From Prochlorococcus sp. AG-676-M04 (lineage in GTDB: Bacteria; Cyanobacteriota; Cyanobacteriia; PCC-6307; Cyanobiaceae): 57,152 bases of DNA. Positions 1 through 57,152 of this stretch are shown here, piece by piece. Below the pieces are notes generated by a model. It saw only the letters and a list, made by a program, of their open reading frames with translations. It ran no database searches and was not told the DNA's origin. Position numbers and translations under genes: made by a program. Numbering within the stretch: the first letter of the stretch is position 1; each line of letters starts with the position of its first letter. The stretch covers positions 1-57,152 of the forward strand of contig QCUB01000002.1 in assembly GCA_003210895.1 (NCBI GenBank), in the 5' to 3' direction.

Positions 1-395
1 GCATAAGCATAAGAATAATTGTCATCTATTTCAATTGCTTTATCTAAATCTCGTATCGCTTTTCTTATAAAGGTTGTTTTACCAGCAAAAGTTAAGTCAT
101 AACTATAAATTATACTTCTTAAGAGATAAGCTTCTTTAGACATTGGGTTATCCTTAATAAATAAATTAATAGATTTCATTGCAGAAGAAGTATCAAGGGA
201 TGCAAGCTGAACTAAGGCATTATCGTATTCAGATTTAGGAGATGGATTATTTTTTTTCATTCCAGACATACTTTCAACGCAACCTTTAAAGTCGTCGGCC
301 TTCAAACAAAACTCAGCAACTTTAGGGTCAACATTTGCATGAATAGTTGTTGGTAATGCAATACAAGCCAAGAGGGGAAAGATTATTTTTTTCAC
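1..395 (-). CDS. TPR-like secreted protein, truncated by window edge (GTG start)
   Basis: Minus-strand reading GTG-KKIIFPLLACIALPTTIHANVDPKVAEFCLKADDF... with signal peptide and repeat-like helices; absent from the ORF track. Confidence 0.6.
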   Translation of the reverse strand, partial: MKKIIFPLLACIALPTTIHANVDPKVAEFCLKADDFKGCVESMSGMKKNNPSPKSEYDNALVQLASLDTSSAMKSINLFIKDNPMSKEAYLLRSIIYSYDLTFAGKTTFIRKAIRDLDKAIEIDDNYSYAY

Positions 396-813
396 TAATT
401 TAAAAATCTATTTTTAAAAATTATATATGCTTTGGAAAAATATTTTTTTACACAAATAAAATTTTTATTTTTTTTTATTTAATTTGATGATTTTAACAAT
501 ATTGAGATGCAATTGTTGATCCTCTATCCGTATATGGGAGTACCTCAAACCGTACATTTATATTGGTCGGATGATTAGTCTGCCTAGTTAGAACATAGTT
601 GTAGCAGTCATGAGTTCAAATGTCTTCAACACCAATCAAATCTTGTAAAAAATATGTACTAAGTTACAAAGATTCATCAAACAGTACACATCAATTAGGA
701 TTCTATGCTCTTGATGCATACGATTGCCTGATGCTTGCAAGAGAGTTTAATTCTTATGTCCATGATCATCCACGTTCGGTGGTCAGAATCCAACAAAAAT
801 TTTGAGGTTATTA

Positions 814-1001
814 TGAATTTAAAAACATCACCATTCGCAATTCAAGATAAGAAATTAAGGGATCTTGATCTTGCAAAGGAATATCCAACTCTTAAGGATT
901 TAATGAAAGAGCAAGGAGTATCAACTGACCTGGCTGATTACTGGGATAAGGAATGCGAATTAAATCCATCCAACCCACGTTGTTTGGTCTATGAAGATTA
1001 A
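814..1001 (+). CDS. small CP12-tail-like protein (MNLKTSPFAIQ...ECELNPSNPRCLVYED)
   Basis: Internal Met of ORF 735..1001; C-terminal C-x-x-NP-x-x-x-C-x-V-Y-E-D resembles the CP12 C-terminal motif. Confidence 0.5.
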
Positions 1002-1062
1002 TAATCCTTTTAAATTGGCACACCCAAATTCATGCTATTAATTAATTAGAGATTTTTTATTA

Positions 1063-1152
1063 ATGCCATTAGACGTATTTCTAATGAATATGGGTGTAGT
1101 TGTTATAGCTTTACTAATTAGAAGAGAGCTAAAATTAAAGAAAGCTAAATAG
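1063..1152 (+). CDS. 29-aa putative membrane microprotein (MPLDVFLMNMGVVVIALLIRRELKLKKAK)
   Basis: Short ORF with one hydrophobic segment and basic tail. Confidence 0.35.
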   Translation: MPLDVFLMNMGVVVIALLIRRELKLKKAK

Positions 1153-1855
1153 ATTATGAAGACGCAAATTTTTAAAAAGCAGTATATCCCTAATGTTCAT
1201 TCAGTAACTCTATTACTTATGTTGCTTCTATGTCTGTGGTTGCCGCTAGCATTCCGATTCTTATTAATAATCTAAAACACAGGTTAGATCTCTGGAAAAT
1301 GTATCCTTATAAAACTAGATCTTATTTATTCGTAGCTTATATCCAAAATTCATTAATTGGTTATATGTAGATTTTGTTTGTAAAGCATTAAGAGAAAGAC
1401 GTTTTTCTTCATTCTTTTGTAAATAAAAAAAACCTTTATTATCTAGGTTTTTTTCAATAGTTACATATTCCTTTCCTTTATTTAGAATCCAGGGTTCATT
1501 TTGGAAATTCTCATCTCCAAATTGATAATCCCATGGAAAATTACTATTAGTTTGATTTTGAAGTGACAAATTGAATATTTAACTTTTATTTTTTTTACTC
1601 TAGTACTTTGTGATGTCTGTTAAGAGTATCTATAGAGACTGTTTTATATTGATGTCTAAATCATTCACGTTTTGGTTTTTTTAGGCAAAAAAAAAAAAAA
1701 AAAAAGACCCTTGCGAGTCTAGGTGATGGGGACCTCTATCATGGCAAATAAAACATCAATAAACAACCCCACCTAAAGTAAGAAATATTACAGTCAAACA
1801 CCATATGTAGTGCTATTATATTAGAAAGGCTGGGTGATGGGGATGATCTAGCTTT

Positions 1856-1887
1856 TAAAAAGGGCGTATATAACGCCCTTTTTTTAT
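1856..1887 (+). terminator. Rho-independent terminator
   Basis: GGGCGT-ATATA-ACGCCC stem followed by TTTTTTT. Confidence 0.8.
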
Positions 1888-2141
1888 GGATACAATTAAG
1901 CATTTACCTTATTTTTCTTTAATTTTATTAGGGTCGGTAATTAAAAAAATATTTTATATTAATCATTTTTTTTCAGAACCCCCAATAAATATTTTTGAAG
2001 TTGACAATAAATAAAATTTATCATGAAGAGTATTTGAGAATCGTTTTTCTTCGTAATAAAATTTCAAATCAAGTGGAGAAATATTCTCATCAAACCATAC
2101 GTCATATTTTATATAATTATTTTTTTGCGAAATAAGACATT

Positions 2142-2234
2142 TTAAAATGCCTTGTTTTTTCTACCCTTAGCAATCATTATTAGTGGAACTAAGAGGTATG
2201 CAAAGAAAGAGATTAAGAAAATATCTAAATTCAT
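2142..2234 (-). CDS. 30-aa small membrane protein MNLDIFLISFFAYLLVPLIMIAKGRKNKAF
   Basis: Near-identical to the ORF at 30110..30199; directly downstream of an hli gene in both places. Confidence 0.65.
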   Translation of the reverse strand: MNLDIFLISFFAYLLVPLIMIAKGRKNKAF

Positions 2235-2235
2235 T

Positions 2236-2364
2236 TTAAAAAATCCCTGGAATGATCCAGCCAAAAAGACCGTAGTTAACTACTAATGCAAAGAAGCCCA
2301 TCATTGCCATTCTTCCATTAGTTCTCTCGGCGTTTTGCCAATAAGTTGGTTTTGATTTTTCCAT
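2236..2364 (-). CDS. hli: High-light-inducible protein (42 aa)
   Basis: MEKSKPTYWQNAERTNGRMAMMGFFALVVNYGLFGWIIPGIF; Chl-binding ExxNGRxAMxGF motif. Confidence 0.92.
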   Translation of the reverse strand: MEKSKPTYWQNAERTNGRMAMMGFFALVVNYGLFGWIIPGIF

Positions 2365-2401
2365 TTTTTTTTAATTGAAACTTTACAAGAATGATTAATT
2401 T

Positions 2402-2488
2402 TTATAGTGCGTAAGCAATACTTGGTGCTATCGCAGTAGTTATTATTGCAGTACCAAATAGTGATATGGCAATTAGATATGTTTTCAT
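2402..2488 (-). CDS. 28-aa hydrophobic small protein (MKTYLIAISLFGTAIITTAIAPSIAYAL)
   Basis: Short ORF inside the hli cluster. Confidence 0.35.
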   Translation of the reverse strand: MKTYLIAISLFGTAIITTAIAPSIAYAL

Positions 2489-2613
2489 AAGAGTCCTACT
2501 TTTCCTGCTGTAATACCCATAGTAAGAAAGAAACCAAACTCTAAAAGGTCTCTAGAACTTGAAGGGACTGAGTTTAATAACGATGAGATGAAAATCATTT
2601 TGATATATATTCT

Positions 2614-2796
2614 CTAAGCCCCTTGGGGAACGTAGTTATATACCGGGGAGATTAATCCACCGCCATCATCATCATCGTCGTCATCATTCCATGGCAAATC
2701 ACTCAACATTAATGCACTAACGATAAATACTGTTATGACCGGCATAAAAGGAAAAAGTATAGTGTTAATCCAAGTGTTAATTCCTGCCTCAAGCAT
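2614..2796 (-). CDS. hli-cluster small protein with Asp-rich loop (DDDDDDDGGG)
   Basis: Start codon overlaps the stop of the upstream hli gene (TAATG). Confidence 0.6.
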   Translation of the reverse strand: MLEAGINTWINTILFPFMPVITVFIVSALMLSDLPWNDDDDDDDGGGLISPVYNYVPQGA

Positions 2797-2951
2797 TACA
2801 CCATGCCAGGAATAATTTGACCTGTTGTTAGATAAGCGCCAACAAGAGCAATAAAGCCCATCATTGCAAATCTGCCGTTAAGCTTCTCAGCTATTACCTT
2901 TTCCTTCTCAACTGTTTTTGTTTCGAGGATTTTTACGTTGTTTGAGCTCAT
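2796..2951 (-). CDS. hli: High-light-inducible protein (51 aa)
   Basis: MSSNNVKILETKTVEKEKVIAEKLNGRFAMMGFIALVGAYLTTGQIIPGMV. Confidence 0.92.
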   Translation of the reverse strand: MSSNNVKILETKTVEKEKVIAEKLNGRFAMMGFIALVGAYLTTGQIIPGMV

Positions 2952-3207
2952 GAATTTAATTGAAACTTATATTAAGAAATATAACATTAATGTTAATAAA
3001 TGTAAAGAATAAGATGCCTATACGGGGAATTGTTAATAATAATATACAGTACTGTACCGGTAATGTATCATAGTTAAGATCGATAAGAGTAATGAGTGTA
3101 AATAAATTTACTTTGCAATAATTTCCATTGCTTCAATAAGATCCTCTGTAAATCAATAGGGGTGAAACATCTACGATCTAGTGCTCATAGGGCACTAGGT
3201 TACTTGT

Positions 3208-3230
3208 GAGCGAGATTTGAGCGAGATTTT
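3208..3230. repeat. Tandem arm-type repeat, GAGCGAG family (left of tRNA-Pro fragment 1)
   Basis: gagcgagatttgagcgagatttt. Confidence 0.6.
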
Positions 3231-3349
3231 GCTTATTAATGCATCACGTTGCTATATCTTTCTGCTTTTTAAGACTCATAAATTTTCTTTTAATGCCAAC
3301 TATCTAGCTATAGCCTCACTTGTTTATTTAGCCTACTGTCGCATTTTGC

Positions 3350-3400
3350 GTAGCGGGTGCTTTGGGAGCACTAGGTCGCAGGTTCGAATCCTGTCGCCCC
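3350..3400 (+). repeat. tRNA-Pro(TGG) 3'-half fragment, copy 1
   Basis: gtagcgggtgctttgggagcactaggtcgcaggttcgaatcctgtcgccccgatca; anticodon arm, T arm and acceptor 3' strand, no 5' half. Confidence 0.85.
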
Positions 3401-3452
3401 GATCAGTTATAGCAGTAAGTCTCAGCTAATAATATATTCCTTTTAAAAAGTC

Positions 3453-3475
3453 TTTCCCTCATATTTCCCTCAAAT
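3453..3475. repeat. Tandem arm-type repeat, CCCTCAAAT family (right of copy 1)
   Basis: tttccctcatatttccctcaaat. Confidence 0.6.
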
Positions 3476-3493
3476 CCTATTAAATGGCAGTAA

Positions 3494-4132
3494 TTAGTCA
3501 TAATTGTATATCTCATATTTTCTTGGGGCTGTGATTTCTAATTCTCTCAAATAATAGTCTCTATCTTTATCTATTTGTTCTCCAATAGCATCACCAAACT
3601 TTTCCCACTTTTCTTCACTTTCTTTTTTAGCCTTAAACTTTTCGCGTATGTATTGTTCATTACTCATACAAATACCTCTAAATGAAACTTCGCCAGTTCT
3701 TGTACAACGTGGGTCAGTGTATATAGATTGAGTTGTGACTCGCTTCATTTGTGTAAGAAACTGAGTAGCAACCTTTTTATTCCCAAAGAGAATAACTCCT
3801 TGCCCCTTTTCTCCAGAGTTTTTTAAGTAATCAATATAAAAAGTATCGCTACCTTTTTCACAGTTAAATATTTGCCCTGGAGCGCATGTTCTAACTTCCT
3901 CTCTATGAACGAAATTTGTAATCTGAGAATACTTAACGGAACTAGTCTTATCTATTATTATCGAATCTTTTTCAAAATCTACTTCACATTTATTACCTCT
4001 TTTGCCGCACCAGGCATCATAGTTTTTCTTCATATCAAAGCTGCTGTTAGGAGCTTCAGCTGCGCCAAAGTCTGCATAAGCTGTTGAATTTAAACTAATA
4101 AGAAATGGAATAAGTAAAAAAATACTTTTCAT
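3494..4132 (-). CDS. secreted hypothetical protein, cargo between tRNA-Pro fragments 1 and 2
   Basis: 212 aa with N-terminal signal peptide MKSIFLLIPFLISLNSTAYA and paired Cys. Confidence 0.75.
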   Translation of the reverse strand: MKSIFLLIPFLISLNSTAYADFGAAEAPNSSFDMKKNYDAWCGKRGNKCEVDFEKDSIIIDKTSSVKYSQITNFVHREEVRTCAPGQIFNCEKGSDTFYIDYLKNSGEKGQGVILFGNKKVATQFLTQMKRVTTQSIYTDPRCTRTGEVSFRGICMSNEQYIREKFKAKKESEEKWEKFGDAIGEQIDKDRDYYLRELEITAPRKYEIYNYD

Positions 4133-4218
4133 CTAATCCCCCTTAAAGCATGGACGCATTAAAAATAGATAATTAACTCAATTAATTTTAAACGAATTGT
4201 CAACGATTAATTTATTAA

Positions 4219-4241
4219 TTCCCTCAAATTTCCCTCAAATT
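4219..4241. repeat. Tandem arm-type repeat, CCCTCAAAT family (left of copy 2)
   Basis: ttccctcaaatttccctcaaatt; matches 3453-3475. Confidence 0.65.
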
Positions 4242-4328
4242 TATTGTTACAAGTCCCAACCAGTCCAGACTAAGTTCACAAAAACACCAGTTATATCCTT
4301 AGGTCTCAATTATAGCCATAATCTTGCG

Positions 4329-4379
4329 AGTGCTTTGGGAGCACTAGGTCGCAGGTTCGAATCCTGTCGTCCAGATCAG
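4329..4379 (+). repeat. tRNA-Pro(TGG) 3'-half fragment, copy 2
   Basis: agtgctttgggagcactaggtcgcaggttcgaatcctgtcgtccagatca. Confidence 0.85.
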
Positions 4380-4598
4380 TCATACCAATGGATTAGAAAT
4401 AATATAACTTGTCTCATATTGCGAAAAGGTAGCTAGAGGTGTAGCTAGGGTAAAACCAATGCGATCGTGGATTACTTTTCTAGTGCCTTCTTCATAAAGG
4501 ATTGCGACTACTAGATTTATACACCTCGATTTTTTGCCAATTTTCTTGCTTTTTCCTTATTTTTTCGTAAGTATGCGTATATAGGCTTTACATAGGGG

Positions 4599-4883
4599 TT
4601 GACGATTATGGAAATTCCAGACGAAATGTTGAAGGAAATTAGAGAAAGTGGATACGATCAAGAGCTTGTATATAACTACATAAGAGAGCTATTAGACAGC
4701 GAGAAAAAAAAATTTCCTAAAGAAAATAACAATCTAGAGCTTATAGACAATTACTTATTAGACAAAGATCTAAAAGAACCTGCTGCTGAAATACTGATGG
4801 CAGCAGAGCTTATAGACAGTTACTTATTAGATAAAAGATTTATGAGAGAGCTTGAAGATAGGCAAGAATATGATGCTGCCTAA
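4599..4883 (+). CDS. hypothetical protein with internal duplication (ELIDNYLLDK / ELIDSYLLDK)
   Basis: 94-aa ORF with an imperfect 30-bp direct repeat at 4737-4766 and 4806-4835. Confidence 0.6.
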   Translation: MTIMEIPDEMLKEIRESGYDQELVYNYIRELLDSEKKKFPKENNNLELIDNYLLDKDLKEPAAEILMAAELIDSYLLDKRFMRELEDRQEYDAA

Positions 4884-4891
4884 AAAGTAGA

Positions 4892-4928
4892 GTGCCCAAA
4901 AAGTGCTCATAAATAATGCTGCTATAAT
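4892..4928 (+). promoter_or_regulatory. GTGCCC arm-type repeat plus TGCTATAAT -10-like element upstream of pilin gene
   Basis: gtgcccaaaaagtgctcataaataatgctgctataat; related sequences precede 10261, 11427, 12440 and 15511. Confidence 0.5.
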
Positions 4929-4949
4929 TTTTTTTAAATAAATAAAGCA

Positions 4950-5822
4950 ATGTTTAATTCAAAAGAAAATGGATTCTCACTTGTTGAATTAATAGTTGTT
5001 TTAATAATTACTGCAATACTTGCTCAACTAGGTTTTACAGCATTTAATAGATACGTAAAAAGAGCAAAGGCCTTTGCCGCAATGACCGCTCTAAAAAATA
5101 TTCAAAGAGAATGCGAGAGTAATAGAGATTTAGAAGCTTCAGAAACATTTACCTTATTGCCTATAAAAGGTTATTCAATTTCGACAAGAGATACTAATAG
5201 TTGTTTAGGGCAATCATCTAACGGAAAGGTAGCAGCAATTGCTAACAACCAAAATGATATCCCTAATTATTTCTATGATTTTTTATTAGGACAAATAAGT
5301 TGTTCATTCACAGGAACTAATAATATTTTTGAGAGTTGCGGTAAAAATAATATTAATAATTCTAATGCTGTAATTAATTCTTGGGATAATCTTACATGTG
5401 AAAATAATAACCTTGTAGTGGCTAGATATACTATGAATAGAAATGGAACGAGTCCAACTCAAAATAATATGATGAGATTTGGGGGAAGATTCTCTCACAG
5501 TTATGAAATGCCAAATCAAAATCAAAAAACAGATGGATATTCACATCACCAAGATAACTGGATGATAGGAATCTTTGAACAAGAAAAATATAATAAAAAA
5601 TCAGAAGTTGACCAACCAGATAAAAAAATACTAAGAAATAAAGATGAATTAATTGATTACGTTTCTAAATGGTTTGAACCTCCAGTTAAACCATCCGACA
5701 ACGCTCCATTTTTTGTGCGAGAAATGTATGATAATGCCCCTAAAACTCCAGAAGATTATGTCAACCAAAATATGACCATTATGGAAAGAGATGCAGGAGG
5801 GGAGAAATTCTTTTGTGATTAA
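4950..5822 (+). CDS. type IV pilin-like protein (prepilin-type N-terminus)
   Basis: NGFSLVELIVVLIITAILAQLGFTAFNRYVKRAKAFAAMTALKNI. Confidence 0.88.
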   Translation: MFNSKENGFSLVELIVVLIITAILAQLGFTAFNRYVKRAKAFAAMTALKNIQRECESNRDLEASETFTLLPIKGYSISTRDTNSCLGQSSNGKVAAIANNQNDIPNYFYDFLLGQISCSFTGTNNIFESCGKNNINNSNAVINSWDNLTCENNNLVVARYTMNRNGTSPTQNNMMRFGGRFSHSYEMPNQNQKTDGYSHHQDNWMIGIFEQEKYNKKSEVDQPDKKILRNKDELIDYVSKWFEPPVKPSDNAPFFVREMYDNAPKTPEDYVNQNMTIMERDAGGEKFFCD

Positions 5823-5897
5823 TATCTTATTAAATTACAAATAAGAAGCTTATATAATTAAAAGAAAAGACAAACAAATTTTGCTGAAAGATTTTTG

Positions 5898-5948
5898 TGT
5901 ACTTTGGGAGCACTAGGTCGCAGATTCGAATCCTGTCGCCCCGATCAT
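5898..5948 (+). repeat. tRNA-Pro(TGG) 3'-half fragment, copy 3
   Basis: gtactttgggagcactaggtcgcagattcgaatcctgtcgccccgatca. Confidence 0.85.
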
Positions 5949-5981
5949 TTATAGCAATAAGTCTCAGCTAATAATAAATTA

Positions 5982-6016
5982 CACCCAAAATACCTTGCAC
6001 CCAAAATGCACCCAAA
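5982..6016. repeat. Arm-type repeat, GCACCCAAA family, three units (right of copy 3)
   Basis: cacccaaaataccttgcacccaaaatgcacccaaa. Confidence 0.65.
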
Positions 6017-6107
6017 TTCTTGAATTTATTGAGATTTCTAATGTTTAAATACAATAAGTAGTTTAAATAAATTTTTGAAGCTATAAAAGTAAAAAGTTAT
6101 TTTTAAT

Positions 6108-6893
6108 TTGAATCGATTTGTTCCCACATCTAATAAGGGATTTTCATTAATAGAATTAGTTGTCGTAGTTGCAGTTCTTGCAATTTTAGCCGCTATTGGT
6201 ATTCCTAGTTTCAACGCAATTATTAAACGAGCACTTTTAGCTATTACAAAAACATCATTAAACGACAACTATAAACAATGTAAAATAAATTCTGATGGAG
6301 AACTGAATTTATCCAATATTCCAGGAGTAGTTTTTCAATCAAATGATTGCGCTAGCGATATCACAGCAACAATTAATAGTGAATGTACTTTGAAAATGAA
6401 TATGTCTACTGGAGCAAAAACTGGTTGGACTGATTCTTATGAGCAATGTGTTTCTGCAACTAATAATTCTCCAGGTAATGGTAATGGGAATGGAAATGGA
6501 AATAGGAATGGGAATGGATCAATTAATGAAGCCTTAGCTAATTATTGCAATAATGATCCCAAACCTACATCATGCCAAACTACAGGATTAGGAGGTTATG
6601 CAGTAGTTCATGACGATGGTACTGTCGCTGGAATAACTGTCTTAACAAGTAATGACCCTTTTAATAATGGCGGAGTAATGCCAATTGAATTTATGGGTTG
6701 CCCAGCTGGGTGTAGATTAATCCGACAAACAAATCCCTCAGACACAGGCAATGTAGCAGGATGGTTTGGTCAAAATGTCAATTACACTAATGGAGTATTT
6801 ACTCTTGAAGATGGGACTCAAATTAAAGATGGTGTTGGAATAAGACCTAATGGTGAAATGTTTGATACGGGCACTAATGAAATAATTAATTAA
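6108..6893 (+). CDS. type IV pilin-like protein with Gly-Asn repeat linker (TTG start)
   Basis: KGFSLIELVVVVAVLAILAAIGIPSFNAIIKRA; PGNGNGNGNGNRNGNG linker. Confidence 0.85.
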   Translation: MNRFVPTSNKGFSLIELVVVVAVLAILAAIGIPSFNAIIKRALLAITKTSLNDNYKQCKINSDGELNLSNIPGVVFQSNDCASDITATINSECTLKMNMSTGAKTGWTDSYEQCVSATNNSPGNGNGNGNGNRNGNGSINEALANYCNNDPKPTSCQTTGLGGYAVVHDDGTVAGITVLTSNDPFNNGGVMPIEFMGCPAGCRLIRQTNPSDTGNVAGWFGQNVNYTNGVFTLEDGTQIKDGVGIRPNGEMFDTGTNEIIN

Positions 6894-6959
6894 TTTATCG
6901 TTTAATAATTTAATTAAATATTTTTTGCATTGCTAATAAATTATAAATTATAAAGAGTT

Positions 6960-6980
6960 GCACCCAAAATGCACCCAAAG
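6960..6980. repeat. Arm-type repeat, GCACCCAAA family (left of copy 4)
   Basis: gcacccaaaatgcacccaaag; matches 5982-6016. Confidence 0.65.
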
Positions 6981-7068
6981 TAAAAGATATTAGTCCGAAT
7001 TATTCCACACTTTTTTCTCTAAATGTACTGATATAGCTATAAGTCTCAATTATAACCTTGTTTTAGCG

Positions 7069-7115
7069 GTTGCTTTGGGAGCACTAGGTCGCAGGTTCGA
7101 ATCCTTTCGCCCCGA
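7069..7115 (+). repeat. tRNA-Pro(TGG) 3'-half fragment, copy 4
   Basis: ggttgctttgggagcactaggtcgcaggttcgaatcctttcgccccga. Confidence 0.85.
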
Positions 7116-7189
7116 CTCTAATAATCCATGTCATAGAAAGGTTTCCCAGACTGTCTTTTTTTTTGGTTACATTGTAGAATAATGAAACT

Positions 7190-7210
7190 GAGCGAGTTTT
7201 GAGCGAGATT
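7190..7210. repeat. Arm-type repeat, GAGCGAG family (right of copy 4)
   Basis: gagcgagttttgagcgagatt; same family as 3208-3230. Confidence 0.6.
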
Positions 7211-7314
7211 CTGCTATACCTTGCATAACCTTGCCGAATGGTATCGCTCAAAATGATTATGACATTCACAAAATAATCACAATAATTCCTAAGATTAATA
7301 AAACAATAATAATA

Positions 7315-7488
7315 ATGAAGTCTATTCTTTCAAGTAAAAGAACAAAAGCAATATTAGGAATTGGTTTAATAGCTGTTGGTATTGGTGCAATTTCAAAAAA
7401 GGTTATCAGCTATCCAACTGGGGGATGTATGAAAGGTACTCAAGAATTGACTCTAAATAAAGGGATAAAAAACAAGATCTTTATTTAA
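7315..7488 (+). CDS. small hydrophobic hypothetical protein
   Basis: MKSILSSKRTKAILGIGLIAVGIGAISKK..., internal Met of ORF 7231..7488. Confidence 0.45.
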   Translation: MKSILSSKRTKAILGIGLIAVGIGAISKKVISYPTGGCMKGTQELTLNKGIKNKIFI

Positions 7489-7504
7489 CGAGTAAGTATT
7501 TCAC

Positions 7505-7918
7505 TTATTCAATAATAATTGATCCGCCCATTCCAAAAGGTGCATGTGGAGAACAAACATAATAGTATTTGCCTTTAGATACGCCCTTTGTATTCCATGA
7601 TAATGTTCCATTTTGAGTCCCTGGAGTACCAGAAAGTATGCCTGTGGTTACCTGATCACCACCTCCACGAGAAAATTCAGTCTTTATATAGAAAGGATGA
7701 CGAGATGCGTCAATATCAAAGATAATTGTATCTCCTTTATTGATACTGACTGTAGGATCGTTTCCACTTACAGATCCGTTCCTATCAGTTCCACTCAAGA
7801 TATAGTCACGATAACCCTCTGCTGATACGTCTATTTTAAATGTTTCTGAATCTGCAAAAGCTGATCCTGAGAAACCTATAAGCAAAGGTAGTAAAAAAAT
7901 AGAACGCATAATTTTCAT
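7505..7918 (-). CDS. exported cupredoxin (plastocyanin-like type 1 Cu protein)
   Basis: Signal peptide; HPFYIK...YYYVCSPHAPFGMGGSIIIE gives H, C, H, M ligands. Confidence 0.82.
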   Translation of the reverse strand: MKIMRSIFLLPLLIGFSGSAFADSETFKIDVSAEGYRDYILSGTDRNGSVSGNDPTVSINKGDTIIFDIDASRHPFYIKTEFSRGGGDQVTTGILSGTPGTQNGTLSWNTKGVSKGKYYYVCSPHAPFGMGGSIIIE

Positions 7919-7948
7919 AATATGTGCATTTAAATAGTAAGAATAAAA

Positions 7949-7985
7949 GGAGCTAATTGCCCCTTATTTTAGATCGACAGTCAAT
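7949..7985 (-). promoter_or_regulatory. TCGATCTAAAATA leader with hairpin, upstream of the cupredoxin
   Basis: ggagctaattgccccttattttagatcgacagtcaatt (plus strand). Confidence 0.65.
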
Positions 7986-8327
7986 TATTTAAAATACCTC
8001 TTATAAGGTCTTCTAAAAAATTGGCAGTTTTAATGAAATTTGCTTTTATGAGTGTAGAGTTATTTTTATTATGCAAATCTCATTTTTTTGCAAAAGTAGT
8101 TTTGTTTTTAACTCTTTATTGTATTTCTGATTTATCAATTAAAAATAATATTTTGAGAAAAGTAATGAATAGAGCTAATAGAGCTAAAAAAATTTAAACT
8201 TCCCAATCAATGGGATTTTAACTAATTTTTGGAATAATCAACCCACTACAGTTATGGGAATAGGTGTAGCAATATTTGTATTATTAGGAATTTATATATC
8301 TTTACTCCAGACATATCAATAAATTAG

Positions 8328-8642
8328 TTAATTATTTTTTTTAATTTTTTCAAGATTCCATTTATCAAATATTAATTTCATTTCTCTTTCGTAGTATCTT
8401 ACTTTCTTTGCAAAAGGTAGTTGTTGAATAATTATCCCAAAGGGAAATTTAAAAAAAGAAGAGACATAAACAATATAAAACTCGACAAATGAAGGTTTTG
8501 GTGGGAGAGGTAAATTTTTTATATATGCCCAATCAATGCAAGGTTTTAGTTGCTTATCACTAGCGATAATATTTTTTTTACATCTCCGACAAGAAAATAG
8601 ATAAATGCAAATAAAAATCGGTAACGGAAGAAGTCTCAACAT
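8328..8642 (-). CDS. hypothetical protein
   Basis: 104-aa ORF. Confidence 0.5.
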   Translation of the reverse strand: MLRLLPLPIFICIYLFSCRRCKKNIIASDKQLKPCIDWAYIKNLPLPPKPSFVEFYIVYVSSFFKFPFGIIIQQLPFAKKVRYYEREMKLIFDKWNLEKIKKNN

Positions 8643-8728
8643 TTATTAAAAAGGTATTTCTTCAGTAGTTATTGCTTCAGGATAACCAAGCCTTAATTTA
8701 CTTGCGGCGCAATTAGTAAGCGTTTCAT

Positions 8729-9112
8729 TTATTCCCAAGTTTTCATATCAGTAGTTCCTTGTGATCTTTGCATCCAGGAATATTTCCATGTACCGTTTTC
8801 ATTTTTAAAAATGCAAGTATAAGTTGAAAGATCTTTATTTTGATTTCCTTTATAACTGAAGATTTCATTCAATGTGAAAACCGCGTATGCTATCTCACCG
8901 TAAATTTCAATTTTGTGGGTTTTGATTAGTTCTGAGGATTCTGCGACTAAGTCTTTACTATCAAACATTCCCACTAATCCCTGTGCAGAGATTGGATTTC
9001 CACTTGGCCTTACAGCCAAAAAATCTTCAGTAGCATTAGGTATTAGAAAAGAAGAATCTTCACTGGTTGCATAACCATTAATTAAATTTTCTATGGCTTG
9101 AGTACTTGACAT
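8729..9112 (-). CDS. SnoaL/NTF2-like protein
   Basis: 127 aa; paralog of 24208..24597 (shared RPSGNPI, YKG, W-x-x-x-W-x-QRS). Confidence 0.7.
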   Translation of the reverse strand: MSSTQAIENLINGYATSEDSSFLIPNATEDFLAVRPSGNPISAQGLVGMFDSKDLVAESSELIKTHKIEIYGEIAYAVFTLNEIFSYKGNQNKDLSTYTCIFKNENGTWKYSWMQRSQGTTDMKTWE

Positions 9113-9119
9113 TAAAAAA

Positions 9120-9157
9120 GGAGCTAATTGCCCCTTATTTTAGGTCGACTGTCAATC
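9120..9157 (-). promoter_or_regulatory. TCGATCTAAAATA-type leader with hairpin
   Basis: ggagctaattgccccttattttaggtcgactgtcaatc (plus strand), 8 bp from the start codon of 8729..9112. Confidence 0.65.
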
Positions 9158-9190
9158 GTATTTAATATAGCGGTGCAAGTAGTAAGCGTC

Positions 9191-9277
9191 TCATTTTCTT
9201 CTGTTTTTTATATTTAAAAATAAGTTTGTGTAATTCGCAATAACTAATAACAGCAAAAGAAACGTATTAATGGACAT
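9191..9277 (-). CDS. 28-aa membrane microprotein MSINTFLLLLLVIANYTNLFLNIKNRRK
   Basis: Short ORF directly downstream of a copy of the repeated leader. Confidence 0.45.
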   Translation of the reverse strand: MSINTFLLLLLVIANYTNLFLNIKNRRK

Positions 9278-9283
9278 AGAAAA

Positions 9284-9322
9284 TAGGGTAGTTATACCCT
9301 TTAATGTAGATCGATTGTCAAT
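9284..9322 (-). promoter_or_regulatory. leader element copy with AGGGTA/TACCCT hairpin
   Basis: agggtagttataccctttaatgtagatcgattgtcaatc (plus strand). Confidence 0.6.
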
Positions 9323-9326
9323 CGAA

Positions 9327-9581
9327 TTATTTTGTTTTAAGTTCAGGTTCGTACACAGCACCATTGCAAACTGCTACTGCAATACTTGCTTTTGATGCTT
9401 TATCCCAACTTTTTAGTTTCATCTCATATTTATCAATCCATTGAAAAGTTTTTTTAAAGCATTGATTCCAATAAAATGCCTTTTTTGAAATAGGTATCAA
9501 GGAAATAAAAATGAGTACTATTGCAGTTGTAGATGTAATTACACAGTATTTGATGACTTTTGGGCCTTTATTAGGAGACAT
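9327..9581 (-). CDS. small membrane hypothetical protein
   Basis: 84-aa ORF with one TM segment, preceded by the repeated leader. Confidence 0.6.
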   Translation of the reverse strand: MSPNKGPKVIKYCVITSTTAIVLIFISLIPISKKAFYWNQCFKKTFQWIDKYEMKLKSWDKASKASIAVAVCNGAVYEPELKTK

Positions 9582-9589
9582 AAAAATAG

Positions 9590-9628
9590 AAGGTTTTATT
9601 CCTCTCAGTTTAGATCGACTGTCAATAT
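9590..9628 (-). promoter_or_regulatory. leader element copy
   Basis: agaaggttttattcctctcagtttagatcgactgtcaat (plus strand). Confidence 0.55.
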
Positions 9629-9640
9629 AAATACCCTAAA

Positions 9641-9994
9641 TCAGAATCCTGAGATTGCTTCATAAAAATCAGCATCTTCGAGTACTGCCTTTAATGGTTC
9701 GATTTCCTCTGCAGGACCATGTACCTGTACGTTAATATCAGCTACTTCAAAAAGCTTGGGAATCATATGTCCCATATTCTTTAGATGAAATAAAGCGGCA
9801 GAACCATCTTTATATGCCTCCCTTACAAAAGCTTTATCAGATCCGCATGTGGTGATATTGAAGAAAAGGCAGTCAGGCTCTTTAGATTTTGTCATAACTA
9901 GAATTTCCTCCAGAAGTTCTAAGCACTGATCCATCTTTCCATCCTTGACAGTGAAATGAGGATGAATGGATACCATCTTTGTATCGAGAGACAT
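9641..9994 (-). CDS. antibiotic biosynthesis monooxygenase (ABM)-like protein
   Basis: VSIHPHFTVKDGKMDQCLELLEEIL...REAYKDGSAALFHLKN. Confidence 0.65.
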   Translation of the reverse strand: MSLDTKMVSIHPHFTVKDGKMDQCLELLEEILVMTKSKEPDCLFFNITTCGSDKAFVREAYKDGSAALFHLKNMGHMIPKLFEVADINVQVHGPAEEIEPLKAVLEDADFYEAISGF

Positions 9995-10074
9995 AGATTA
10001 ATAGATATTAATAATTTCTTTCTAGCAATTAATTTTTATGAACAAGTTAAAAATATTGATTCATAAATAAAAGA

Positions 10075-10112
10075 GGAGCTAGTTGCCCCTTAGTTTAGAT
10101 CTACTTTCATAA
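10075..10112 (-). promoter_or_regulatory. leader element copy
   Basis: ggagctagttgccccttagtttagatctactttcat (plus strand). Confidence 0.55.
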
Positions 10113-10260
10113 AAAATTATCAGATCTCCGACCTATTTAACACAAGGGCCAAAAAAGTGCCCATAAATAATGTTGCTATAATTTTTTAAAAATGACAAGT
10201 TTTTAATAATTGCTCCTAGTTCTAATTCGAAAAAATAGATAATTTTTCTATAATATTTTT

Positions 10261-10518
10261 ATGAAAAAAATAGAGAAATTTATATTAATAAATAAAGACA
10301 GATCAAGAATTAAAGTCTTTGAACCATTCGAAGATGTTTCCAAACCTTCCTCATCTATTGATGCAATGATGATTTCTTATGGTTGCGTTTATAAGAGATC
10401 AAGTAAACCAGTAATGAAAGGTAGCAGAGTAGAGACATTAGAAAATGCACGAAAAGAATATAAACAGCTACTAGAGGAAGGTTGGAAGAAGACCAGTATT
10501 TTTAGAAGTTATTTTTAA
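10261..10518 (+). CDS. DUF1651-like protein
   Basis: ARKEYKQLLEEGWKKTS C-terminus shared with 16655..16918. Confidence 0.65.
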   Translation: MKKIEKFILINKDRSRIKVFEPFEDVSKPSSSIDAMMISYGCVYKRSSKPVMKGSRVETLENARKEYKQLLEEGWKKTSIFRSYF

Positions 10519-10742
10519 GGATAAAAGTCCACTTTCCAACGCATTACGCAATAGCTTAGAGGATTATATCCATTGCAATTGCAGAACTTGAATATTTTTA
10601 AAGCGAAATGGTGGAAACTAGCATCATTAAAAAATGCCCAGCTAAAATAAATAGCAAATGCAGTTACAACAAACGCAGCATATTGAAGCCAATGAGTTCC
10701 AGACTTGTCTACACCATTTTTGTCAAAATTAGAATTACTCAT
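10515..10742 (-). CDS. small membrane protein (paralog of 23330..23527)
   Basis: MSNSNFDKNGVDKSGTHWLQYAAFVVTAFAIYFSWAFF. Confidence 0.6.
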   Translation of the reverse strand: MSNSNFDKNGVDKSGTHWLQYAAFVVTAFAIYFSWAFFNDASFHHFALKIFKFCNCNGYNPLSYCVMRWKVDFYP

Positions 10743-10997
10743 TTAAAGGATTGGATATGCTATCCATCCAAATAAGCTATAGTTAATAATGACAGCCATG
10801 AAGCCTATCATTGCCAGCCTTCCATTTGTTCTTTCAGCAATAAACCAATAGCTATTTGGCCATTCAAATTTAGTCGTATTAGATATTTGATTTTCTGAAA
10901 GTTGATTCTCTTCAGGAGTATTGTCCTGATTAAGATAATAATTACTATCTGGGTAATAGCTTTCGCTTCGAATATTGTCTGATTGCTTTTCAATCAT
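10743..10997 (-). CDS. hli: High-light-inducible protein with N-terminal extension
   Basis: AERTNGRLAMIGFMAVIINYSLFGWIAYPIL. Confidence 0.9.
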   Translation of the reverse strand: MIEKQSDNIRSESYYPDSNYYLNQDNTPEENQLSENQISNTTKFEWPNSYWFIAERTNGRLAMIGFMAVIINYSLFGWIAYPIL

Positions 10998-11109
10998 TTT
11001 ATTAGAAATTTGAATTATATATATCTTAAAAACTAAAAAGGTTAAATAGGTTAAAAAGGTATTTCATCAATCATTAATTAGATAATTATTTTTGATTGCT
11101 GTCAAATAG

Positions 11110-11148
11110 CCATCATATCTATGATGGTTCTTCCTGACAAATCAGGAA
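11110..11148. other. Two tandem perfect hairpins
   Basis: CCATCAT-ATCT-ATGATGG then TTCCTGA-CAAA-TCAGGAA, just left of an arm-type repeat. Confidence 0.75.
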
Positions 11149-11155
11149 ATACTTT

Positions 11156-11171
11156 GCACCTAAAATGCAAC
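11156..11171. repeat. Arm-type repeat, GCACCCAAA family, diverged (left of copy 5)
   Basis: gcacctaaaatgcaac. Confidence 0.5.
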
Positions 11172-11253
11172 ATATTAGTCCGAATTAGTCCATATATAAA
11201 TCTAAGGAAATCCTAATTGCAACATAAGTCTCACTTATAGCCTTTTTTTAGAG

Positions 11254-11303
11254 GGTTCTTTGGGAGCACTTGGTAGCAGGTTCGAATCCTGTCACTTCGA
11301 TCA
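11254..11303 (+). repeat. tRNA-Pro(TGG) 3'-half fragment, copy 5
   Basis: ggttctttgggagcacttggtagcaggttcgaatcctgtcacttcgatca. Confidence 0.8.
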
Positions 11304-11352
11304 GTTATAGCAGTAAGTCACAGCTAATATATAATTTACCCTTAAAAGAAGA

Positions 11353-11370
11353 GTGCCCGAAAAGTGACCA
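11353..11370. repeat. Arm-type repeat, GTGCCC family (right of copy 5)
   Basis: gtgcccgaaaagtgacca. Confidence 0.5.
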
Positions 11371-11426
11371 AAAGATTAATCAAAAAATGATTTGCTATAT
11401 AATGTATTAATGATTAAAAAAAATAA

Positions 11427-12377
11427 ATGAGACAAAATGAAAAAGGATTTTCACTGATTGAGCTTATTGTCGTTTTAATAATTACTGCAATTTTATCTCA
11501 GTTGGGATTTGTGTCATTTAATAGATACACCCGAAAAACCAAAGCATTTGCTGCTAAAACTGCCTTAAAAAATATTCAAAAAGAATGCGAGGCAAATATT
11601 GCTTTGAATGCCTCAGATAAATTCACACCTCTACCTATTGATGGCTATTCCTTAGATTCTGGAATGAATAATAATTGTGATGGGAATTCTGATGGATTTA
11701 TTGTGGCCAATCCTCTTAAAAATGACTATTTACCGGTTTGGAGATTAAACCCTAAGCAAGGAACGATTACCTGCTCTTATGAAAGTACAGAAAACAGCTT
11801 TTTTATTGAATGTAAGAGAGAAGGAAAGATTGAGAAGTTTAAAAATCAAATCAGTAAAGCTTTTGATGAAGGGAAACTATTGGAAAATAAATTTTATGAA
11901 AGAGGTAATAGTAGGTATGTAATTGTCGAGGGAGACACTTGGGAAGCTGCTCAAGCCAATGCTCTTTCCTTAGGAGGGAATTTAGCAACAATAAACGATA
12001 AAGAAGAAAATGATTTTTTGAAAACTGAATTATATGGTTCAGATAAAGTAAGTGATAAATTAGAAGAAAAATTTAGGATCTCGGGTGAACCATTAAGAGG
12101 TACAAGTATTTGGCTTGGTCATATAGATAAAAATTCAAAGGGGACATATAGCAGTGTTACTGGAGAAGAAACCTATTCAAATTGGGGTCCTGGAGAATAT
12201 TCTGATGGTATTGGTAAACAAGAAAAATACACGATACTTACATTATTTGATAATTACAATAGGGATCCAGGAATGGTTGGAACAGTAGCTAATAGACAAT
12301 ATAATACTCAAGCTTTAAGAGACAGGGGTGGTGCTCATATTTTTTATGGGTTAGCAGAGATAAAGATTGATGAATGA
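11427..12377 (+). CDS. type IV pilin-like protein fused to a C-type-lectin-like domain
   Basis: KGFSLIELIVVLIITAIL N-term; C-term YVIVEGDTWEAAQANALSLGGNLATINDKEENDFL...IWLGHID...YSNWGPGEYSDG. Confidence 0.82.
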   Translation: MRQNEKGFSLIELIVVLIITAILSQLGFVSFNRYTRKTKAFAAKTALKNIQKECEANIALNASDKFTPLPIDGYSLDSGMNNNCDGNSDGFIVANPLKNDYLPVWRLNPKQGTITCSYESTENSFFIECKREGKIEKFKNQISKAFDEGKLLENKFYERGNSRYVIVEGDTWEAAQANALSLGGNLATINDKEENDFLKTELYGSDKVSDKLEEKFRISGEPLRGTSIWLGHIDKNSKGTYSSVTGEETYSNWGPGEYSDGIGKQEKYTILTLFDNYNRDPGMVGTVANRQYNTQALRDRGGAHIFYGLAEIKIDE

Positions 12378-12439
12378 AATATTGCAAAAATTAGTGCACA
12401 AAATTATCACTGCTATATTTATTAAAAATAAATTTAGTA

Positions 12440-13396
12440 GTGTCAAATTCAAAAGAAAGTGGATTTACTCTTATTGAATTAATTATTGTTTTAATAATTA
12501 GTGCGATTCTTGCCCAGATTGGATATGTTACATGGAACTTACAAATAAGAAAAAGCAGAGCATTTGCGGCAAAGACAGCTATCAAAAATATTAAGAAGGA
12601 ATGTGAGTCAAATAGAGATTTAGGCTTAGATTCAATTTTTACTTTGTTAGAGCCTAAAGGTTATGAAATCAACTCAAGGAATACAAATAGTTGCTTAGGA
12701 GAAATAGCAAGTAGCTTAATTTCTGCCGTGCCAAATATTAGTAATGAATATCCAAGTTATTTTTATGATTTCAAATCAGGAGATATTTCTTGTGATTACA
12801 AAAACTCAAAGGATAACCTTTTCAAGGAATGTATCAATTTGCCTCCTAATACATCAATTGCTTTTAGTCCAGACAGAGGCCTCTCTTGTAGAGAGGTGAA
12901 GGTTGGCTCAACTCATTTTGGTTACAGTCAAATTTTCACTGCAGGTTATTCATCTGGGAGTCAATTGAAGTTCTTAAAGACTACTTTTAAAATTGGCAAA
13001 AAAAAAATAGTAGTTGATGGCTTAGGAGTTCAATCTTTTAGAACAAAACAAAGAGGGCGCTGGGTTGTTTCTCGTGATGGAATTAAGAATTGGGTAGCTT
13101 TTACAACAAAGAAAATCAATCAGTCAAAAGGTGGCTATAGTGCTGAGATTGATCCTGAAGATCCTTTTGGAATAAAGTTCTACCTTCCAAATGGAGAAGA
13201 AGCTAACAATATTGAAATGCTTGTTCATCAGAAACCTAGGGGAGAGTGGGATACTTATGTAAGTCCAGTTTTGGGTGATTTGAATAACAATCCTAAAACT
13301 AGAGGTTGGGAAAATTATGATCCCTCAAGGGGTGTATTCGTCTTAAATCCTAAAAAGGATACAACTACGGTTTGTGATGGGCGTGATTCTTTATAA
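12440..13396 (+). CDS. type IV pilin-like protein with a distinct C-terminal module (GTG start)
   Basis: SGFTLIELIIVLIISAILAQIGYVTWNLQIRKSRAFAAKTAIKNIKKECES. Confidence 0.85.
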   Translation: MSNSKESGFTLIELIIVLIISAILAQIGYVTWNLQIRKSRAFAAKTAIKNIKKECESNRDLGLDSIFTLLEPKGYEINSRNTNSCLGEIASSLISAVPNISNEYPSYFYDFKSGDISCDYKNSKDNLFKECINLPPNTSIAFSPDRGLSCREVKVGSTHFGYSQIFTAGYSSGSQLKFLKTTFKIGKKKIVVDGLGVQSFRTKQRGRWVVSRDGIKNWVAFTTKKINQSKGGYSAEIDPEDPFGIKFYLPNGEEANNIEMLVHQKPRGEWDTYVSPVLGDLNNNPKTRGWENYDPSRGVFVLNPKKDTTTVCDGRDSL

Positions 13397-13597
13397 AATT
13401 CAAATTAAGTGTCAATGACAGGTGGCCATAACCGAAAATATATTGGTATAGTATAAGCAAAGTTTTACCTGAAACACTAAATACTGGCAAGGTTTTTCTA
13501 TAAAAATAAATTCTAGAAAATTACAGCTAATAAGAGAATCAAATATGGATGAACCTCTACTATGACAATACTTAATTAAATATTAGTAATGTTCGTT

Positions 13598-13669
13598 GCC
13601 GATATAGCTCAGCGGTAGAGCAACTGTCTCGTAAACAGTAGGTCATCGGTTCAATTCCGATTATCGGCA
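13598..13669 (+). tRNA. tRNA-Thr(CGT)
   Basis: Full cloverleaf: GCCGATA/TATCGGC acceptor, ACTGT-CTCGTAA-ACAGT anticodon arm, GGTTCAATTCC T arm. Confidence 0.93.
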
Positions 13670-13693
13670 TTTAAATTTAAGTATTAGCGCTTA

Positions 13694-13900
13694 TTGAAAC
13701 TAATAAATAGTCTATTTAGACTTCTAAAAATTATAAATTGTGGGGAATTTATGAGTGGAGATTATGAGACATTAGAAATCAATCAACCTAAGATTTCTTA
13801 TTTAAAAAAAAGATCTGAAGTAAATACTTTATGGCCAGATGAAATGATTAATAAGATTGAAGAAATGAAAAATAACATTAACGAAGCTGCTTATAAATAA
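13694..13900 (+). CDS. small hypothetical protein (true start may be 13751)
   Basis: 68-aa ORF; internal Met at MSGDYETLEINQPK. Confidence 0.45.
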   Translation: MKLINSLFRLLKIINCGEFMSGDYETLEINQPKISYLKKRSEVNTLWPDEMINKIEEMKNNINEAAYK

Positions 13901-13907
13901 ATTTTAA

Positions 13908-13950
13908 AATTGACAGTCGATCTAAAATAATGAGCAATCAGATCCTTTTT
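13908..13950 (+). promoter_or_regulatory. leader element copy, no downstream same-strand gene
   Basis: attgacagtcgatctaaaataatgagcaatcagatccttttttt. Confidence 0.5.
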
Positions 13951-13951
13951 T

Positions 13952-14329
13952 TTAATAGCAAAGAACGCTATCCGCTTTAATTGATTCTTCAACTAGCACA
14001 TCTGGCATAGCAAACTCTGCTTTATATCCATCTAGAAGCTTCTTATCGTAACCCCTCGATTTAGCAGACTTTCCTGAGACGTATATGGTAACTTTTGAAT
14101 TTTTTAAATTTTCAAGATGTTCGTATAAGTCTCCAGTGCCTTGACCAACTATTTCTCCGGCTTTTTTGCAATTTAATATGTCAACTCCATCTCCTGCAAG
14201 AAAAAGAGTTACTTTATGATCGTTTTTTTCTGCAGCAAGGGCAACCAATAAACCTAAAGTTATTTTATTTTGAGATTCTAAACCGCTATAAATATGCACT
14301 AGCACTGTATTGTCGGTAATGATAGACAT
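13952..14329 (-). CDS. DsrE-like family protein
   Basis: VHIYSGLESQNKITLGLLVALAAEKNDHKVTLFLAGDGVDILN. Confidence 0.65.
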   Translation of the reverse strand: MSIITDNTVLVHIYSGLESQNKITLGLLVALAAEKNDHKVTLFLAGDGVDILNCKKAGEIVGQGTGDLYEHLENLKNSKVTIYVSGKSAKSRGYDKKLLDGYKAEFAMPDVLVEESIKADSVLCY

Positions 14330-14651
14330 TTAAGTCTCCCTATAATTTAATTCTCTAATCTTAAAAAAATCTATCTTTATTAGCTGTATTTTTTATGAAA
14401 CCCTTACTACTTGCACCGATTGAATAATGAGTTGAGAATTAAGATGGGCTGGTTGGAATAGAGGTAAAAAGAGAATTTACGGGGAAGATGGTAATTACTT
14501 TTATGATGACCCAAGTAAATATCCTCCTAAAGAACCATAATATACAGAAGAGGAAAAAAGACAAATTAAAGAACTAGAGGAGGAAAGAAAAAAATCTCAA
14601 GCAAAAATAGATAATTCTGAATTAAAATCTATCTTTACCAATAGACTTATA

Positions 14652-15083
14652 CTAATTATCTTCATTCAAATCAGAATATTCAATTTCATTAGATTCTTGT
14701 TTTGTATCTTGATTAAAAGAATTAAAATTAGTTTTATCAATAGCTATTAGTAATCCTCCTATTAATGATAAATTTCTTGCAATTGCCATAAATTGAAGAG
14801 GCACTAAATGAAAAATAATCGTTGTAGGGACTAAGAAAATGAGGAGTAGAGAACAGGCAAGTTTAGTTTTATTTGAAAAAATTAAAAGAATTGAACCACT
14901 AATTAAGAGTCCTGTTGCTGCAATTAACAAAAGATTAGAAAGTGGCTCTGGAAATCCTCTGCTTGTTATATATTGTGCTTGACTTCCAAAGTTAGTAATC
15001 TTGCTCGGTATGGCATTTACAAAAATCGCACTTAGAAGTAATTTGGCAAGAAAATTTAAAGAACAAAATCTTTTAAAGTTCAT
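14652..15083 (-). CDS. DoxX-like membrane protein
   Basis: Four hydrophobic segments; KITNFGSQAQYITSRGFPEPLSNLLL. Confidence 0.6.
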   Translation of the reverse strand: MNFKRFCSLNFLAKLLLSAIFVNAIPSKITNFGSQAQYITSRGFPEPLSNLLLIAATGLLISGSILLIFSNKTKLACSLLLIFLVPTTIIFHLVPLQFMAIARNLSLIGGLLIAIDKTNFNSFNQDTKQESNEIEYSDLNEDN

Positions 15084-15342
15084 AAAAACGTATCGGTTAT
15101 TACATAAATAGCTTAATTAGCACTTTTTTACAAGTCGTCTTTTTTACTTAGATAATGAATAAATATGTAAAACTTAAATAAGTGATTTAGGGCACTTGTA
15201 CTTTACCTAGCGATTAATTGTATGCCTGCGGACAACTTTGTATAAATCTGGCAAATTTTTGAGATTGGGAATTCCTTAGAAATTGAAATTAATAAGTGTT
15301 AGCCTTTGTGGTAATTTGTTGTAGTGTCTTAAAATAGAGGTC

Positions 15343-15393
15343 GGTTGCTTTAGTATTCCTAAGTCTCAGGTTATAATCCTGTAACCCAATCAG
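15343..15393 (+). repeat. degenerate tRNA-Pro 3' fragment, copy 6
   Basis: ggttgctttagtattcctaagtctcaggttataatcctgtaacccaatca followed by the shared gttatagcagtaagtctaagct flank. Confidence 0.6.
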
Positions 15394-15426
15394 TTATAGC
15401 AGTAAGTCTAAGCTATTAATAAATTA

Positions 15427-15462
15427 CATCCAAAGAAACCTTGACCCCAAAATGGACCCAAA
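15427..15462. repeat. Arm-type repeat, GCACCCAAA family, diverged (right of copy 6)
   Basis: catccaaagaaaccttgaccccaaaatggacccaaa aligns with 5982-6016. Confidence 0.55.
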
Positions 15463-15510
15463 AAATAACACGAAAATTTCACTGCTATAGTTATTAAAAT
15501 AAATTTAGTC

Positions 15511-16482
15511 ATGTCAAATTCAAAAGAAAATGGATTTTCCCTTATTGAATTAATAGTTGTTTTAATAATTACTGCCATTCTTTGTCAGTTGGGATTTATT
15601 GGTTATAACCGTTATGTCAGAAAATCGAAAGCATTTGCAGCCAGAGCAGCTATCAGAAATATCAAAGCTGAATGTATTTCAAATTCAGATTTAGGTTTAA
15701 ACAAAGATTTTACATTATTTGATTTAAATTCATATTCAATAAACACCCGAGAAAATAATAGCTGTTTTGGAGAGATTCAAAATGGCTTAATAATAGCTCT
15801 TCCTAATAATCCTGACTATTTACCTTCTTATAGTTATAACTTTGAATCTGGTGACATAAATTGCTCTTATAACGGTTTCATAGAAGGTTTATTTAGTGAA
15901 TGTGTTTCTCTAAAAGCAAAATTTGAGAAATATAATTTTGTAGTTAAAGATTCATATAAAGAAAGAGGATGCTCCGCATACGTTATTGTAAAAGGCCCTA
16001 GTTGGGAAGATGCAGAAAATAATTCTAAAAAACTAGGTGGGCATTTAATTACGATCAACGATAAAGATGAAAACAAATGGGTAGTCAATTCTTATCAGAA
16101 TTTAGTAACTTATAACAACGCGACTGGGGATATAAAGGGTTCTGCTGATACTCTTCCAAGAGCTTGGATTGGACTTAATGATAGAGATAAAGAGGGGGAA
16201 TATGTATGGAGTTCGGGCCAAGAAGTATCTTATAGAGGGACAATTGATTCCGGTCATTTTAGCGGCATGAAGAAAACCTACGGAAGATTTGATCCTAAAA
16301 CAGGCCTAAGAGATGATTCTTTACCTTTAGTAAATGAATTTATTGATCAAGATGTTTCTTCAATAACCTTAGCAAACCCATCTAATAACAGTTTTTGGGT
16401 AGAAGGTTCATGGGAAGATAATTGGAATAACTACACTCATTACAGTGATGGTATTGCTGAAATTCCCACATGTATGGATTAA
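15511..16482 (+). CDS. type IV pilin-like protein fused to a C-type-lectin-like domain
   Basis: NGFSLIELIVVLIITAIL N-term; C-term YVIVKGPSWEDAENNSKKLGGHLITINDKDENKWV...AWIGLNDRDKEGEYVWSSG. Confidence 0.87.
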   Translation: MSNSKENGFSLIELIVVLIITAILCQLGFIGYNRYVRKSKAFAARAAIRNIKAECISNSDLGLNKDFTLFDLNSYSINTRENNSCFGEIQNGLIIALPNNPDYLPSYSYNFESGDINCSYNGFIEGLFSECVSLKAKFEKYNFVVKDSYKERGCSAYVIVKGPSWEDAENNSKKLGGHLITINDKDENKWVVNSYQNLVTYNNATGDIKGSADTLPRAWIGLNDRDKEGEYVWSSGQEVSYRGTIDSGHFSGMKKTYGRFDPKTGLRDDSLPLVNEFIDQDVSSITLANPSNNSFWVEGSWEDNWNNYTHYSDGIAEIPTCMD

Positions 16483-16487
16483 AAATT

Positions 16488-16534
16488 TGCTTTGGGAGCA
16501 CTTGCTAGCAGGATCGAATCCTATTGGCCCTACC
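16488..16534 (+). repeat. tRNA-Pro 3' fragment, copy 7
   Basis: tgctttgggagcacttgctagcaggatcgaatcctattggccctacca. Confidence 0.75.
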
Positions 16535-16554
16535 ATTTAAATCCAGTTGATATA

Positions 16555-16579
16555 GAGAGTTTCCAAGACTCTCTTTTTT
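16555..16579 (+). terminator. Rho-independent terminator just after tRNA-Pro fragment 7
   Basis: GAGAGT-TTCCAAG-ACTCTC-TTTTTT. Confidence 0.8.
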
Positions 16580-16654
16580 GTTGTCTGTTTGTCTCATAAC
16601 CCAAAAGGGATCTCTAGGGGGCATCTACAATCTTTGAATATCCCACCTAGGTGC

Positions 16655-16918
16655 TCACCATTTTGGTTCAGTTACTTGCCATCCCTCGGTAATTAATTGT
16701 TGATATTCTTTGCGCGCAGCTTCTATTTTAATCTCTTTTCTAGTTTTCATAAGCGGTGGATTCTCGCCTAATGAACCTACAACAATTCCACTATCAACAA
16801 ACATATACTCAAAAAATTTATCCTTATTATTTTTATTCTTTGTAAATCGTCTCACCTCAGTCCAGTTAGGACATATTAACCATGCCTCCTCAGTTACCCT
16901 TCTACAGTCTTTATCCAT
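16655..16918 (-). CDS. DUF1651-like protein
   Basis: EEAWLICPNWTEVRRF...AARKEYQQLITEGWQVTEPKW. Confidence 0.75.
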   Translation of the reverse strand: MDKDCRRVTEEAWLICPNWTEVRRFTKNKNNKDKFFEYMFVDSGIVVGSLGENPPLMKTRKEIKIEAARKEYQQLITEGWQVTEPKW

Positions 16919-17373
16919 AAATTTCCTCTAAGATTAATAGTTCTTTTATTAAGATATGATTTTCTTCCTTTTGCTTCAAAGCATGGATATTTTTAAAAGC
17001 TAAGTTAGTTTTCAAAATTCTAAAATTAATTTCCGATTCCATCTCTAATAAGCAACATGCAAACCATTGCTCGAATAATAAAAATTAAGCTCCACCCTTA
17101 CGATTTAATCTTCAACTAACTTGGTAGTTGACTAGTTGGTGGTGCATGGAATTTCCTCTTCTTTCTAGTAAGTCTTTTATAAGCAACAAAAGTACATAAT
17201 ACAAGCAGAGGAATAAATATAGAGTTAATCATTTTTAAAACCGTTTCTCTACACATAAAAACAAACTTAAACTAAATATCAATACCCAAAAATGTATTTT
17301 TCGTAGAAAGAACCTAGTAAGCTTTTAATAAATACAATAACTTTTTCTTTTTAACAAAAAAAAGGATTTTTGA

Positions 17374-18096
17374 TTAGTCAAATGTTTTTGAAGAGTTTTC
17401 TAGTAGTCCATTTAATTCTAAGAGTTCTTCTTTGGTAAATTCACGATATTTTCCCGTTGGTACGTCTAACTTAATATTCATAATTCTTACGCGCTTAAGT
17501 GATTGTACTCTGTAGCCTAAGGAATCGCACATTCTCCTAATCTGACGGTTAAGTCCTTGAGTAAGTATGATTTTGAATTTATTTGGCCCCAATTGTTTTA
17601 CAAAACAATTTTTGGTTATGCTGTCTAATATTTCAACTCCATTACTCATTCTTTGAATAAAGTCTCTATTAATTGCACGATTAACTCTTACGATATATTC
17701 TTTTTCATGATTATTTCTTGCTCTAAGTATTTTATTTACAATATTTCCATCGTTTGTCAAAAAAATTAATCCCTCACTGGGCTTATCCAATCTTCCAATA
17801 GGAAAAATCCTTGTAGGATATTTAATGAAATCTATTATATTGTCAGGTTCTACTCCTCTATCAGTTGTGCAAACGACTCCAACAGGTTTATTAAAAGCTA
17901 AGTATATGTTTTTTTGTTTCGTTGATTTTTCTATTCTTTGACCTTCAACTTTTACTTTATCACCCTTCTCTACCTTAGTACCTATCTCTGGAATTTTACC
18001 ATTAATGGTTACTTTTCCTTCTTCAATTAGTCTATCTGCTACTCTTCTAGAGCAGTAACCTACTTCACTTAAATATTTATTTATCCTGGTAGCCAT
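17374..18096 (-). CDS. RsuA/RluB/RluF-family pseudouridine synthase
   Basis: S4 domain start (RINKYLSEVGYCSRRVADRLIEEGKVTING) and GRLDKPSEGLIFLTNDG catalytic motif. Confidence 0.93.
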   Translation of the reverse strand: MATRINKYLSEVGYCSRRVADRLIEEGKVTINGKIPEIGTKVEKGDKVKVEGQRIEKSTKQKNIYLAFNKPVGVVCTTDRGVEPDNIIDFIKYPTRIFPIGRLDKPSEGLIFLTNDGNIVNKILRARNNHEKEYIVRVNRAINRDFIQRMSNGVEILDSITKNCFVKQLGPNKFKIILTQGLNRQIRRMCDSLGYRVQSLKRVRIMNIKLDVPTGKYREFTKEELLELNGLLENSSKTFD

Positions 18097-18222
18097 TTTG
18101 TCAAAGTTACCTTTTAATTATTTTAAATCTAATTGGCCATAAAAAAGAAAGTTTTATCTATCTATGTTAGATCAACTGTTAATCAAATTAATAATATATA
18201 TACATCTTTATTTGAGAAACTT

Positions 18223-18270
18223 ATTCTTTGGGAGTACTAGATCGCAGGTTCTAATCCTATAGCACCGATC
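18223..18270 (+). repeat. tRNA-Pro 3' fragment, copy 8
   Basis: attctttgggagtactagatcgcaggttctaatcctatagcaccgatca. Confidence 0.7.
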
Positions 18271-18306
18271 AGTCATAGCATGGCAATTTATATATCTAAA
18301 TTTATT

Positions 18307-18344
18307 ACCGTCGATCTAAAATAAGGGGCAATTAGCTCCTTTTT
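18307..18344 (+). promoter_or_regulatory. leader element copy with hairpin
   Basis: accgtcgatctaaaataaggggcaattagctccttttt. Confidence 0.65.
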
Positions 18345-18421
18345 ATTTAGGAATTCAAAATAAATTAATCTTCCCTTTACTTATTCGAAGTAAGTTAATT
18401 ATTAGCGCTCATATTATTTTT

Positions 18422-18769
18422 ATGTCTTCAACATTTTACATTGTTCATCATGAATTCAAAGTAGGAAAAGCTGAAAGATGGTGGGATACAGCTTATGCTG
18501 CGATGGCTCCGGGTGGGGGTTGGGATGATGCCGTAGCTGCAAATAAAGAAAAAGGATTTTTTAATCATTCCGCTAATGCGATCACTAAAACAGGTCCTTT
18601 ATATTGTTTTTGGGAAGTAAAAGAGGGAATTTCTCCTGAAGAATTTCAAGAATTTATTGATGGACCTTCTGGCCCAGGTTTTGGACAAGATGCGCTGATG
18701 AACATATGCAAACCAATAGATAAATCTTTAATGAATGGACAAACACCTTATACTCCAGTGTTTTCTTAA
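18422..18769 (+). CDS. conserved hypothetical protein (island type)
   Basis: 115-aa ORF MSSTFYIVHHEFKVGKAERWWDTAYAAMAPGGGWDD. Confidence 0.7.
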   Translation: MSSTFYIVHHEFKVGKAERWWDTAYAAMAPGGGWDDAVAANKEKGFFNHSANAITKTGPLYCFWEVKEGISPEEFQEFIDGPSGPGFGQDALMNICKPIDKSLMNGQTPYTPVFS

Positions 18770-18862
18770 AGATTATTAATTTCATTTAAATATTTGATTT
18801 GAAATTTATTTTCAAAAATTGTAAAAGTTAAAACAAGAAGAATCTAATCATTAGAATTTTTC

Positions 18863-19168
18863 TTATTTAATACCTAAATATCTCTCACAGTAGTAGTTAG
18901 CCAACTCTCGATTATCATAATTTTTTATTTCCTTTAGATTAAGCTTCTGCATCGCTTCATTACCTGTGATTTGATAGCTTGAATTTAGTTTTGCACAGGT
19001 ATCTTTAACTTTTGCTTCCTTATCGAAAGGGGTTCTTATATAAAAAGCAAAAATGGACAGGAACAAACCAAAAGTTACAACTCTTCTATGATTCTTCCAC
19101 CATTTGTAAAAATTACTTTCCATAAAAAAAAGAGGGTTGTATCTCTCCAATTTTAGATCGACTGTCAA
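18863..19168 (-). CDS. small membrane hypothetical protein
   Basis: 101 aa; alternative start MESNFYKWWKNHRR nearer the leader hairpin. Confidence 0.55.
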   Translation of the reverse strand: MTVDLKLERYNPLFFMESNFYKWWKNHRRVVTFGLFLSIFAFYIRTPFDKEAKVKDTCAKLNSSYQITGNEAMQKLNLKEIKNYDNRELANYYCERYLGIK

Positions 19169-19170
19169 TC
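19132..19170 (-). promoter_or_regulatory. leader element copy
   Basis: agagggttgtatctctccaattttagatcgactgtcaat (plus strand). Confidence 0.55.
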
Positions 19171-19307
19171 ACTAGCATTATGTCATATTTAAGTAGGTTA
19201 GTTTCTATTCATCTAGACTAAATATTAAAAATTCGAAAGTTTAAAGTTATTTCCCCTGTTCAAATTTTGAATAGTTGCTACTTTTAAAATAAAAGATGGA
19301 GTTGATT

Positions 19308-19454
19308 ATGTTTACAAATTATCTACCTAGTGAGATGGTAACTGTTTTAGAAATAACAACTATGTTTTCAGTTTTATTTGGAACAATATTAGTTATGTTA
19401 TTCACATCAGATCAAGCAAATAAAAAGAATCTATATTTAAAAAAAGCTAAATAA
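19308..19454 (+). CDS. 48-aa membrane microprotein
   Basis: MFTNYLPSEMVTVLEITTMFSVLFGTILVMLFTSDQANKKNLYLKKAK. Confidence 0.4.
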   Translation: MFTNYLPSEMVTVLEITTMFSVLFGTILVMLFTSDQANKKNLYLKKAK

Positions 19455-19575
19455 CTATCCAAAGTAATATTTCTTGAAATTTATATGGTATTTCTATATC
19501 ATTTCGCCTATAAATTTATTTAGGGCAAACCTAAATGAGTTATCTCAACCCTAAGCTCCAAGACATATTTAACTA

Positions 19576-19887
19576 CTAATTAGAAGCTGCTGCAATTTCT
19601 TTATGAACGGAAAGAAATTCTTGGTCAGTTAAAACTGGAGTGACATCAACATCTACTCCAAAATTATCGACCCATACACTTGACCATTTCCATACGTTTT
19701 GATGATTGGAAGATTCTACAATTGCCCAGCCATTAGCCCCCTCGGGATTAACTACTCGATTTACGACTTTAAACCCATCAAATTCATCACCTTGACATCC
19801 TCCCTCTACAAAACCAGCAAATGCTTCTGCCCCTTTCATATGAGTTTCTTGATCTGGGAATTGCCAATGAACTATGAATGTTTGCAT
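19576..19887 (-). CDS. conserved hypothetical protein (DUF3303-like character)
   Basis: 103 aa MQTFIVHWQFPDQETHMKGAEAFAGFVEGG... Confidence 0.6.
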   Translation of the reverse strand: MQTFIVHWQFPDQETHMKGAEAFAGFVEGGCQGDEFDGFKVVNRVVNPEGANGWAIVESSNHQNVWKWSSVWVDNFGVDVDVTPVLTDQEFLSVHKEIAAASN

Positions 19888-19955
19888 AACTAAATGATTT
19901 TTTTTATTATTAATTAAAAAAGTTAAAAAATAAATAAAAAATCTTTAAATTCAAA

Positions 19956-20705
19956 TTAATTCTTGATCGCCATTTGCCAATTTGAATATGAGTCTAAAGA
20001 TTTTTCTCTAATTAATTGTAATTTTCTAGAATTTATTTTTACTACAATTCCATCTGTTGGGTATTCAGTAAATAGTTTTTTATCTAACCATTGTTTTCTA
20101 AAGACTTGGACTTGGCTTGTGTAATTACAACTTTTAATGGCAGGGGTCTTGAAGGTAAGTTTTTTTAGATATTGAAGGGTTTCGTATTGGTTAAGCTTTC
20201 CATTTATAATTTGGAAACCGCAAAAGCTTATACCTTCTGGAGAACCTGCTGCAGCTCTTACGAAGCCTGATGCGATTCTTTGGGAAAAATTGGGAGGTCT
20301 ATTTGGAGCGAAAAGTTCGCCTCTAATTTGCAAAATTCCTGAAACAGGAAGATTGAGGGGTACGTCTTGAATTTCAGTAATCTTGCTTGTGACATCTTTA
20401 CCATTTCTAGAAATAGACTTTTCTAAAGTGCCATTTCTGTATTGAAGTGCAATAGCAATCCCATCAATCTTAGGTTCTATTAACAATCTAGTATCGGGTA
20501 GCAACCCCTCTAAGAATTCATCAATAGAATTCCTATTTAATGAAGGTAATGGGTGTGATTGTTTATTAGCGAAGTAATTACATTTAGGATCAATTCTTAA
20601 AAGATTTTTCTCTAACTGATCAAATTGTTTATCCGTAATTAAGGCATTGCCGATTCTGTAATTATAGTCGTACCATTGCAACCTTTCTTCTAAATAAGTA
20701 TTCAT
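19956..20705 (-). CDS. short NAD-dependent DNA ligase (Ia plus adenylation domain only)
   Basis: YNYRIGNALITDKQFDQLEKNL (Ia-like), LIEPKIDGIAIAL (KxDG), RGELFAP, ending at motif-V-like WQMAIKN; no OB, Zn-finger or BRCT. Confidence 0.8.
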   Translation of the reverse strand: MNTYLEERLQWYDYNYRIGNALITDKQFDQLEKNLLRIDPKCNYFANKQSHPLPSLNRNSIDEFLEGLLPDTRLLIEPKIDGIAIALQYRNGTLEKSISRNGKDVTSKITEIQDVPLNLPVSGILQIRGELFAPNRPPNFSQRIASGFVRAAAGSPEGISFCGFQIINGKLNQYETLQYLKKLTFKTPAIKSCNYTSQVQVFRKQWLDKKLFTEYPTDGIVVKINSRKLQLIREKSLDSYSNWQMAIKN

Positions 20706-20804
20706 TTTTCTTCCTTATAAGTTCTCTAATTTTCCTATCAAATGTAAGGAATTATCCAATTCAATTATAAAATGATAAGTTAGTGCTTACAAAGCATTAG
20801 GTTG

Positions 20805-20831
20805 AGAGTGAGCGATATTTGATCGATATTT
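20805..20831. repeat. Arm-type repeat, GAGCGAG family, diverged (left of copy 9)
   Basis: gagtgagcgatatttgatcgatattt; flank also resembles the left flank of copy 1. Confidence 0.55.
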
Positions 20832-20954
20832 CGCTTGTTAAAATTTCATATTTACACATCTTTCTACTTTTTGAAACTCGAAAATTTTCTTTTAATAACA
20901 ACTACTAAGATATAGCTTAGTTTTTTTATTCTACTTTCGCAATTTGCGTATCAC

Positions 20955-21001
20955 TTGCTTTGGGAGCACTAAGTCGCGGGTTCGAATTCCTTAGCCACGG
21001 A
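20955..21001 (+). repeat. tRNA-Pro(TGG) 3'-half fragment, copy 9
   Basis: cttgctttgggagcactaagtcgcgggttcgaattccttagccacgga. Confidence 0.75.
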
Positions 21002-21209
21002 TAACTTCTGACTATTCTCAAAAATGCTGCAGGCGAGGTTCGGGCAAGGTTTTCTTAGATTTGTATAACTTTGGAGGGTTTTTCAATCAACATAACAAAG
21101 CTTAAAGCATATTTTTTTTAACCTAAAGAGAATTTTATTTTTACGGAACATTACATCTTTTAATATTACTATTCTTTGTGAGTTATTATACTCAAAACAA
21201 ATTTTAATA

Positions 21210-21797
21210 ATGTTATCTACAAAAAAAATATTATTCAACATATCAATTGGAGCCTCACTTTTAAGTACTCCAGTTTTTGCCGAAGAGAATTCTGGTTGGT
21301 ACGCAACCGGTAGTATCGGTGCAAGCCAAATATCAGATATTGACTATATTGATGCCGCTGGTGCGAAAACAGGCCAAGAGATAACATTTGATAGTGGATT
21401 GGGCCTTGACCTTGGATTTGGTTATGACTTTGGAAGTACAAGACTTGAAGGAACTTGGAGTAGAGGTCAATCACCTGGTGGTACTGATAGTGGAACAGTA
21501 TTTGTTACAGATACAACAATCGATTCTCTTCTTTTAAGTGCCTATTATGATTTTAGATCCTCAAAACAATGGAGTCCATTTGTAGGTATTTCTTTAGGAT
21601 CTACTAGCGTTGACCATCTCAATGTAGAGGATTCAGGCTTTAGTTATGGTATTGGTTTTGGAATAAGTTACAAGACTTCAGATACATCAGAAGTATACTT
21701 TAAGAGCACTGCAATAGTTACTCCTGAACTTGATACCTTACTTATTACGAATGGTTCCTATGGTAATGGAACAATAGGAGTTAGATTTATATTTTAA
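21210..21797 (+). CDS. outer membrane beta-barrel protein
   Basis: Signal peptide, alternating Gly/aromatic strands, terminal GTIGVRFIF. Confidence 0.75.
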   Translation: MLSTKKILFNISIGASLLSTPVFAEENSGWYATGSIGASQISDIDYIDAAGAKTGQEITFDSGLGLDLGFGYDFGSTRLEGTWSRGQSPGGTDSGTVFVTDTTIDSLLLSAYYDFRSSKQWSPFVGISLGSTSVDHLNVEDSGFSYGIGFGISYKTSDTSEVYFKSTAIVTPELDTLLITNGSYGNGTIGVRFIF

Positions 21798-22117
21798 TTA
21801 AAAAGATCTATCTTTTTCTTTATCTTCAAGAAAAAAACCAGGGTCATCAAATTTGATCCATATGGGGCACTAAAATTTAGTATTTCCACAAAAAGGCTAG
21901 GATTTTATAATCAGATTAACCGTTTAACCTTGTCGCAAAACCTATAACTATTTATGTTACTTTGCTTTTTACTCTAAAATTACATAAATACAATTTTTTT
22001 AACTGAAGGATCTCAAATTTTAATATGATTACTTAGCGAACTCTAATTAGTAGGATATTTTTTAATTGTCCCAAATCTAATATTCTTAACGAGAGAAAGG
22101 TTCCTAATGATTTTTTT

Positions 22118-22735
22118 TTAATATCCAAGATAGCTAAATTTTTGTCCTCCTATACTGGCTTCGTACATAAGGCCTCCTTTTGAAAAAGTAATTACTGCTA
22201 CTCCATCATTAAAGTCCGCTGAAGCGTTAGCTCCTTCAGAAATTAATGCTGCACTTGCAGAAGCCCCAAACTCAAAATTACCTTCAGTAAATCTCTCAAG
22301 AGATTTCTTATCTTTGAAAAATATAATTTGACTAAATGCTTGTCCACCTAATTGAAACCCAATAGATACTTGAGTTAATGTAGTAGATCCTATAACATTT
22401 CCTTTTTCAAAAACTTCCCCCTTACCTCTTGCACCACCAATACCAATACCACCTTTCCCTACATTTGGAAAAACTGCATATCCTCTAGCTTTTTTAAAAT
22501 AAGGTTGCAAATATGACATCTTTTTAAATTTATTTAATGCCTTAATCGTTTTTTCACTCGCTTTATTTCCAGTACTATTCTTATCTGATTGTGGCTTCCA
22601 TCCAGATATTAGTAAATCTATTGGAGTTTTATTAAATGAAGATTCAATTGGCAGGGATGATTTAACTGAAGCAAAATATTGCGGACTTATAAATAATATA
22701 ATTAAAGATAATACTCTAATCTTTCGTAAATTCAT
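22118..22735 (-). CDS. SYLF/YSC84-like lipid-binding domain protein
   Basis: AVFPNVGKGGIGIGGARGKGEVFEKG...GFQLGGQAFSQIIFF...GGLMYEASIGGQKF. Confidence 0.82.
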   Translation of the reverse strand: MNLRKIRVLSLIILFISPQYFASVKSSLPIESSFNKTPIDLLISGWKPQSDKNSTGNKASEKTIKALNKFKKMSYLQPYFKKARGYAVFPNVGKGGIGIGGARGKGEVFEKGNVIGSTTLTQVSIGFQLGGQAFSQIIFFKDKKSLERFTEGNFEFGASASAALISEGANASADFNDGVAVITFSKGGLMYEASIGGQKFSYLGY

Positions 22736-23044
22736 TGTTATTTAATAACTAAGTTAATAATACACTTTATCAAAAAACTTATATTCTGATTAAATTATCC
22801 AGAGCATTAGAAACTATATAAAAATTTTTATACTTTCTTGACTAAAACTTCTTGTCAATCTAAGTAATTTAAAATGAATAACGTTGAAAATAAAAGATAA
22901 AAAGCAATCTTTTGTATTTTTGTATCTGATATATGTATTGCTTCACTTTTTAATGTTCTAAACAACAATCTATAAAAAAGATCCTTTAAAAATCTTCAAG
23001 AATTGTTTTATTATTTAGGAAATTAAAATAATCTTGAAATTTAA

Positions 23045-23239
23045 ATGATTAATTCTATTGATATGAAAAACTTACCTATTAAGGATTTAGCTGTTTCAGG
23101 TTTAATAATTTTTATTATGTCTACTTTAGTTGCTAACATTTATAACCCATTATGGGGTGTGTTCTATATTTTAAGCAATATCCTAACTCTTACTTTCCTG
23201 AGTTGGCTTTATCAAGCTACTTGGAGTGATACTAAGTGA
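23045..23239 (+). CDS. small membrane hypothetical protein
   Basis: 64-aa ORF. Confidence 0.45.
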   Translation: MINSIDMKNLPIKDLAVSGLIIFIMSTLVANIYNPLWGVFYILSNILTLTFLSWLYQATWSDTK

Positions 23240-23329
23240 AACTTGATGTTTCCAAAATGTTACTTTTATAAAAATATCAATCAACATTATTTAAAAAAAA
23301 TTTTTAAGATATAAATAAAGATTAGAAAA

Positions 23330-23527
23330 TTGAGTAATTTAGACTTCGATAAAAATGGAGTAGACAGTTTAGGTACCCATTGGCTTCAATATACTGCTTT
23401 TGTTTTTTCTGCTTTTGCTATATTTACTACTTGGGCTTTCTTCTTTGACTATAAGTTTCATAATTTTGTAGTAAACATACTAAGAGTTATGGAATGCAGC
23501 GGTTTTAACTGTAATGGAGTTTACTAG
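23330..23527 (+). CDS. small membrane protein (paralog of 10515..10742)
   Basis: MSNLDFDKNGVDSLGTHWLQYTAFVFSAFAIFTTWAFF. Confidence 0.6.
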   Translation: MSNLDFDKNGVDSLGTHWLQYTAFVFSAFAIFTTWAFFFDYKFHNFVVNILRVMECSGFNCNGVY

Positions 23528-23714
23528 TTTAATTATGGCTAATCCAGACCAAAAAACAATCTTGATTGATCAAGCTTATAAAGAAATCAAAGAAATTTGT
23601 AAAAAATTTCAAAAAGATTCAGGATCCTCTGATAAAGAGGTTAAAAACCTATTGAGGGAATTAGCTAGTTTATGGGGAATAGAGGAAGAAAAAAATAAAT
23701 TTGGTTTTCAATAA
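23514..23714 (+). CDS. small hypothetical protein
   Basis: 66-aa ORF; internal Met MANPDQKTILIDQAYKEIKEICKK. Confidence 0.45.
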   Translation: MEFTSLIMANPDQKTILIDQAYKEIKEICKKFQKDSGSSDKEVKNLLRELASLWGIEEEKNKFGFQ

Positions 23715-23836
23715 AATAATAATATCGCTTAAAAATTTAAAGTTGTATATCCTTTTAGAAGAAAAAAGATAAATATTTTACTGTATTGGATAAATTTATA
23801 AGTTAATAGAATTTTAATTTATAGATTTTATTTATT

Positions 23837-24186
23837 TCAACCTTTTTTTGATTGTGTTATTGTCCATTCTGCAAGACCTTTATCTTCTTCTCCTTTTAAT
23901 TTATTTTTATAACCTTTCATATTTCTAATCCCCTCATTAGCAATTTTTACTATTGAATCCAAGTCTGCTATTAATCTTTTCTTTAGGTCTGAATATTTCA
24001 ATGATTTATACCTTTTAGTAACAACTAGCCCTGCTCTTACATGACAATTTGCACAAACATTTTTAAAAATAGTTTCACTATCTCTAATATTCGAAGCTAT
24101 GGAATATCTACCAAAAAAAACTCTGGAAAAAAATCACTAAAATTATTAGTGCAATTGCACAAAGGTAATTTTGATAAAAACTTCAT
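23837..24186 (-). pseudogene. decayed cytochrome c6-like gene (frameshifts)
   Basis: Minus frame RYSIASNIRDSETIFKNVCANCHVRAGLVV...TITQSKKG with CxxCH; upstream signal-peptide-like part is in other frames. Confidence 0.6.
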
Positions 24187-24207
24187 AAATAAGCTAAATA
24201 ATGTTCC

Positions 24208-24597
24208 TTAATCCCATAAAGACAAATCAGATTCACCAGAAGATCTTTGCAACCAATGAATTTTCCAGATATCTCCTACTTTCTTAAAAATAGAAGTTAC
24301 AGTTGGCAAATCATCATTAACAGTCCCTTTGTAAGTAAATTTAGCTCCAAGAGTAAACACACACATTGCTACATCACTACTAAGAAATTCAAACCTATGT
24401 ATCTTTGTTATTTCAGCTTTTTCTTGAACTACATCACCAGAATTCATCATTTCTTCAAATCCCTTTGCTGTTATGGGGTTACCACTTGGTCTTATAAATA
24501 AGAAATCTGAAGTTGCGTTATTTACAAAAAACGATCCCATTTTTTGAGGATTAGCAAGCTCATAAAGTAACGAGGTAATTTGTTCTTTCTCAGTCAT
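24208..24597 (-). CDS. SnoaL/NTF2-like protein (paralog of 8729..9112)
   Basis: FLFIRPSGNPITAKGF...WKIHWLQRSSG. Confidence 0.7.
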   Translation of the reverse strand: MTEKEQITSLLYELANPQKMGSFFVNNATSDFLFIRPSGNPITAKGFEEMMNSGDVVQEKAEITKIHRFEFLSSDVAMCVFTLGAKFTYKGTVNDDLPTVTSIFKKVGDIWKIHWLQRSSGESDLSLWD

Positions 24598-24864
24598 TGT
24601 AGTTTATAGAATGTCAAATAAATTATGAATAATCTTATTTAATAAAGGATTAAAAGTTATCGAAAAAGAACAATTCAATTAACTATTTTTGTACTTTTAA
24701 ATTAGAACCATATTTAATTTTTACTAGATAAGAGGCTACCAGAGATAGTACCAAAAAAAATAACAAACTTTCCAAAGTAGATTGAGGCATGATCATAAAT
24801 TTAGTATGAGAAAATTACTATCTTTATGAAAACAAACTTTATAAAAAAATCAAACAGAGATTTT

Positions 24865-25221
24865 TTAATTTGCTAAGTATTTCTCTGATCTCCTTAAAGC
24901 TCTTATAGCTCCTTTAAAATCTCCTTTATGGTATTTTTCTTCACTTTTTAATACTAATAATTTGACAATTTCTTTAATTTTTGATTTATCAATTCTCAAC
25001 TTATGATCGTTTATTAAGTCGAATTTGGATGAATATAAGCGTGATAATTCTTCTTTAAATTTTTTCATAATATCCTTATCACAAAATTTAGAATTCAAGA
25101 GAACCCTTACTGCCCTTTTATCTTCTATTGCCCCTTTAAAATTTCCTTCCTTAAATTTTCTTTCGCTAGACCTAGTCTGATTTAAAATATTATCAATAGA
25201 TAATTTATCTGAATTTAGCAT
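24865..25221 (-). CDS. TPR-like repeat protein
   Basis: Two repeats RKFKEGNFKGAIEDKRAVR / EKYHKGDFKGAIRALRRSEKYL. Confidence 0.6.
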   Translation of the reverse strand: MLNSDKLSIDNILNQTRSSERKFKEGNFKGAIEDKRAVRVLLNSKFCDKDIMKKFKEELSRLYSSKFDLINDHKLRIDKSKIKEIVKLLVLKSEEKYHKGDFKGAIRALRRSEKYLAN

Positions 25222-25291
25222 TTTAGACTTTTGAATCAGCTAATAATAAATAGATCAAATCATAAAAAATATATTTAATCATTCTTCATTA

Positions 25292-25615
25292 TTAACCAAT
25301 TACAAGTCCTTTCTCAAGAAGTAAATCATATACTTTTACACTTTTTGTTTTTCCAAATTCTGGAGGTTTATATATATCTAAAATTTCAGCAAGGCACATT
25401 ATCCAAAAAGTTCCTTTTCTTAAATTCAGACGTTTACAAATATGTGAAGGTGCAGACTTGAAACAACCAAAATCTGTGGATATATCCATATTCATAACCT
25501 GAGTCTCAAGTTCTAAACTCAATAGTTCTATTTCTTGATTAGAGAGAATTGTTCCAAATGAATAAGATTCTATTAACAATTGATAATTCATACAAAATAA
25601 AAGAATTAAAAGCAA
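25292..25615 (-). CDS. secreted hypothetical protein
   Basis: 107-aa ORF. Confidence 0.5.
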   Translation of the reverse strand: MLLILLFCMNYQLLIESYSFGTILSNQEIELLSLELETQVMNMDISTDFGCFKSAPSHICKRLNLRKGTFWIMCLAEILDIYKPPEFGKTKSVKVYDLLLEKGLVIG

Positions 25616-25636
25616 AATTATTTAGACATTTTTTTA

Positions 25637-25852
25637 TTAATGAACCCAACGAGTTATTTTTGTACCTTCATAAATATGTTCAGAAGCTTCAACGATTGAT
25701 TTTGTTTCAGGATTTATAAAAATATCATATAAAACATTTTTAGATTCTTGAAACATTACTATTGCTCTTTTGGGATCATCTATGGATTTTACTATATAAA
25801 AAGTTTTAACCCCCATCTCTTTGAAAATCACTTTTTGTGAAGGTGCATTCAT
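25637..25852 (-). CDS. conserved hypothetical protein (DUF3764-like character)
   Basis: 71-aa ORF VKTFYIVKSIDDPKRAIVMFQ. Confidence 0.45.
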   Translation of the reverse strand: MNAPSQKVIFKEMGVKTFYIVKSIDDPKRAIVMFQESKNVLYDIFINPETKSIVEASEHIYEGTKITRWVH

Positions 25853-26067
25853 ATGGTTTTCATATTCTTCAAAGGTATTATTGAGTTTAAAATCTAGAAC
25901 TGTTCTTTAAATAGCCATAAAAATAACGTATTAACTTCCTACAATGTTAAATCTATTGTCAACAAAATATAAGTCAAAATCATATTGAAAAGAGATTAAA
26001 TATAAAATATTAGTTATTGTTTATTTTCAGGCAATTACAACATAATCTAGTATAAAGGTCTAAGTTA

Positions 26068-27771
26068 ATGTCAAGAAAATCTGAATCATTAAAAGATAAA
26101 TCAACTAAAAATTTTTCTGAGTTTTCACAATTAGCAGATTTTTCTTTAATGAATTCACTTAATGCTGATCCTCAGTCGACAAAAGATGGTAATGATCACA
26201 TGCCTAGACCCATTTATTCAGGTCATTATGTACCCGTAACTCCAAAACCAATTCCAGATCCAATATATATCACGCACAGCAAAACATTATTTGAAGAATT
26301 GGGATTAAGTTCTGAACTTATAAAAGATAAAAAGTTTTGCCGTTTATTTTCAGGTGATATTGAAGTTGCAGAGTATCCAATGATCCCCTTTGGTTGGGCT
26401 ACGGGGTATGCATTGTCAATTTATGGTACTGAATATACACAGCAATGTCCTTTTGGGACAGGAAATGGCTATGGAGATGGTCGGGCAATTTCAGTATTCG
26501 AAGGTTTATTTAAAGGGAAAAGAATGGAGATGCAACTAAAAGGTGGAGGCCCTACACCTTATTGTCGTGGTGCTGATGGCCGAGCGGTACTACGATCGAG
26601 TGTTCGTGAATTTCTTGCACAGGAGTTAATGCATGCCTTAGGTATTCCTACTTCAAGATCTTTAACCCTTTATGTCTCAGGGACAGAAATAGTTAGAAGG
26701 CCTTGGTATACAGAAGGTTCAACGTATTTTGAGCCTGATATTATGGTTGATAATCATGCCGCAATTACTACACGAGTCGCGCCATCATTTTTGCGTGTAG
26801 GCCAGCTTGAACTCTTTGCTCGCAGAGTTCGAAGCAATTCACATGATGACGCTTTTAATGAGCTTAAAATTATTGTGCAACATCTTATAGACAGGAACTA
26901 TAAAGATTACATTGATCCTAGTAATTCATTTACTGAGAAGGTGATTATGTTGGCTTGTTTATATCGAGAAAGACTTATATCACTTGTCGCTAACTGGATG
27001 CGAGTCGGTTATTGCCAAGGTAATTTTAATAGCGACAATTGTGCTGTCGGAGGATTTACTCTTGACTACGGTCCTTTTGGTTTTTGTGAATTATTTGATC
27101 CAAGATTTCAGCCTTGGACTGGAGGTGGAGAGCATTTTTCATTTTTCAATCAGCCTTTTGCTGCCGAAATCAATTTTAAGACGTTTTGTTCATCTCTAAT
27201 GCCATTACTTTTAGAAAATAAAGAAGACATAGAAAAATTAGAGAAAATTAAAAATGATTTTTCTAAATTAATGAGCAAAGAAATGCAATCAATGTGGGTA
27301 AAAAAGCTTGGTCTTGAAAAATACGACGAAACTCTTATCAACGAGCTTTTTAAGCTTATGATTAACTCTAAAGCCGACTTCAGTATTTTCTTCAGAAAGC
27401 TTTCTCATATTCCTGATAATATATCTTTTTTAAAAGAGAGTTTTTATTTACCTTTAACCACAGAACTTGATAAAAAATGGAAAAACTGGTTAAAAAAATG
27501 GCACGATTGTATTAAAAAAGACATTCATGCCACTCAAATATCCAAATCAATGAAACAAGTAAACCCGAAATTTACTTGGCGTGAATGGATGATAGTTCCT
27601 GCATATGAAGAAGCTGAGGAGGGTAATTACAGTAAAATAAAAGAGTTACAAACTATCTTCAGCAATCCATATGAAGAGCAGTCATTAGAAATAGCACAAA
27701 AATATGATCGCCTAAAGCCAATTAAATTTTTTAATAATGGAGGTATTTCTCATTACAGTTGCTCCTCTTAA
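26068..27771 (+). CDS. selO: SelO/YdiU-family protein adenylyltransferase
   Basis: GYGDGRAI...[46 protein letters not shown]. Confidence 0.92.
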
Positions 27772-27822
27772 AAACAAATCAATTCAGTTTCCAAAATGTA
27801 TAAATGAATTAAATAATAAATT

Positions 27823-28245
27823 TTATTTATTAATTGTGGTTGGCACTCCCACTACTGAAATAACACCAACATGAAGAATGGCAGCTTTTCTTCCAATACT
27901 TTTTACATAATGTTCGCCACCATTATTACTCTCAACAAAAACGTCCCCTGCTCTAAAAGTATTTATAACTCTACCTCTAACATGTCTTAACTTCCCTCGA
28001 GTGACATGTATCAACATTGGAGAAGGGTGCTTATGGATTGGAGTTTTTAAACCTACCGGTATTTTAATTTTCAAAAGCCTTAATTCAGGTTCTCCTTCTA
28101 GATAATTAAAACTTTTTCCGCTTAAGCCTTTAGAAGTTTGAATTAATGGGATAACTTTAATTTTTTCTTCTGCTAAAGAATATTCTGGAGATATTAAAGT
28201 TAGAACTAATATCAGAAAAGGGAACGTAAGTTGTTTAATTTTCAT
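27823..28245 (-). CDS. exported cupin-domain protein
   Basis: Signal peptide; PIHKHPSPMLIHVTRGKLRHV...GDVFVESNNGGEHYV. Confidence 0.78.
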   Translation of the reverse strand: MKIKQLTFPFLILVLTLISPEYSLAEEKIKVIPLIQTSKGLSGKSFNYLEGEPELRLLKIKIPVGLKTPIHKHPSPMLIHVTRGKLRHVRGRVINTFRAGDVFVESNNGGEHYVKSIGRKAAILHVGVISVVGVPTTINK

Positions 28246-28543
28246 ATGAGTTAAATATTGTATTAATTATATAGATAAAGATAAAACTAAATATAACTAC
28301 TACTTTCTATAAATTTTTTCTAACTGCTTAATTTCTACTCTTAAATCATTTTCTTTTTCATTCAATTTTTGATTACTTTTAACTAATGGGATTATCCACC
28401 AAGCTTGTAGACCAACGAAAACTAAAATTAAAAGTATTAAATCAGAAGTTCCAGGCGACATTAATATTGATTGTGATTAATTTATTTAACTGATAATAGC
28501 AATCCTTTATTACTTATAACTGATAAAAATGATCTTAATTATT

Positions 28544-28726
28544 CTACGCCGCATCTAAGTCAATACGAAGTTCTTTTCCTTTATAAATAATTGCTTCTTT
28601 GTAATTAATTAGTTTTTTTATTCGTTCTTGCTTTTCCTTATCAGTTATGTAGACATCCTCAATAACCTCTTGTATTGCCAGTATAACTTTCTGTAGTTGA
28701 AACTCTAAGTCTTCTCTATGGTTCAT
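28544..28726 (-). CDS. small hypothetical protein
   Basis: 60-aa ORF with C-terminal DLDAA. Confidence 0.45.
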   Translation of the reverse strand: MNHREDLEFQLQKVILAIQEVIEDVYITDKEKQERIKKLINYKEAIIYKGKELRIDLDAA

Positions 28727-28856
28727 TGATTAATTAAAGTATTTTACTAATTAAAATAAAAATTTTTAAATAGTAAATAAGTACTTAACCTAATAAAACT
28801 CTTGACATCAAGATGAATATAATATAAAAATATAGTACAAGTGTATTATTTTATAA

Positions 28857-29147
28857 ATGGTAACTGGACGGGCTAATGTTTGGTCTAACTTTTCTTATGG
28901 TAGTCGTATTGATACGCCAAAAGGTTGTCTTCTTAATGCTGAGGGGAGCAGCCTAATCTTCTTTGAGAAATGCAAAAAATCGCCACATAACAATATCAAA
29001 ATCTTTACTCATATCTTTTATACGAATCATCTTGGAGAGCCAGCAGGCTTTAAATCCTCTAGCCAAATGCGCCTAGACGAAGCTTGGGAACGATGGCACG
29101 AATTACAAGAACATGGCTGGACAGAGGTTTCGCACAATTTTGGCTAG
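28857..29147 (+). CDS. DUF1651-like protein
   Basis: RLDEAWERWHELQEHGWTEVSHNFG. Confidence 0.65.
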   Translation: MVTGRANVWSNFSYGSRIDTPKGCLLNAEGSSLIFFEKCKKSPHNNIKIFTHIFYTNHLGEPAGFKSSSQMRLDEAWERWHELQEHGWTEVSHNFG

Positions 29148-29439
29148 GCAGAATAAATCTAAAACTTGATGAATAAATCCTTCTAGTTAAAACTTTAATT
29201 CAAAAGAAAAAGTACCAAACCAAAATTTTTAACAAAAACAGCTAAATTACTAGAGCAAAAACGTCGGCAAAATATTTAAATAATTTAAACAAAACACAAC
29301 AAAAGATACGCTTAAGCCTATTATTTTACAGTACTGTATCGAAACTGCGACAATTTTTTAAGAAATCGATCAATTTCATTTATTTACTTTACATTAATTA
29401 ATATATGTGTTACATTTATTAACAATTAAATAATTAAAA

Positions 29440-29646
29440 ATGGCCAATTCACAAGTAACAACAGAATCAGGCGGAAGACAGAATATGTTTCCTTCTGAGA
29501 CTCGTCCATATATTGATGAGTCTGTTTCATATGATGGTTACCCTCAAAATGCAGAGAAAGTTAACGGTCGTTGGGCGATGATCGGTTTTGTTGCTTTGCT
29601 AGGCGCATATGTAACAACAGGTCAAATCATTCCAGGGATCTTTTAA
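29440..29646 (+). CDS. hli: High-light-inducible protein (68 aa)
   Basis: AEKVNGRWAMIGFVALLGAYVTTGQIIPGIF. Confidence 0.93.
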   Translation: MANSQVTTESGGRQNMFPSETRPYIDESVSYDGYPQNAEKVNGRWAMIGFVALLGAYVTTGQIIPGIF

Positions 29647-29802
29647 AAATGGAACCAATTTCTCCTGAACTTTATAAAAAGCTTTTAAAAGCATATAAAC
29701 CAATTAGGTGAAATTCCATGTACAGCAATTTCTCTAAGAGCATTAATTTTCTACCAATGAGAAATTTTAAAAGTTCAAAACCTAATTAAAATTATTAAAA
29801 AA

Positions 29803-29949
29803 ATGACTCAAACAAACACCAAAACAAAATCAATCGAAAAAGAAAAAATTGTTGCAGAAACACTTAATGGAAGATTTGCAATGATTGGACTTATAGCTGC
29901 AATTGGCGCATATCTAACTACTGGACAAATAATCCCAGGCTACGTCTAA
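29803..29949 (+). CDS. hli: High-light-inducible protein (48 aa)
   Basis: MTQTNTKTKSIEKEKIVAETLNGRFAMIGLIAAIGAYLTTGQIIPGYV; not in ORF track. Confidence 0.92.
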   Translation: MTQTNTKTKSIEKEKIVAETLNGRFAMIGLIAAIGAYLTTGQIIPGYV

Positions 29950-29979
29950 GACTTACTCAAACAATTATCACAAAATTAA

Positions 29980-30108
29980 ATGGAAAACTCAAAACCTAAC
30001 TATTGGCAAAATGCTGAGAGAACTAATGGAAGAATGGCAATGATGGGCTTTTTCGCACTAGTTGTAAACTACGGCTTATTTGGCTGGATAATTCCAGGTA
30101 TTTTTTAA
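29980..30108 (+). CDS. hli: High-light-inducible protein (42 aa)
   Basis: MENSKPNYWQNAERTNGRMAMMGFFALVVNYGLFGWIIPGIF; near-identical to 2236..2364. Confidence 0.92.
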   Translation: MENSKPNYWQNAERTNGRMAMMGFFALVVNYGLFGWIIPGIF

Positions 30109-30109
30109 A

Positions 30110-30199
30110 ATGAACTTAGATATCTTTCTCATTTCATTCTTTGCATATTTATTAGTACCGGTGCTAATGATTGCTAAAGGTAAAAAAGCAACTAATTAA
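30110..30199 (+). CDS. 29-aa small membrane protein MNLDIFLISFFAYLLVPVLMIAKGKKATN
   Basis: Near-identical to 2142..2234. Confidence 0.65.
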   Translation: MNLDIFLISFFAYLLVPVLMIAKGKKATN

Positions 30200-30470
30200 A
30201 AAAATGAATATAGGCTTACTCTTTCTTAAAGTTAATACAATTGGGGTAATAACTTTATCTGAATTGGATTGGATTACTAATAATCAATCAGAATTCTCTA
30301 GATTAGATATGTCATTGGTTATTAAAATTGGTCGTCTAATGGATTCAGGAGCTGTTGAAATAGATAGTAGATTGCCAATTTAATTTTTTCTTATTTTAAT
30401 CATTTATCATTCGTCTATGCCAATAAGGCCACTAACAAACTCCTCTTATTCTAATTAAATAGCTAAAAAA

Positions 30471-30502
30471 AAGAGATCATTTTTTAGCTGAAATGACCTC
30501 TT
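30471..30502. terminator. bidirectional terminator-like hairpin after hli cluster
   Basis: aagagatcattttttagctgaaatgacctctt, stem AAGAG-TCATTT / AAATGA-CTCTT with mismatch. Confidence 0.5.
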
Positions 30503-30595
30503 GTTACCTAATTCTCACAAGAATAATTTCAAGTAAGCTTTTAAAGCTTAATATATCTCGATTAAAATCAAATCCGTATTTTTGCTGATTTACTT

Positions 30596-30811
30596 CTATT
30601 TTTTTAATCCACCTCTCTTAATCCATAGAAACCAAGTTAACCAAATTGGAGGAAGAAACTTTATTAGAGATGCAATCTTATATATATAAAAAGGAGCATC
30701 ATCAAAAATAATTAAATTAACAACAACTGAAGAAGATGATATCCAAATTCCAACAATTAAAATATTCGCTCCCATTAAAGCGAACTTATTTTGCTTAAAT
30801 ATTTTTGGCAT
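30596..30811 (-). CDS. small membrane hypothetical protein
   Basis: 71-aa ORF with two hydrophobic segments. Confidence 0.45.
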   Translation of the reverse strand: MPKIFKQNKFALMGANILIVGIWISSSSVVVNLIIFDDAPFYIYKIASLIKFLPPIWLTWFLWIKRGGLKK

Positions 30812-30869
30812 AATATATAAAGATATAATTCCAATTTTAAATCGAGACTTTATATAAAAGAATTAATTC

Positions 30870-31121
30870 TCAAAAAAACTTCAAATTTAAAATCCATAAC
30901 CAAAGGAAAAAAATACTAAATTTTATCCCCTCACCTAATAGAATTCCAAAAAAATAAGGTGGGAAAAATAATATTGACAAAATTGAAAGCAAACTAAAAA
31001 GAACAAAAGAGCCCCTTAGAAAAATGTTCTTTCTTCTTTTCTTTCTAAGTTTTTTTAAGAAATTCCACTCCCATTCAATTATCCCGTAGAATTTTTCAGA
31101 CAATATAAATAAATATTTCAT
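30870..31121 (-). CDS. small membrane hypothetical protein
   Basis: 83-aa ORF. Confidence 0.45.
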   Translation of the reverse strand: MKYLFILSEKFYGIIEWEWNFLKKLRKKRRKNIFLRGSFVLFSLLSILSILFFPPYFFGILLGEGIKFSIFFLWLWILNLKFF

Positions 31122-31355
31122 AAATGGTTGTTTTCATTTATATATGACAGTTTAAGCTCAATTTTTCTAGCAATTCTATTCAAAATGAATAAATTTGAAG
31201 ATCTTCTTTGAGCTGCATTTTTCGATTTTTTGCTTTACTCTTTTATTATTTTATATCTCTTTAGTAAATTTTCTTAAGATTATTGTATTTATAAAAATAC
31301 AAGTATTCACAATTTATTCCTCCGTTTTAAATATTTGTAAATTCAATTTATAAAC

Positions 31356-31655
31356 TTAGCAATAAAACTTTTTACCGTCCTCAGAAAGATAATAAATTCT
31401 ATTCTCTGAATTAACAAAAAAAGTTAATCCTTTATATTGGGATCTACCAAATTTAGTTAATCTATTTTTATGTAAATGCCAATTATTAGTATTAATATCA
31501 GGATTATATTCTTGTTCCTTTATAGGAGTTATTAAAGGTTCAAAGCTTTTTTTTTGTGATCTGTTGTATGGTTTCTTATAAATCAATAAAAGAAATCTAA
31601 CGATTACAAATATAAAACAAAAAATAATGACTATTAATAAATTCGACATTATCAA
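31356..31655 (-). CDS. membrane-anchored hypothetical protein
   Basis: 99-aa ORF with N-terminal TM. Confidence 0.5.
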   Translation of the reverse strand: MIMSNLLIVIIFCFIFVIVRFLLLIYKKPYNRSQKKSFEPLITPIKEQEYNPDINTNNWHLHKNRLTKFGRSQYKGLTFFVNSENRIYYLSEDGKKFYC

Positions 31656-32205
31656 ATGCTTAATAATTTAGTGAATCAATTATTTTAAGAATACAATAAT
31701 TTTTCTTAAACCCTAAGTAAAAAATTCTATTTTATGTTTATTGTATTTTTAAATACTTAAAGTAACGTCACCAAAAAACTAAATTTCAGTTCAATCGTAA
31801 TCTGAATATGGCTCAAAGAAAAATAACTAAGTAAAAGAGTAGTTGAGAAATTTAAAGAAGTTCAAGAATATCTATTAACTAACAGATTTATTAGATCAAC
31901 TAAACATCTTTTAGAAGATATTGAAAATACTATTAAGAGATAATGCCAATATCACCACATTTACCTCAGATGCTATTTGGCAATGATGACGAAGAATTTG
32001 TCATGATTATCTTCGGTTTTATTGCAAGTTGTATTGGTTGCCTTTTTGTATTATTGATTAATTTTTTCAAATTAATATTTAAACAGATAAATAAAGAATT
32101 TTAATACCCCAAACTATACTTGGGTTATAATTTTAAATAATTATGAATAAAATAGGCTTTTATCTTTTCTCAGATTTAAGTTAAATTAAAAAATAACTAA
32201 ATTAA

Positions 32206-33033
32206 GATATCAAAAAACAAATTACTAATCTTCCAATAAGAGTATTCACATATTTATTTCTTGTATTAAACATTTCTGGTTGTTCTTTCTTAAATGAAAA
32301 TAAAATTTCATCTAAAGAAAAAACTAATAATCACAATAAAGAAATAATTAAAAACTATTCTAAAGCAATTTCAAAAGATCCTAATAATCCTTTCTTTTTT
32401 TTAGAAAGAGGAAAGGCTAAACATGAATATGGAGATTTTATAGGAGCAATTAAAGATTTTGACTATTCATTTAAAATAAATCCTAATATGAGAGTTATCT
32501 TTTATAGGGCGAAATCCAAATTTGATTATAGAGATTTTAAAGGAGCAATTGATGATTATGAGAAATTAAATTATTTAAAGAATTTTAAGGATCAAATTTT
32601 TTATAATATTGCTATTGCCCAATTTATAGATTTTAACTATCAAGATGCTATCAATAATTTTAGTAAGTCGATTGAATATGATGAAGATGATTCTTATGCT
32701 TACTTGTATAGGGGGAATTCAAAATTTAAAATAAATGATTATTTTGGAGCATTAGAAGATTACAGTAAATCAATCGAATTTAATAACAAATCTAATATAA
32801 TAGCCCTCAATAATAGAGGAGTTAGCAACTTTAAATTAAGAAATTACAAAAGTGCCTTAGAAGATTTTAAAAAATCTCTAAAAATAAATCCTCGCAATTA
32901 CAGTACTCTTTACAACAAATCCCTTACACATTTTGAGATGAAAGAAATAAAAAAAGCTTGTATTGACTTAAAAAAATCAATCAAGCTTGGTAAAGAAGTT
33001 TTTGAAGATGAATATTTAAAAATATGCTATTAG
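32206..33033 (+). CDS. TPR lipoprotein-like ORF (start codon unclear; ATG ORF begins 32488)
   Basis: Same frame is open upstream: ...RVFTYLFLVLNISGCSFLNENK... (lipobox-like) then TPR repeats. Confidence 0.6.
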   Translation, partial: DIKKQITNLPIRVFTYLFLVLNISGCSFLNENKISSKEKTNNHNKEIIKNYSKAISKDPNNPFFFLERGKAKHEYGDFIGAIKDFDYSFKINPNMRVIFYRAKSKFDYRDFKGAIDDYEKLNYLKNFKDQIFYNIAIAQFIDFNYQDAINNFSKSIEYDEDDSYAYLYRGNSKFKINDYFGALEDYSKSIEFNNKSNIIALNNRGVSNFKLRNYKSALEDFKKSLKINPRNYSTLYNKSLTHFEMKEIKKACIDLKKSIKLGKEVFEDEYLKICY

Positions 33034-33072
33034 ATATTTCTAATAAATATTTTAAATTATCAATTTATGGGT

Positions 33073-33414
33073 CTAATTAATTTCTGCAATTTTAGACTCT
33101 AATTCATTGATTTCTGCCTGCAATGCAGAAGTATCTTCTCCAGCAGCTGCTGCTTTAGACAATTGTCTTTTCTTGAAATTCAATTTAGTGTTTAATTTTT
33201 TGGCTTTTAAGGCTCCAGGTTTACTACCGCCTCCGCCGCCTCCGCCGCCTCCGCCGCCGCCGCCGCCGCCGCAGGCTAGAAGATTTTTATCATTTATTTG
33301 ATACTCTAAGCTATTAGAAAAATTATTTGCTAGAGATTCATTTCCAAAAAATAAAGCAATAGGAAGTGCAAAAATAACTCCTAAAGTTAATTTGAAAAAA
33401 AAGTTTAATTTCAT
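33073..33414 (-). CDS. exported protein with 15-residue polyglycine tract
   Basis: Signal peptide; LLACGGGGGGGGGGGGGGGSKPG; C-terminal coiled coil. Confidence 0.7.
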   Translation of the reverse strand: MKLNFFFKLTLGVIFALPIALFFGNESLANNFSNSLEYQINDKNLLACGGGGGGGGGGGGGGGSKPGALKAKKLNTKLNFKKRQLSKAAAAGEDTSALQAEINELESKIAEIN

Positions 33415-33526
33415 TAAATTTTAATTTTTTTTTTATATTATTCCTTTGTGTATTCAAAAGTCATAAAGACTAATAAGAAAAGACATATTAGTTAATATAT
33501 TAAGTATCCTATTTTACAATAACTAA

Positions 33527-34807
33527 TCATTTCTTTAATATTTTTATAACATCTTTAGCGAGATTAGTACTCAGTCTACTAGCAGCAAATTCAGTAAAAT
33601 GGCTATAATCAAAAAACCAGTTAGTTGATTCAGCCTTCTGAGAATAATCAATAAAAGTTATATTGCTACGATTCTTTATTTCTCTTAATAAAGTTTCTCT
33701 ATAATCCTTCTCAATTAAATACATTTCTCTTTCCAAAATCTTAAGAGGAAACTTTGGATTTCCGATTAAATGTTTTATCCCAATCAAATATTTATAGTTA
33801 TTTCCATTTAATTGATCTTCTGATAAAGAACTAAAGTAATTTGGTGCGTATATATAAATATAGTTGCTATCAATACTAAGATTACTTGTAGAACTTATAT
33901 TTCTTATTGTCGATTGTATTGTATAGTTTTTGATCTTCTCATATTCTTCAAAATCTAAATCAAATCGGTCTTTCAAGATCTCTTTAAGATTTCTAATTTT
34001 TGCACTAGATGGAATAGTAATTGATAATTGGGTTCTTTCATAAAATCCTGGTTTTATATTTTTGTTAGAGAGAAAGTAATCTAAATTAGAAAGAAAATGA
34101 CTACTTGTTTTTATTGAATTTACAAATGCAAAAAAACCACTTTTAATATTTCCTAATGAACTACTTGTTAAAAAATTTATATATTCAATGTTTGTTTTGT
34201 TAATCATCATTCCATTAGCAAAACTATATTCTTTATCTTTGACATTGTTAGAAGTAGATAAGAGCCTTATAAAATTCCAAAAATCCTGAATACCTCCAAA
34301 ACTCATAATAAGATTTGCCGAAGGTAAATCATTATGAAAGATTTCAGAATTTAAATACCTTAATGTCTCTACGTGTTCCTGCCATGTATTAAAACCAGAA
34401 TAAGCTGCATTCACTAGATCAATTGAGGAATCTTCTTTTCTTAAGTTTTTCTCTAATTGACTAGCAAAAGTTTTCTCATTATTAAATCCATAAAGTCCTT
34501 CCCCCATTGCAACACTATTTCCTAGGAGTAAAATCCCATATATATTTTTGTTCCTGTTATCTGTCTGATAAGGAGTCTTTATAAATCCATGTTTATCACA
34601 AATTAAAAAATCTAAGTTTTCTGGATTAATATTCTTATCTTTGCAATTATTTCTCCATCCAGTGAGAGAATCGTATATTGTTCCACTTATATATTTATCA
34701 TTTGATTTATTTAATAATAAAAATGTTAATTCTAGTATAAAAAAAATTAGTGGGAAAAATAAAATCGTATATATTATACTTTTTAAGATTTCTCTTTTAC
34801 TCTTCAT
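33527..34807 (-). CDS. membrane-anchored SGNH/GDSL-like hydrolase
   Basis: N-terminal TM; ILLLGNSVAMGEGLYGFNNEKTFASQLEKNL and C-terminal DYSHFTEFAASRLS. Confidence 0.7.
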   Translation of the reverse strand: MKSKREILKSIIYTILFFPLIFFILELTFLLLNKSNDKYISGTIYDSLTGWRNNCKDKNINPENLDFLICDKHGFIKTPYQTDNRNKNIYGILLLGNSVAMGEGLYGFNNEKTFASQLEKNLRKEDSSIDLVNAAYSGFNTWQEHVETLRYLNSEIFHNDLPSANLIMSFGGIQDFWNFIRLLSTSNNVKDKEYSFANGMMINKTNIEYINFLTSSSLGNIKSGFFAFVNSIKTSSHFLSNLDYFLSNKNIKPGFYERTQLSITIPSSAKIRNLKEILKDRFDLDFEEYEKIKNYTIQSTIRNISSTSNLSIDSNYIYIYAPNYFSSLSEDQLNGNNYKYLIGIKHLIGNPKFPLKILEREMYLIEKDYRETLLREIKNRSNITFIDYSQKAESTNWFFDYSHFTEFAASRLSTNLAKDVIKILKK

Positions 34808-35024
34808 AAGAACAAATATGAAACAGGAATATTTATATATATTAAAATAAATATCATTTATTACAAATTTAAAAGTCCTTTAGACCTAATCAATAAATAT
34901 TTATTATTTTAATTTTATTTAGGAGCATCGTATAAAAATGGATAGACAAGATCGGAAGTTTTTAATTTAATAAAAAATAAGCTTCCTTAATCTATCAATA
35001 TAAACTTTTAATTATCCAAAAAAG

Positions 35025-35189
35025 CTATATGGCTATGTAAGTAAATGGGACAATTACTTGTACAACGCTTATTATTAAAATTATGATTATCGCTAATAAA
35101 ATTGCAGTTATAAGAGCAGCCTGAATAGGCGTAGCATTCTTCCAAGAAGAAACTATTATGTGTTTTAAAAATCGAAAAAAATTAAGCAT
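35025..35189 (-). CDS. 54-aa membrane protein, DUF5989-like
   Basis: MLNFFRFLKHIIVSSWKNATPIQAALITAILLAIIIILIISVVQVIVPFTYIAI, between carbamoyltransferase and SGNH genes. Confidence 0.6.
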   Translation of the reverse strand: MLNFFRFLKHIIVSSWKNATPIQAALITAILLAIIIILIISVVQVIVPFTYIAI

Positions 35190-35194
35190 TTTAA

Positions 35195-36937
35195 TTAACA
35201 AGAATTTTTCTTAAATAACAACCCAAAATCAGTCAAGAGGTAACTTAATGGAGTCCTTGCACATACCATAAGCCCATCAATCAAGTCAAAACATGTAGGA
35301 TCACCACTTACATTTAAGGAGGAATTAGCTAGAACTTCGATTTCCATGGGTTCTAACTTAGAAAGTAACTTGTCCAAAGAAGAGTCATTTTCTACAATTT
35401 GAATACGTACTGTTCCATCAACATGTGTTGTTGGGAATTCTAATGAAATATTATTTTTAATACATTTACAAGTTGCACTCATAGACTTATAGCAATCATA
35501 AATTTCTGGTCTCAATTGATAATATTTTTTTGCTGTATCATATCTCATGGCTGGTGCAGTAGGCCTAAAGGGACTTCGGTTTTTAATAAAAGAATTTAAG
35601 TTTTTTACAGCATCTTTATTTTTTCCATCGCATATTAGGGATCTGTTACCTAATGCCCTTGGACCTGTTTCACTTCTAGATAATATTGTGCCAATCACTT
35701 CGCCTGAACTTATTAACTCAGCAGCTTTTAAAAAAGCATCTTCTTCATTTCTCTCTAAAACGTTAAATTGATCACTAATAATTTTCTCTGCGAGTAGTTC
35801 ATCATTACGTGTTTCAATCATAGAGGGAAATAAAGATGGCTTAGAAATATTTGAATTTTTAAAAGAATTAGATTTTATGAAGCCATAAAAAGCGGCTCCA
35901 ATTGCACAACCAGCATCTCCCGGACTTGGAGGAATAATTATTTCATCTACAAATGGTAGTTGAGCAAGACTATCAATTGAGGCTGAGTTCATAGAAACTC
36001 CACCTGAAAAAAGAAATCTCCTGGAGTTGGTTAATTTGTGAGCATGAGAAAAAATTTTACCAAGGAGATAAACAGTCAAATTTTGAGCACCTTTAGCTAT
36101 ATCTGCACATTTCTGAAAATCTCTATCTCCAGGGACAAGTGGAATGAATGGATTACGAGCAGGACCTAACAAATCCTCTAATTTACTGCTGTATGAGTTT
36201 GATGTTGATAAATGGTAATCAAAATAACTCATTTCGGCAATTAATTTATTTGAACTATTGTCCCAATCCATAAGATTACTAACTAATTTTGCTGATTTAC
36301 TATTGGAATTGCCAAAGGCAGATAAACCCATTACTTTATATTCACCTTCATTAATTGCAAATCCTAAGTAATCAGTAATACTTGAGTAGAAAAGTCCTAA
36401 AGATACTGGGTATGGACATTGCCACAACTCATTAATTTCAGTTGGATTAACGACTTGACTAATTGAAGCAGTACTTCTATCTCCAAACCCATCAACAACT
36501 ACAGAGCAAATATCTTTCTTGGTATTAGAATATGCAAGAGCAGTTAGAGAATGCGATAAATGATGATCAGAATATATTAGCTTAGTTTCTAATCCTTTAA
36601 AAAGTTTTGCGAAATCTAAATAACAAGAAACAGATGAGCGATTAAAATTGCGAAACTGATGCGCAAGCAAAGCGAGGCCCCTGGGCATATTTAGAGAAGC
36701 TTCTTTTATAGTATGAAGGAAAGCACTCAATGGTCTTTCATAGAAGACAACCCTCTCAATATCTTGTTTTTTTAAATTATTAGATTCTAGTAATTTTTTT
36801 ATTGATCTCCTGGGAAAGGATTTATCACCCTTAATTCGACTTAAAGATTCTTCTCTGTAGTAATCAATAAGTACTCCATTTTTATCAACTAATGCAACAG
36901 CTGATTCATGATTATATCCAGCAACACCAATAAACAT
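35195..36937 (-). CDS. carbamoyltransferase (NodU/CmcH family)
   Basis: GVAGYNHESAVALVDKNG; SDHHLSHSLTALAYS; GGVSMNSASI; SETGPRALGNRSL. Confidence 0.93.
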   Translation of the reverse strand: MFIGVAGYNHESAVALVDKNGVLIDYYREESLSRIKGDKSFPRRSIKKLLESNNLKKQDIERVVFYERPLSAFLHTIKEASLNMPRGLALLAHQFRNFNRSSVSCYLDFAKLFKGLETKLIYSDHHLSHSLTALAYSNTKKDICSVVVDGFGDRSTASISQVVNPTEINELWQCPYPVSLGLFYSSITDYLGFAINEGEYKVMGLSAFGNSNSKSAKLVSNLMDWDNSSNKLIAEMSYFDYHLSTSNSYSSKLEDLLGPARNPFIPLVPGDRDFQKCADIAKGAQNLTVYLLGKIFSHAHKLTNSRRFLFSGGVSMNSASIDSLAQLPFVDEIIIPPSPGDAGCAIGAAFYGFIKSNSFKNSNISKPSLFPSMIETRNDELLAEKIISDQFNVLERNEEDAFLKAAELISSGEVIGTILSRSETGPRALGNRSLICDGKNKDAVKNLNSFIKNRSPFRPTAPAMRYDTAKKYYQLRPEIYDCYKSMSATCKCIKNNISLEFPTTHVDGTVRIQIVENDSSLDKLLSKLEPMEIEVLANSSLNVSGDPTCFDLIDGLMVCARTPLSYLLTDFGLLFKKNSC

Positions 36938-36963
36938 TTTGATAAAATTTTTTAGATAAAACT

Positions 36964-37677
36964 TTAGAGTATAGAGTGAGATGAAATATTCATAAGATTT
37001 TCACCTTCTCTTTTGAATTCATTGAGATTTAATTTCCTCGCCATACTGCCAGCAATGTAAGCCATACCCATGTATACAGGCTTAAGAAGTCTGTCAAGAA
37101 ACTTTAAATTTGAATCATATATTTTTCTTCCTTTATTTTGAATCGTCTCTCTTATACGATAAATCATAAGCTGCCAAGGTTGTAAAGCAGGATAGTGATT
37201 TAAGAAATATTTTTTTGCCATACCATGGTGACGTAATTCGTCCAACATAATTCTAGAAATTTTCTTCCCTTCCTCAGTATTAGGACCAACCAACTTCAAT
37301 ATATTTTCAAAAGATGATTTAGCCAAGAGTTCATTTGTATAAACAAAAGCTATAAAGTCTTTTAATTTCATAGTATCTATCAAAAAGCCTTCACTAGATA
37401 GGTAGCCCTTTGTAATTAATGAGGGAGGAGTAAATCTAAATCTTCTAGCTAATGCTATGGATACCTTCTTACCTCTTTGAGAAAGCATTTTAAAAAAAGA
37501 TTTCGCATGATTATATTCATCTTTGGCATGCATAAAATAACCGAATGCATGATTTGGCGTGTCGGTTCCTTTGCATGCTGCAAGCATCTCTAAAGCGGAA
37601 GCTAGTTCTGCATGAGCTGTTTCATAAAAAACAGGTAGTTGTGATTTAATATCCTCCATTTTATTAATATTACACAT
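36964..37677 (-). CDS. ferritin-like superfamily protein
   Basis: Helical with E/H motifs (FYETAHAELASALE, KDEYNHAKSF, DELRHHGMAKKYF). Confidence 0.65.
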   Translation of the reverse strand: MCNINKMEDIKSQLPVFYETAHAELASALEMLAACKGTDTPNHAFGYFMHAKDEYNHAKSFFKMLSQRGKKVSIALARRFRFTPPSLITKGYLSSEGFLIDTMKLKDFIAFVYTNELLAKSSFENILKLVGPNTEEGKKISRIMLDELRHHGMAKKYFLNHYPALQPWQLMIYRIRETIQNKGRKIYDSNLKFLDRLLKPVYMGMAYIAGSMARKLNLNEFKREGENLMNISSHSIL

Positions 37678-38761
37678 TAAATAAGAACTCCATTACATCT
37701 CCCTCATTTACAACATATTCCTTTCCTTCACTTCTAAGTAATCCCTTATTCTTTGCATTAGCTATTGAACCTGAATCTAATAAATTTTGGTATGAAATTG
37801 TCTGAGCCCTAATAAAGCCTTTTTCAAAATCGGTATGTATTACTCCTGCGGCTTGTGGAGCAGTCATCCCATCTTTTATTGTCCAGGCTTTAGTCTCTTT
37901 TTCTCCAGTTGTAAAATAAGTTTTTAATCCTAATAATTTATAAGTTGATTTTATTAAAGATTTTAATCCGCCTTCCTCTACACCTAAACCCATTAAGTAA
38001 TCATTTTTATCCTCAGGTTCTAACTCTATTAATTCTGATTCAACTTGGGCTGAAATTTTTATACATTCTGTATTTTTAGAATTTGCAAAACTCTGTACTT
38101 CTAAAGAGAAATCATTACCTTCAGCTAAATCATTCTCATTTAAATTAGTCGCATAAACAATTGGTTTTGCAGTAAGAAACCCCAATTGTTTAATCATTAA
38201 ATTTTCTTCATCGCTTAAAGATATTGACCTGACTGAAAGACCTTTTTGTAACTTATCCTCAATTTTTTCTAATAAAGAATCTTCTTGTGCTGCTTCTTTA
38301 CTTGTTTTAACTTGTTTCTTGATTCTTTCTCTTCTTTTTTGAAGTTGTGATAAATCAGCTAAATTCAGCTCCAAATTAATAATTTCTATATCATCCAAAG
38401 GATCAATCTTCCCTGAAACATGAATTACCTCACTATCTTCAAAACATCTCACGACGTGAACAATTGCATCCACTTCTCTAATATTGGAAAGAAATTTATT
38501 TCCTAAACCCTCGCCTTTACTAGCACCTTTTACAAGACCGGCAATATCTACAAATTCAATTTTAGTGGGGATAATATTCTGACTAGAACTTAAAGTCCCT
38601 AACTCTTCAAGTCTTTGATCAGGGACTGAAACAATACCTTTATTTGGCTCAATAGTACAAAAGGGAAAGTTTGCAGCTTGGGCTTTTGCATTTTCAACAA
38701 GTGCATTAAATAAAGTTGATTTCCCAACATTTGGCAATCCAATAATACCGGCTTTTAACAT
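37670..38761 (-). CDS. ychF: redox-regulated ATPase YchF
   Basis: [40 protein letters not shown]. Confidence 0.97.
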
Positions 38762-38908
38762 TTGAAAAAATTTATAGATAAATTAGTCATAGAAGCATCT
38801 TCTTGTAATATAGAGTTTACTTAACCCACCATGGATAAGTTAATCATAATCGTTTCGATTATTCACTATAGTTTCTAAATATCCTTAATTGCTTGCTTAC
38901 TAAAAAAT

Positions 38909-39970
38909 ATGTTTAATTTAATAAAAAAGAATTTAAATACAAAAAGTGGAATTGCATTAATTGTACTTGCAACGTTTTTTATCTTTTTAAGTAATTCTTT
39001 TAAGAAAAACAAACCAAAGGATATATCAAATTTTGTAGTTTCGGTTGAAAAGGGAATCCTTTCTGAATCAATTAACACTAGTGGAGAAGTAAAGGCTACT
39101 AGAACAAGCAATATTGGCCCAAGGAAACAAGGAATAATAGAAGAAATTAAAGTAGAAGAAGGTGATCTCGTAGAAAAAGGTCAGATTTTGGCTTCTCTAG
39201 ATGATGAAGATTTCATCTATAAGCTTGAAGAACTTGAATTAAATTTTAAAAAACAAAAATCTGAATATTTAAGAAGAGAATTTTTATTTAAAGAGGGAGC
39301 AGTTAGTAAAGAGGATTATGAAAGCTATAAAAACAAATACCATACAAGCGAAGCGAAATTTAGTGATGCAAAAGCCGAAAAAAATTTTTATTTAATAAAA
39401 GCTCCATACTCAGGGAAAATAACAGCTAAATATGCAGAAATAGGCTCGTATGTTACTCCTAGTTCAAATTTAAGTACGGACTCTAAAGCTAAAAACTTTA
39501 TTTTTGAATTATCAGAAGGGGTTGAAATTATTGCTAAAGTTCCAGAAAGTGATATTGGAAGGATAAAAACAGGTCAAGAAGCCTCTGTAAGGATAGAAGC
39601 TTTTCCTTCAAATAAATATGGTGCAATAGTTAAAAAAATAGCTGAGAGGGCAGTAAAAGATAATAATGTTACTTCATTTGAAGTAACCTTGAACTTCAAA
39701 GAAATTTCTGAGGAAATAAAAATTGGTATGACTGCTGATCTTGAATTTAAAGTTAAAAATAATGAAGAAAAAATCTTAGTTCCAACAGTTTCGATTGTCA
39801 CGGAAAAAGGAGAAAAAGGTGTATTAAAAGTAGATAAAAATAATGCTCCTAAATTTGAAAAGATAGAAATAGGCATTAGTAGCGGGAATAAAACTACAAT
39901 AATTGATGGTTTAAGACCAGGTGAACAAATCTTTATTGATATTCCACCTTGGGCCAATAAAAGAAAATGA
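38909..39970 (+). CDS. efflux RND/ABC periplasmic adaptor (HlyD-like)
   Basis: TSGEVKATRTSNIGPRKQGIIEEIKVEEGDLVEKGQILASLDDEDF. Confidence 0.88.
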   Translation: MFNLIKKNLNTKSGIALIVLATFFIFLSNSFKKNKPKDISNFVVSVEKGILSESINTSGEVKATRTSNIGPRKQGIIEEIKVEEGDLVEKGQILASLDDEDFIYKLEELELNFKKQKSEYLRREFLFKEGAVSKEDYESYKNKYHTSEAKFSDAKAEKNFYLIKAPYSGKITAKYAEIGSYVTPSSNLSTDSKAKNFIFELSEGVEIIAKVPESDIGRIKTGQEASVRIEAFPSNKYGAIVKKIAERAVKDNNVTSFEVTLNFKEISEEIKIGMTADLEFKVKNNEEKILVPTVSIVTEKGEKGVLKVDKNNAPKFEKIEIGISSGNKTTIIDGLRPGEQIFIDIPPWANKRK

Positions 39971-42897
39971 GTTTGAAATCCAAAGACTCAAAAAAACCTA
40001 TTTTACTTTTAGTTGATGGCCATTCTCTAGCCTTTAGAAGCTTCTATGCATTTAGCAAAGGTGTTGATGGGGGATTAACAACTAAAGAAGGTTTCCCAAC
40101 TAGTGTCACCTATGGATTTTTAAAAAGCCTTTTAGATAATTGCAAAAATATCAATGCTGAAGGAGTTTGTATTACTTTTGATACAGAGAAACCAACATTT
40201 AGACATGAACTAGATCCAAATTATAAAGCTAATAGAGATGTGGCTCCTGATGTTTTTTTCCAAGACATTAAACAATTAGAAATAATCTTAAAAGAAAGTC
40301 TTAATTTACCTATTTTTAAATCTCCTGGCTTCGAAGCTGATGATCTTTTAGGGACAATTGCTAATGATGCGTCCTCAAAAGGTTGGTGTGTAAATATTCT
40401 TTCTGGTGATCGCGATTTATTTCAATTAGTTGATGATCAAAAAGATATTTATGTTCTCTATATGGGAGGAGGTCCCTATGCTAAAAGTGGTAATCCAACT
40501 TTAATGAATGAAAATGGAGTCAAAGAAAAATTAGGAGTTTATCCAGAAAGAGTTGTCGATTTAAAAGCATTAACTGGTGATAGTTCTGATAATATTCCAG
40601 GAATAAAAGGTGTCGGACCAAAAACTGCAATAAATTTATTAAAAGAAAATGATACCTTAGATGGGATTTACAAAACCCTAGAGAATATTCAACAAGATGG
40701 GGATAAAAAATATAAGGGATTTATAAAAGGTGCCGTAAGAGAAAAGTTAAAAAATGATAAATTCAATGCTTATCTTTCAAGAGATTTAGCAAGAATAGAT
40801 GTTGAAGTGCCCCTGGTATTAAGCAATGGATATGAACTAAATAAAATCAATAAAGATTCTCTCTCCGAATCTCTTCAAAAACTTGAATTATCAACTTTAC
40901 TTAGGCAAGTTGATATTTTTAATTCAGCATTTTGTAAAGGCGGTTTTAATAAAAATAATGAGGGCAAACAAAAAGAAAAAGAATCAAAAGTTTCAACGTC
41001 AGCAGATTTAGAGGGAACAGAAAATAAAATCCCAAAAATAAAAGTTAATATAGTTAATGATTTTGCGACACTAGATAGCCTAATTAAAAAATTAGAGTTC
41101 ACAAAAGAGATCGTTGCCATAGATACTGAAACAAATAGTTTAAATCCTCTAGATGCAGAACTTGTTGGTATAGGTTTTTGTCTTGGCGAAGACATTAATG
41201 ATTTGTTTTATATACCCATTGCTCATCAATCACAAAAAAATGAGTTAAATCAATTATTAATTGAAGATATATTTTCTAATTTAAGATCTTGGATTGAAAA
41301 TCCAGAAAAAGAAAAAACCCTTCAAAACTGCAAATTTGATAGACAAATATTTTATAACCATGGGCTAAATCTTAAAGGAGTTACTTTTGATACCCTGCTA
41401 GCAGACTACATTCTAAATAATCAGGAAAAGCATGGATTGAGTGAAATTAGTTTTAGAGAATTTGGATTTAAGCCACCAACTTTTAAAGAAACAGTTGGAA
41501 AATATAAAGATTTTTCATTTGTCGACATTAAGGATGCAAGTATTTATTGTGGTTATGATGTATTTCTAACTTACAAGATCGCGAAAATTTTTAAAGAAAG
41601 ATTTAATAATGAAAATAAGGATTTAACAAAATTATTTAAAGAAATCGAATTACCTTTAGAGCCAGTCTTATCAGAAATGGAGATGAATGGTATCAGAATA
41701 GATATCACTTATTTAAATGAACTTTCTAGAGAATTAAAAAGTACATTAGAAAATATTGAGGAAAATGTTTTTGAAATAGCCAAGCAAGAATTCAATTTAT
41801 CTTCTCCAAAACAACTTGGTGAAATATTGTTTGAAAAGTTAAATCTTGACAAAAAAAAATCAAGGAAAACAAAAACAGGTTGGAGTACTGATGCCGTTGT
41901 TCTTGAAAGATTAGTTGAAGAACATGATATAATTCCCTATCTAATAAAACATAGAACTCTTAGTAAACTTTTAAGTACATATATTGATGCTCTTCCCAAC
42001 CTTATTAGTGAAAAAACCGGAAGAGTTCATACTAACTTTAATCAAGCAGCTACCGCCACTGGAAGATTAAGCAGTAGTAATCCAAATCTTCAGAATATCC
42101 CTGTCAGAACAGAATTCAGTAGAAGAATAAGAAAAGCCTTCTTGCCAGAAAAAGGTTGGAAATTACTATCAGCAGATTATTCTCAAATTGAATTAAGGAT
42201 ACTAGCTCACCTAGCTAATGAAGAAATTCTCATAAATGCATTTCACAAAAATGATGATATTCACTCTTTAACAGCACGATTAATTTTTGAAAAAGAAGAG
42301 ATAAATTCTGACGAAAGGAGAATTGGTAAAACCATTAACTTTGGAGTTATTTATGGAATGGGAATAAAAAAATTCGCACGCTCTACAGGGGTAAGTACGA
42401 CAGAAGCTAAAGAATTTTTGATTAAATATAAAGAAAGGTATGCCAAAATTTTTAAATTTCTAGAACTTCAAGAAAGATTTGCCCTTTCGAAAGGTTATGT
42501 AGAAACTATTTTCGGAAGGAAGAGAGAATTTAAATTTGATAAAAATGGACTTGGCAGATTAATAGGAAAAGATCCGTATGAAATAGATTTGCAAACTGCT
42601 AGGAAAGCTGGAATGGAGGCTCAGTCATTAAGAGCTGCCGCAAATGCTCCTATTCAGGGTTCTAGTGCTGACATTATTAAAATAGCTATGGTTCAATTGA
42701 ACAGAAAATTATTGAAGATGAATATTCCAGTTAAGATGCTTTTACAGGTTCATGATGAATTATTGTTCGAAGTCCAACCAGATTTCTTAGAAATTACAAA
42801 GCAATTAGTGAAAGAAACTATGGAAGATTGTGTGAAATTAAAGGTACCACTTCTAGTCGATATCGGAGTTGGAAATAACTGGATGGAAACCAAATAA
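39967..42897 (+). CDS. polA: DNA polymerase I
   Basis: 5' exonuclease, 3' exonuclease-like and DYSQIELRILAHLA polymerase motifs. Confidence 0.98.
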   Translation: MSLKSKDSKKPILLLVDGHSLAFRSFYAFSKGVDGGLTTKEGFPTSVTYGFLKSLLDNCKNINAEGVCITFDTEKPTFRHELDPNYKANRDVAPDVFFQDIKQLEIILKESLNLPIFKSPGFEADDLLGTIANDASSKGWCVNILSGDRDLFQLVDDQKDIYVLYMGGGPYAKSGNPTLMNENGVKEKLGVYPERVVDLKALTGDSSDNIPGIKGVGPKTAINLLKENDTLDGIYKTLENIQQDGDKKYKGFIKGAVREKLKNDKFNAYLSRDLARIDVEVPLVLSNGYELNKINKDSLSESLQKLELSTLLRQVDIFNSAFCKGGFNKNNEGKQKEKESKVSTSADLEGTENKIPKIKVNIVNDFATLDSLIKKLEFTKEIVAIDTETNSLNPLDAELVGIGFCLGEDINDLFYIPIAHQSQKNELNQLLIEDIFSNLRSWIENPEKEKTLQNCKFDRQIFYNHGLNLKGVTFDTLLADYILNNQEKHGLSEISFREFGFKPPTFKETVGKYKDFSFVDIKDASIYCGYDVFLTYKIAKIFKERFNNENKDLTKLFKEIELPLEPVLSEMEMNGIRIDITYLNELSRELKSTLENIEENVFEIAKQEFNLSSPKQLGEILFEKLNLDKKKSRKTKTGWSTDAVVLERLVEEHDIIPYLIKHRTLSKLLSTYIDALPNLISEKTGRVHTNFNQAATATGRLSSSNPNLQNIPVRTEFSRRIRKAFLPEKGWKLLSADYSQIELRILAHLANEEILINAFHKNDDIHSLTARLIFEKEEINSDERRIGKTINFGVIYGMGIKKFARSTGVSTTEAKEFLIKYKERYAKIFKFLELQERFALSKGYVETIFGRKREFKFDKNGLGRLIGKDPYEIDLQTARKAGMEAQSLRAAANAPIQGSSADIIKIAMVQLNRKLLKMNIPVKMLLQVHDELLFEVQPDFLEITKQLVKETMEDCVKLKVPLLVDIGVGNNWMETK

Positions 42898-42921
42898 TCT
42901 TCAAATAAATACTTTTTTAAT

Positions 42922-44400
42922 ATGATTAAACTATTTAATACTTTAAGTAAGAACGTTGAAGTCTTTAAACCAATAGATGAAGTAGTAAAAATATACTGTT
43001 GTGGCGTAACTGTTTATGATTTATGTCATCTTGGGCATGCAAGAAGTTATATAGCTTGGGATGTTCTTAGAAGGTTTTTAATTTACAGAAATTATAAAGT
43101 TAAGTTTGTCCAGAATTTTACTGATATCGACGATAAGATTTTAAAAAGAGCAAGAGAAGAAAATTGTTCCATGCAGGAAGTTTCTCAAAAAAACATCATT
43201 GAATTTCATAAAGATATGGATTCATTAGGGATTATGAGAGCAGACAGCATGCCTACCGCGACCAAGTCTATTCTAAGCATCGTTGAATTAATTAGAATCT
43301 TAGAGAGTAAAGGATATGCATATTCTGTTGACGGAGATGTTTATTATTCAGTACTTAAAAATAAAAATTATGGACAACTAAGTAATCAAAATATTCAAGA
43401 ACAAAATGTTAATCAACAGGGAAGAATTTCTGTGAGTGAAAAAAGCAAAAAAGAGGCTCCTCAAGATTTTGCTCTATGGAAAAATGCAAAAGTTAATGAA
43501 CCATCTTTTAATTCTCCATGGGGTGAAGGCAGACCTGGATGGCATATTGAATGTTCAGCGATGGTAAAAGATGAATTAGGAGAAACAATTGATATCCATT
43601 TAGGTGGATCTGATCTTATCTTTCCTCACCATGAAAATGAGATTGCACAATCTGAATCGGCAAATAATAAAAAGCTGGCAAATTATTGGCTACATAACGG
43701 AATGGTCAATGTAAACGGACAAAAGATGAGTAAATCTTTGAAAAACTTCACCACTATTAGAGACTTATTAGAATCAGGGACAAGTCCAATGGCCTTAAGA
43801 TATTTTGTTTTAACTGTAAACTACAGAAAGCCGCTTGACTTCACAGATGAGGCTTTGAAAAGCGCCTCCGAAGCATGGAAAAATATTAATCTTGCACTTT
43901 CTCTTTTTGATATTACTAAAAAAGAAAATCTATCGATTGAGCTAAATGAATCCAATGAATTTGTTGAAGAAAAATATAAAGAAATAATCAATTATGAAGT
44001 ATCTCAAAAAAAGATAAAGTTTACTAATGCTCTTAATAATGACCTCAATACAGCAGGAGCAATTGCAATTATTTATGAATTAGCTAAACCACTTAAAAAC
44101 TTTATAAATCAATTCCAAAGAATTAAAAACCTTGAAATAAATACTAATGAAAAATTTCATCTTAGAGAAACTTTAAAAACACTAGAGGAACTGACCGGAG
44201 TGCTTGGATTAAAAAAAGAAGAAATAATAATCAAAAACAAAATCAATGAGAAACAAATACTATCCCTTATTAATAAAAGATTGATAGCAAAAAAGGAAAA
44301 AGATTATGCAGAAGCCGATAAAATAAGAAATTCATTAAAGGAAAAAGGAGTAGAACTCATAGATCAATCCCCTGAAATAACAACATGGGTTAGGATATAA
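42922..44400 (+). CDS. cysS: cysteinyl-tRNA synthetase
   Basis: YCCGVTVYDLCHLGHARSY; KMSKS. Confidence 0.98.
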   Translation: MIKLFNTLSKNVEVFKPIDEVVKIYCCGVTVYDLCHLGHARSYIAWDVLRRFLIYRNYKVKFVQNFTDIDDKILKRAREENCSMQEVSQKNIIEFHKDMDSLGIMRADSMPTATKSILSIVELIRILESKGYAYSVDGDVYYSVLKNKNYGQLSNQNIQEQNVNQQGRISVSEKSKKEAPQDFALWKNAKVNEPSFNSPWGEGRPGWHIECSAMVKDELGETIDIHLGGSDLIFPHHENEIAQSESANNKKLANYWLHNGMVNVNGQKMSKSLKNFTTIRDLLESGTSPMALRYFVLTVNYRKPLDFTDEALKSASEAWKNINLALSLFDITKKENLSIELNESNEFVEEKYKEIINYEVSQKKIKFTNALNNDLNTAGAIAIIYELAKPLKNFINQFQRIKNLEINTNEKFHLRETLKTLEELTGVLGLKKEEIIIKNKINEKQILSLINKRLIAKKEKDYAEADKIRNSLKEKGVELIDQSPEITTWVRI

Positions 44401-44482
44401 ATTTTAAGAAAAAACCCAATTTAAAATTTTTATTTTTTAAATTCACCTTTAAGTGGGAAAATATTATAAATATTAGAGAAAA

Positions 44483-45721
44483 TTGAAATACATCACTGTA
44501 CTGGGTTCAACAGGTTCAATTGGAACTCAAACTCTCGAAATAGTAAGTGAACTTCCAGATAAATTTAAAGTAGTGGCTCTTTCAGCAGGGAGAAATATAG
44601 ACTTATTGACGAAGCAAGTTAGTCAACATAAACCAGAAGTTATTGCTATAGAGGATGAAAATCTTTTAACAGATTTAAAAAATAATATTAATAATTTAGG
44701 AATAAGTAATCCTCCAATAGTTTTAGTTGGTCGGGAGGGGATTAATTCAGTTGCAGCTTGGGATTCTGCCGATACTGTAATTACTGGGATAGTAGGATGT
44801 GCTGGACTTATTCCAACGATGTCAGCAATTAAGGCTGGTAAAGATATTGCTCTTGCCAATAAAGAAACATTAATTGCCGCGGGGTCGGTTGTTATACCTG
44901 CTTTAAAGGAAAACAAAAGTAGACTTTTACCTGCAGACTCTGAGCATTCAGCTATCTTTCAATGCCTACAAGGATTACCTAATTATGAAAATGCCGATTT
45001 TTCAACAGGTCAAATCCCAAATGGTTTAAAAGCTATCCATTTAACAGCCTCAGGAGGTGCTTTTAGAGATTGGGCAGTAGAGGATTTAAATAATGTCACA
45101 GTAGAAGATGCAACTTCACATCCAAATTGGAGTATGGGGAGAAAAATAACTGTAGATTCTGCCACTCTTATGAACAAAGGATTAGAGGTTATTGAAGCAC
45201 ATTATCTATTTGGAACGTCCTATGAAAATATTGAAATTGTTATTCATCCGCAAAGTATTATTCATTCAATGATTGAGATGGAAGATTCTTCTGTCTTAGC
45301 TCAATTAGGATGGCCTGATATGAAGCTCCCAATTTTATATGCAATGAGTTGGCCAGAAAGATTCAAAACTAATTGGAAAAGATTTAATTTAACGGAGATT
45401 GGTCAACTTACATTTAAAAAACCGGACGAAGTAAAATATCCATGCATGGGACTTGCATACTCAGCAGGAAAATGTTCCGGAACAATGCCTGCAGTACTAA
45501 ATGCGGCAAATGAAATGGCGGTAGATCAATTTCTAAAAGAAAAAATTTCTTTTCAAGAAATTCCTATCTTTATAAATAAAACTTGTGATTCACATTTGAA
45601 TAAACTCAACTTAAAGCCAACTTTAAAAGATATTCTAGAAGTCGATAATTGGGCCAGAATTTTTGTTCAAGAAGAGATAAAAAAAGGGAAAAAATATATC
45701 AACGTAGTTAATAAAAAGTGA
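44483..45721 (+). CDS. dxr: 1-deoxy-D-xylulose 5-phosphate reductoisomerase
   Basis: [33 protein letters not shown]. Confidence 0.98.
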
Positions 45722-46047
45722 ATGTCCACAAGCACTTATTACTTTGTGCAACTCCTACAAAACAAAAATGTTTTAAAGGAGATGAAGGCAATAAGACTTG
45801 GGAATGTCTTAAAAAGACTTTAAAAAATTATGAGAAGGATCCTTCTTCAAAAAATATTCAAATATTGAGATCTAAAGTTGATTGTTTAAGAATATGTAAA
45901 AACGGACCAATTCTTCTTATTTGGCCTGATGGAATTTGGTATGAAAAAGTTTCTCCAGAAAAATTATCAGAAATTTTCACCTCTCATGTTATTAATGGTA
46001 ATCCAGTCGAAAAGTGGATTTTCAAAAAAACTCCTTTTGAAAAATAA
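45718..46047 (+). CDS. thioredoxin-like [2Fe-2S] ferredoxin
   Basis: [16 protein letters not shown]...[26 protein letters not shown]. Confidence 0.85.
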
Positions 46048-46066
46048 TTTTAAAATTACATATTTT

Positions 46067-47158
46067 TTAAAGACTTAAAAGCCAATTCTTAACTGCTTCA
46101 TCAGACCAACAACCATTATTTGAATGAAAACCATTATGCCCCCCTTTATTAGTTATTAGAATAGTTAATTTATCAAATGATTCATTCAAAGAATTTTTCA
46201 AATTTAAAGTAGATTGATATGGAACCCAAGGATCATCCTTAGCGTGGATTAAAAGAGTAGGGGGAAGATTGTTAATTAAATTTTGAATCCTAAATATAGG
46301 TGAAGATTGATAATAATAATCCTCTAAAGATTTGAATCCCCAACTAGGTGCAGTGAAATTCGCATCAAATTCTCGTATCGTTTTTAAACCTTTAATTTTT
46401 TTACTCAAGCTACTTTTAGGCAATAAAATCCCTTCGTTTTTAAATCCATCCCATAATTGCCCTTTCAAACGTTGCATTAACCATTTTTGATATAAAAAAT
46501 TTCGAGGTCTTTCTATACAATTGCTGCAAGATAATAAATCTAAAGGGCTACTTACGCAAGCCAATCCATCTAATAATTTTCTACTATTTCTTGATCTGTG
46601 GTCTAAGCAGGCATTAAGAAGAATAGTTCCGCCTAAAGATAATCCAACTCCAAATATAGGTAAATCTTCTTTATTTTTTAAAGAATCTTTAAATTCAGAA
46701 TTAAGAAGTTGTCTAAAATTTTTAAGCCCTAAAATAATATCATTAGAACATCTTGCGGAATAATTCCCTTTCGCCAAATATCTAGCTGAACCAGCCCCTC
46801 TAAGATTTAATTTAAGAACTCCAAACCCATTATTAACTAATTTTCTAGCAATTCGTTTTAAACCAAAACGCATAGTAGATCCTCCTAATCCATGAGTAAT
46901 AAGAACAATTCCTTTTAAACAATCTAAGTTTTCTGGCAACTCTAAGAACCCTAAGAGATAATCACCCTCATATTTTTCTGAGAGAATATTATTTATTGGT
47001 AAAAGTATTTTTTTATTTGTTTTAGCTTTGAGGAGATCAAAAATAAATGTATCTCTTAAAGTTTGAAGATCCCCTCCAATCCAAGGAAAAGCCTGTTTAA
47101 AGGGTCTTTTGTTTATATAATCTGAGAACTTAAATGAGAGATTACTATTTATCGCCAA
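46067..47158 (-). CDS. YheT-like alpha/beta hydrolase
   Basis: LITHGLGGSTMR; GVGLSLGGTILLN. Confidence 0.85.
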   Translation of the reverse strand: MAINSNLSFKFSDYINKRPFKQAFPWIGGDLQTLRDTFIFDLLKAKTNKKILLPINNILSEKYEGDYLLGFLELPENLDCLKGIVLITHGLGGSTMRFGLKRIARKLVNNGFGVLKLNLRGAGSARYLAKGNYSARCSNDIILGLKNFRQLLNSEFKDSLKNKEDLPIFGVGLSLGGTILLNACLDHRSRNSRKLLDGLACVSSPLDLLSCSNCIERPRNFLYQKWLMQRLKGQLWDGFKNEGILLPKSSLSKKIKGLKTIREFDANFTAPSWGFKSLEDYYYQSSPIFRIQNLINNLPPTLLIHAKDDPWVPYQSTLNLKNSLNESFDKLTILITNKGGHNGFHSNNGCWSDEAVKNWLLSL

Positions 47159-48581
47159 CTCCTAGATCCTTTAATTCTCCAATTAACTCACTTAAAACTT
47201 TCTTGGCATCACCAAAAACCATTGAGGTATTTGGCAAGTCAAACAAATCATTTTTTATACCCGAATAACCAGCGCTCATTCCTCTTTTTATTACAAAGAC
47301 TGTTCTTGCTTCTTGGACATCAAGAACAGGCATTCCATATAAAGGAGAACTCTTGTCATTTTTTGCTTGAGGATTAACAACATCATTTGCTCCTAAGACC
47401 AAAACAACATCTGTTGCTGGGAATTCAGGGTTAACAACATCCATTTCTTTGAGTTGTTCATAAGGAACATCTGCTTCTGCCAAAAGGACATTCATATGTC
47501 CTGGCATTCTACCTGCTACAGGATGAATCGCATATACAACTTCAATACCATTTTGTTCTAGTTTTTTTGTTACTTCTCTCAAAGTATGTTGTGCTTGAGC
47601 CACAGCAAGACCATATCCAGGAACAACGATTACCCTATTTGCTGCCTCTAATGTTAATGCACATTCTTCAACACTACAGGAAGTTATATTTGTATATTCC
47701 CCTGATCCAGAAGATGTAATAGTTTGTGCAGATAAAGAGCCTCCAAAAAGAACAGAAATCAGAGATCTGTTCATTCCTTTGCACATTACCTGAGTTAATA
47801 TCAAGCCTGCTGCTCCCACCATTGCACCGGCTACAATTAAAAGCTGACTGTCCACAACGAAACCTGCAGCTGCAGCTGCAATCCCTGAATAGCTATTTAA
47901 AAGAGAAATAACAACAGGCATATCTGCTCCACCTATTGGCAAAGTTACCCCAATTCCTAAAAGAGTAGAGGCTATAACTAAAAGCCAAATCGAACTAATA
48001 TTCCCACTTATTAGGTATATGAAGGCTACTAATGAAGTAACACCAAAAACAATATTTACAAAATGCCTAGCTTTAACCTGAGTCCATCCAGGGGTGGACA
48101 GCCAACCTTGTAGTTTTGCCATGGCCACGATTGAACCTGAAAAAGTGATGGCCCCAACAAATATTGAAACTGAAATTGAAACATCATTAATAAAAGGTTC
48201 TAAAGATCCTGCTTTTGCTACTACATTAAAAGGAAATAAAAAGGCACCAATAGCTACTAATAGAGAAGACATTCCTCCAAAACCATTGAATAAAGCTACG
48301 GTCTCTGGCATTGATGTCATTGGAACCTTCTTAGAAAGTAAAGTTCCAAAAAAACTTCCCACTAAAGATCCAATAATGATCCAAGCCCATGATTGAGCTG
48401 AGATTCCAGAAGTACCTAAATAGTAAGAGAGTAAACCTACAACAGAAAGCAACATAGCGAATGCTGCTAATATATTTGCTTCTCTAGCAGACCTAACTTT
48501 TGATAAACCTTTTATCCCAAGTGCTAATAACAGCACTGCTAGAAGATCTATAACGAATTTAATAATATCAGGAAGATTCAT
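47145..48581 (-). CDS. pntB: NAD(P) transhydrogenase subunit beta
   Basis: VPGYGLAVAQAQHTLREV...HPVAGRMPGHMNVLLAEA. Confidence 0.97.
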   Translation of the reverse strand: MNLPDIIKFVIDLLAVLLLALGIKGLSKVRSAREANILAAFAMLLSVVGLLSYYLGTSGISAQSWAWIIIGSLVGSFFGTLLSKKVPMTSMPETVALFNGFGGMSSLLVAIGAFLFPFNVVAKAGSLEPFINDVSISVSIFVGAITFSGSIVAMAKLQGWLSTPGWTQVKARHFVNIVFGVTSLVAFIYLISGNISSIWLLVIASTLLGIGVTLPIGGADMPVVISLLNSYSGIAAAAAGFVVDSQLLIVAGAMVGAAGLILTQVMCKGMNRSLISVLFGGSLSAQTITSSGSGEYTNITSCSVEECALTLEAANRVIVVPGYGLAVAQAQHTLREVTKKLEQNGIEVVYAIHPVAGRMPGHMNVLLAEADVPYEQLKEMDVVNPEFPATDVVLVLGANDVVNPQAKNDKSSPLYGMPVLDVQEARTVFVIKRGMSAGYSGIKNDLFDLPNTSMVFGDAKKVLSELIGELKDLGVGDK

Positions 48582-48598
48582 TTTAATAAATTGATTAA

Positions 48599-48895
48599 TT
48601 ATTTATTTTTTTTTGTAGATTTACGACTAAACATGGCAAGCATTCTGTCCGTGACAAAAAAACCACCTACAACGTTAAAAAGAGCAAATCCTAGAGATAT
48701 TGATCCGATTATTAATAATGGACTATTTGGCTCTGCTTTTATAATTGCAGTTAATGCTGCCAACATTGTTATTCCTGAGATGGCATTTGCTCCACTCATT
48801 AAGGGTGTATGAAGTGTAGGAGGTACTTTTCCTATTAACTCCAGACCTAATAAACTTCCAAGCAATAAAACCCAGAGCAAGCTATCAAAATTCAT
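48599..48895 (-). CDS. pntA-2: NAD(P) transhydrogenase alpha subunit, membrane part
   Basis: LGLELIGKVPPTLHTPLMSGANAISGI. Confidence 0.95.
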   Translation of the reverse strand: MNFDSLLWVLLLGSLLGLELIGKVPPTLHTPLMSGANAISGITMLAALTAIIKAEPNSPLLIIGSISLGFALFNVVGGFFVTDRMLAMFSRKSTKKNK

Positions 48896-48910
48896 AATTT
48901 AAATAAGACC

Positions 48911-50041
48911 TCATTTTTCAAAAACTTTATTTTGAAGGATAACTCCTTCATTACTTAATAAACAGCCAGAGATTAATTCATCCTCTTTGTCTAGATTAAT
49001 TACACCATTTTTAATGAAAGGTGTAATCAAAGATGTGAGGTTCTTAGCATAAAGTGTACTTGCATCATAAGGTACAGATGATGGTAACTCTCCAGCTCCT
49101 ATTAGCTTTACGCCATTCCTAATAATAGTTTCATTAGATTTTGTTCCTTCGCAATTACCTCCTTGAGATACGGCCAAATCAATAACTACTGCTCCAGGTC
49201 GCATCTTTTCAATCATATGAGAATCGATTAAAACAGGAGCTTTTTTACCTAAGACTTGTGCAGTACAAACAGCAACATCAGCTTCGGATAAATATTTAGT
49301 TAACGTAGCCTTTTGTTTAGAAAGGAATTCAGGCGTAACTGCTTTTGCATAACCACCTGATTCGCCTGGTTTTTCGTCAATTTCAGGAAGTTCTATAAAT
49401 CTTGCTCCAAGAGATTCAACTTGCTCTTTTACAGCTGGCCTAATATCTGACACGAAAACAATAGCTCCAAGTCTTTTTGCAGTGGCAACTGCCTGCAATC
49501 CTGCGACTCCTCCACCAAGAACAACAACTTTCGCAGGTTGTACTGTTCCTGCGGCAGTCATCAACATTGGGAAATATCTATCAAGTTCACTAGCTGCTAA
49601 TAGAACTGCTTTATATCCTGCGATATTGGCTTGAGAGGAAAGTACATCCGATGATTGCGCTCTACTAATCCTTGGAAGTAATTCCATTGATAAAGCTGAA
49701 ATCTTTTTGCTAGTTATAGTTTTTTGAAGTTTTTCATTAGCATATGGATTCAGAAGTCCTAGTAGAATAGCTCCTTTTTTTAACTTACATAAATTAGATT
49801 CAGAAGGAGTTTGAACACAAAAAACAACATCAGCATTCTCCCAAATATTTATATTAGATTCACTAACAATTTCACCTCCAGATTCTTTATATAACATGTC
49901 ATTAAACCCTGATAGTTCTCCTGCTGAACTCTCTACAAAAATTTCGCATCCAAGACCTTTTAATTTTTTTACCGCTCCAGGAGTAGCTGAAACTCTTCTC
50001 TCTCCGGAGGCTGTTTCAATAGGAATGAGTATCTTTGTCAA
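48911..50041 (-). CDS. pntA: NAD(P) transhydrogenase alpha subunit, soluble part
   Basis: GERRVSATPGAVKKL; VVVLGGGVAGLQAVATAKRLGA. Confidence 0.97.
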   Translation of the reverse strand: MTKILIPIETASGERRVSATPGAVKKLKGLGCEIFVESSAGELSGFNDMLYKESGGEIVSESNINIWENADVVFCVQTPSESNLCKLKKGAILLGLLNPYANEKLQKTITSKKISALSMELLPRISRAQSSDVLSSQANIAGYKAVLLAASELDRYFPMLMTAAGTVQPAKVVVLGGGVAGLQAVATAKRLGAIVFVSDIRPAVKEQVESLGARFIELPEIDEKPGESGGYAKAVTPEFLSKQKATLTKYLSEADVAVCTAQVLGKKAPVLIDSHMIEKMRPGAVVIDLAVSQGGNCEGTKSNETIIRNGVKLIGAGELPSSVPYDASTLYAKNLTSLITPFIKNGVINLDKEDELISGCLLSNEGVILQNKVFEK

Positions 50042-50174
50042 TTTCTAGTATTTTTTAGACATACTAAAGATAATTTGAATAAAGTCAAAAGTCTTGGAGT
50101 TTGAGTTTTGTTAAAAATATATTTTCTTTTTATCAAATCATGGCTATGAAAAATATATAAGTATTGAAAATCTA

Positions 50175-50753
50175 ATGAGCATAAAAGCTATCGAATGCCC
50201 AGATGGAGTTTGTCATAGTCATCATGGAGGTCATGCTGTTCCAAGACAAACCATGCAAAGAAACTTAGAAAAACACGGAAAAGACTGGTGTGAAAAACTA
50301 GCTGAAAGAATTTATGAAATGTCAGTTGACACTTATTCTCAAACAGTAATGCCTAGCCTTCATTCTTCAGGCTGGCAGAGAAGACATCTAGATTGGGAAT
50401 TTAAATTAGCAGAAAATGATTCCGAGCCTGATGAAGCTCTTGTTGAAGGAATTATCAATGCTACTGAAAGTTTCCTTAGAAGTAGCGAGGTACATAGATT
50501 ATTCATACAAGAACTAGTACAGGGTACATTTGAAGAAGCAAATGATAAAAAAATAATTTCTAAAGCTATAAAGTCTATTATTGAAGAGGAAATAGTTATT
50601 TCATTAAGAGATAAAAAAGAAACTCTCTTAAGAAAAATATCTTCAAAATTAATTTCAGAAGAAAAAGTTAGTGAGGAGCTTGCTTTAAATTCAGCAAAAG
50701 AAGGATTTGAAGAAGTTGAAAGGTTACTCGTGAATCATACTGAGGCAGTTTAA
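50175..50753 (+). CDS. conserved cyanobacterial hypothetical protein
   Basis: 192 aa, intact within core-like neighbourhood. Confidence 0.7.
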   Translation: MSIKAIECPDGVCHSHHGGHAVPRQTMQRNLEKHGKDWCEKLAERIYEMSVDTYSQTVMPSLHSSGWQRRHLDWEFKLAENDSEPDEALVEGIINATESFLRSSEVHRLFIQELVQGTFEEANDKKIISKAIKSIIEEEIVISLRDKKETLLRKISSKLISEEKVSEELALNSAKEGFEEVERLLVNHTEAV

Positions 50754-50907
50754 CTTAAATTCTTTATCTTTTTTTAATATTTATCGTAACAACAGGGTCA
50801 AATATTAACTAATTATTAAATTATTGTTTGGAAGTACGAAGTTGTAACTTATTAGACAATGTTTATAACGATCCATATGCTTATCTATAGTCAATTTCAA
50901 AGAGGAA

Positions 50908-51144
50908 ATGTCTAATTTCATAAGAAAAAGAATTGATGTAGCAACCTGTTGGGCAACCAACAGAATTTCTGTAATGGATACTCTTGAAAAATATGAGGAT
51001 AGTTACGCAATCGCAGAGGAGTTCAGAGAGTGGATATTGCATATTGGTGAAGAAAATGAGAACCTAAAAAGTTCTGTATTGAATTACCCTAATGAATTAA
51101 GAGAATTATTAAATCAAAAAATAAATCAGAAATTAACCGAGTGA
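50908..51144 (+). CDS. small hypothetical protein
   Basis: 78-aa ORF. Confidence 0.5.
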   Translation: MSNFIRKRIDVATCWATNRISVMDTLEKYEDSYAIAEEFREWILHIGEENENLKSSVLNYPNELRELLNQKINQKLTE

Positions 51145-51202
51145 AATCCGACCTTCATAAGTAGGGCTTATTGATTAATATTAGAAATAAATAAATACTT
51201 AA

Positions 51203-52579
51203 ATGGAAATAAAAGACAAAGAAGACAACATTGAAAATTTAGTAATAATAGGTTCTGGTCCAGCAGGTTATACAGCTGCAATTTATGCTGCCCGTGCGAA
51301 CCTTCAACCTCTTTTAGTAACTGGATTTAATTCTGGTGGAATTCCAGGGGGCCAATTAATGACAACTACTTTCGTTGAAAACTATCCTGGTTTTCCAGAT
51401 GGAGTATTAGGACCTGAATTAATGGATTTAATGAAAGCTCAAGCGGAAAGATGGGGCACAAATTTATATGAAAGCGATGTAATTTCAATTGATACCAGTA
51501 AAAAACCTTTTGAGCTAAAAACTTTGGAAGGGAGTATCAGATCAAATTCAATTATTATCGCAACTGGTGCAAGTGCTAATAGGTTAGGTGTTATAAATGA
51601 AGATAAATTTTGGAGCAAAGGGATAAGCGCATGCGCAATTTGTGATGGAGCAACGCCACAGTTTAGAAATGAAGAATTAGCAGTTATTGGAGGCGGAGAT
51701 TCTGCCTGTGAAGAAGCCGCATATCTAACAAAATATGGCAGCAAGGTTCATTTACTTGTTAGATCTGAAAAATTAAGAGCTAGTGCCGCAATGATAGATA
51801 GAGTAAAAGCTAATTCAAAGATTGAAATACACTGGAATACAAAAGTCAAGAAAGCGAATGGTACTGATTGGCTTGAAAATGTTGAAACTATTAATTCACA
51901 AAAAGGTAACGTCGAAATTAAAGTTAAAGGACTTTTTTATGCTATTGGACACACTCCTAATACAAAGTTTTTAAATAATAAAATTGAATTAGATAAAAAA
52001 GGATATATTGCTTGTAATTCAGGAAGACCGGAAACTTCAATAGAAGGAATATTTGCTGCTGGCGATGTTGTAGATTCAGAGTGGAGACAAGGGGTTACAG
52101 CTGCTGGGACAGGATGTATGGCAGCATTAGCGGCTGAGAGATGGTTAGCAGAGAAGAATTTATCAAAAATAATTATTAGAGAAACAACTGAACCAGAGAA
52201 AACATTGTCTTCATCAAGTTTTAATGAAGAGGAGACAAATGAAGATACTTTCGATTTAAATTCTGAATGGCAAAAAGGTAGTTATGCACTGAGGAAGCTT
52301 TATCATGAGAGTAATAAACCAATTTTAGTTATTTTTAGCTCTCCAAGTTGCGGACCATGCCATGTATTAAAACCACAACTAAAAAGAGTTATAAAGGAAT
52401 TTGATGGAGCTGTACAGGGTATAGAAATTGATATTGATAAAGATCAAGAAATCGCTAAACAAGCCGGAATAAATGGGACTCCTACAATACAACTTTTTAA
52501 AGAGAAATTACTTAAAAAACAGTGGCAAGGTGTTAAACAACGTAGTGAATTTAAAGAAGCAATACAAAAGATCATCTAA
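51203..52579 (+). CDS. ntrC: NADPH-thioredoxin reductase with C-terminal thioredoxin domain (NTRC)
   Basis: [23 protein letters not shown]-terminal [15 protein letters not shown]. Confidence 0.95.
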
Positions 52580-52593
52580 GTAAATTTTATTAT

Positions 52594-52860
52594 TTATTTC
52601 CTTCTTACATTATTTTTAGAATTTCCAGACCTGGGGCCACCACCACCTGCATTTCTCTCACGATAAGTAATCCTTCCTCTTGTTAAATCATAAGGGCTTA
52701 TTTCAACCAGTACTTTATCTCCTGCTAACAATTTAATTCTAAATTTAGTTAACTTTCCTGCTGCTCTGCATAAACATTGGTGACCTTCAGGCTGCTCTAA
52801 AGTAACCAAATAAAAACCATTTCCTTGTTCTTTTTCTATTACACCAGATGTTTCAATCAT
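52594..52860 (-). CDS. infA: translation initiation factor IF-1-like protein
   Basis: IETSGVIEKEQGNGFYLVTLEQPEGHQCLCRAAGKL...GDKVLVEISPYDLTRGRITYRER. Confidence 0.92.
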   Translation of the reverse strand: MIETSGVIEKEQGNGFYLVTLEQPEGHQCLCRAAGKLTKFRIKLLAGDKVLVEISPYDLTRGRITYRERNAGGGGPRSGNSKNNVRRK

Positions 52861-52964
52861 TAAATAATTTTTTTTCTAGATTCATATTATCAGAAAAGAA
52901 TAAACAAAATTTATCTCAAGATAATTACATCAAATGAATTAATTTAATTGCAAAGATTTTTAAT

Positions 52965-53177
52965 TTATATAAAAAATTTAATTTCGTTAATTATTTGAAG
53001 TTGACCATAGTAAAAATTTGCCTTTGCAATTTTTTCAGGATCCTCTAGTTGATCGAAAAACATGAAGCCCAAACTTTCCCATAAAGATGATCCGCAAACA
53101 TTATTTAATTCATTAGTTGCTTCTTGAGCAATATTATTTAGCTTGCGTTCCAGATTTTTTGATTTAGAAATTGACAT
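52965..53177 (-). CDS. small hypothetical protein
   Basis: 70-aa ORF. Confidence 0.5.
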   Translation of the reverse strand: MSISKSKNLERKLNNIAQEATNELNNVCGSSLWESLGFMFFDQLEDPEKIAKANFYYGQLQIINEIKFFI

Positions 53178-53230
53178 TTATAAATTTGTATATAGTACAA
53201 ATATACTATATGCAAATTGCTAATGCAACT

Positions 53231-54193
53231 TTAGAAAGGAAGTCTCTTTTTTTCTTCGATGTTTAGATCAGCTTCCATTTCTTTAAGTCTTTTTAAAATC
53301 TGCTGATAATAATCTTTAATGTAATTCTCTAGAGAAGTAATATCTTCTTTCTTAATATCTAACAGCTCATAAGTATTGCTCATATCAGAGTCTAATGCCA
53401 CTCCACTACTAGTTACTTCAGCGAAGGCCAATCTCTCAGAAACATTTAATGCATCCTGAAAAAATGAAACTACGTTCTGAGTTACTTTTATCAAAAAAGG
53501 TGAGACTCTAAAAATCTTTGCCTTCTTATTACTATATTTTTCACATAGAGAAATCACTTCATCAGAATCCCAAGCCCTAGGCCCAACTAAAGGAAGTGAA
53601 AGTTTGTAAGATTTAGGGTTATTTATTGAAGTAACAATAATTCTAGCCATGTCTTGAGTGTTCATGTAAGCAATTTTAGTTGGAGTACCGCTCATCCAGA
53701 CCGCTTGACTATCTAAAACAGGTATTGCGAATTGACTAATGACACCTTGCATAAAAGCAGCGCATTTGAAAATTGTATAGTCAAAATTAGATTTCTCTAG
53801 AAGTTTTTCAGTGCAATACTTAACATCCATTAAAGGTACATTTCTAAACTTTTCAGTTAATAAAATCGAAAGAAAAATAACCCTTTTTATTTTTTTTAAT
53901 TCACAAGCATTGAAAAGATTAAGTTTCCCATCCCAGTCAGTCTCATAAATACTTTTGGAATCTTCCGGTCTTCCTGTAGCACTATCAATAACTACTTCAA
54001 TATCTTGTAAAGCATATTCTATATCTCCAGGTATAAGTAAATTTCCTTTGGTTAGTTCACAGCCCCACTCTTGAAGAAATGAAGCTTTCCTTGGATTTCT
54101 AACCAAACATCTTACTTCATGACCATCTTCAATAGCTTGCTTAGCTATCTGCCTTCCAAGAGTTCCAGTTGCACCTACTAAGAGAATCTTCAT
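53231..54193 (-). CDS. ycf39: Ycf39-like NAD(P)-binding (SDR) protein
   Basis: KILLVGATGTLGRQIAKQAIEDGHEVRCLVRNPRKASFLQEWGCEL. Confidence 0.93.
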   Translation of the reverse strand: MKILLVGATGTLGRQIAKQAIEDGHEVRCLVRNPRKASFLQEWGCELTKGNLLIPGDIEYALQDIEVVIDSATGRPEDSKSIYETDWDGKLNLFNACELKKIKRVIFLSILLTEKFRNVPLMDVKYCTEKLLEKSNFDYTIFKCAAFMQGVISQFAIPVLDSQAVWMSGTPTKIAYMNTQDMARIIVTSINNPKSYKLSLPLVGPRAWDSDEVISLCEKYSNKKAKIFRVSPFLIKVTQNVVSFFQDALNVSERLAFAEVTSSGVALDSDMSNTYELLDIKKEDITSLENYIKDYYQQILKRLKEMEADLNIEEKKRLPF

Positions 54194-54251
54194 ACTTAAG
54201 GTTGTACCTAATCTGTCGAGATTAACTCACTTTATACAGTATTCGTGAGAA

Positions 54252-54350
54252 TCAATCTCCTTGAAATTTTAATAATAATGCACCACCAACCAACCCAATT
54301 GGTATCAATATCCAGAAAACAGCAGCAATACTAAAAATTTCTTTAGCCAT
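54252..54350 (-). CDS. petM: cytochrome b6f complex subunit PetM
   Basis: [32 protein letters not shown]. Confidence 0.92.
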
Positions 54351-54453
54351 AGGAAACTTAATCAATTATTATAATTTAACGTTTATCTGCATTTTTTTGT
54401 TAAAAAAATAACTAATGCAAATATCTTTAAATTTTTAAATAAGGAATTGAAGG

Positions 54454-55407
54454 TTGATTAATATGGATTTTACTTACAAATTAGAAGACAGGAGTGAATC
54501 TAATTACTGGGACTGGAATGGATTCAAAATATTTTGGAGTGTTCAAGGAAAAGAAAACAAACGTCCCATAATCTTGCTTCATGGATTCGGAGCAAGTAGT
54601 AAACATTGGAGAAAGAACTCAAACTATTTTGCAAAAAAAGGATATTCTGTTTACTCACTTGATTTAATTGGATTTGGGAATTCTGCTCAACCAGGAATAA
54701 GAGAGATAGGGAAATTAGATAATGGAGTTTGGTGTAATCAAGTTAATGATTTTATTCAAAAAGTAATTCGTCCTAAAACTTCAAATAAAATCGTTTTAAT
54801 TGGAAATTCCTTAGGATCCTTAGTTGCTTTAACATGTGCAGTTTATTTAAAAAATGAAATATTATCTGTTATTGCATCACCTCTACCAGATCCACTCGAT
54901 ATTAATCAAAAGGAATCAAAAACTAATTTGATTTTAGAAAAATTTAAAATCATTTTTATAAAGATTTTTTTTATAATATTTCCTTTAGAAATAATTCTAT
55001 TTTTAATAAATAAATTAGGAATAATTCAATTAGGACTTAATTCTGCCTATTTCAAAAAAGATAATATCGATAAAGAATTAATTGATATTGTAAAAAAGCC
55101 CGTTTTAAGAAAAACTGCTGCAAGATCATTGAGAGCTATGTGTATTGGCATGTCAACAAGGGGAGAAAAGTTAAAAGCTTCTTACCTATTAGAACAACTT
55201 AGTCTTTCAAAAAAAGTCCCTTTTTTATTATTATGGGGAGAAAAAGATAATTTCATACCTTTATTTCTAGGTAAAAAGATTGCAAATTTCCATAGATGGG
55301 TAGAATTAAAAATAATATCCAACTCAGGTCATTGTGTACATGATGAAGACCCTTCATTATTTAATAAAATTTCTTATGAATGGATTAGAGATTTAAAAAC
55401 CTTTTAA
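54454..55407 (+). CDS. alpha/beta-fold hydrolase
   Basis: IILLHGFGASSKHWRKN; LIGNSLGSLVAL; SNSGHCVHDEDP. Confidence 0.9.
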   Translation: MINMDFTYKLEDRSESNYWDWNGFKIFWSVQGKENKRPIILLHGFGASSKHWRKNSNYFAKKGYSVYSLDLIGFGNSAQPGIREIGKLDNGVWCNQVNDFIQKVIRPKTSNKIVLIGNSLGSLVALTCAVYLKNEILSVIASPLPDPLDINQKESKTNLILEKFKIIFIKIFFIIFPLEIILFLINKLGIIQLGLNSAYFKKDNIDKELIDIVKKPVLRKTAARSLRAMCIGMSTRGEKLKASYLLEQLSLSKKVPFLLLWGEKDNFIPLFLGKKIANFHRWVELKIISNSGHCVHDEDPSLFNKISYEWIRDLKTF

Positions 55408-55410
55408 AAT

Positions 55411-55935
55411 ATGAAACATACATTATCAGTACTTGTTGAAGACGAATCAGGAGCATTAAGTAGAATCTCAGGCCTTTTTGCTAGGAGAGGTTTTAATATT
55501 GATAGTCTTGCTGTTGGGCCTGCTGAATCTAAAGGCATTTCGAGATTAACAATGGTTGTAGAGGGTGATAATGAAACCCTTCAACAAATGACCAAACAAC
55601 TTAATAAATTATTTAATGTTCTTGGAGTCGTAGATTTTACTAACCTTGCTGCTGTTGAGAGAGAATTAATGCTTCTTAAAGTTACATCTAAGGAAGATAC
55701 AAGAAGTAATATATTGGATATCGTTCAAATATTTAGAGCAAAAGTAGTAGATGTTTCAGATATTGCATTAACACTTGAGGTGGTAGGAGATCCAGGTAAA
55801 TTAGTTGCATTGGAAAAGTTACTTGAACCATATGGAATTCTTGAGATAGCGAGAACAGGTAAAGTCGCTCTCAAACGATCATCAGGAGTAAATACCGAAA
55901 TGTTAAAAATAAATAAATACTCTTTAGAAATTTAA
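55411..55935 (+). CDS. ilvN: acetolactate synthase small subunit
   Basis: [35 protein letters not shown]. Confidence 0.97.
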
Positions 55936-56531
55936 TTAGAAATAATGATTTCATAAATCAAATCTTCTTTATCTATTTTTTTTAATATTTCAATTCCTTT
56001 TACAACTTTTCCAAATATTGAATATCTTCCATCTAATTCTGGAAATCTATTAGTAACAAAGAAAAACTCAGTTGAAGATGAATGCCTTTCTCCACTCCTT
56101 ACCATAGCTAGTGAGCCCTTTTCAAAAAAATATGTGAGGTTAATAATTTCGGAAGGGTTTACAATTTGGGATCCATATATTGGTTCAGTTTCTTTTTTTA
56201 AATTTATTTCCAAAGGTATATTTAGTCTTAATCTGTTTAGATTTTCCTTTTTGAAATTATTTTCTGGATAAATACCTGAATGAATTAATTGAACTTGAGG
56301 GTAATTAATTATTTTGTAAAACCTTTTATTTTTATAAATATTTTTTTTAATATTTTCAATAAAAATACTTACTGTAACGGGGTTACTTTTCCCATATAAT
56401 TTTACATCAAAATTACCTTTTGAAGTCTTGAAAGCTACTATTTCGTTCTTTCTCGTGCAATTAATAACGAGCTTCTCGCAATAATAATTAGAATCAAAAA
56501 CATTATTATTATTACAACCTGTAATCAACAA
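55932..56531 (-). CDS. cyclophilin-type peptidyl-prolyl isomerase
   Basis: [52 protein letters not shown]. Confidence 0.9.
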
Positions 56532-56575
56532 AAAAATTTTAAAAAGTAAAATCGGTTTTAGTAAATAAAATCTTC

Positions 56576-57133
56576 TTATTTTAAACCCTCCAAATTTACA
56601 TTTAAAAATTTAGCAAGTCTTGCTCCTTCCTCTTCAACTTGGAGTAATGGTTTAAGTTCCCCTGCACCACTTAGAGGAAGAACTTTTTTTCTACCCTTAA
56701 GAACTAATGCAATTCTTCTTCTTGGATTAAATCCTTCACTAATATCCAATCTCACAGATTTAATCTCATCAAAATTAATTTTAACTTCTACATCTTTAAA
56801 CAATCCTTTCCTTTTAATTTCCACAGATTGGGAATTTTTATCAAATGAATTGTAACCTGAACCGAAATTTATGAACACCAAATACCATAAATATATATTT
56901 AATAGATTCGCTAATACGCCATAAGCACCCATAATTATTCCTTGAGGAATAAAAAGTAAGGATGAAGGATTACCCAAAGGGAGTAAATCTTTTCCTGTAT
57001 AACTTGATATAGCCGCTAATACGAAACCTAACCCACCGATAGTTAGCATTCCCCCAATAAGATAATTTGAAAATTTTCTTGACCCATTAATTTTCTGTTC
57101 AATTTTATTGAAAGACGAAAGATTAGATTCCAT
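56576..57133 (-). CDS. ycf4: photosystem I assembly protein Ycf4
   Basis: SRKFSNYLIGGMLTIGGLGFVLAAISSY...LLFIPQGIIMGAYG. Confidence 0.94.
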   Translation of the reverse strand: MESNLSSFNKIEQKINGSRKFSNYLIGGMLTIGGLGFVLAAISSYTGKDLLPLGNPSSLLFIPQGIIMGAYGVLANLLNIYLWYLVFINFGSGYNSFDKNSQSVEIKRKGLFKDVEVKINFDEIKSVRLDISEGFNPRRRIALVLKGRKKVLPLSGAGELKPLLQVEEEGARLAKFLNVNLEGLK

Positions 57134-57152
57134 AATTTTATTAATCTAGAGC

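Follow-up and report, generated by a model that had tools for sequence, protein, structure and literature searches.

Modular pilins as probable cargo of tRNA-Pro-targeted cassettes supplying a type IV pilus in Prochlorococcus

The 57,152-nucleotide stretch of Prochlorococcus sp. AG-676-M04 analyzed here (GCA_003210895.1, contig QCUB01000002.1, positions 1-57,152; hereafter the window) carries five pilin-like genes within an array of partial tRNA-Pro copies. We consider it probable that a chromosomal type IV pilus receives modular pilins, whose binding heads can be exchanged, from non-autonomous cassettes targeted to tRNA-Pro, and that the cassette pilins are probably minor subunits placed at the filament tip. 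A preliminary description of the same DNA had read the locus as an array that varies surface or pseudopilin adhesins by cassette gain and loss. That interpretation is partly supported: the architecture of the genes, their position and their turnover between genomes agree with it, and from these we infer an adhesion role and mobility of the cassettes. The host genome is labeled G000 (its contigs C1, C12, C22 and C61 are named where needed), and G086, G148 and G259 are related genomes.

Pilins with a shared N-terminal module and different heads

The five genes lie on the forward strand at 4950-5822 (290 aa), 6108-6893 (261 aa), 11427-12377 (316 aa), 12440-13396 (318 aa) and 15511-16482 (323 aa), and are named here by their start positions. 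All have the prepilin-type N-terminus that had been claimed for them: the Pfam N_methyl profile exceeds its curated cut-off in 5/5 (E values from 1.8e-6 to 1.1e-7, the latter in pilin 6108), and each shows a class III signal with a hydrophobic helix, in which the cleavage site is G-F and residue +5 is E. Pilins 4950, 11427, 12440 and 15511 share their N-terminal part, as described; when the N-termini were aligned separately, they were 47-57% identical across the first 130 aa, and their DNA was 67-71% identical across 216 nt. By sequence, pilin 6108 is of another lineage than these four, and the family model matches only its first ~60 residues.

Behind the pilin module (aa 1-~130 in pilin 4950), the extra part that marks a modular pilin consists of a C-type-lectin-like head in pilins 11427 and 15511, and of unrecognized C-modules of ~160 and ~185 aa in pilins 4950 and 12440, respectively. 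Lectin_C (Pfam) scores above cut-off at ca. 11934-12197 and 16000-16233 (E 2.2e-5 and 8.4e-7), with partial matches covering profile positions 3-72 and 4-65 of 107. Searching the PDB by sequence found nothing related to the C-module of 4950 and matched that of 12440 only at chance level. Thus, the preliminary statement that the four proteins diverge entirely beyond their shared part stands for 4950 and 12440, which resemble nothing recognized, but not for 11427 and 15511, whose C-terminal parts are 31% identical and are, judged from this similarity and the profile matches, related to each other and both lectin-like.

Structural models of pilins 12440 and 15511 were built on four-row alignments of window sequences only. 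In the 12440 model, the N-module (residues 10-120, pLDDT ~52-81) is predicted to form a helix at residues 11-61 followed by four strands, consistent with the long N-terminal helix and antiparallel sheet of the pilin fold, and its best PDB match is full-length PAK pilin (E 6e-3, prob 1.00). The 15511 model shows this topology too, with low confidence. The C-modules of both models have pLDDT values of 20-43; only the 12440 N-module model was used.

An extended -10-like box, TGCTATAAT, is found on the forward strand at 4920-4928, 30 nt before pilin 4950. Similar boxes stand 28-34 nt ahead of 11427, 12440 and 15511, albeit as instances of a motif that by itself is not rare in the window.

The pilin genes lie in a tRNA-Pro cassette array

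Nine tRNA-Pro 3' fragments occur in the window, all on the forward strand; the five matches obtained with a 37-nt fragment, allowing at most 3 mismatches, compare with a chance expectation of 0.00. The one at 3353-3402 is 100% identical to positions 25-74 of tRNA-Pro(TGG). As had been noted, a fragment lies to the left of each of 4950, 6108, 11427 and 15511: those at 4326-4375 and 5899-5944 form the left junctions of the 4950 and 6108 cassettes, that at 11253-11300 (87.5%) the left junction of the stretch holding 11427 and 12440, and a degraded copy at 15342-15387 (74%), with the conserved junction tail ATCAGTTATAGCAGTAAGTC behind it, precedes 15511. Pilin 12440 is the second gene behind 11427, without a fragment directly ahead of it. 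The 6108 and 15511 cassettes end on the right at fragments at 7057-7116 and 16488-16533 (83%), and old fragments remain at 18226-18268 (86%) and 20956-20999 (84%), the last found in the window. Two cassettes have matching arm-type repeats near their ends, again on the forward strand: the 22-nt TTGCACCCAAAATGCACCCAAA at 5995-6016 and 6958-6979 in the 6108 cassette, and ATTTCCCTCAAAT at 3463-3475 and 4228-4240 in the cassette at 3403-4302.

Same-cassette end pairs share terminal repeats of 12 nt or more in 41% of cases, vs 2.7% for mismatched ends, and such matched arms suggest a tyrosine recombinase supplied in trans. The farther a tRNA-Pro fragment lies from the tRNA, the more decayed it tends to be (mean rho -0.49, 0/2000 permutations). 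Cassettes are mostly single-gene, with sites in one orientation and genes on both strands. The proposal that pilins are cassette cargo is strengthened by the matched terminal repeats and by position, with 38 of 66 pilins in 16 related genomes situated no more than 2 kb from a tRNA-Pro fragment, vs 1.25 expected, a ~30-fold over-representation. A second array stretch in G000, on contig C22, starts at an intact tRNA-Pro(TGG), behind which lie 3' fragments and a modular pilin whose head is F5/8C-like.

A search for Pfam tyrosine recombinases (Phage_integrase) gave no match in G000, a 72% complete genome, so the cassettes are at present only putatively mobile. In G086, the same tRNA-Pro is the site of a tycheposon-like element that encodes a tyrosine recombinase and a Prim-Pol protein. 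Scans of viral contigs with the C-modules and of a phage collection with the 15511 protein gave no matches; thus, these collections hold no sign of phage carriage. A scan of genome contigs with the N-module yielded nothing beyond distant, generic pilins from other phyla.

Pilus machinery is encoded elsewhere in the genome

The window had been described as free of pilus assembly genes, with the machinery expected elsewhere, and both statements hold: none of the machinery families searched was found in the window, while PilD and PilB/PilT matches lie on contigs C12 and C61 and a secretin on C12, which places a PilD peptidase and an assembly ATPase in the same genome as the pilins. The genome-wide PilD and PilB/PilT search also gave one sub-threshold match on C1. 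Three further modular pilins, two of them with Lectin_C or F5/8C heads, adjoin PilD in G000. These sit outside the array, and thus not all family members are cassette cargo; one PilD-adjacent pilin in G086 follows a decayed cassette junction.

Among 266 species, pilins of the family were found in 28 of 46 genomes with pilus ATPases vs 4 of 220 without. Counted the other way, T2SSE ATPases occur in 28 of the 32 pilin-bearing genomes vs 18 of the 234 others (Fisher p 1e-21, from plain species counts that ignore kinship). Seven complete or near-complete genomes that have neither T2SSE nor N_methyl matches nonetheless contain tRNA-Pro arrays. Because arrays in genomes lacking pili hold no pilins, island content may be filtered by usable host machinery.

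Module exchange and cassette turnover between genomes

Separate alignment of the two modules bore out the suggested exchange of C-termini, in that N- and C-module identities were discordant between pairs. Pilin 4950 and the pilin on C22 are 82% identical in the N-module and 20% in the C-module, with a sharp fall near residue 125, and the lectin pilins of the pil cluster show the reverse pattern, 52% vs 81%. The folds recognized on pilin C-termini are lectin, F5/8C, FG-GAP and SNase. Incongruence tests of the two modules were marginal (p-AU 0.04-0.07). Pilin 15511 has full-length relatives in the G086 array (N 88%, C 95%) and in G259 (N 69%, C 79%).

A survey of the locus supported gain and loss of cassettes between genomes, the source of variation that had been proposed. 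Several pilins recur together with their heads in the nearest species, and the DNA of related heads is 90-91% identical. The 4950 C-module is 90% identical in DNA to a partial copy on C20 of G086, likewise trailed by a tRNA-Pro fragment. Since DNA comparison identifies the partial pilins of G086 C20 and C16 as relatives of 4950 and the C22 pilin, fewer pilins are genome-specific than it appears. Change therefore seems slow and on the scale of species, rather than a rapid antigenic-variation switch, because the nearest species keep the same pilins and heads; for the same reason, a rapid within-strain phase-variation array was rejected as unsupported. Diversity-generating retroelements were considered, since C-type lectin folds are common targets of theirs, but, judged from the module comparisons, they do not fit, as the differences are whole-module replacements.

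These observations suggest the following mechanism. The conserved ~130-aa module of a two-part pilin would be processed by PilD and polymerized by the chromosomal pilus machine, and the filament would present the C-terminal head, probably at the tip, where it could bind a ligand. The pilin genes, which have their own promoter-like box, would be carried by small non-autonomous cassettes whose target is the 3' end of tRNA-Pro(TGG). Every insertion would rebuild the tRNA and move earlier cassettes further out, with a ~46-nt piece of the tRNA in front of them. A tyrosine recombinase acting in trans may move the cassettes, for example one encoded by a tycheposon-like element that occupies this tRNA in a related genome. 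Gain or loss of cassettes would then alter the set of heads, and because the N-module is nearly interchangeable, recombination within it can give an old assembly module a new head. More tentatively, the array may be an integron-like plug-in library of independently mobile single-gene units with their own arm-repeat specificity and interchangeable heads, and even an assembly ATPase (in G148). That lectin, discoidin-like, beta-propeller and nuclease heads of such a library make up pilus function in natural populations from mobile parts is likewise conceivable, albeit short of probable.

Alternative explanations

An ordinary paralogous expansion of minor pilins in an accessory island, with fast C-terminal divergence and with the tRNA-Pro fragments as a general integration hotspot, would account for the many unrelated single genes that the arrays contain besides pilins, for the conservation of the three PilD-side pilins between G000 and G086, and for the partly gradual drop in similarity between 12440 and its G086 relative. 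We consider this unlikely given the abruptness of the fall near residue 125 between proteins with different recognized folds, the pil-cluster pilins whose C-modules are the better conserved, which a fast C-terminus does not lead one to expect, and the over-representation of pilins near the fragments. There is also a low probability that the heads serve DNA or nutrient acquisition, in competence-like or nuclease pili, rather than surface or cell adhesion. Other genomes do have pilins with staphylococcal-nuclease and Excalibur domains, and minor pilins act as DNA receptors in other bacteria and are required for cyanobacterial transformation (PMC12288463). However, the recognized heads in the window and on C22 and C12 are C-type-lectin-like or F5/8C-like. 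Both folds are familiar chiefly from proteins that bind glycans or other proteins.

Predation is frequently linked to variable surface genes in islands, and the heads might vary mainly against pilus-targeting phages or grazers, as decoys or by receptor escape, with ligand specificity secondary. Although the type IV pili of marine picocyanobacteria influence grazing (PMC7994388), the heads retain recognizable binding folds and related ones differ little in DNA, which makes this reading improbable. The least credible alternative, that the array is a chromosomal integron with pilins as its cassettes, was rejected. Mostly single-gene cassettes, one-orientation sites and polarity are integron-like features, but here copies of a tRNA-Pro 3' fragment form the repeated sites, with the complete tRNA at one end of the array, and the cassettes have promoter-like boxes of their own, cassette-specific arm repeats and genes on both strands; the tRNA-derived sites and the lack of an integrase match in G000 do not fit the IntI/attC pair of an integron.

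Relation to known systems

Modular type IV pilins are reported to comprise more than 1,200 proteins in 264 architectures, with a predicted tip location displaying binding heads, and PilB (vWA) and PilC (lectin) of Streptococcus sanguinis are bimodular examples (PMC8179133, PMC9934059). The pilins described here resemble PilB and PilC in having a small N-terminal pilin module with a domain, lectins included, grafted C-terminally. Whereas the S. sanguinis proteins are encoded inside the pil locus, the Prochlorococcus family places several heads on one conserved N-module per genome, in tRNA-anchored cassettes away from the pil locus.

Prochlorococcus tycheposons, as outlined in a secondary account (PMC10872708), are 4-200 kb elements with specific tRNA integration, a tyrosine recombinase and cargo. 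The pilin cassettes likewise sit at a tRNA and are accompanied by partial copies of it but, unlike tycheposons so outlined, most measure ~1 kb, carry one or two genes and lack a recombinase. Additive flexible genomic islands at tRNA genes are known from Alteromonas (PMC4119200) and from Methylophilaceae (fGI-2; PMC10872708). They share with the present array cassettes behind a conserved tRNA, tRNA-end repeats, and gain and loss between genomes, whereas paired cassette-specific arm repeats, decay with distance and pilin enrichment in pilus-bearing genomes set the array apart. Modular pilins, tRNA-anchored islands and tycheposons are thus each known; we did not find their combination described, with tycheposons compared through that secondary account. 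Modular pilins on tRNA-anchored mobile cassettes would offer a testable mechanism for altering surface binding in an open-ocean phototroph, and heads with recognizable binding folds and exact cassette ends are concrete candidates that make Prochlorococcus pilus ligands experimentally approachable.

Type IV pili and their apparatus are encoded in about one-quarter of picocyanobacterial single-cell genomes, and in PilA1, the major pilin, the first ~50 aa are conserved and the C-terminus is variable (PMC7994388). The cassette pilins differ from PilA1 as modular proteins of 260-330 aa that are likely minor subunits and mobile cargo.

Modular pilins of the window

The window, which makes up the whole of contig C2 in a 70-contig, 1.27-Mb, 72%-complete assembly, is low in GC and carries the cyanobacterial sRNA Yfr19, features suggestive of a Prochlorococcus-like host. 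The five pilin-like genes proposed in the preliminary description (starting at 4950, 6108, 11427, 12440 and 15511) are all present, and each of the encoded prepilin N-termini scores above the Pfam cut-off. The N-terminus proposed to be common to four of the genes was likewise borne out: in 4950, 11427, 12440 and 15511 this N-module extends over ca. 130 residues with 47-57% identity. Gene 6108 belongs to a separate pilin lineage. The C-terminal parts, or heads, of 11427 and 15511 contain Lectin_C above the Pfam cut-off and weakly match C-type lectins in a PDB search (best 7e-4, for 15511); those of 4950 and 12440 gave no match in Pfam domain or PDB sequence searches. An extended -10-like box lies 28-34 nt upstream of most cassette pilin starts. 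The window also encodes, at 33073-33414 (- strand), a small, secreted-looking protein of 113 aa with a central run of 15 glycines.

Pilins as cargo of tRNA-Pro arrays

Nine 3' fragments of tRNA-Pro(TGG), all on the + strand, lie between 3.3 and 21 kb of the window. Contig C22 of the same assembly has the intact tRNA-Pro gene; behind it lie three further fragments and one more modular pilin, whose F5/8C match is sub-threshold. The end of C22 falls within this array of fragment-separated cassettes, which is probably carried on by C2. A further C22 cassette encodes, on the opposite strand, a 131-aa pilin-like protein that matches the N-module profile (3e-16) and whose cleavage site lacks the G (L014, a C22 stretch, 11267-11662, - strand). 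Non-pilin genes amid the fragments at window positions 7505-18100 include those for plastocyanin-like, DUF3804, ABM, HLI-like, DsrE, DoxX and DUF1651 proteins; a terminator-like inverted repeat with TAGATCGACTGTCAAT is common to several of them.

Across the genus, the N-module profile has matches in 32 of 266 species genomes. Linkage was assessed in 16 mutually related genomes chosen for holding pilins, with two weak window fragments added; at least 38 of the 66 matches have a tRNA-Pro fragment within 2 kb, compared with 1.25 expected from the area covered. Because these genomes were preselected for pilins and are related, and the fragments counted are those among the matches listed plus the two added, the p-value of 3e-42 is not literal, and the effect size is the result. 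The tRNA-Pro array was found in 11 of 12 well-assembled genomes. In two sister-genus genomes (G391 and G431), Lectin_C-headed modular pilins adjoin the intact tRNA-Pro on its 5' side, between the intact gene and a partial copy. Such partial copies, comprising the tRNA-Pro 5' half (positions 1-42), also occur close to the intact gene at L014 6128-6169, G111:C11:45826, G003:C3:3324 and G001:C1:1080836.

Association with pilus machinery

ATPases of the T2SSE family are encoded by 46 of the 266 genomes: 28 of the 32 with pilins versus 18 of the 234 others. The four pilin genomes without T2SSE are incomplete assemblies. The seven well-assembled genomes that have an array and lack a T2SSE match also gave no match in an N_methyl search. 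In the host genome, the end of a secretin gene lies on contig C12 together with PilD, three further modular pilins and several pilin-like genes, of which one has a VWA domain; PilB-like and PilT-like ATPases are encoded on C61. On contig C16 of a relative, G086, this cluster and the ATPases are contiguous. There, a decayed tRNA-Pro junction precedes the cluster's first complete modular pilin, and thus the pil cluster itself may have taken up a cassette. In another genome, G148, one array cassette holds a complete PilB-like ATPase gene (L172 8527-11033; G148:C1 ca. 37.5-40.0 kb; 544 aa, T2SSE 1.7e-105) alongside a gene for a 207-aa protein, with tRNA-Pro fragments on both sides and pilins in two neighbouring cassettes. 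A second such ATPase is encoded elsewhere in G148, on C2 of that genome.

Probable head exchange

Between the 4950 and C22 pilins, identity falls from 82% in the N-module to 20% in the C-module; the 60 nt upstream of their starts are 97% identical. Relatives of both heads occur in G086, at 90-91% DNA identity, and N-module identity between the 4950 and C22 genes (83-91%) overlaps that between relatives (87-88%). Head replacement therefore came before the two species diverged, and the N-modules act almost like a common pool. The opposite pattern was seen for the pil-cluster lectin pilins of C12 and G086 C16, with 52% N-module and 81% C-module identity. The N-module data reject these two as a pair (p-AU 0.04) and gave a p-AU of 0.07 for the F5/8C trio, values that are suggestive, not strong.

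Heads recognized among 35 pilins include Lectin_C (9), Excalibur (5), SNase (3), F5/8C (3) and FG-GAP (1). Pilins of 284 aa at loci L071, L075, L077 and L183 have C-terminal staphylococcal-nuclease domains, with Excalibur calcium-binding motifs in some loci; judged from these domains, nuclease-headed pili are possible. An FG-GAP beta-propeller head belongs to a 517-aa cassette pilin of G086 (L067 1004-2557; G086:C20), encoded after the relative of 4950, at the place that 6108 occupies in the window.

Proposed mechanism and relation to known systems

Modular pilins are already established (PMC8179133), as are additive islands anchored at tRNA genes with repeated tRNA ends in Alteromonas (PMC4119200) and Methylophilaceae (PMC10872708). 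Tycheposons are reported from Prochlorococcus, as cited in PMC10872708, and type IV pili are known in about a quarter of picocyanobacteria (PMC7994388). In literature covered mostly by titles and abstracts, we found no description of mobile modular-pilin cassettes, of which an earlier mention is possible.

In the mechanism that we propose, of which the genes, domains, linkage, co-occurrence and discordance are observed parts, prepilins would most likely be expressed from cassette genes through the promoter-like extended -10 box. Host PilD would cleave them, and the conserved module would admit them to the host pilus. The head would then be displayed to bind a ligand, probably at the tip, if S. 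sanguinis PilB and PilC are a guide (PMC8179133, PMC9934059).

Cassette ends and proposed mobility

For 63 cassettes, from nine array stretches in eight genomes, we compared the left end with the right one. In 41% of cassettes the two ends have a direct repeat of 12 nt or more in common, versus 2.7% for ends of different cassettes. Most of these repeats lie ca. 50-85 nt inward of the left end and 70-125 nt upstream of the right fragment; they differ from cassette to cassette (TTCCGTCAAAATTCCGTCAAA, TTGCACCCAAAATGCACCCAAA and others), and may represent arm-type recombinase sites. Across the arrays examined, cassettes tend to carry a tandem arm-type repeat of their own at each end, unlike those of their neighbours, as if many recombinase specificities shared one tRNA core. 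The farther a fragment lies from the intact tRNA, the lower its identity tends to be: this held for 16 of 18 arrays (mean Spearman -0.49; none of 2000 permutations was as extreme; window distances taken from its left end) and fits successive insertion at the tRNA.

A Pfam search of the 72%-complete host genome for tyrosine recombinases gave no match, and the cassettes would be mobilized in trans. A plausible source of recombinase is the insertion closest to tRNA-Pro in G086, a tycheposon-like element of ca. 8.4 kb (L175 200-8610; G086:C6 ca. 47.2-55.6 kb). It encodes a 191-aa XerD-type recombinase and an 824-aa Prim-Pol/PriCT_2/AAA_25 protein; a second integrase match, a weak one, falls in a 450-aa protein of the element.
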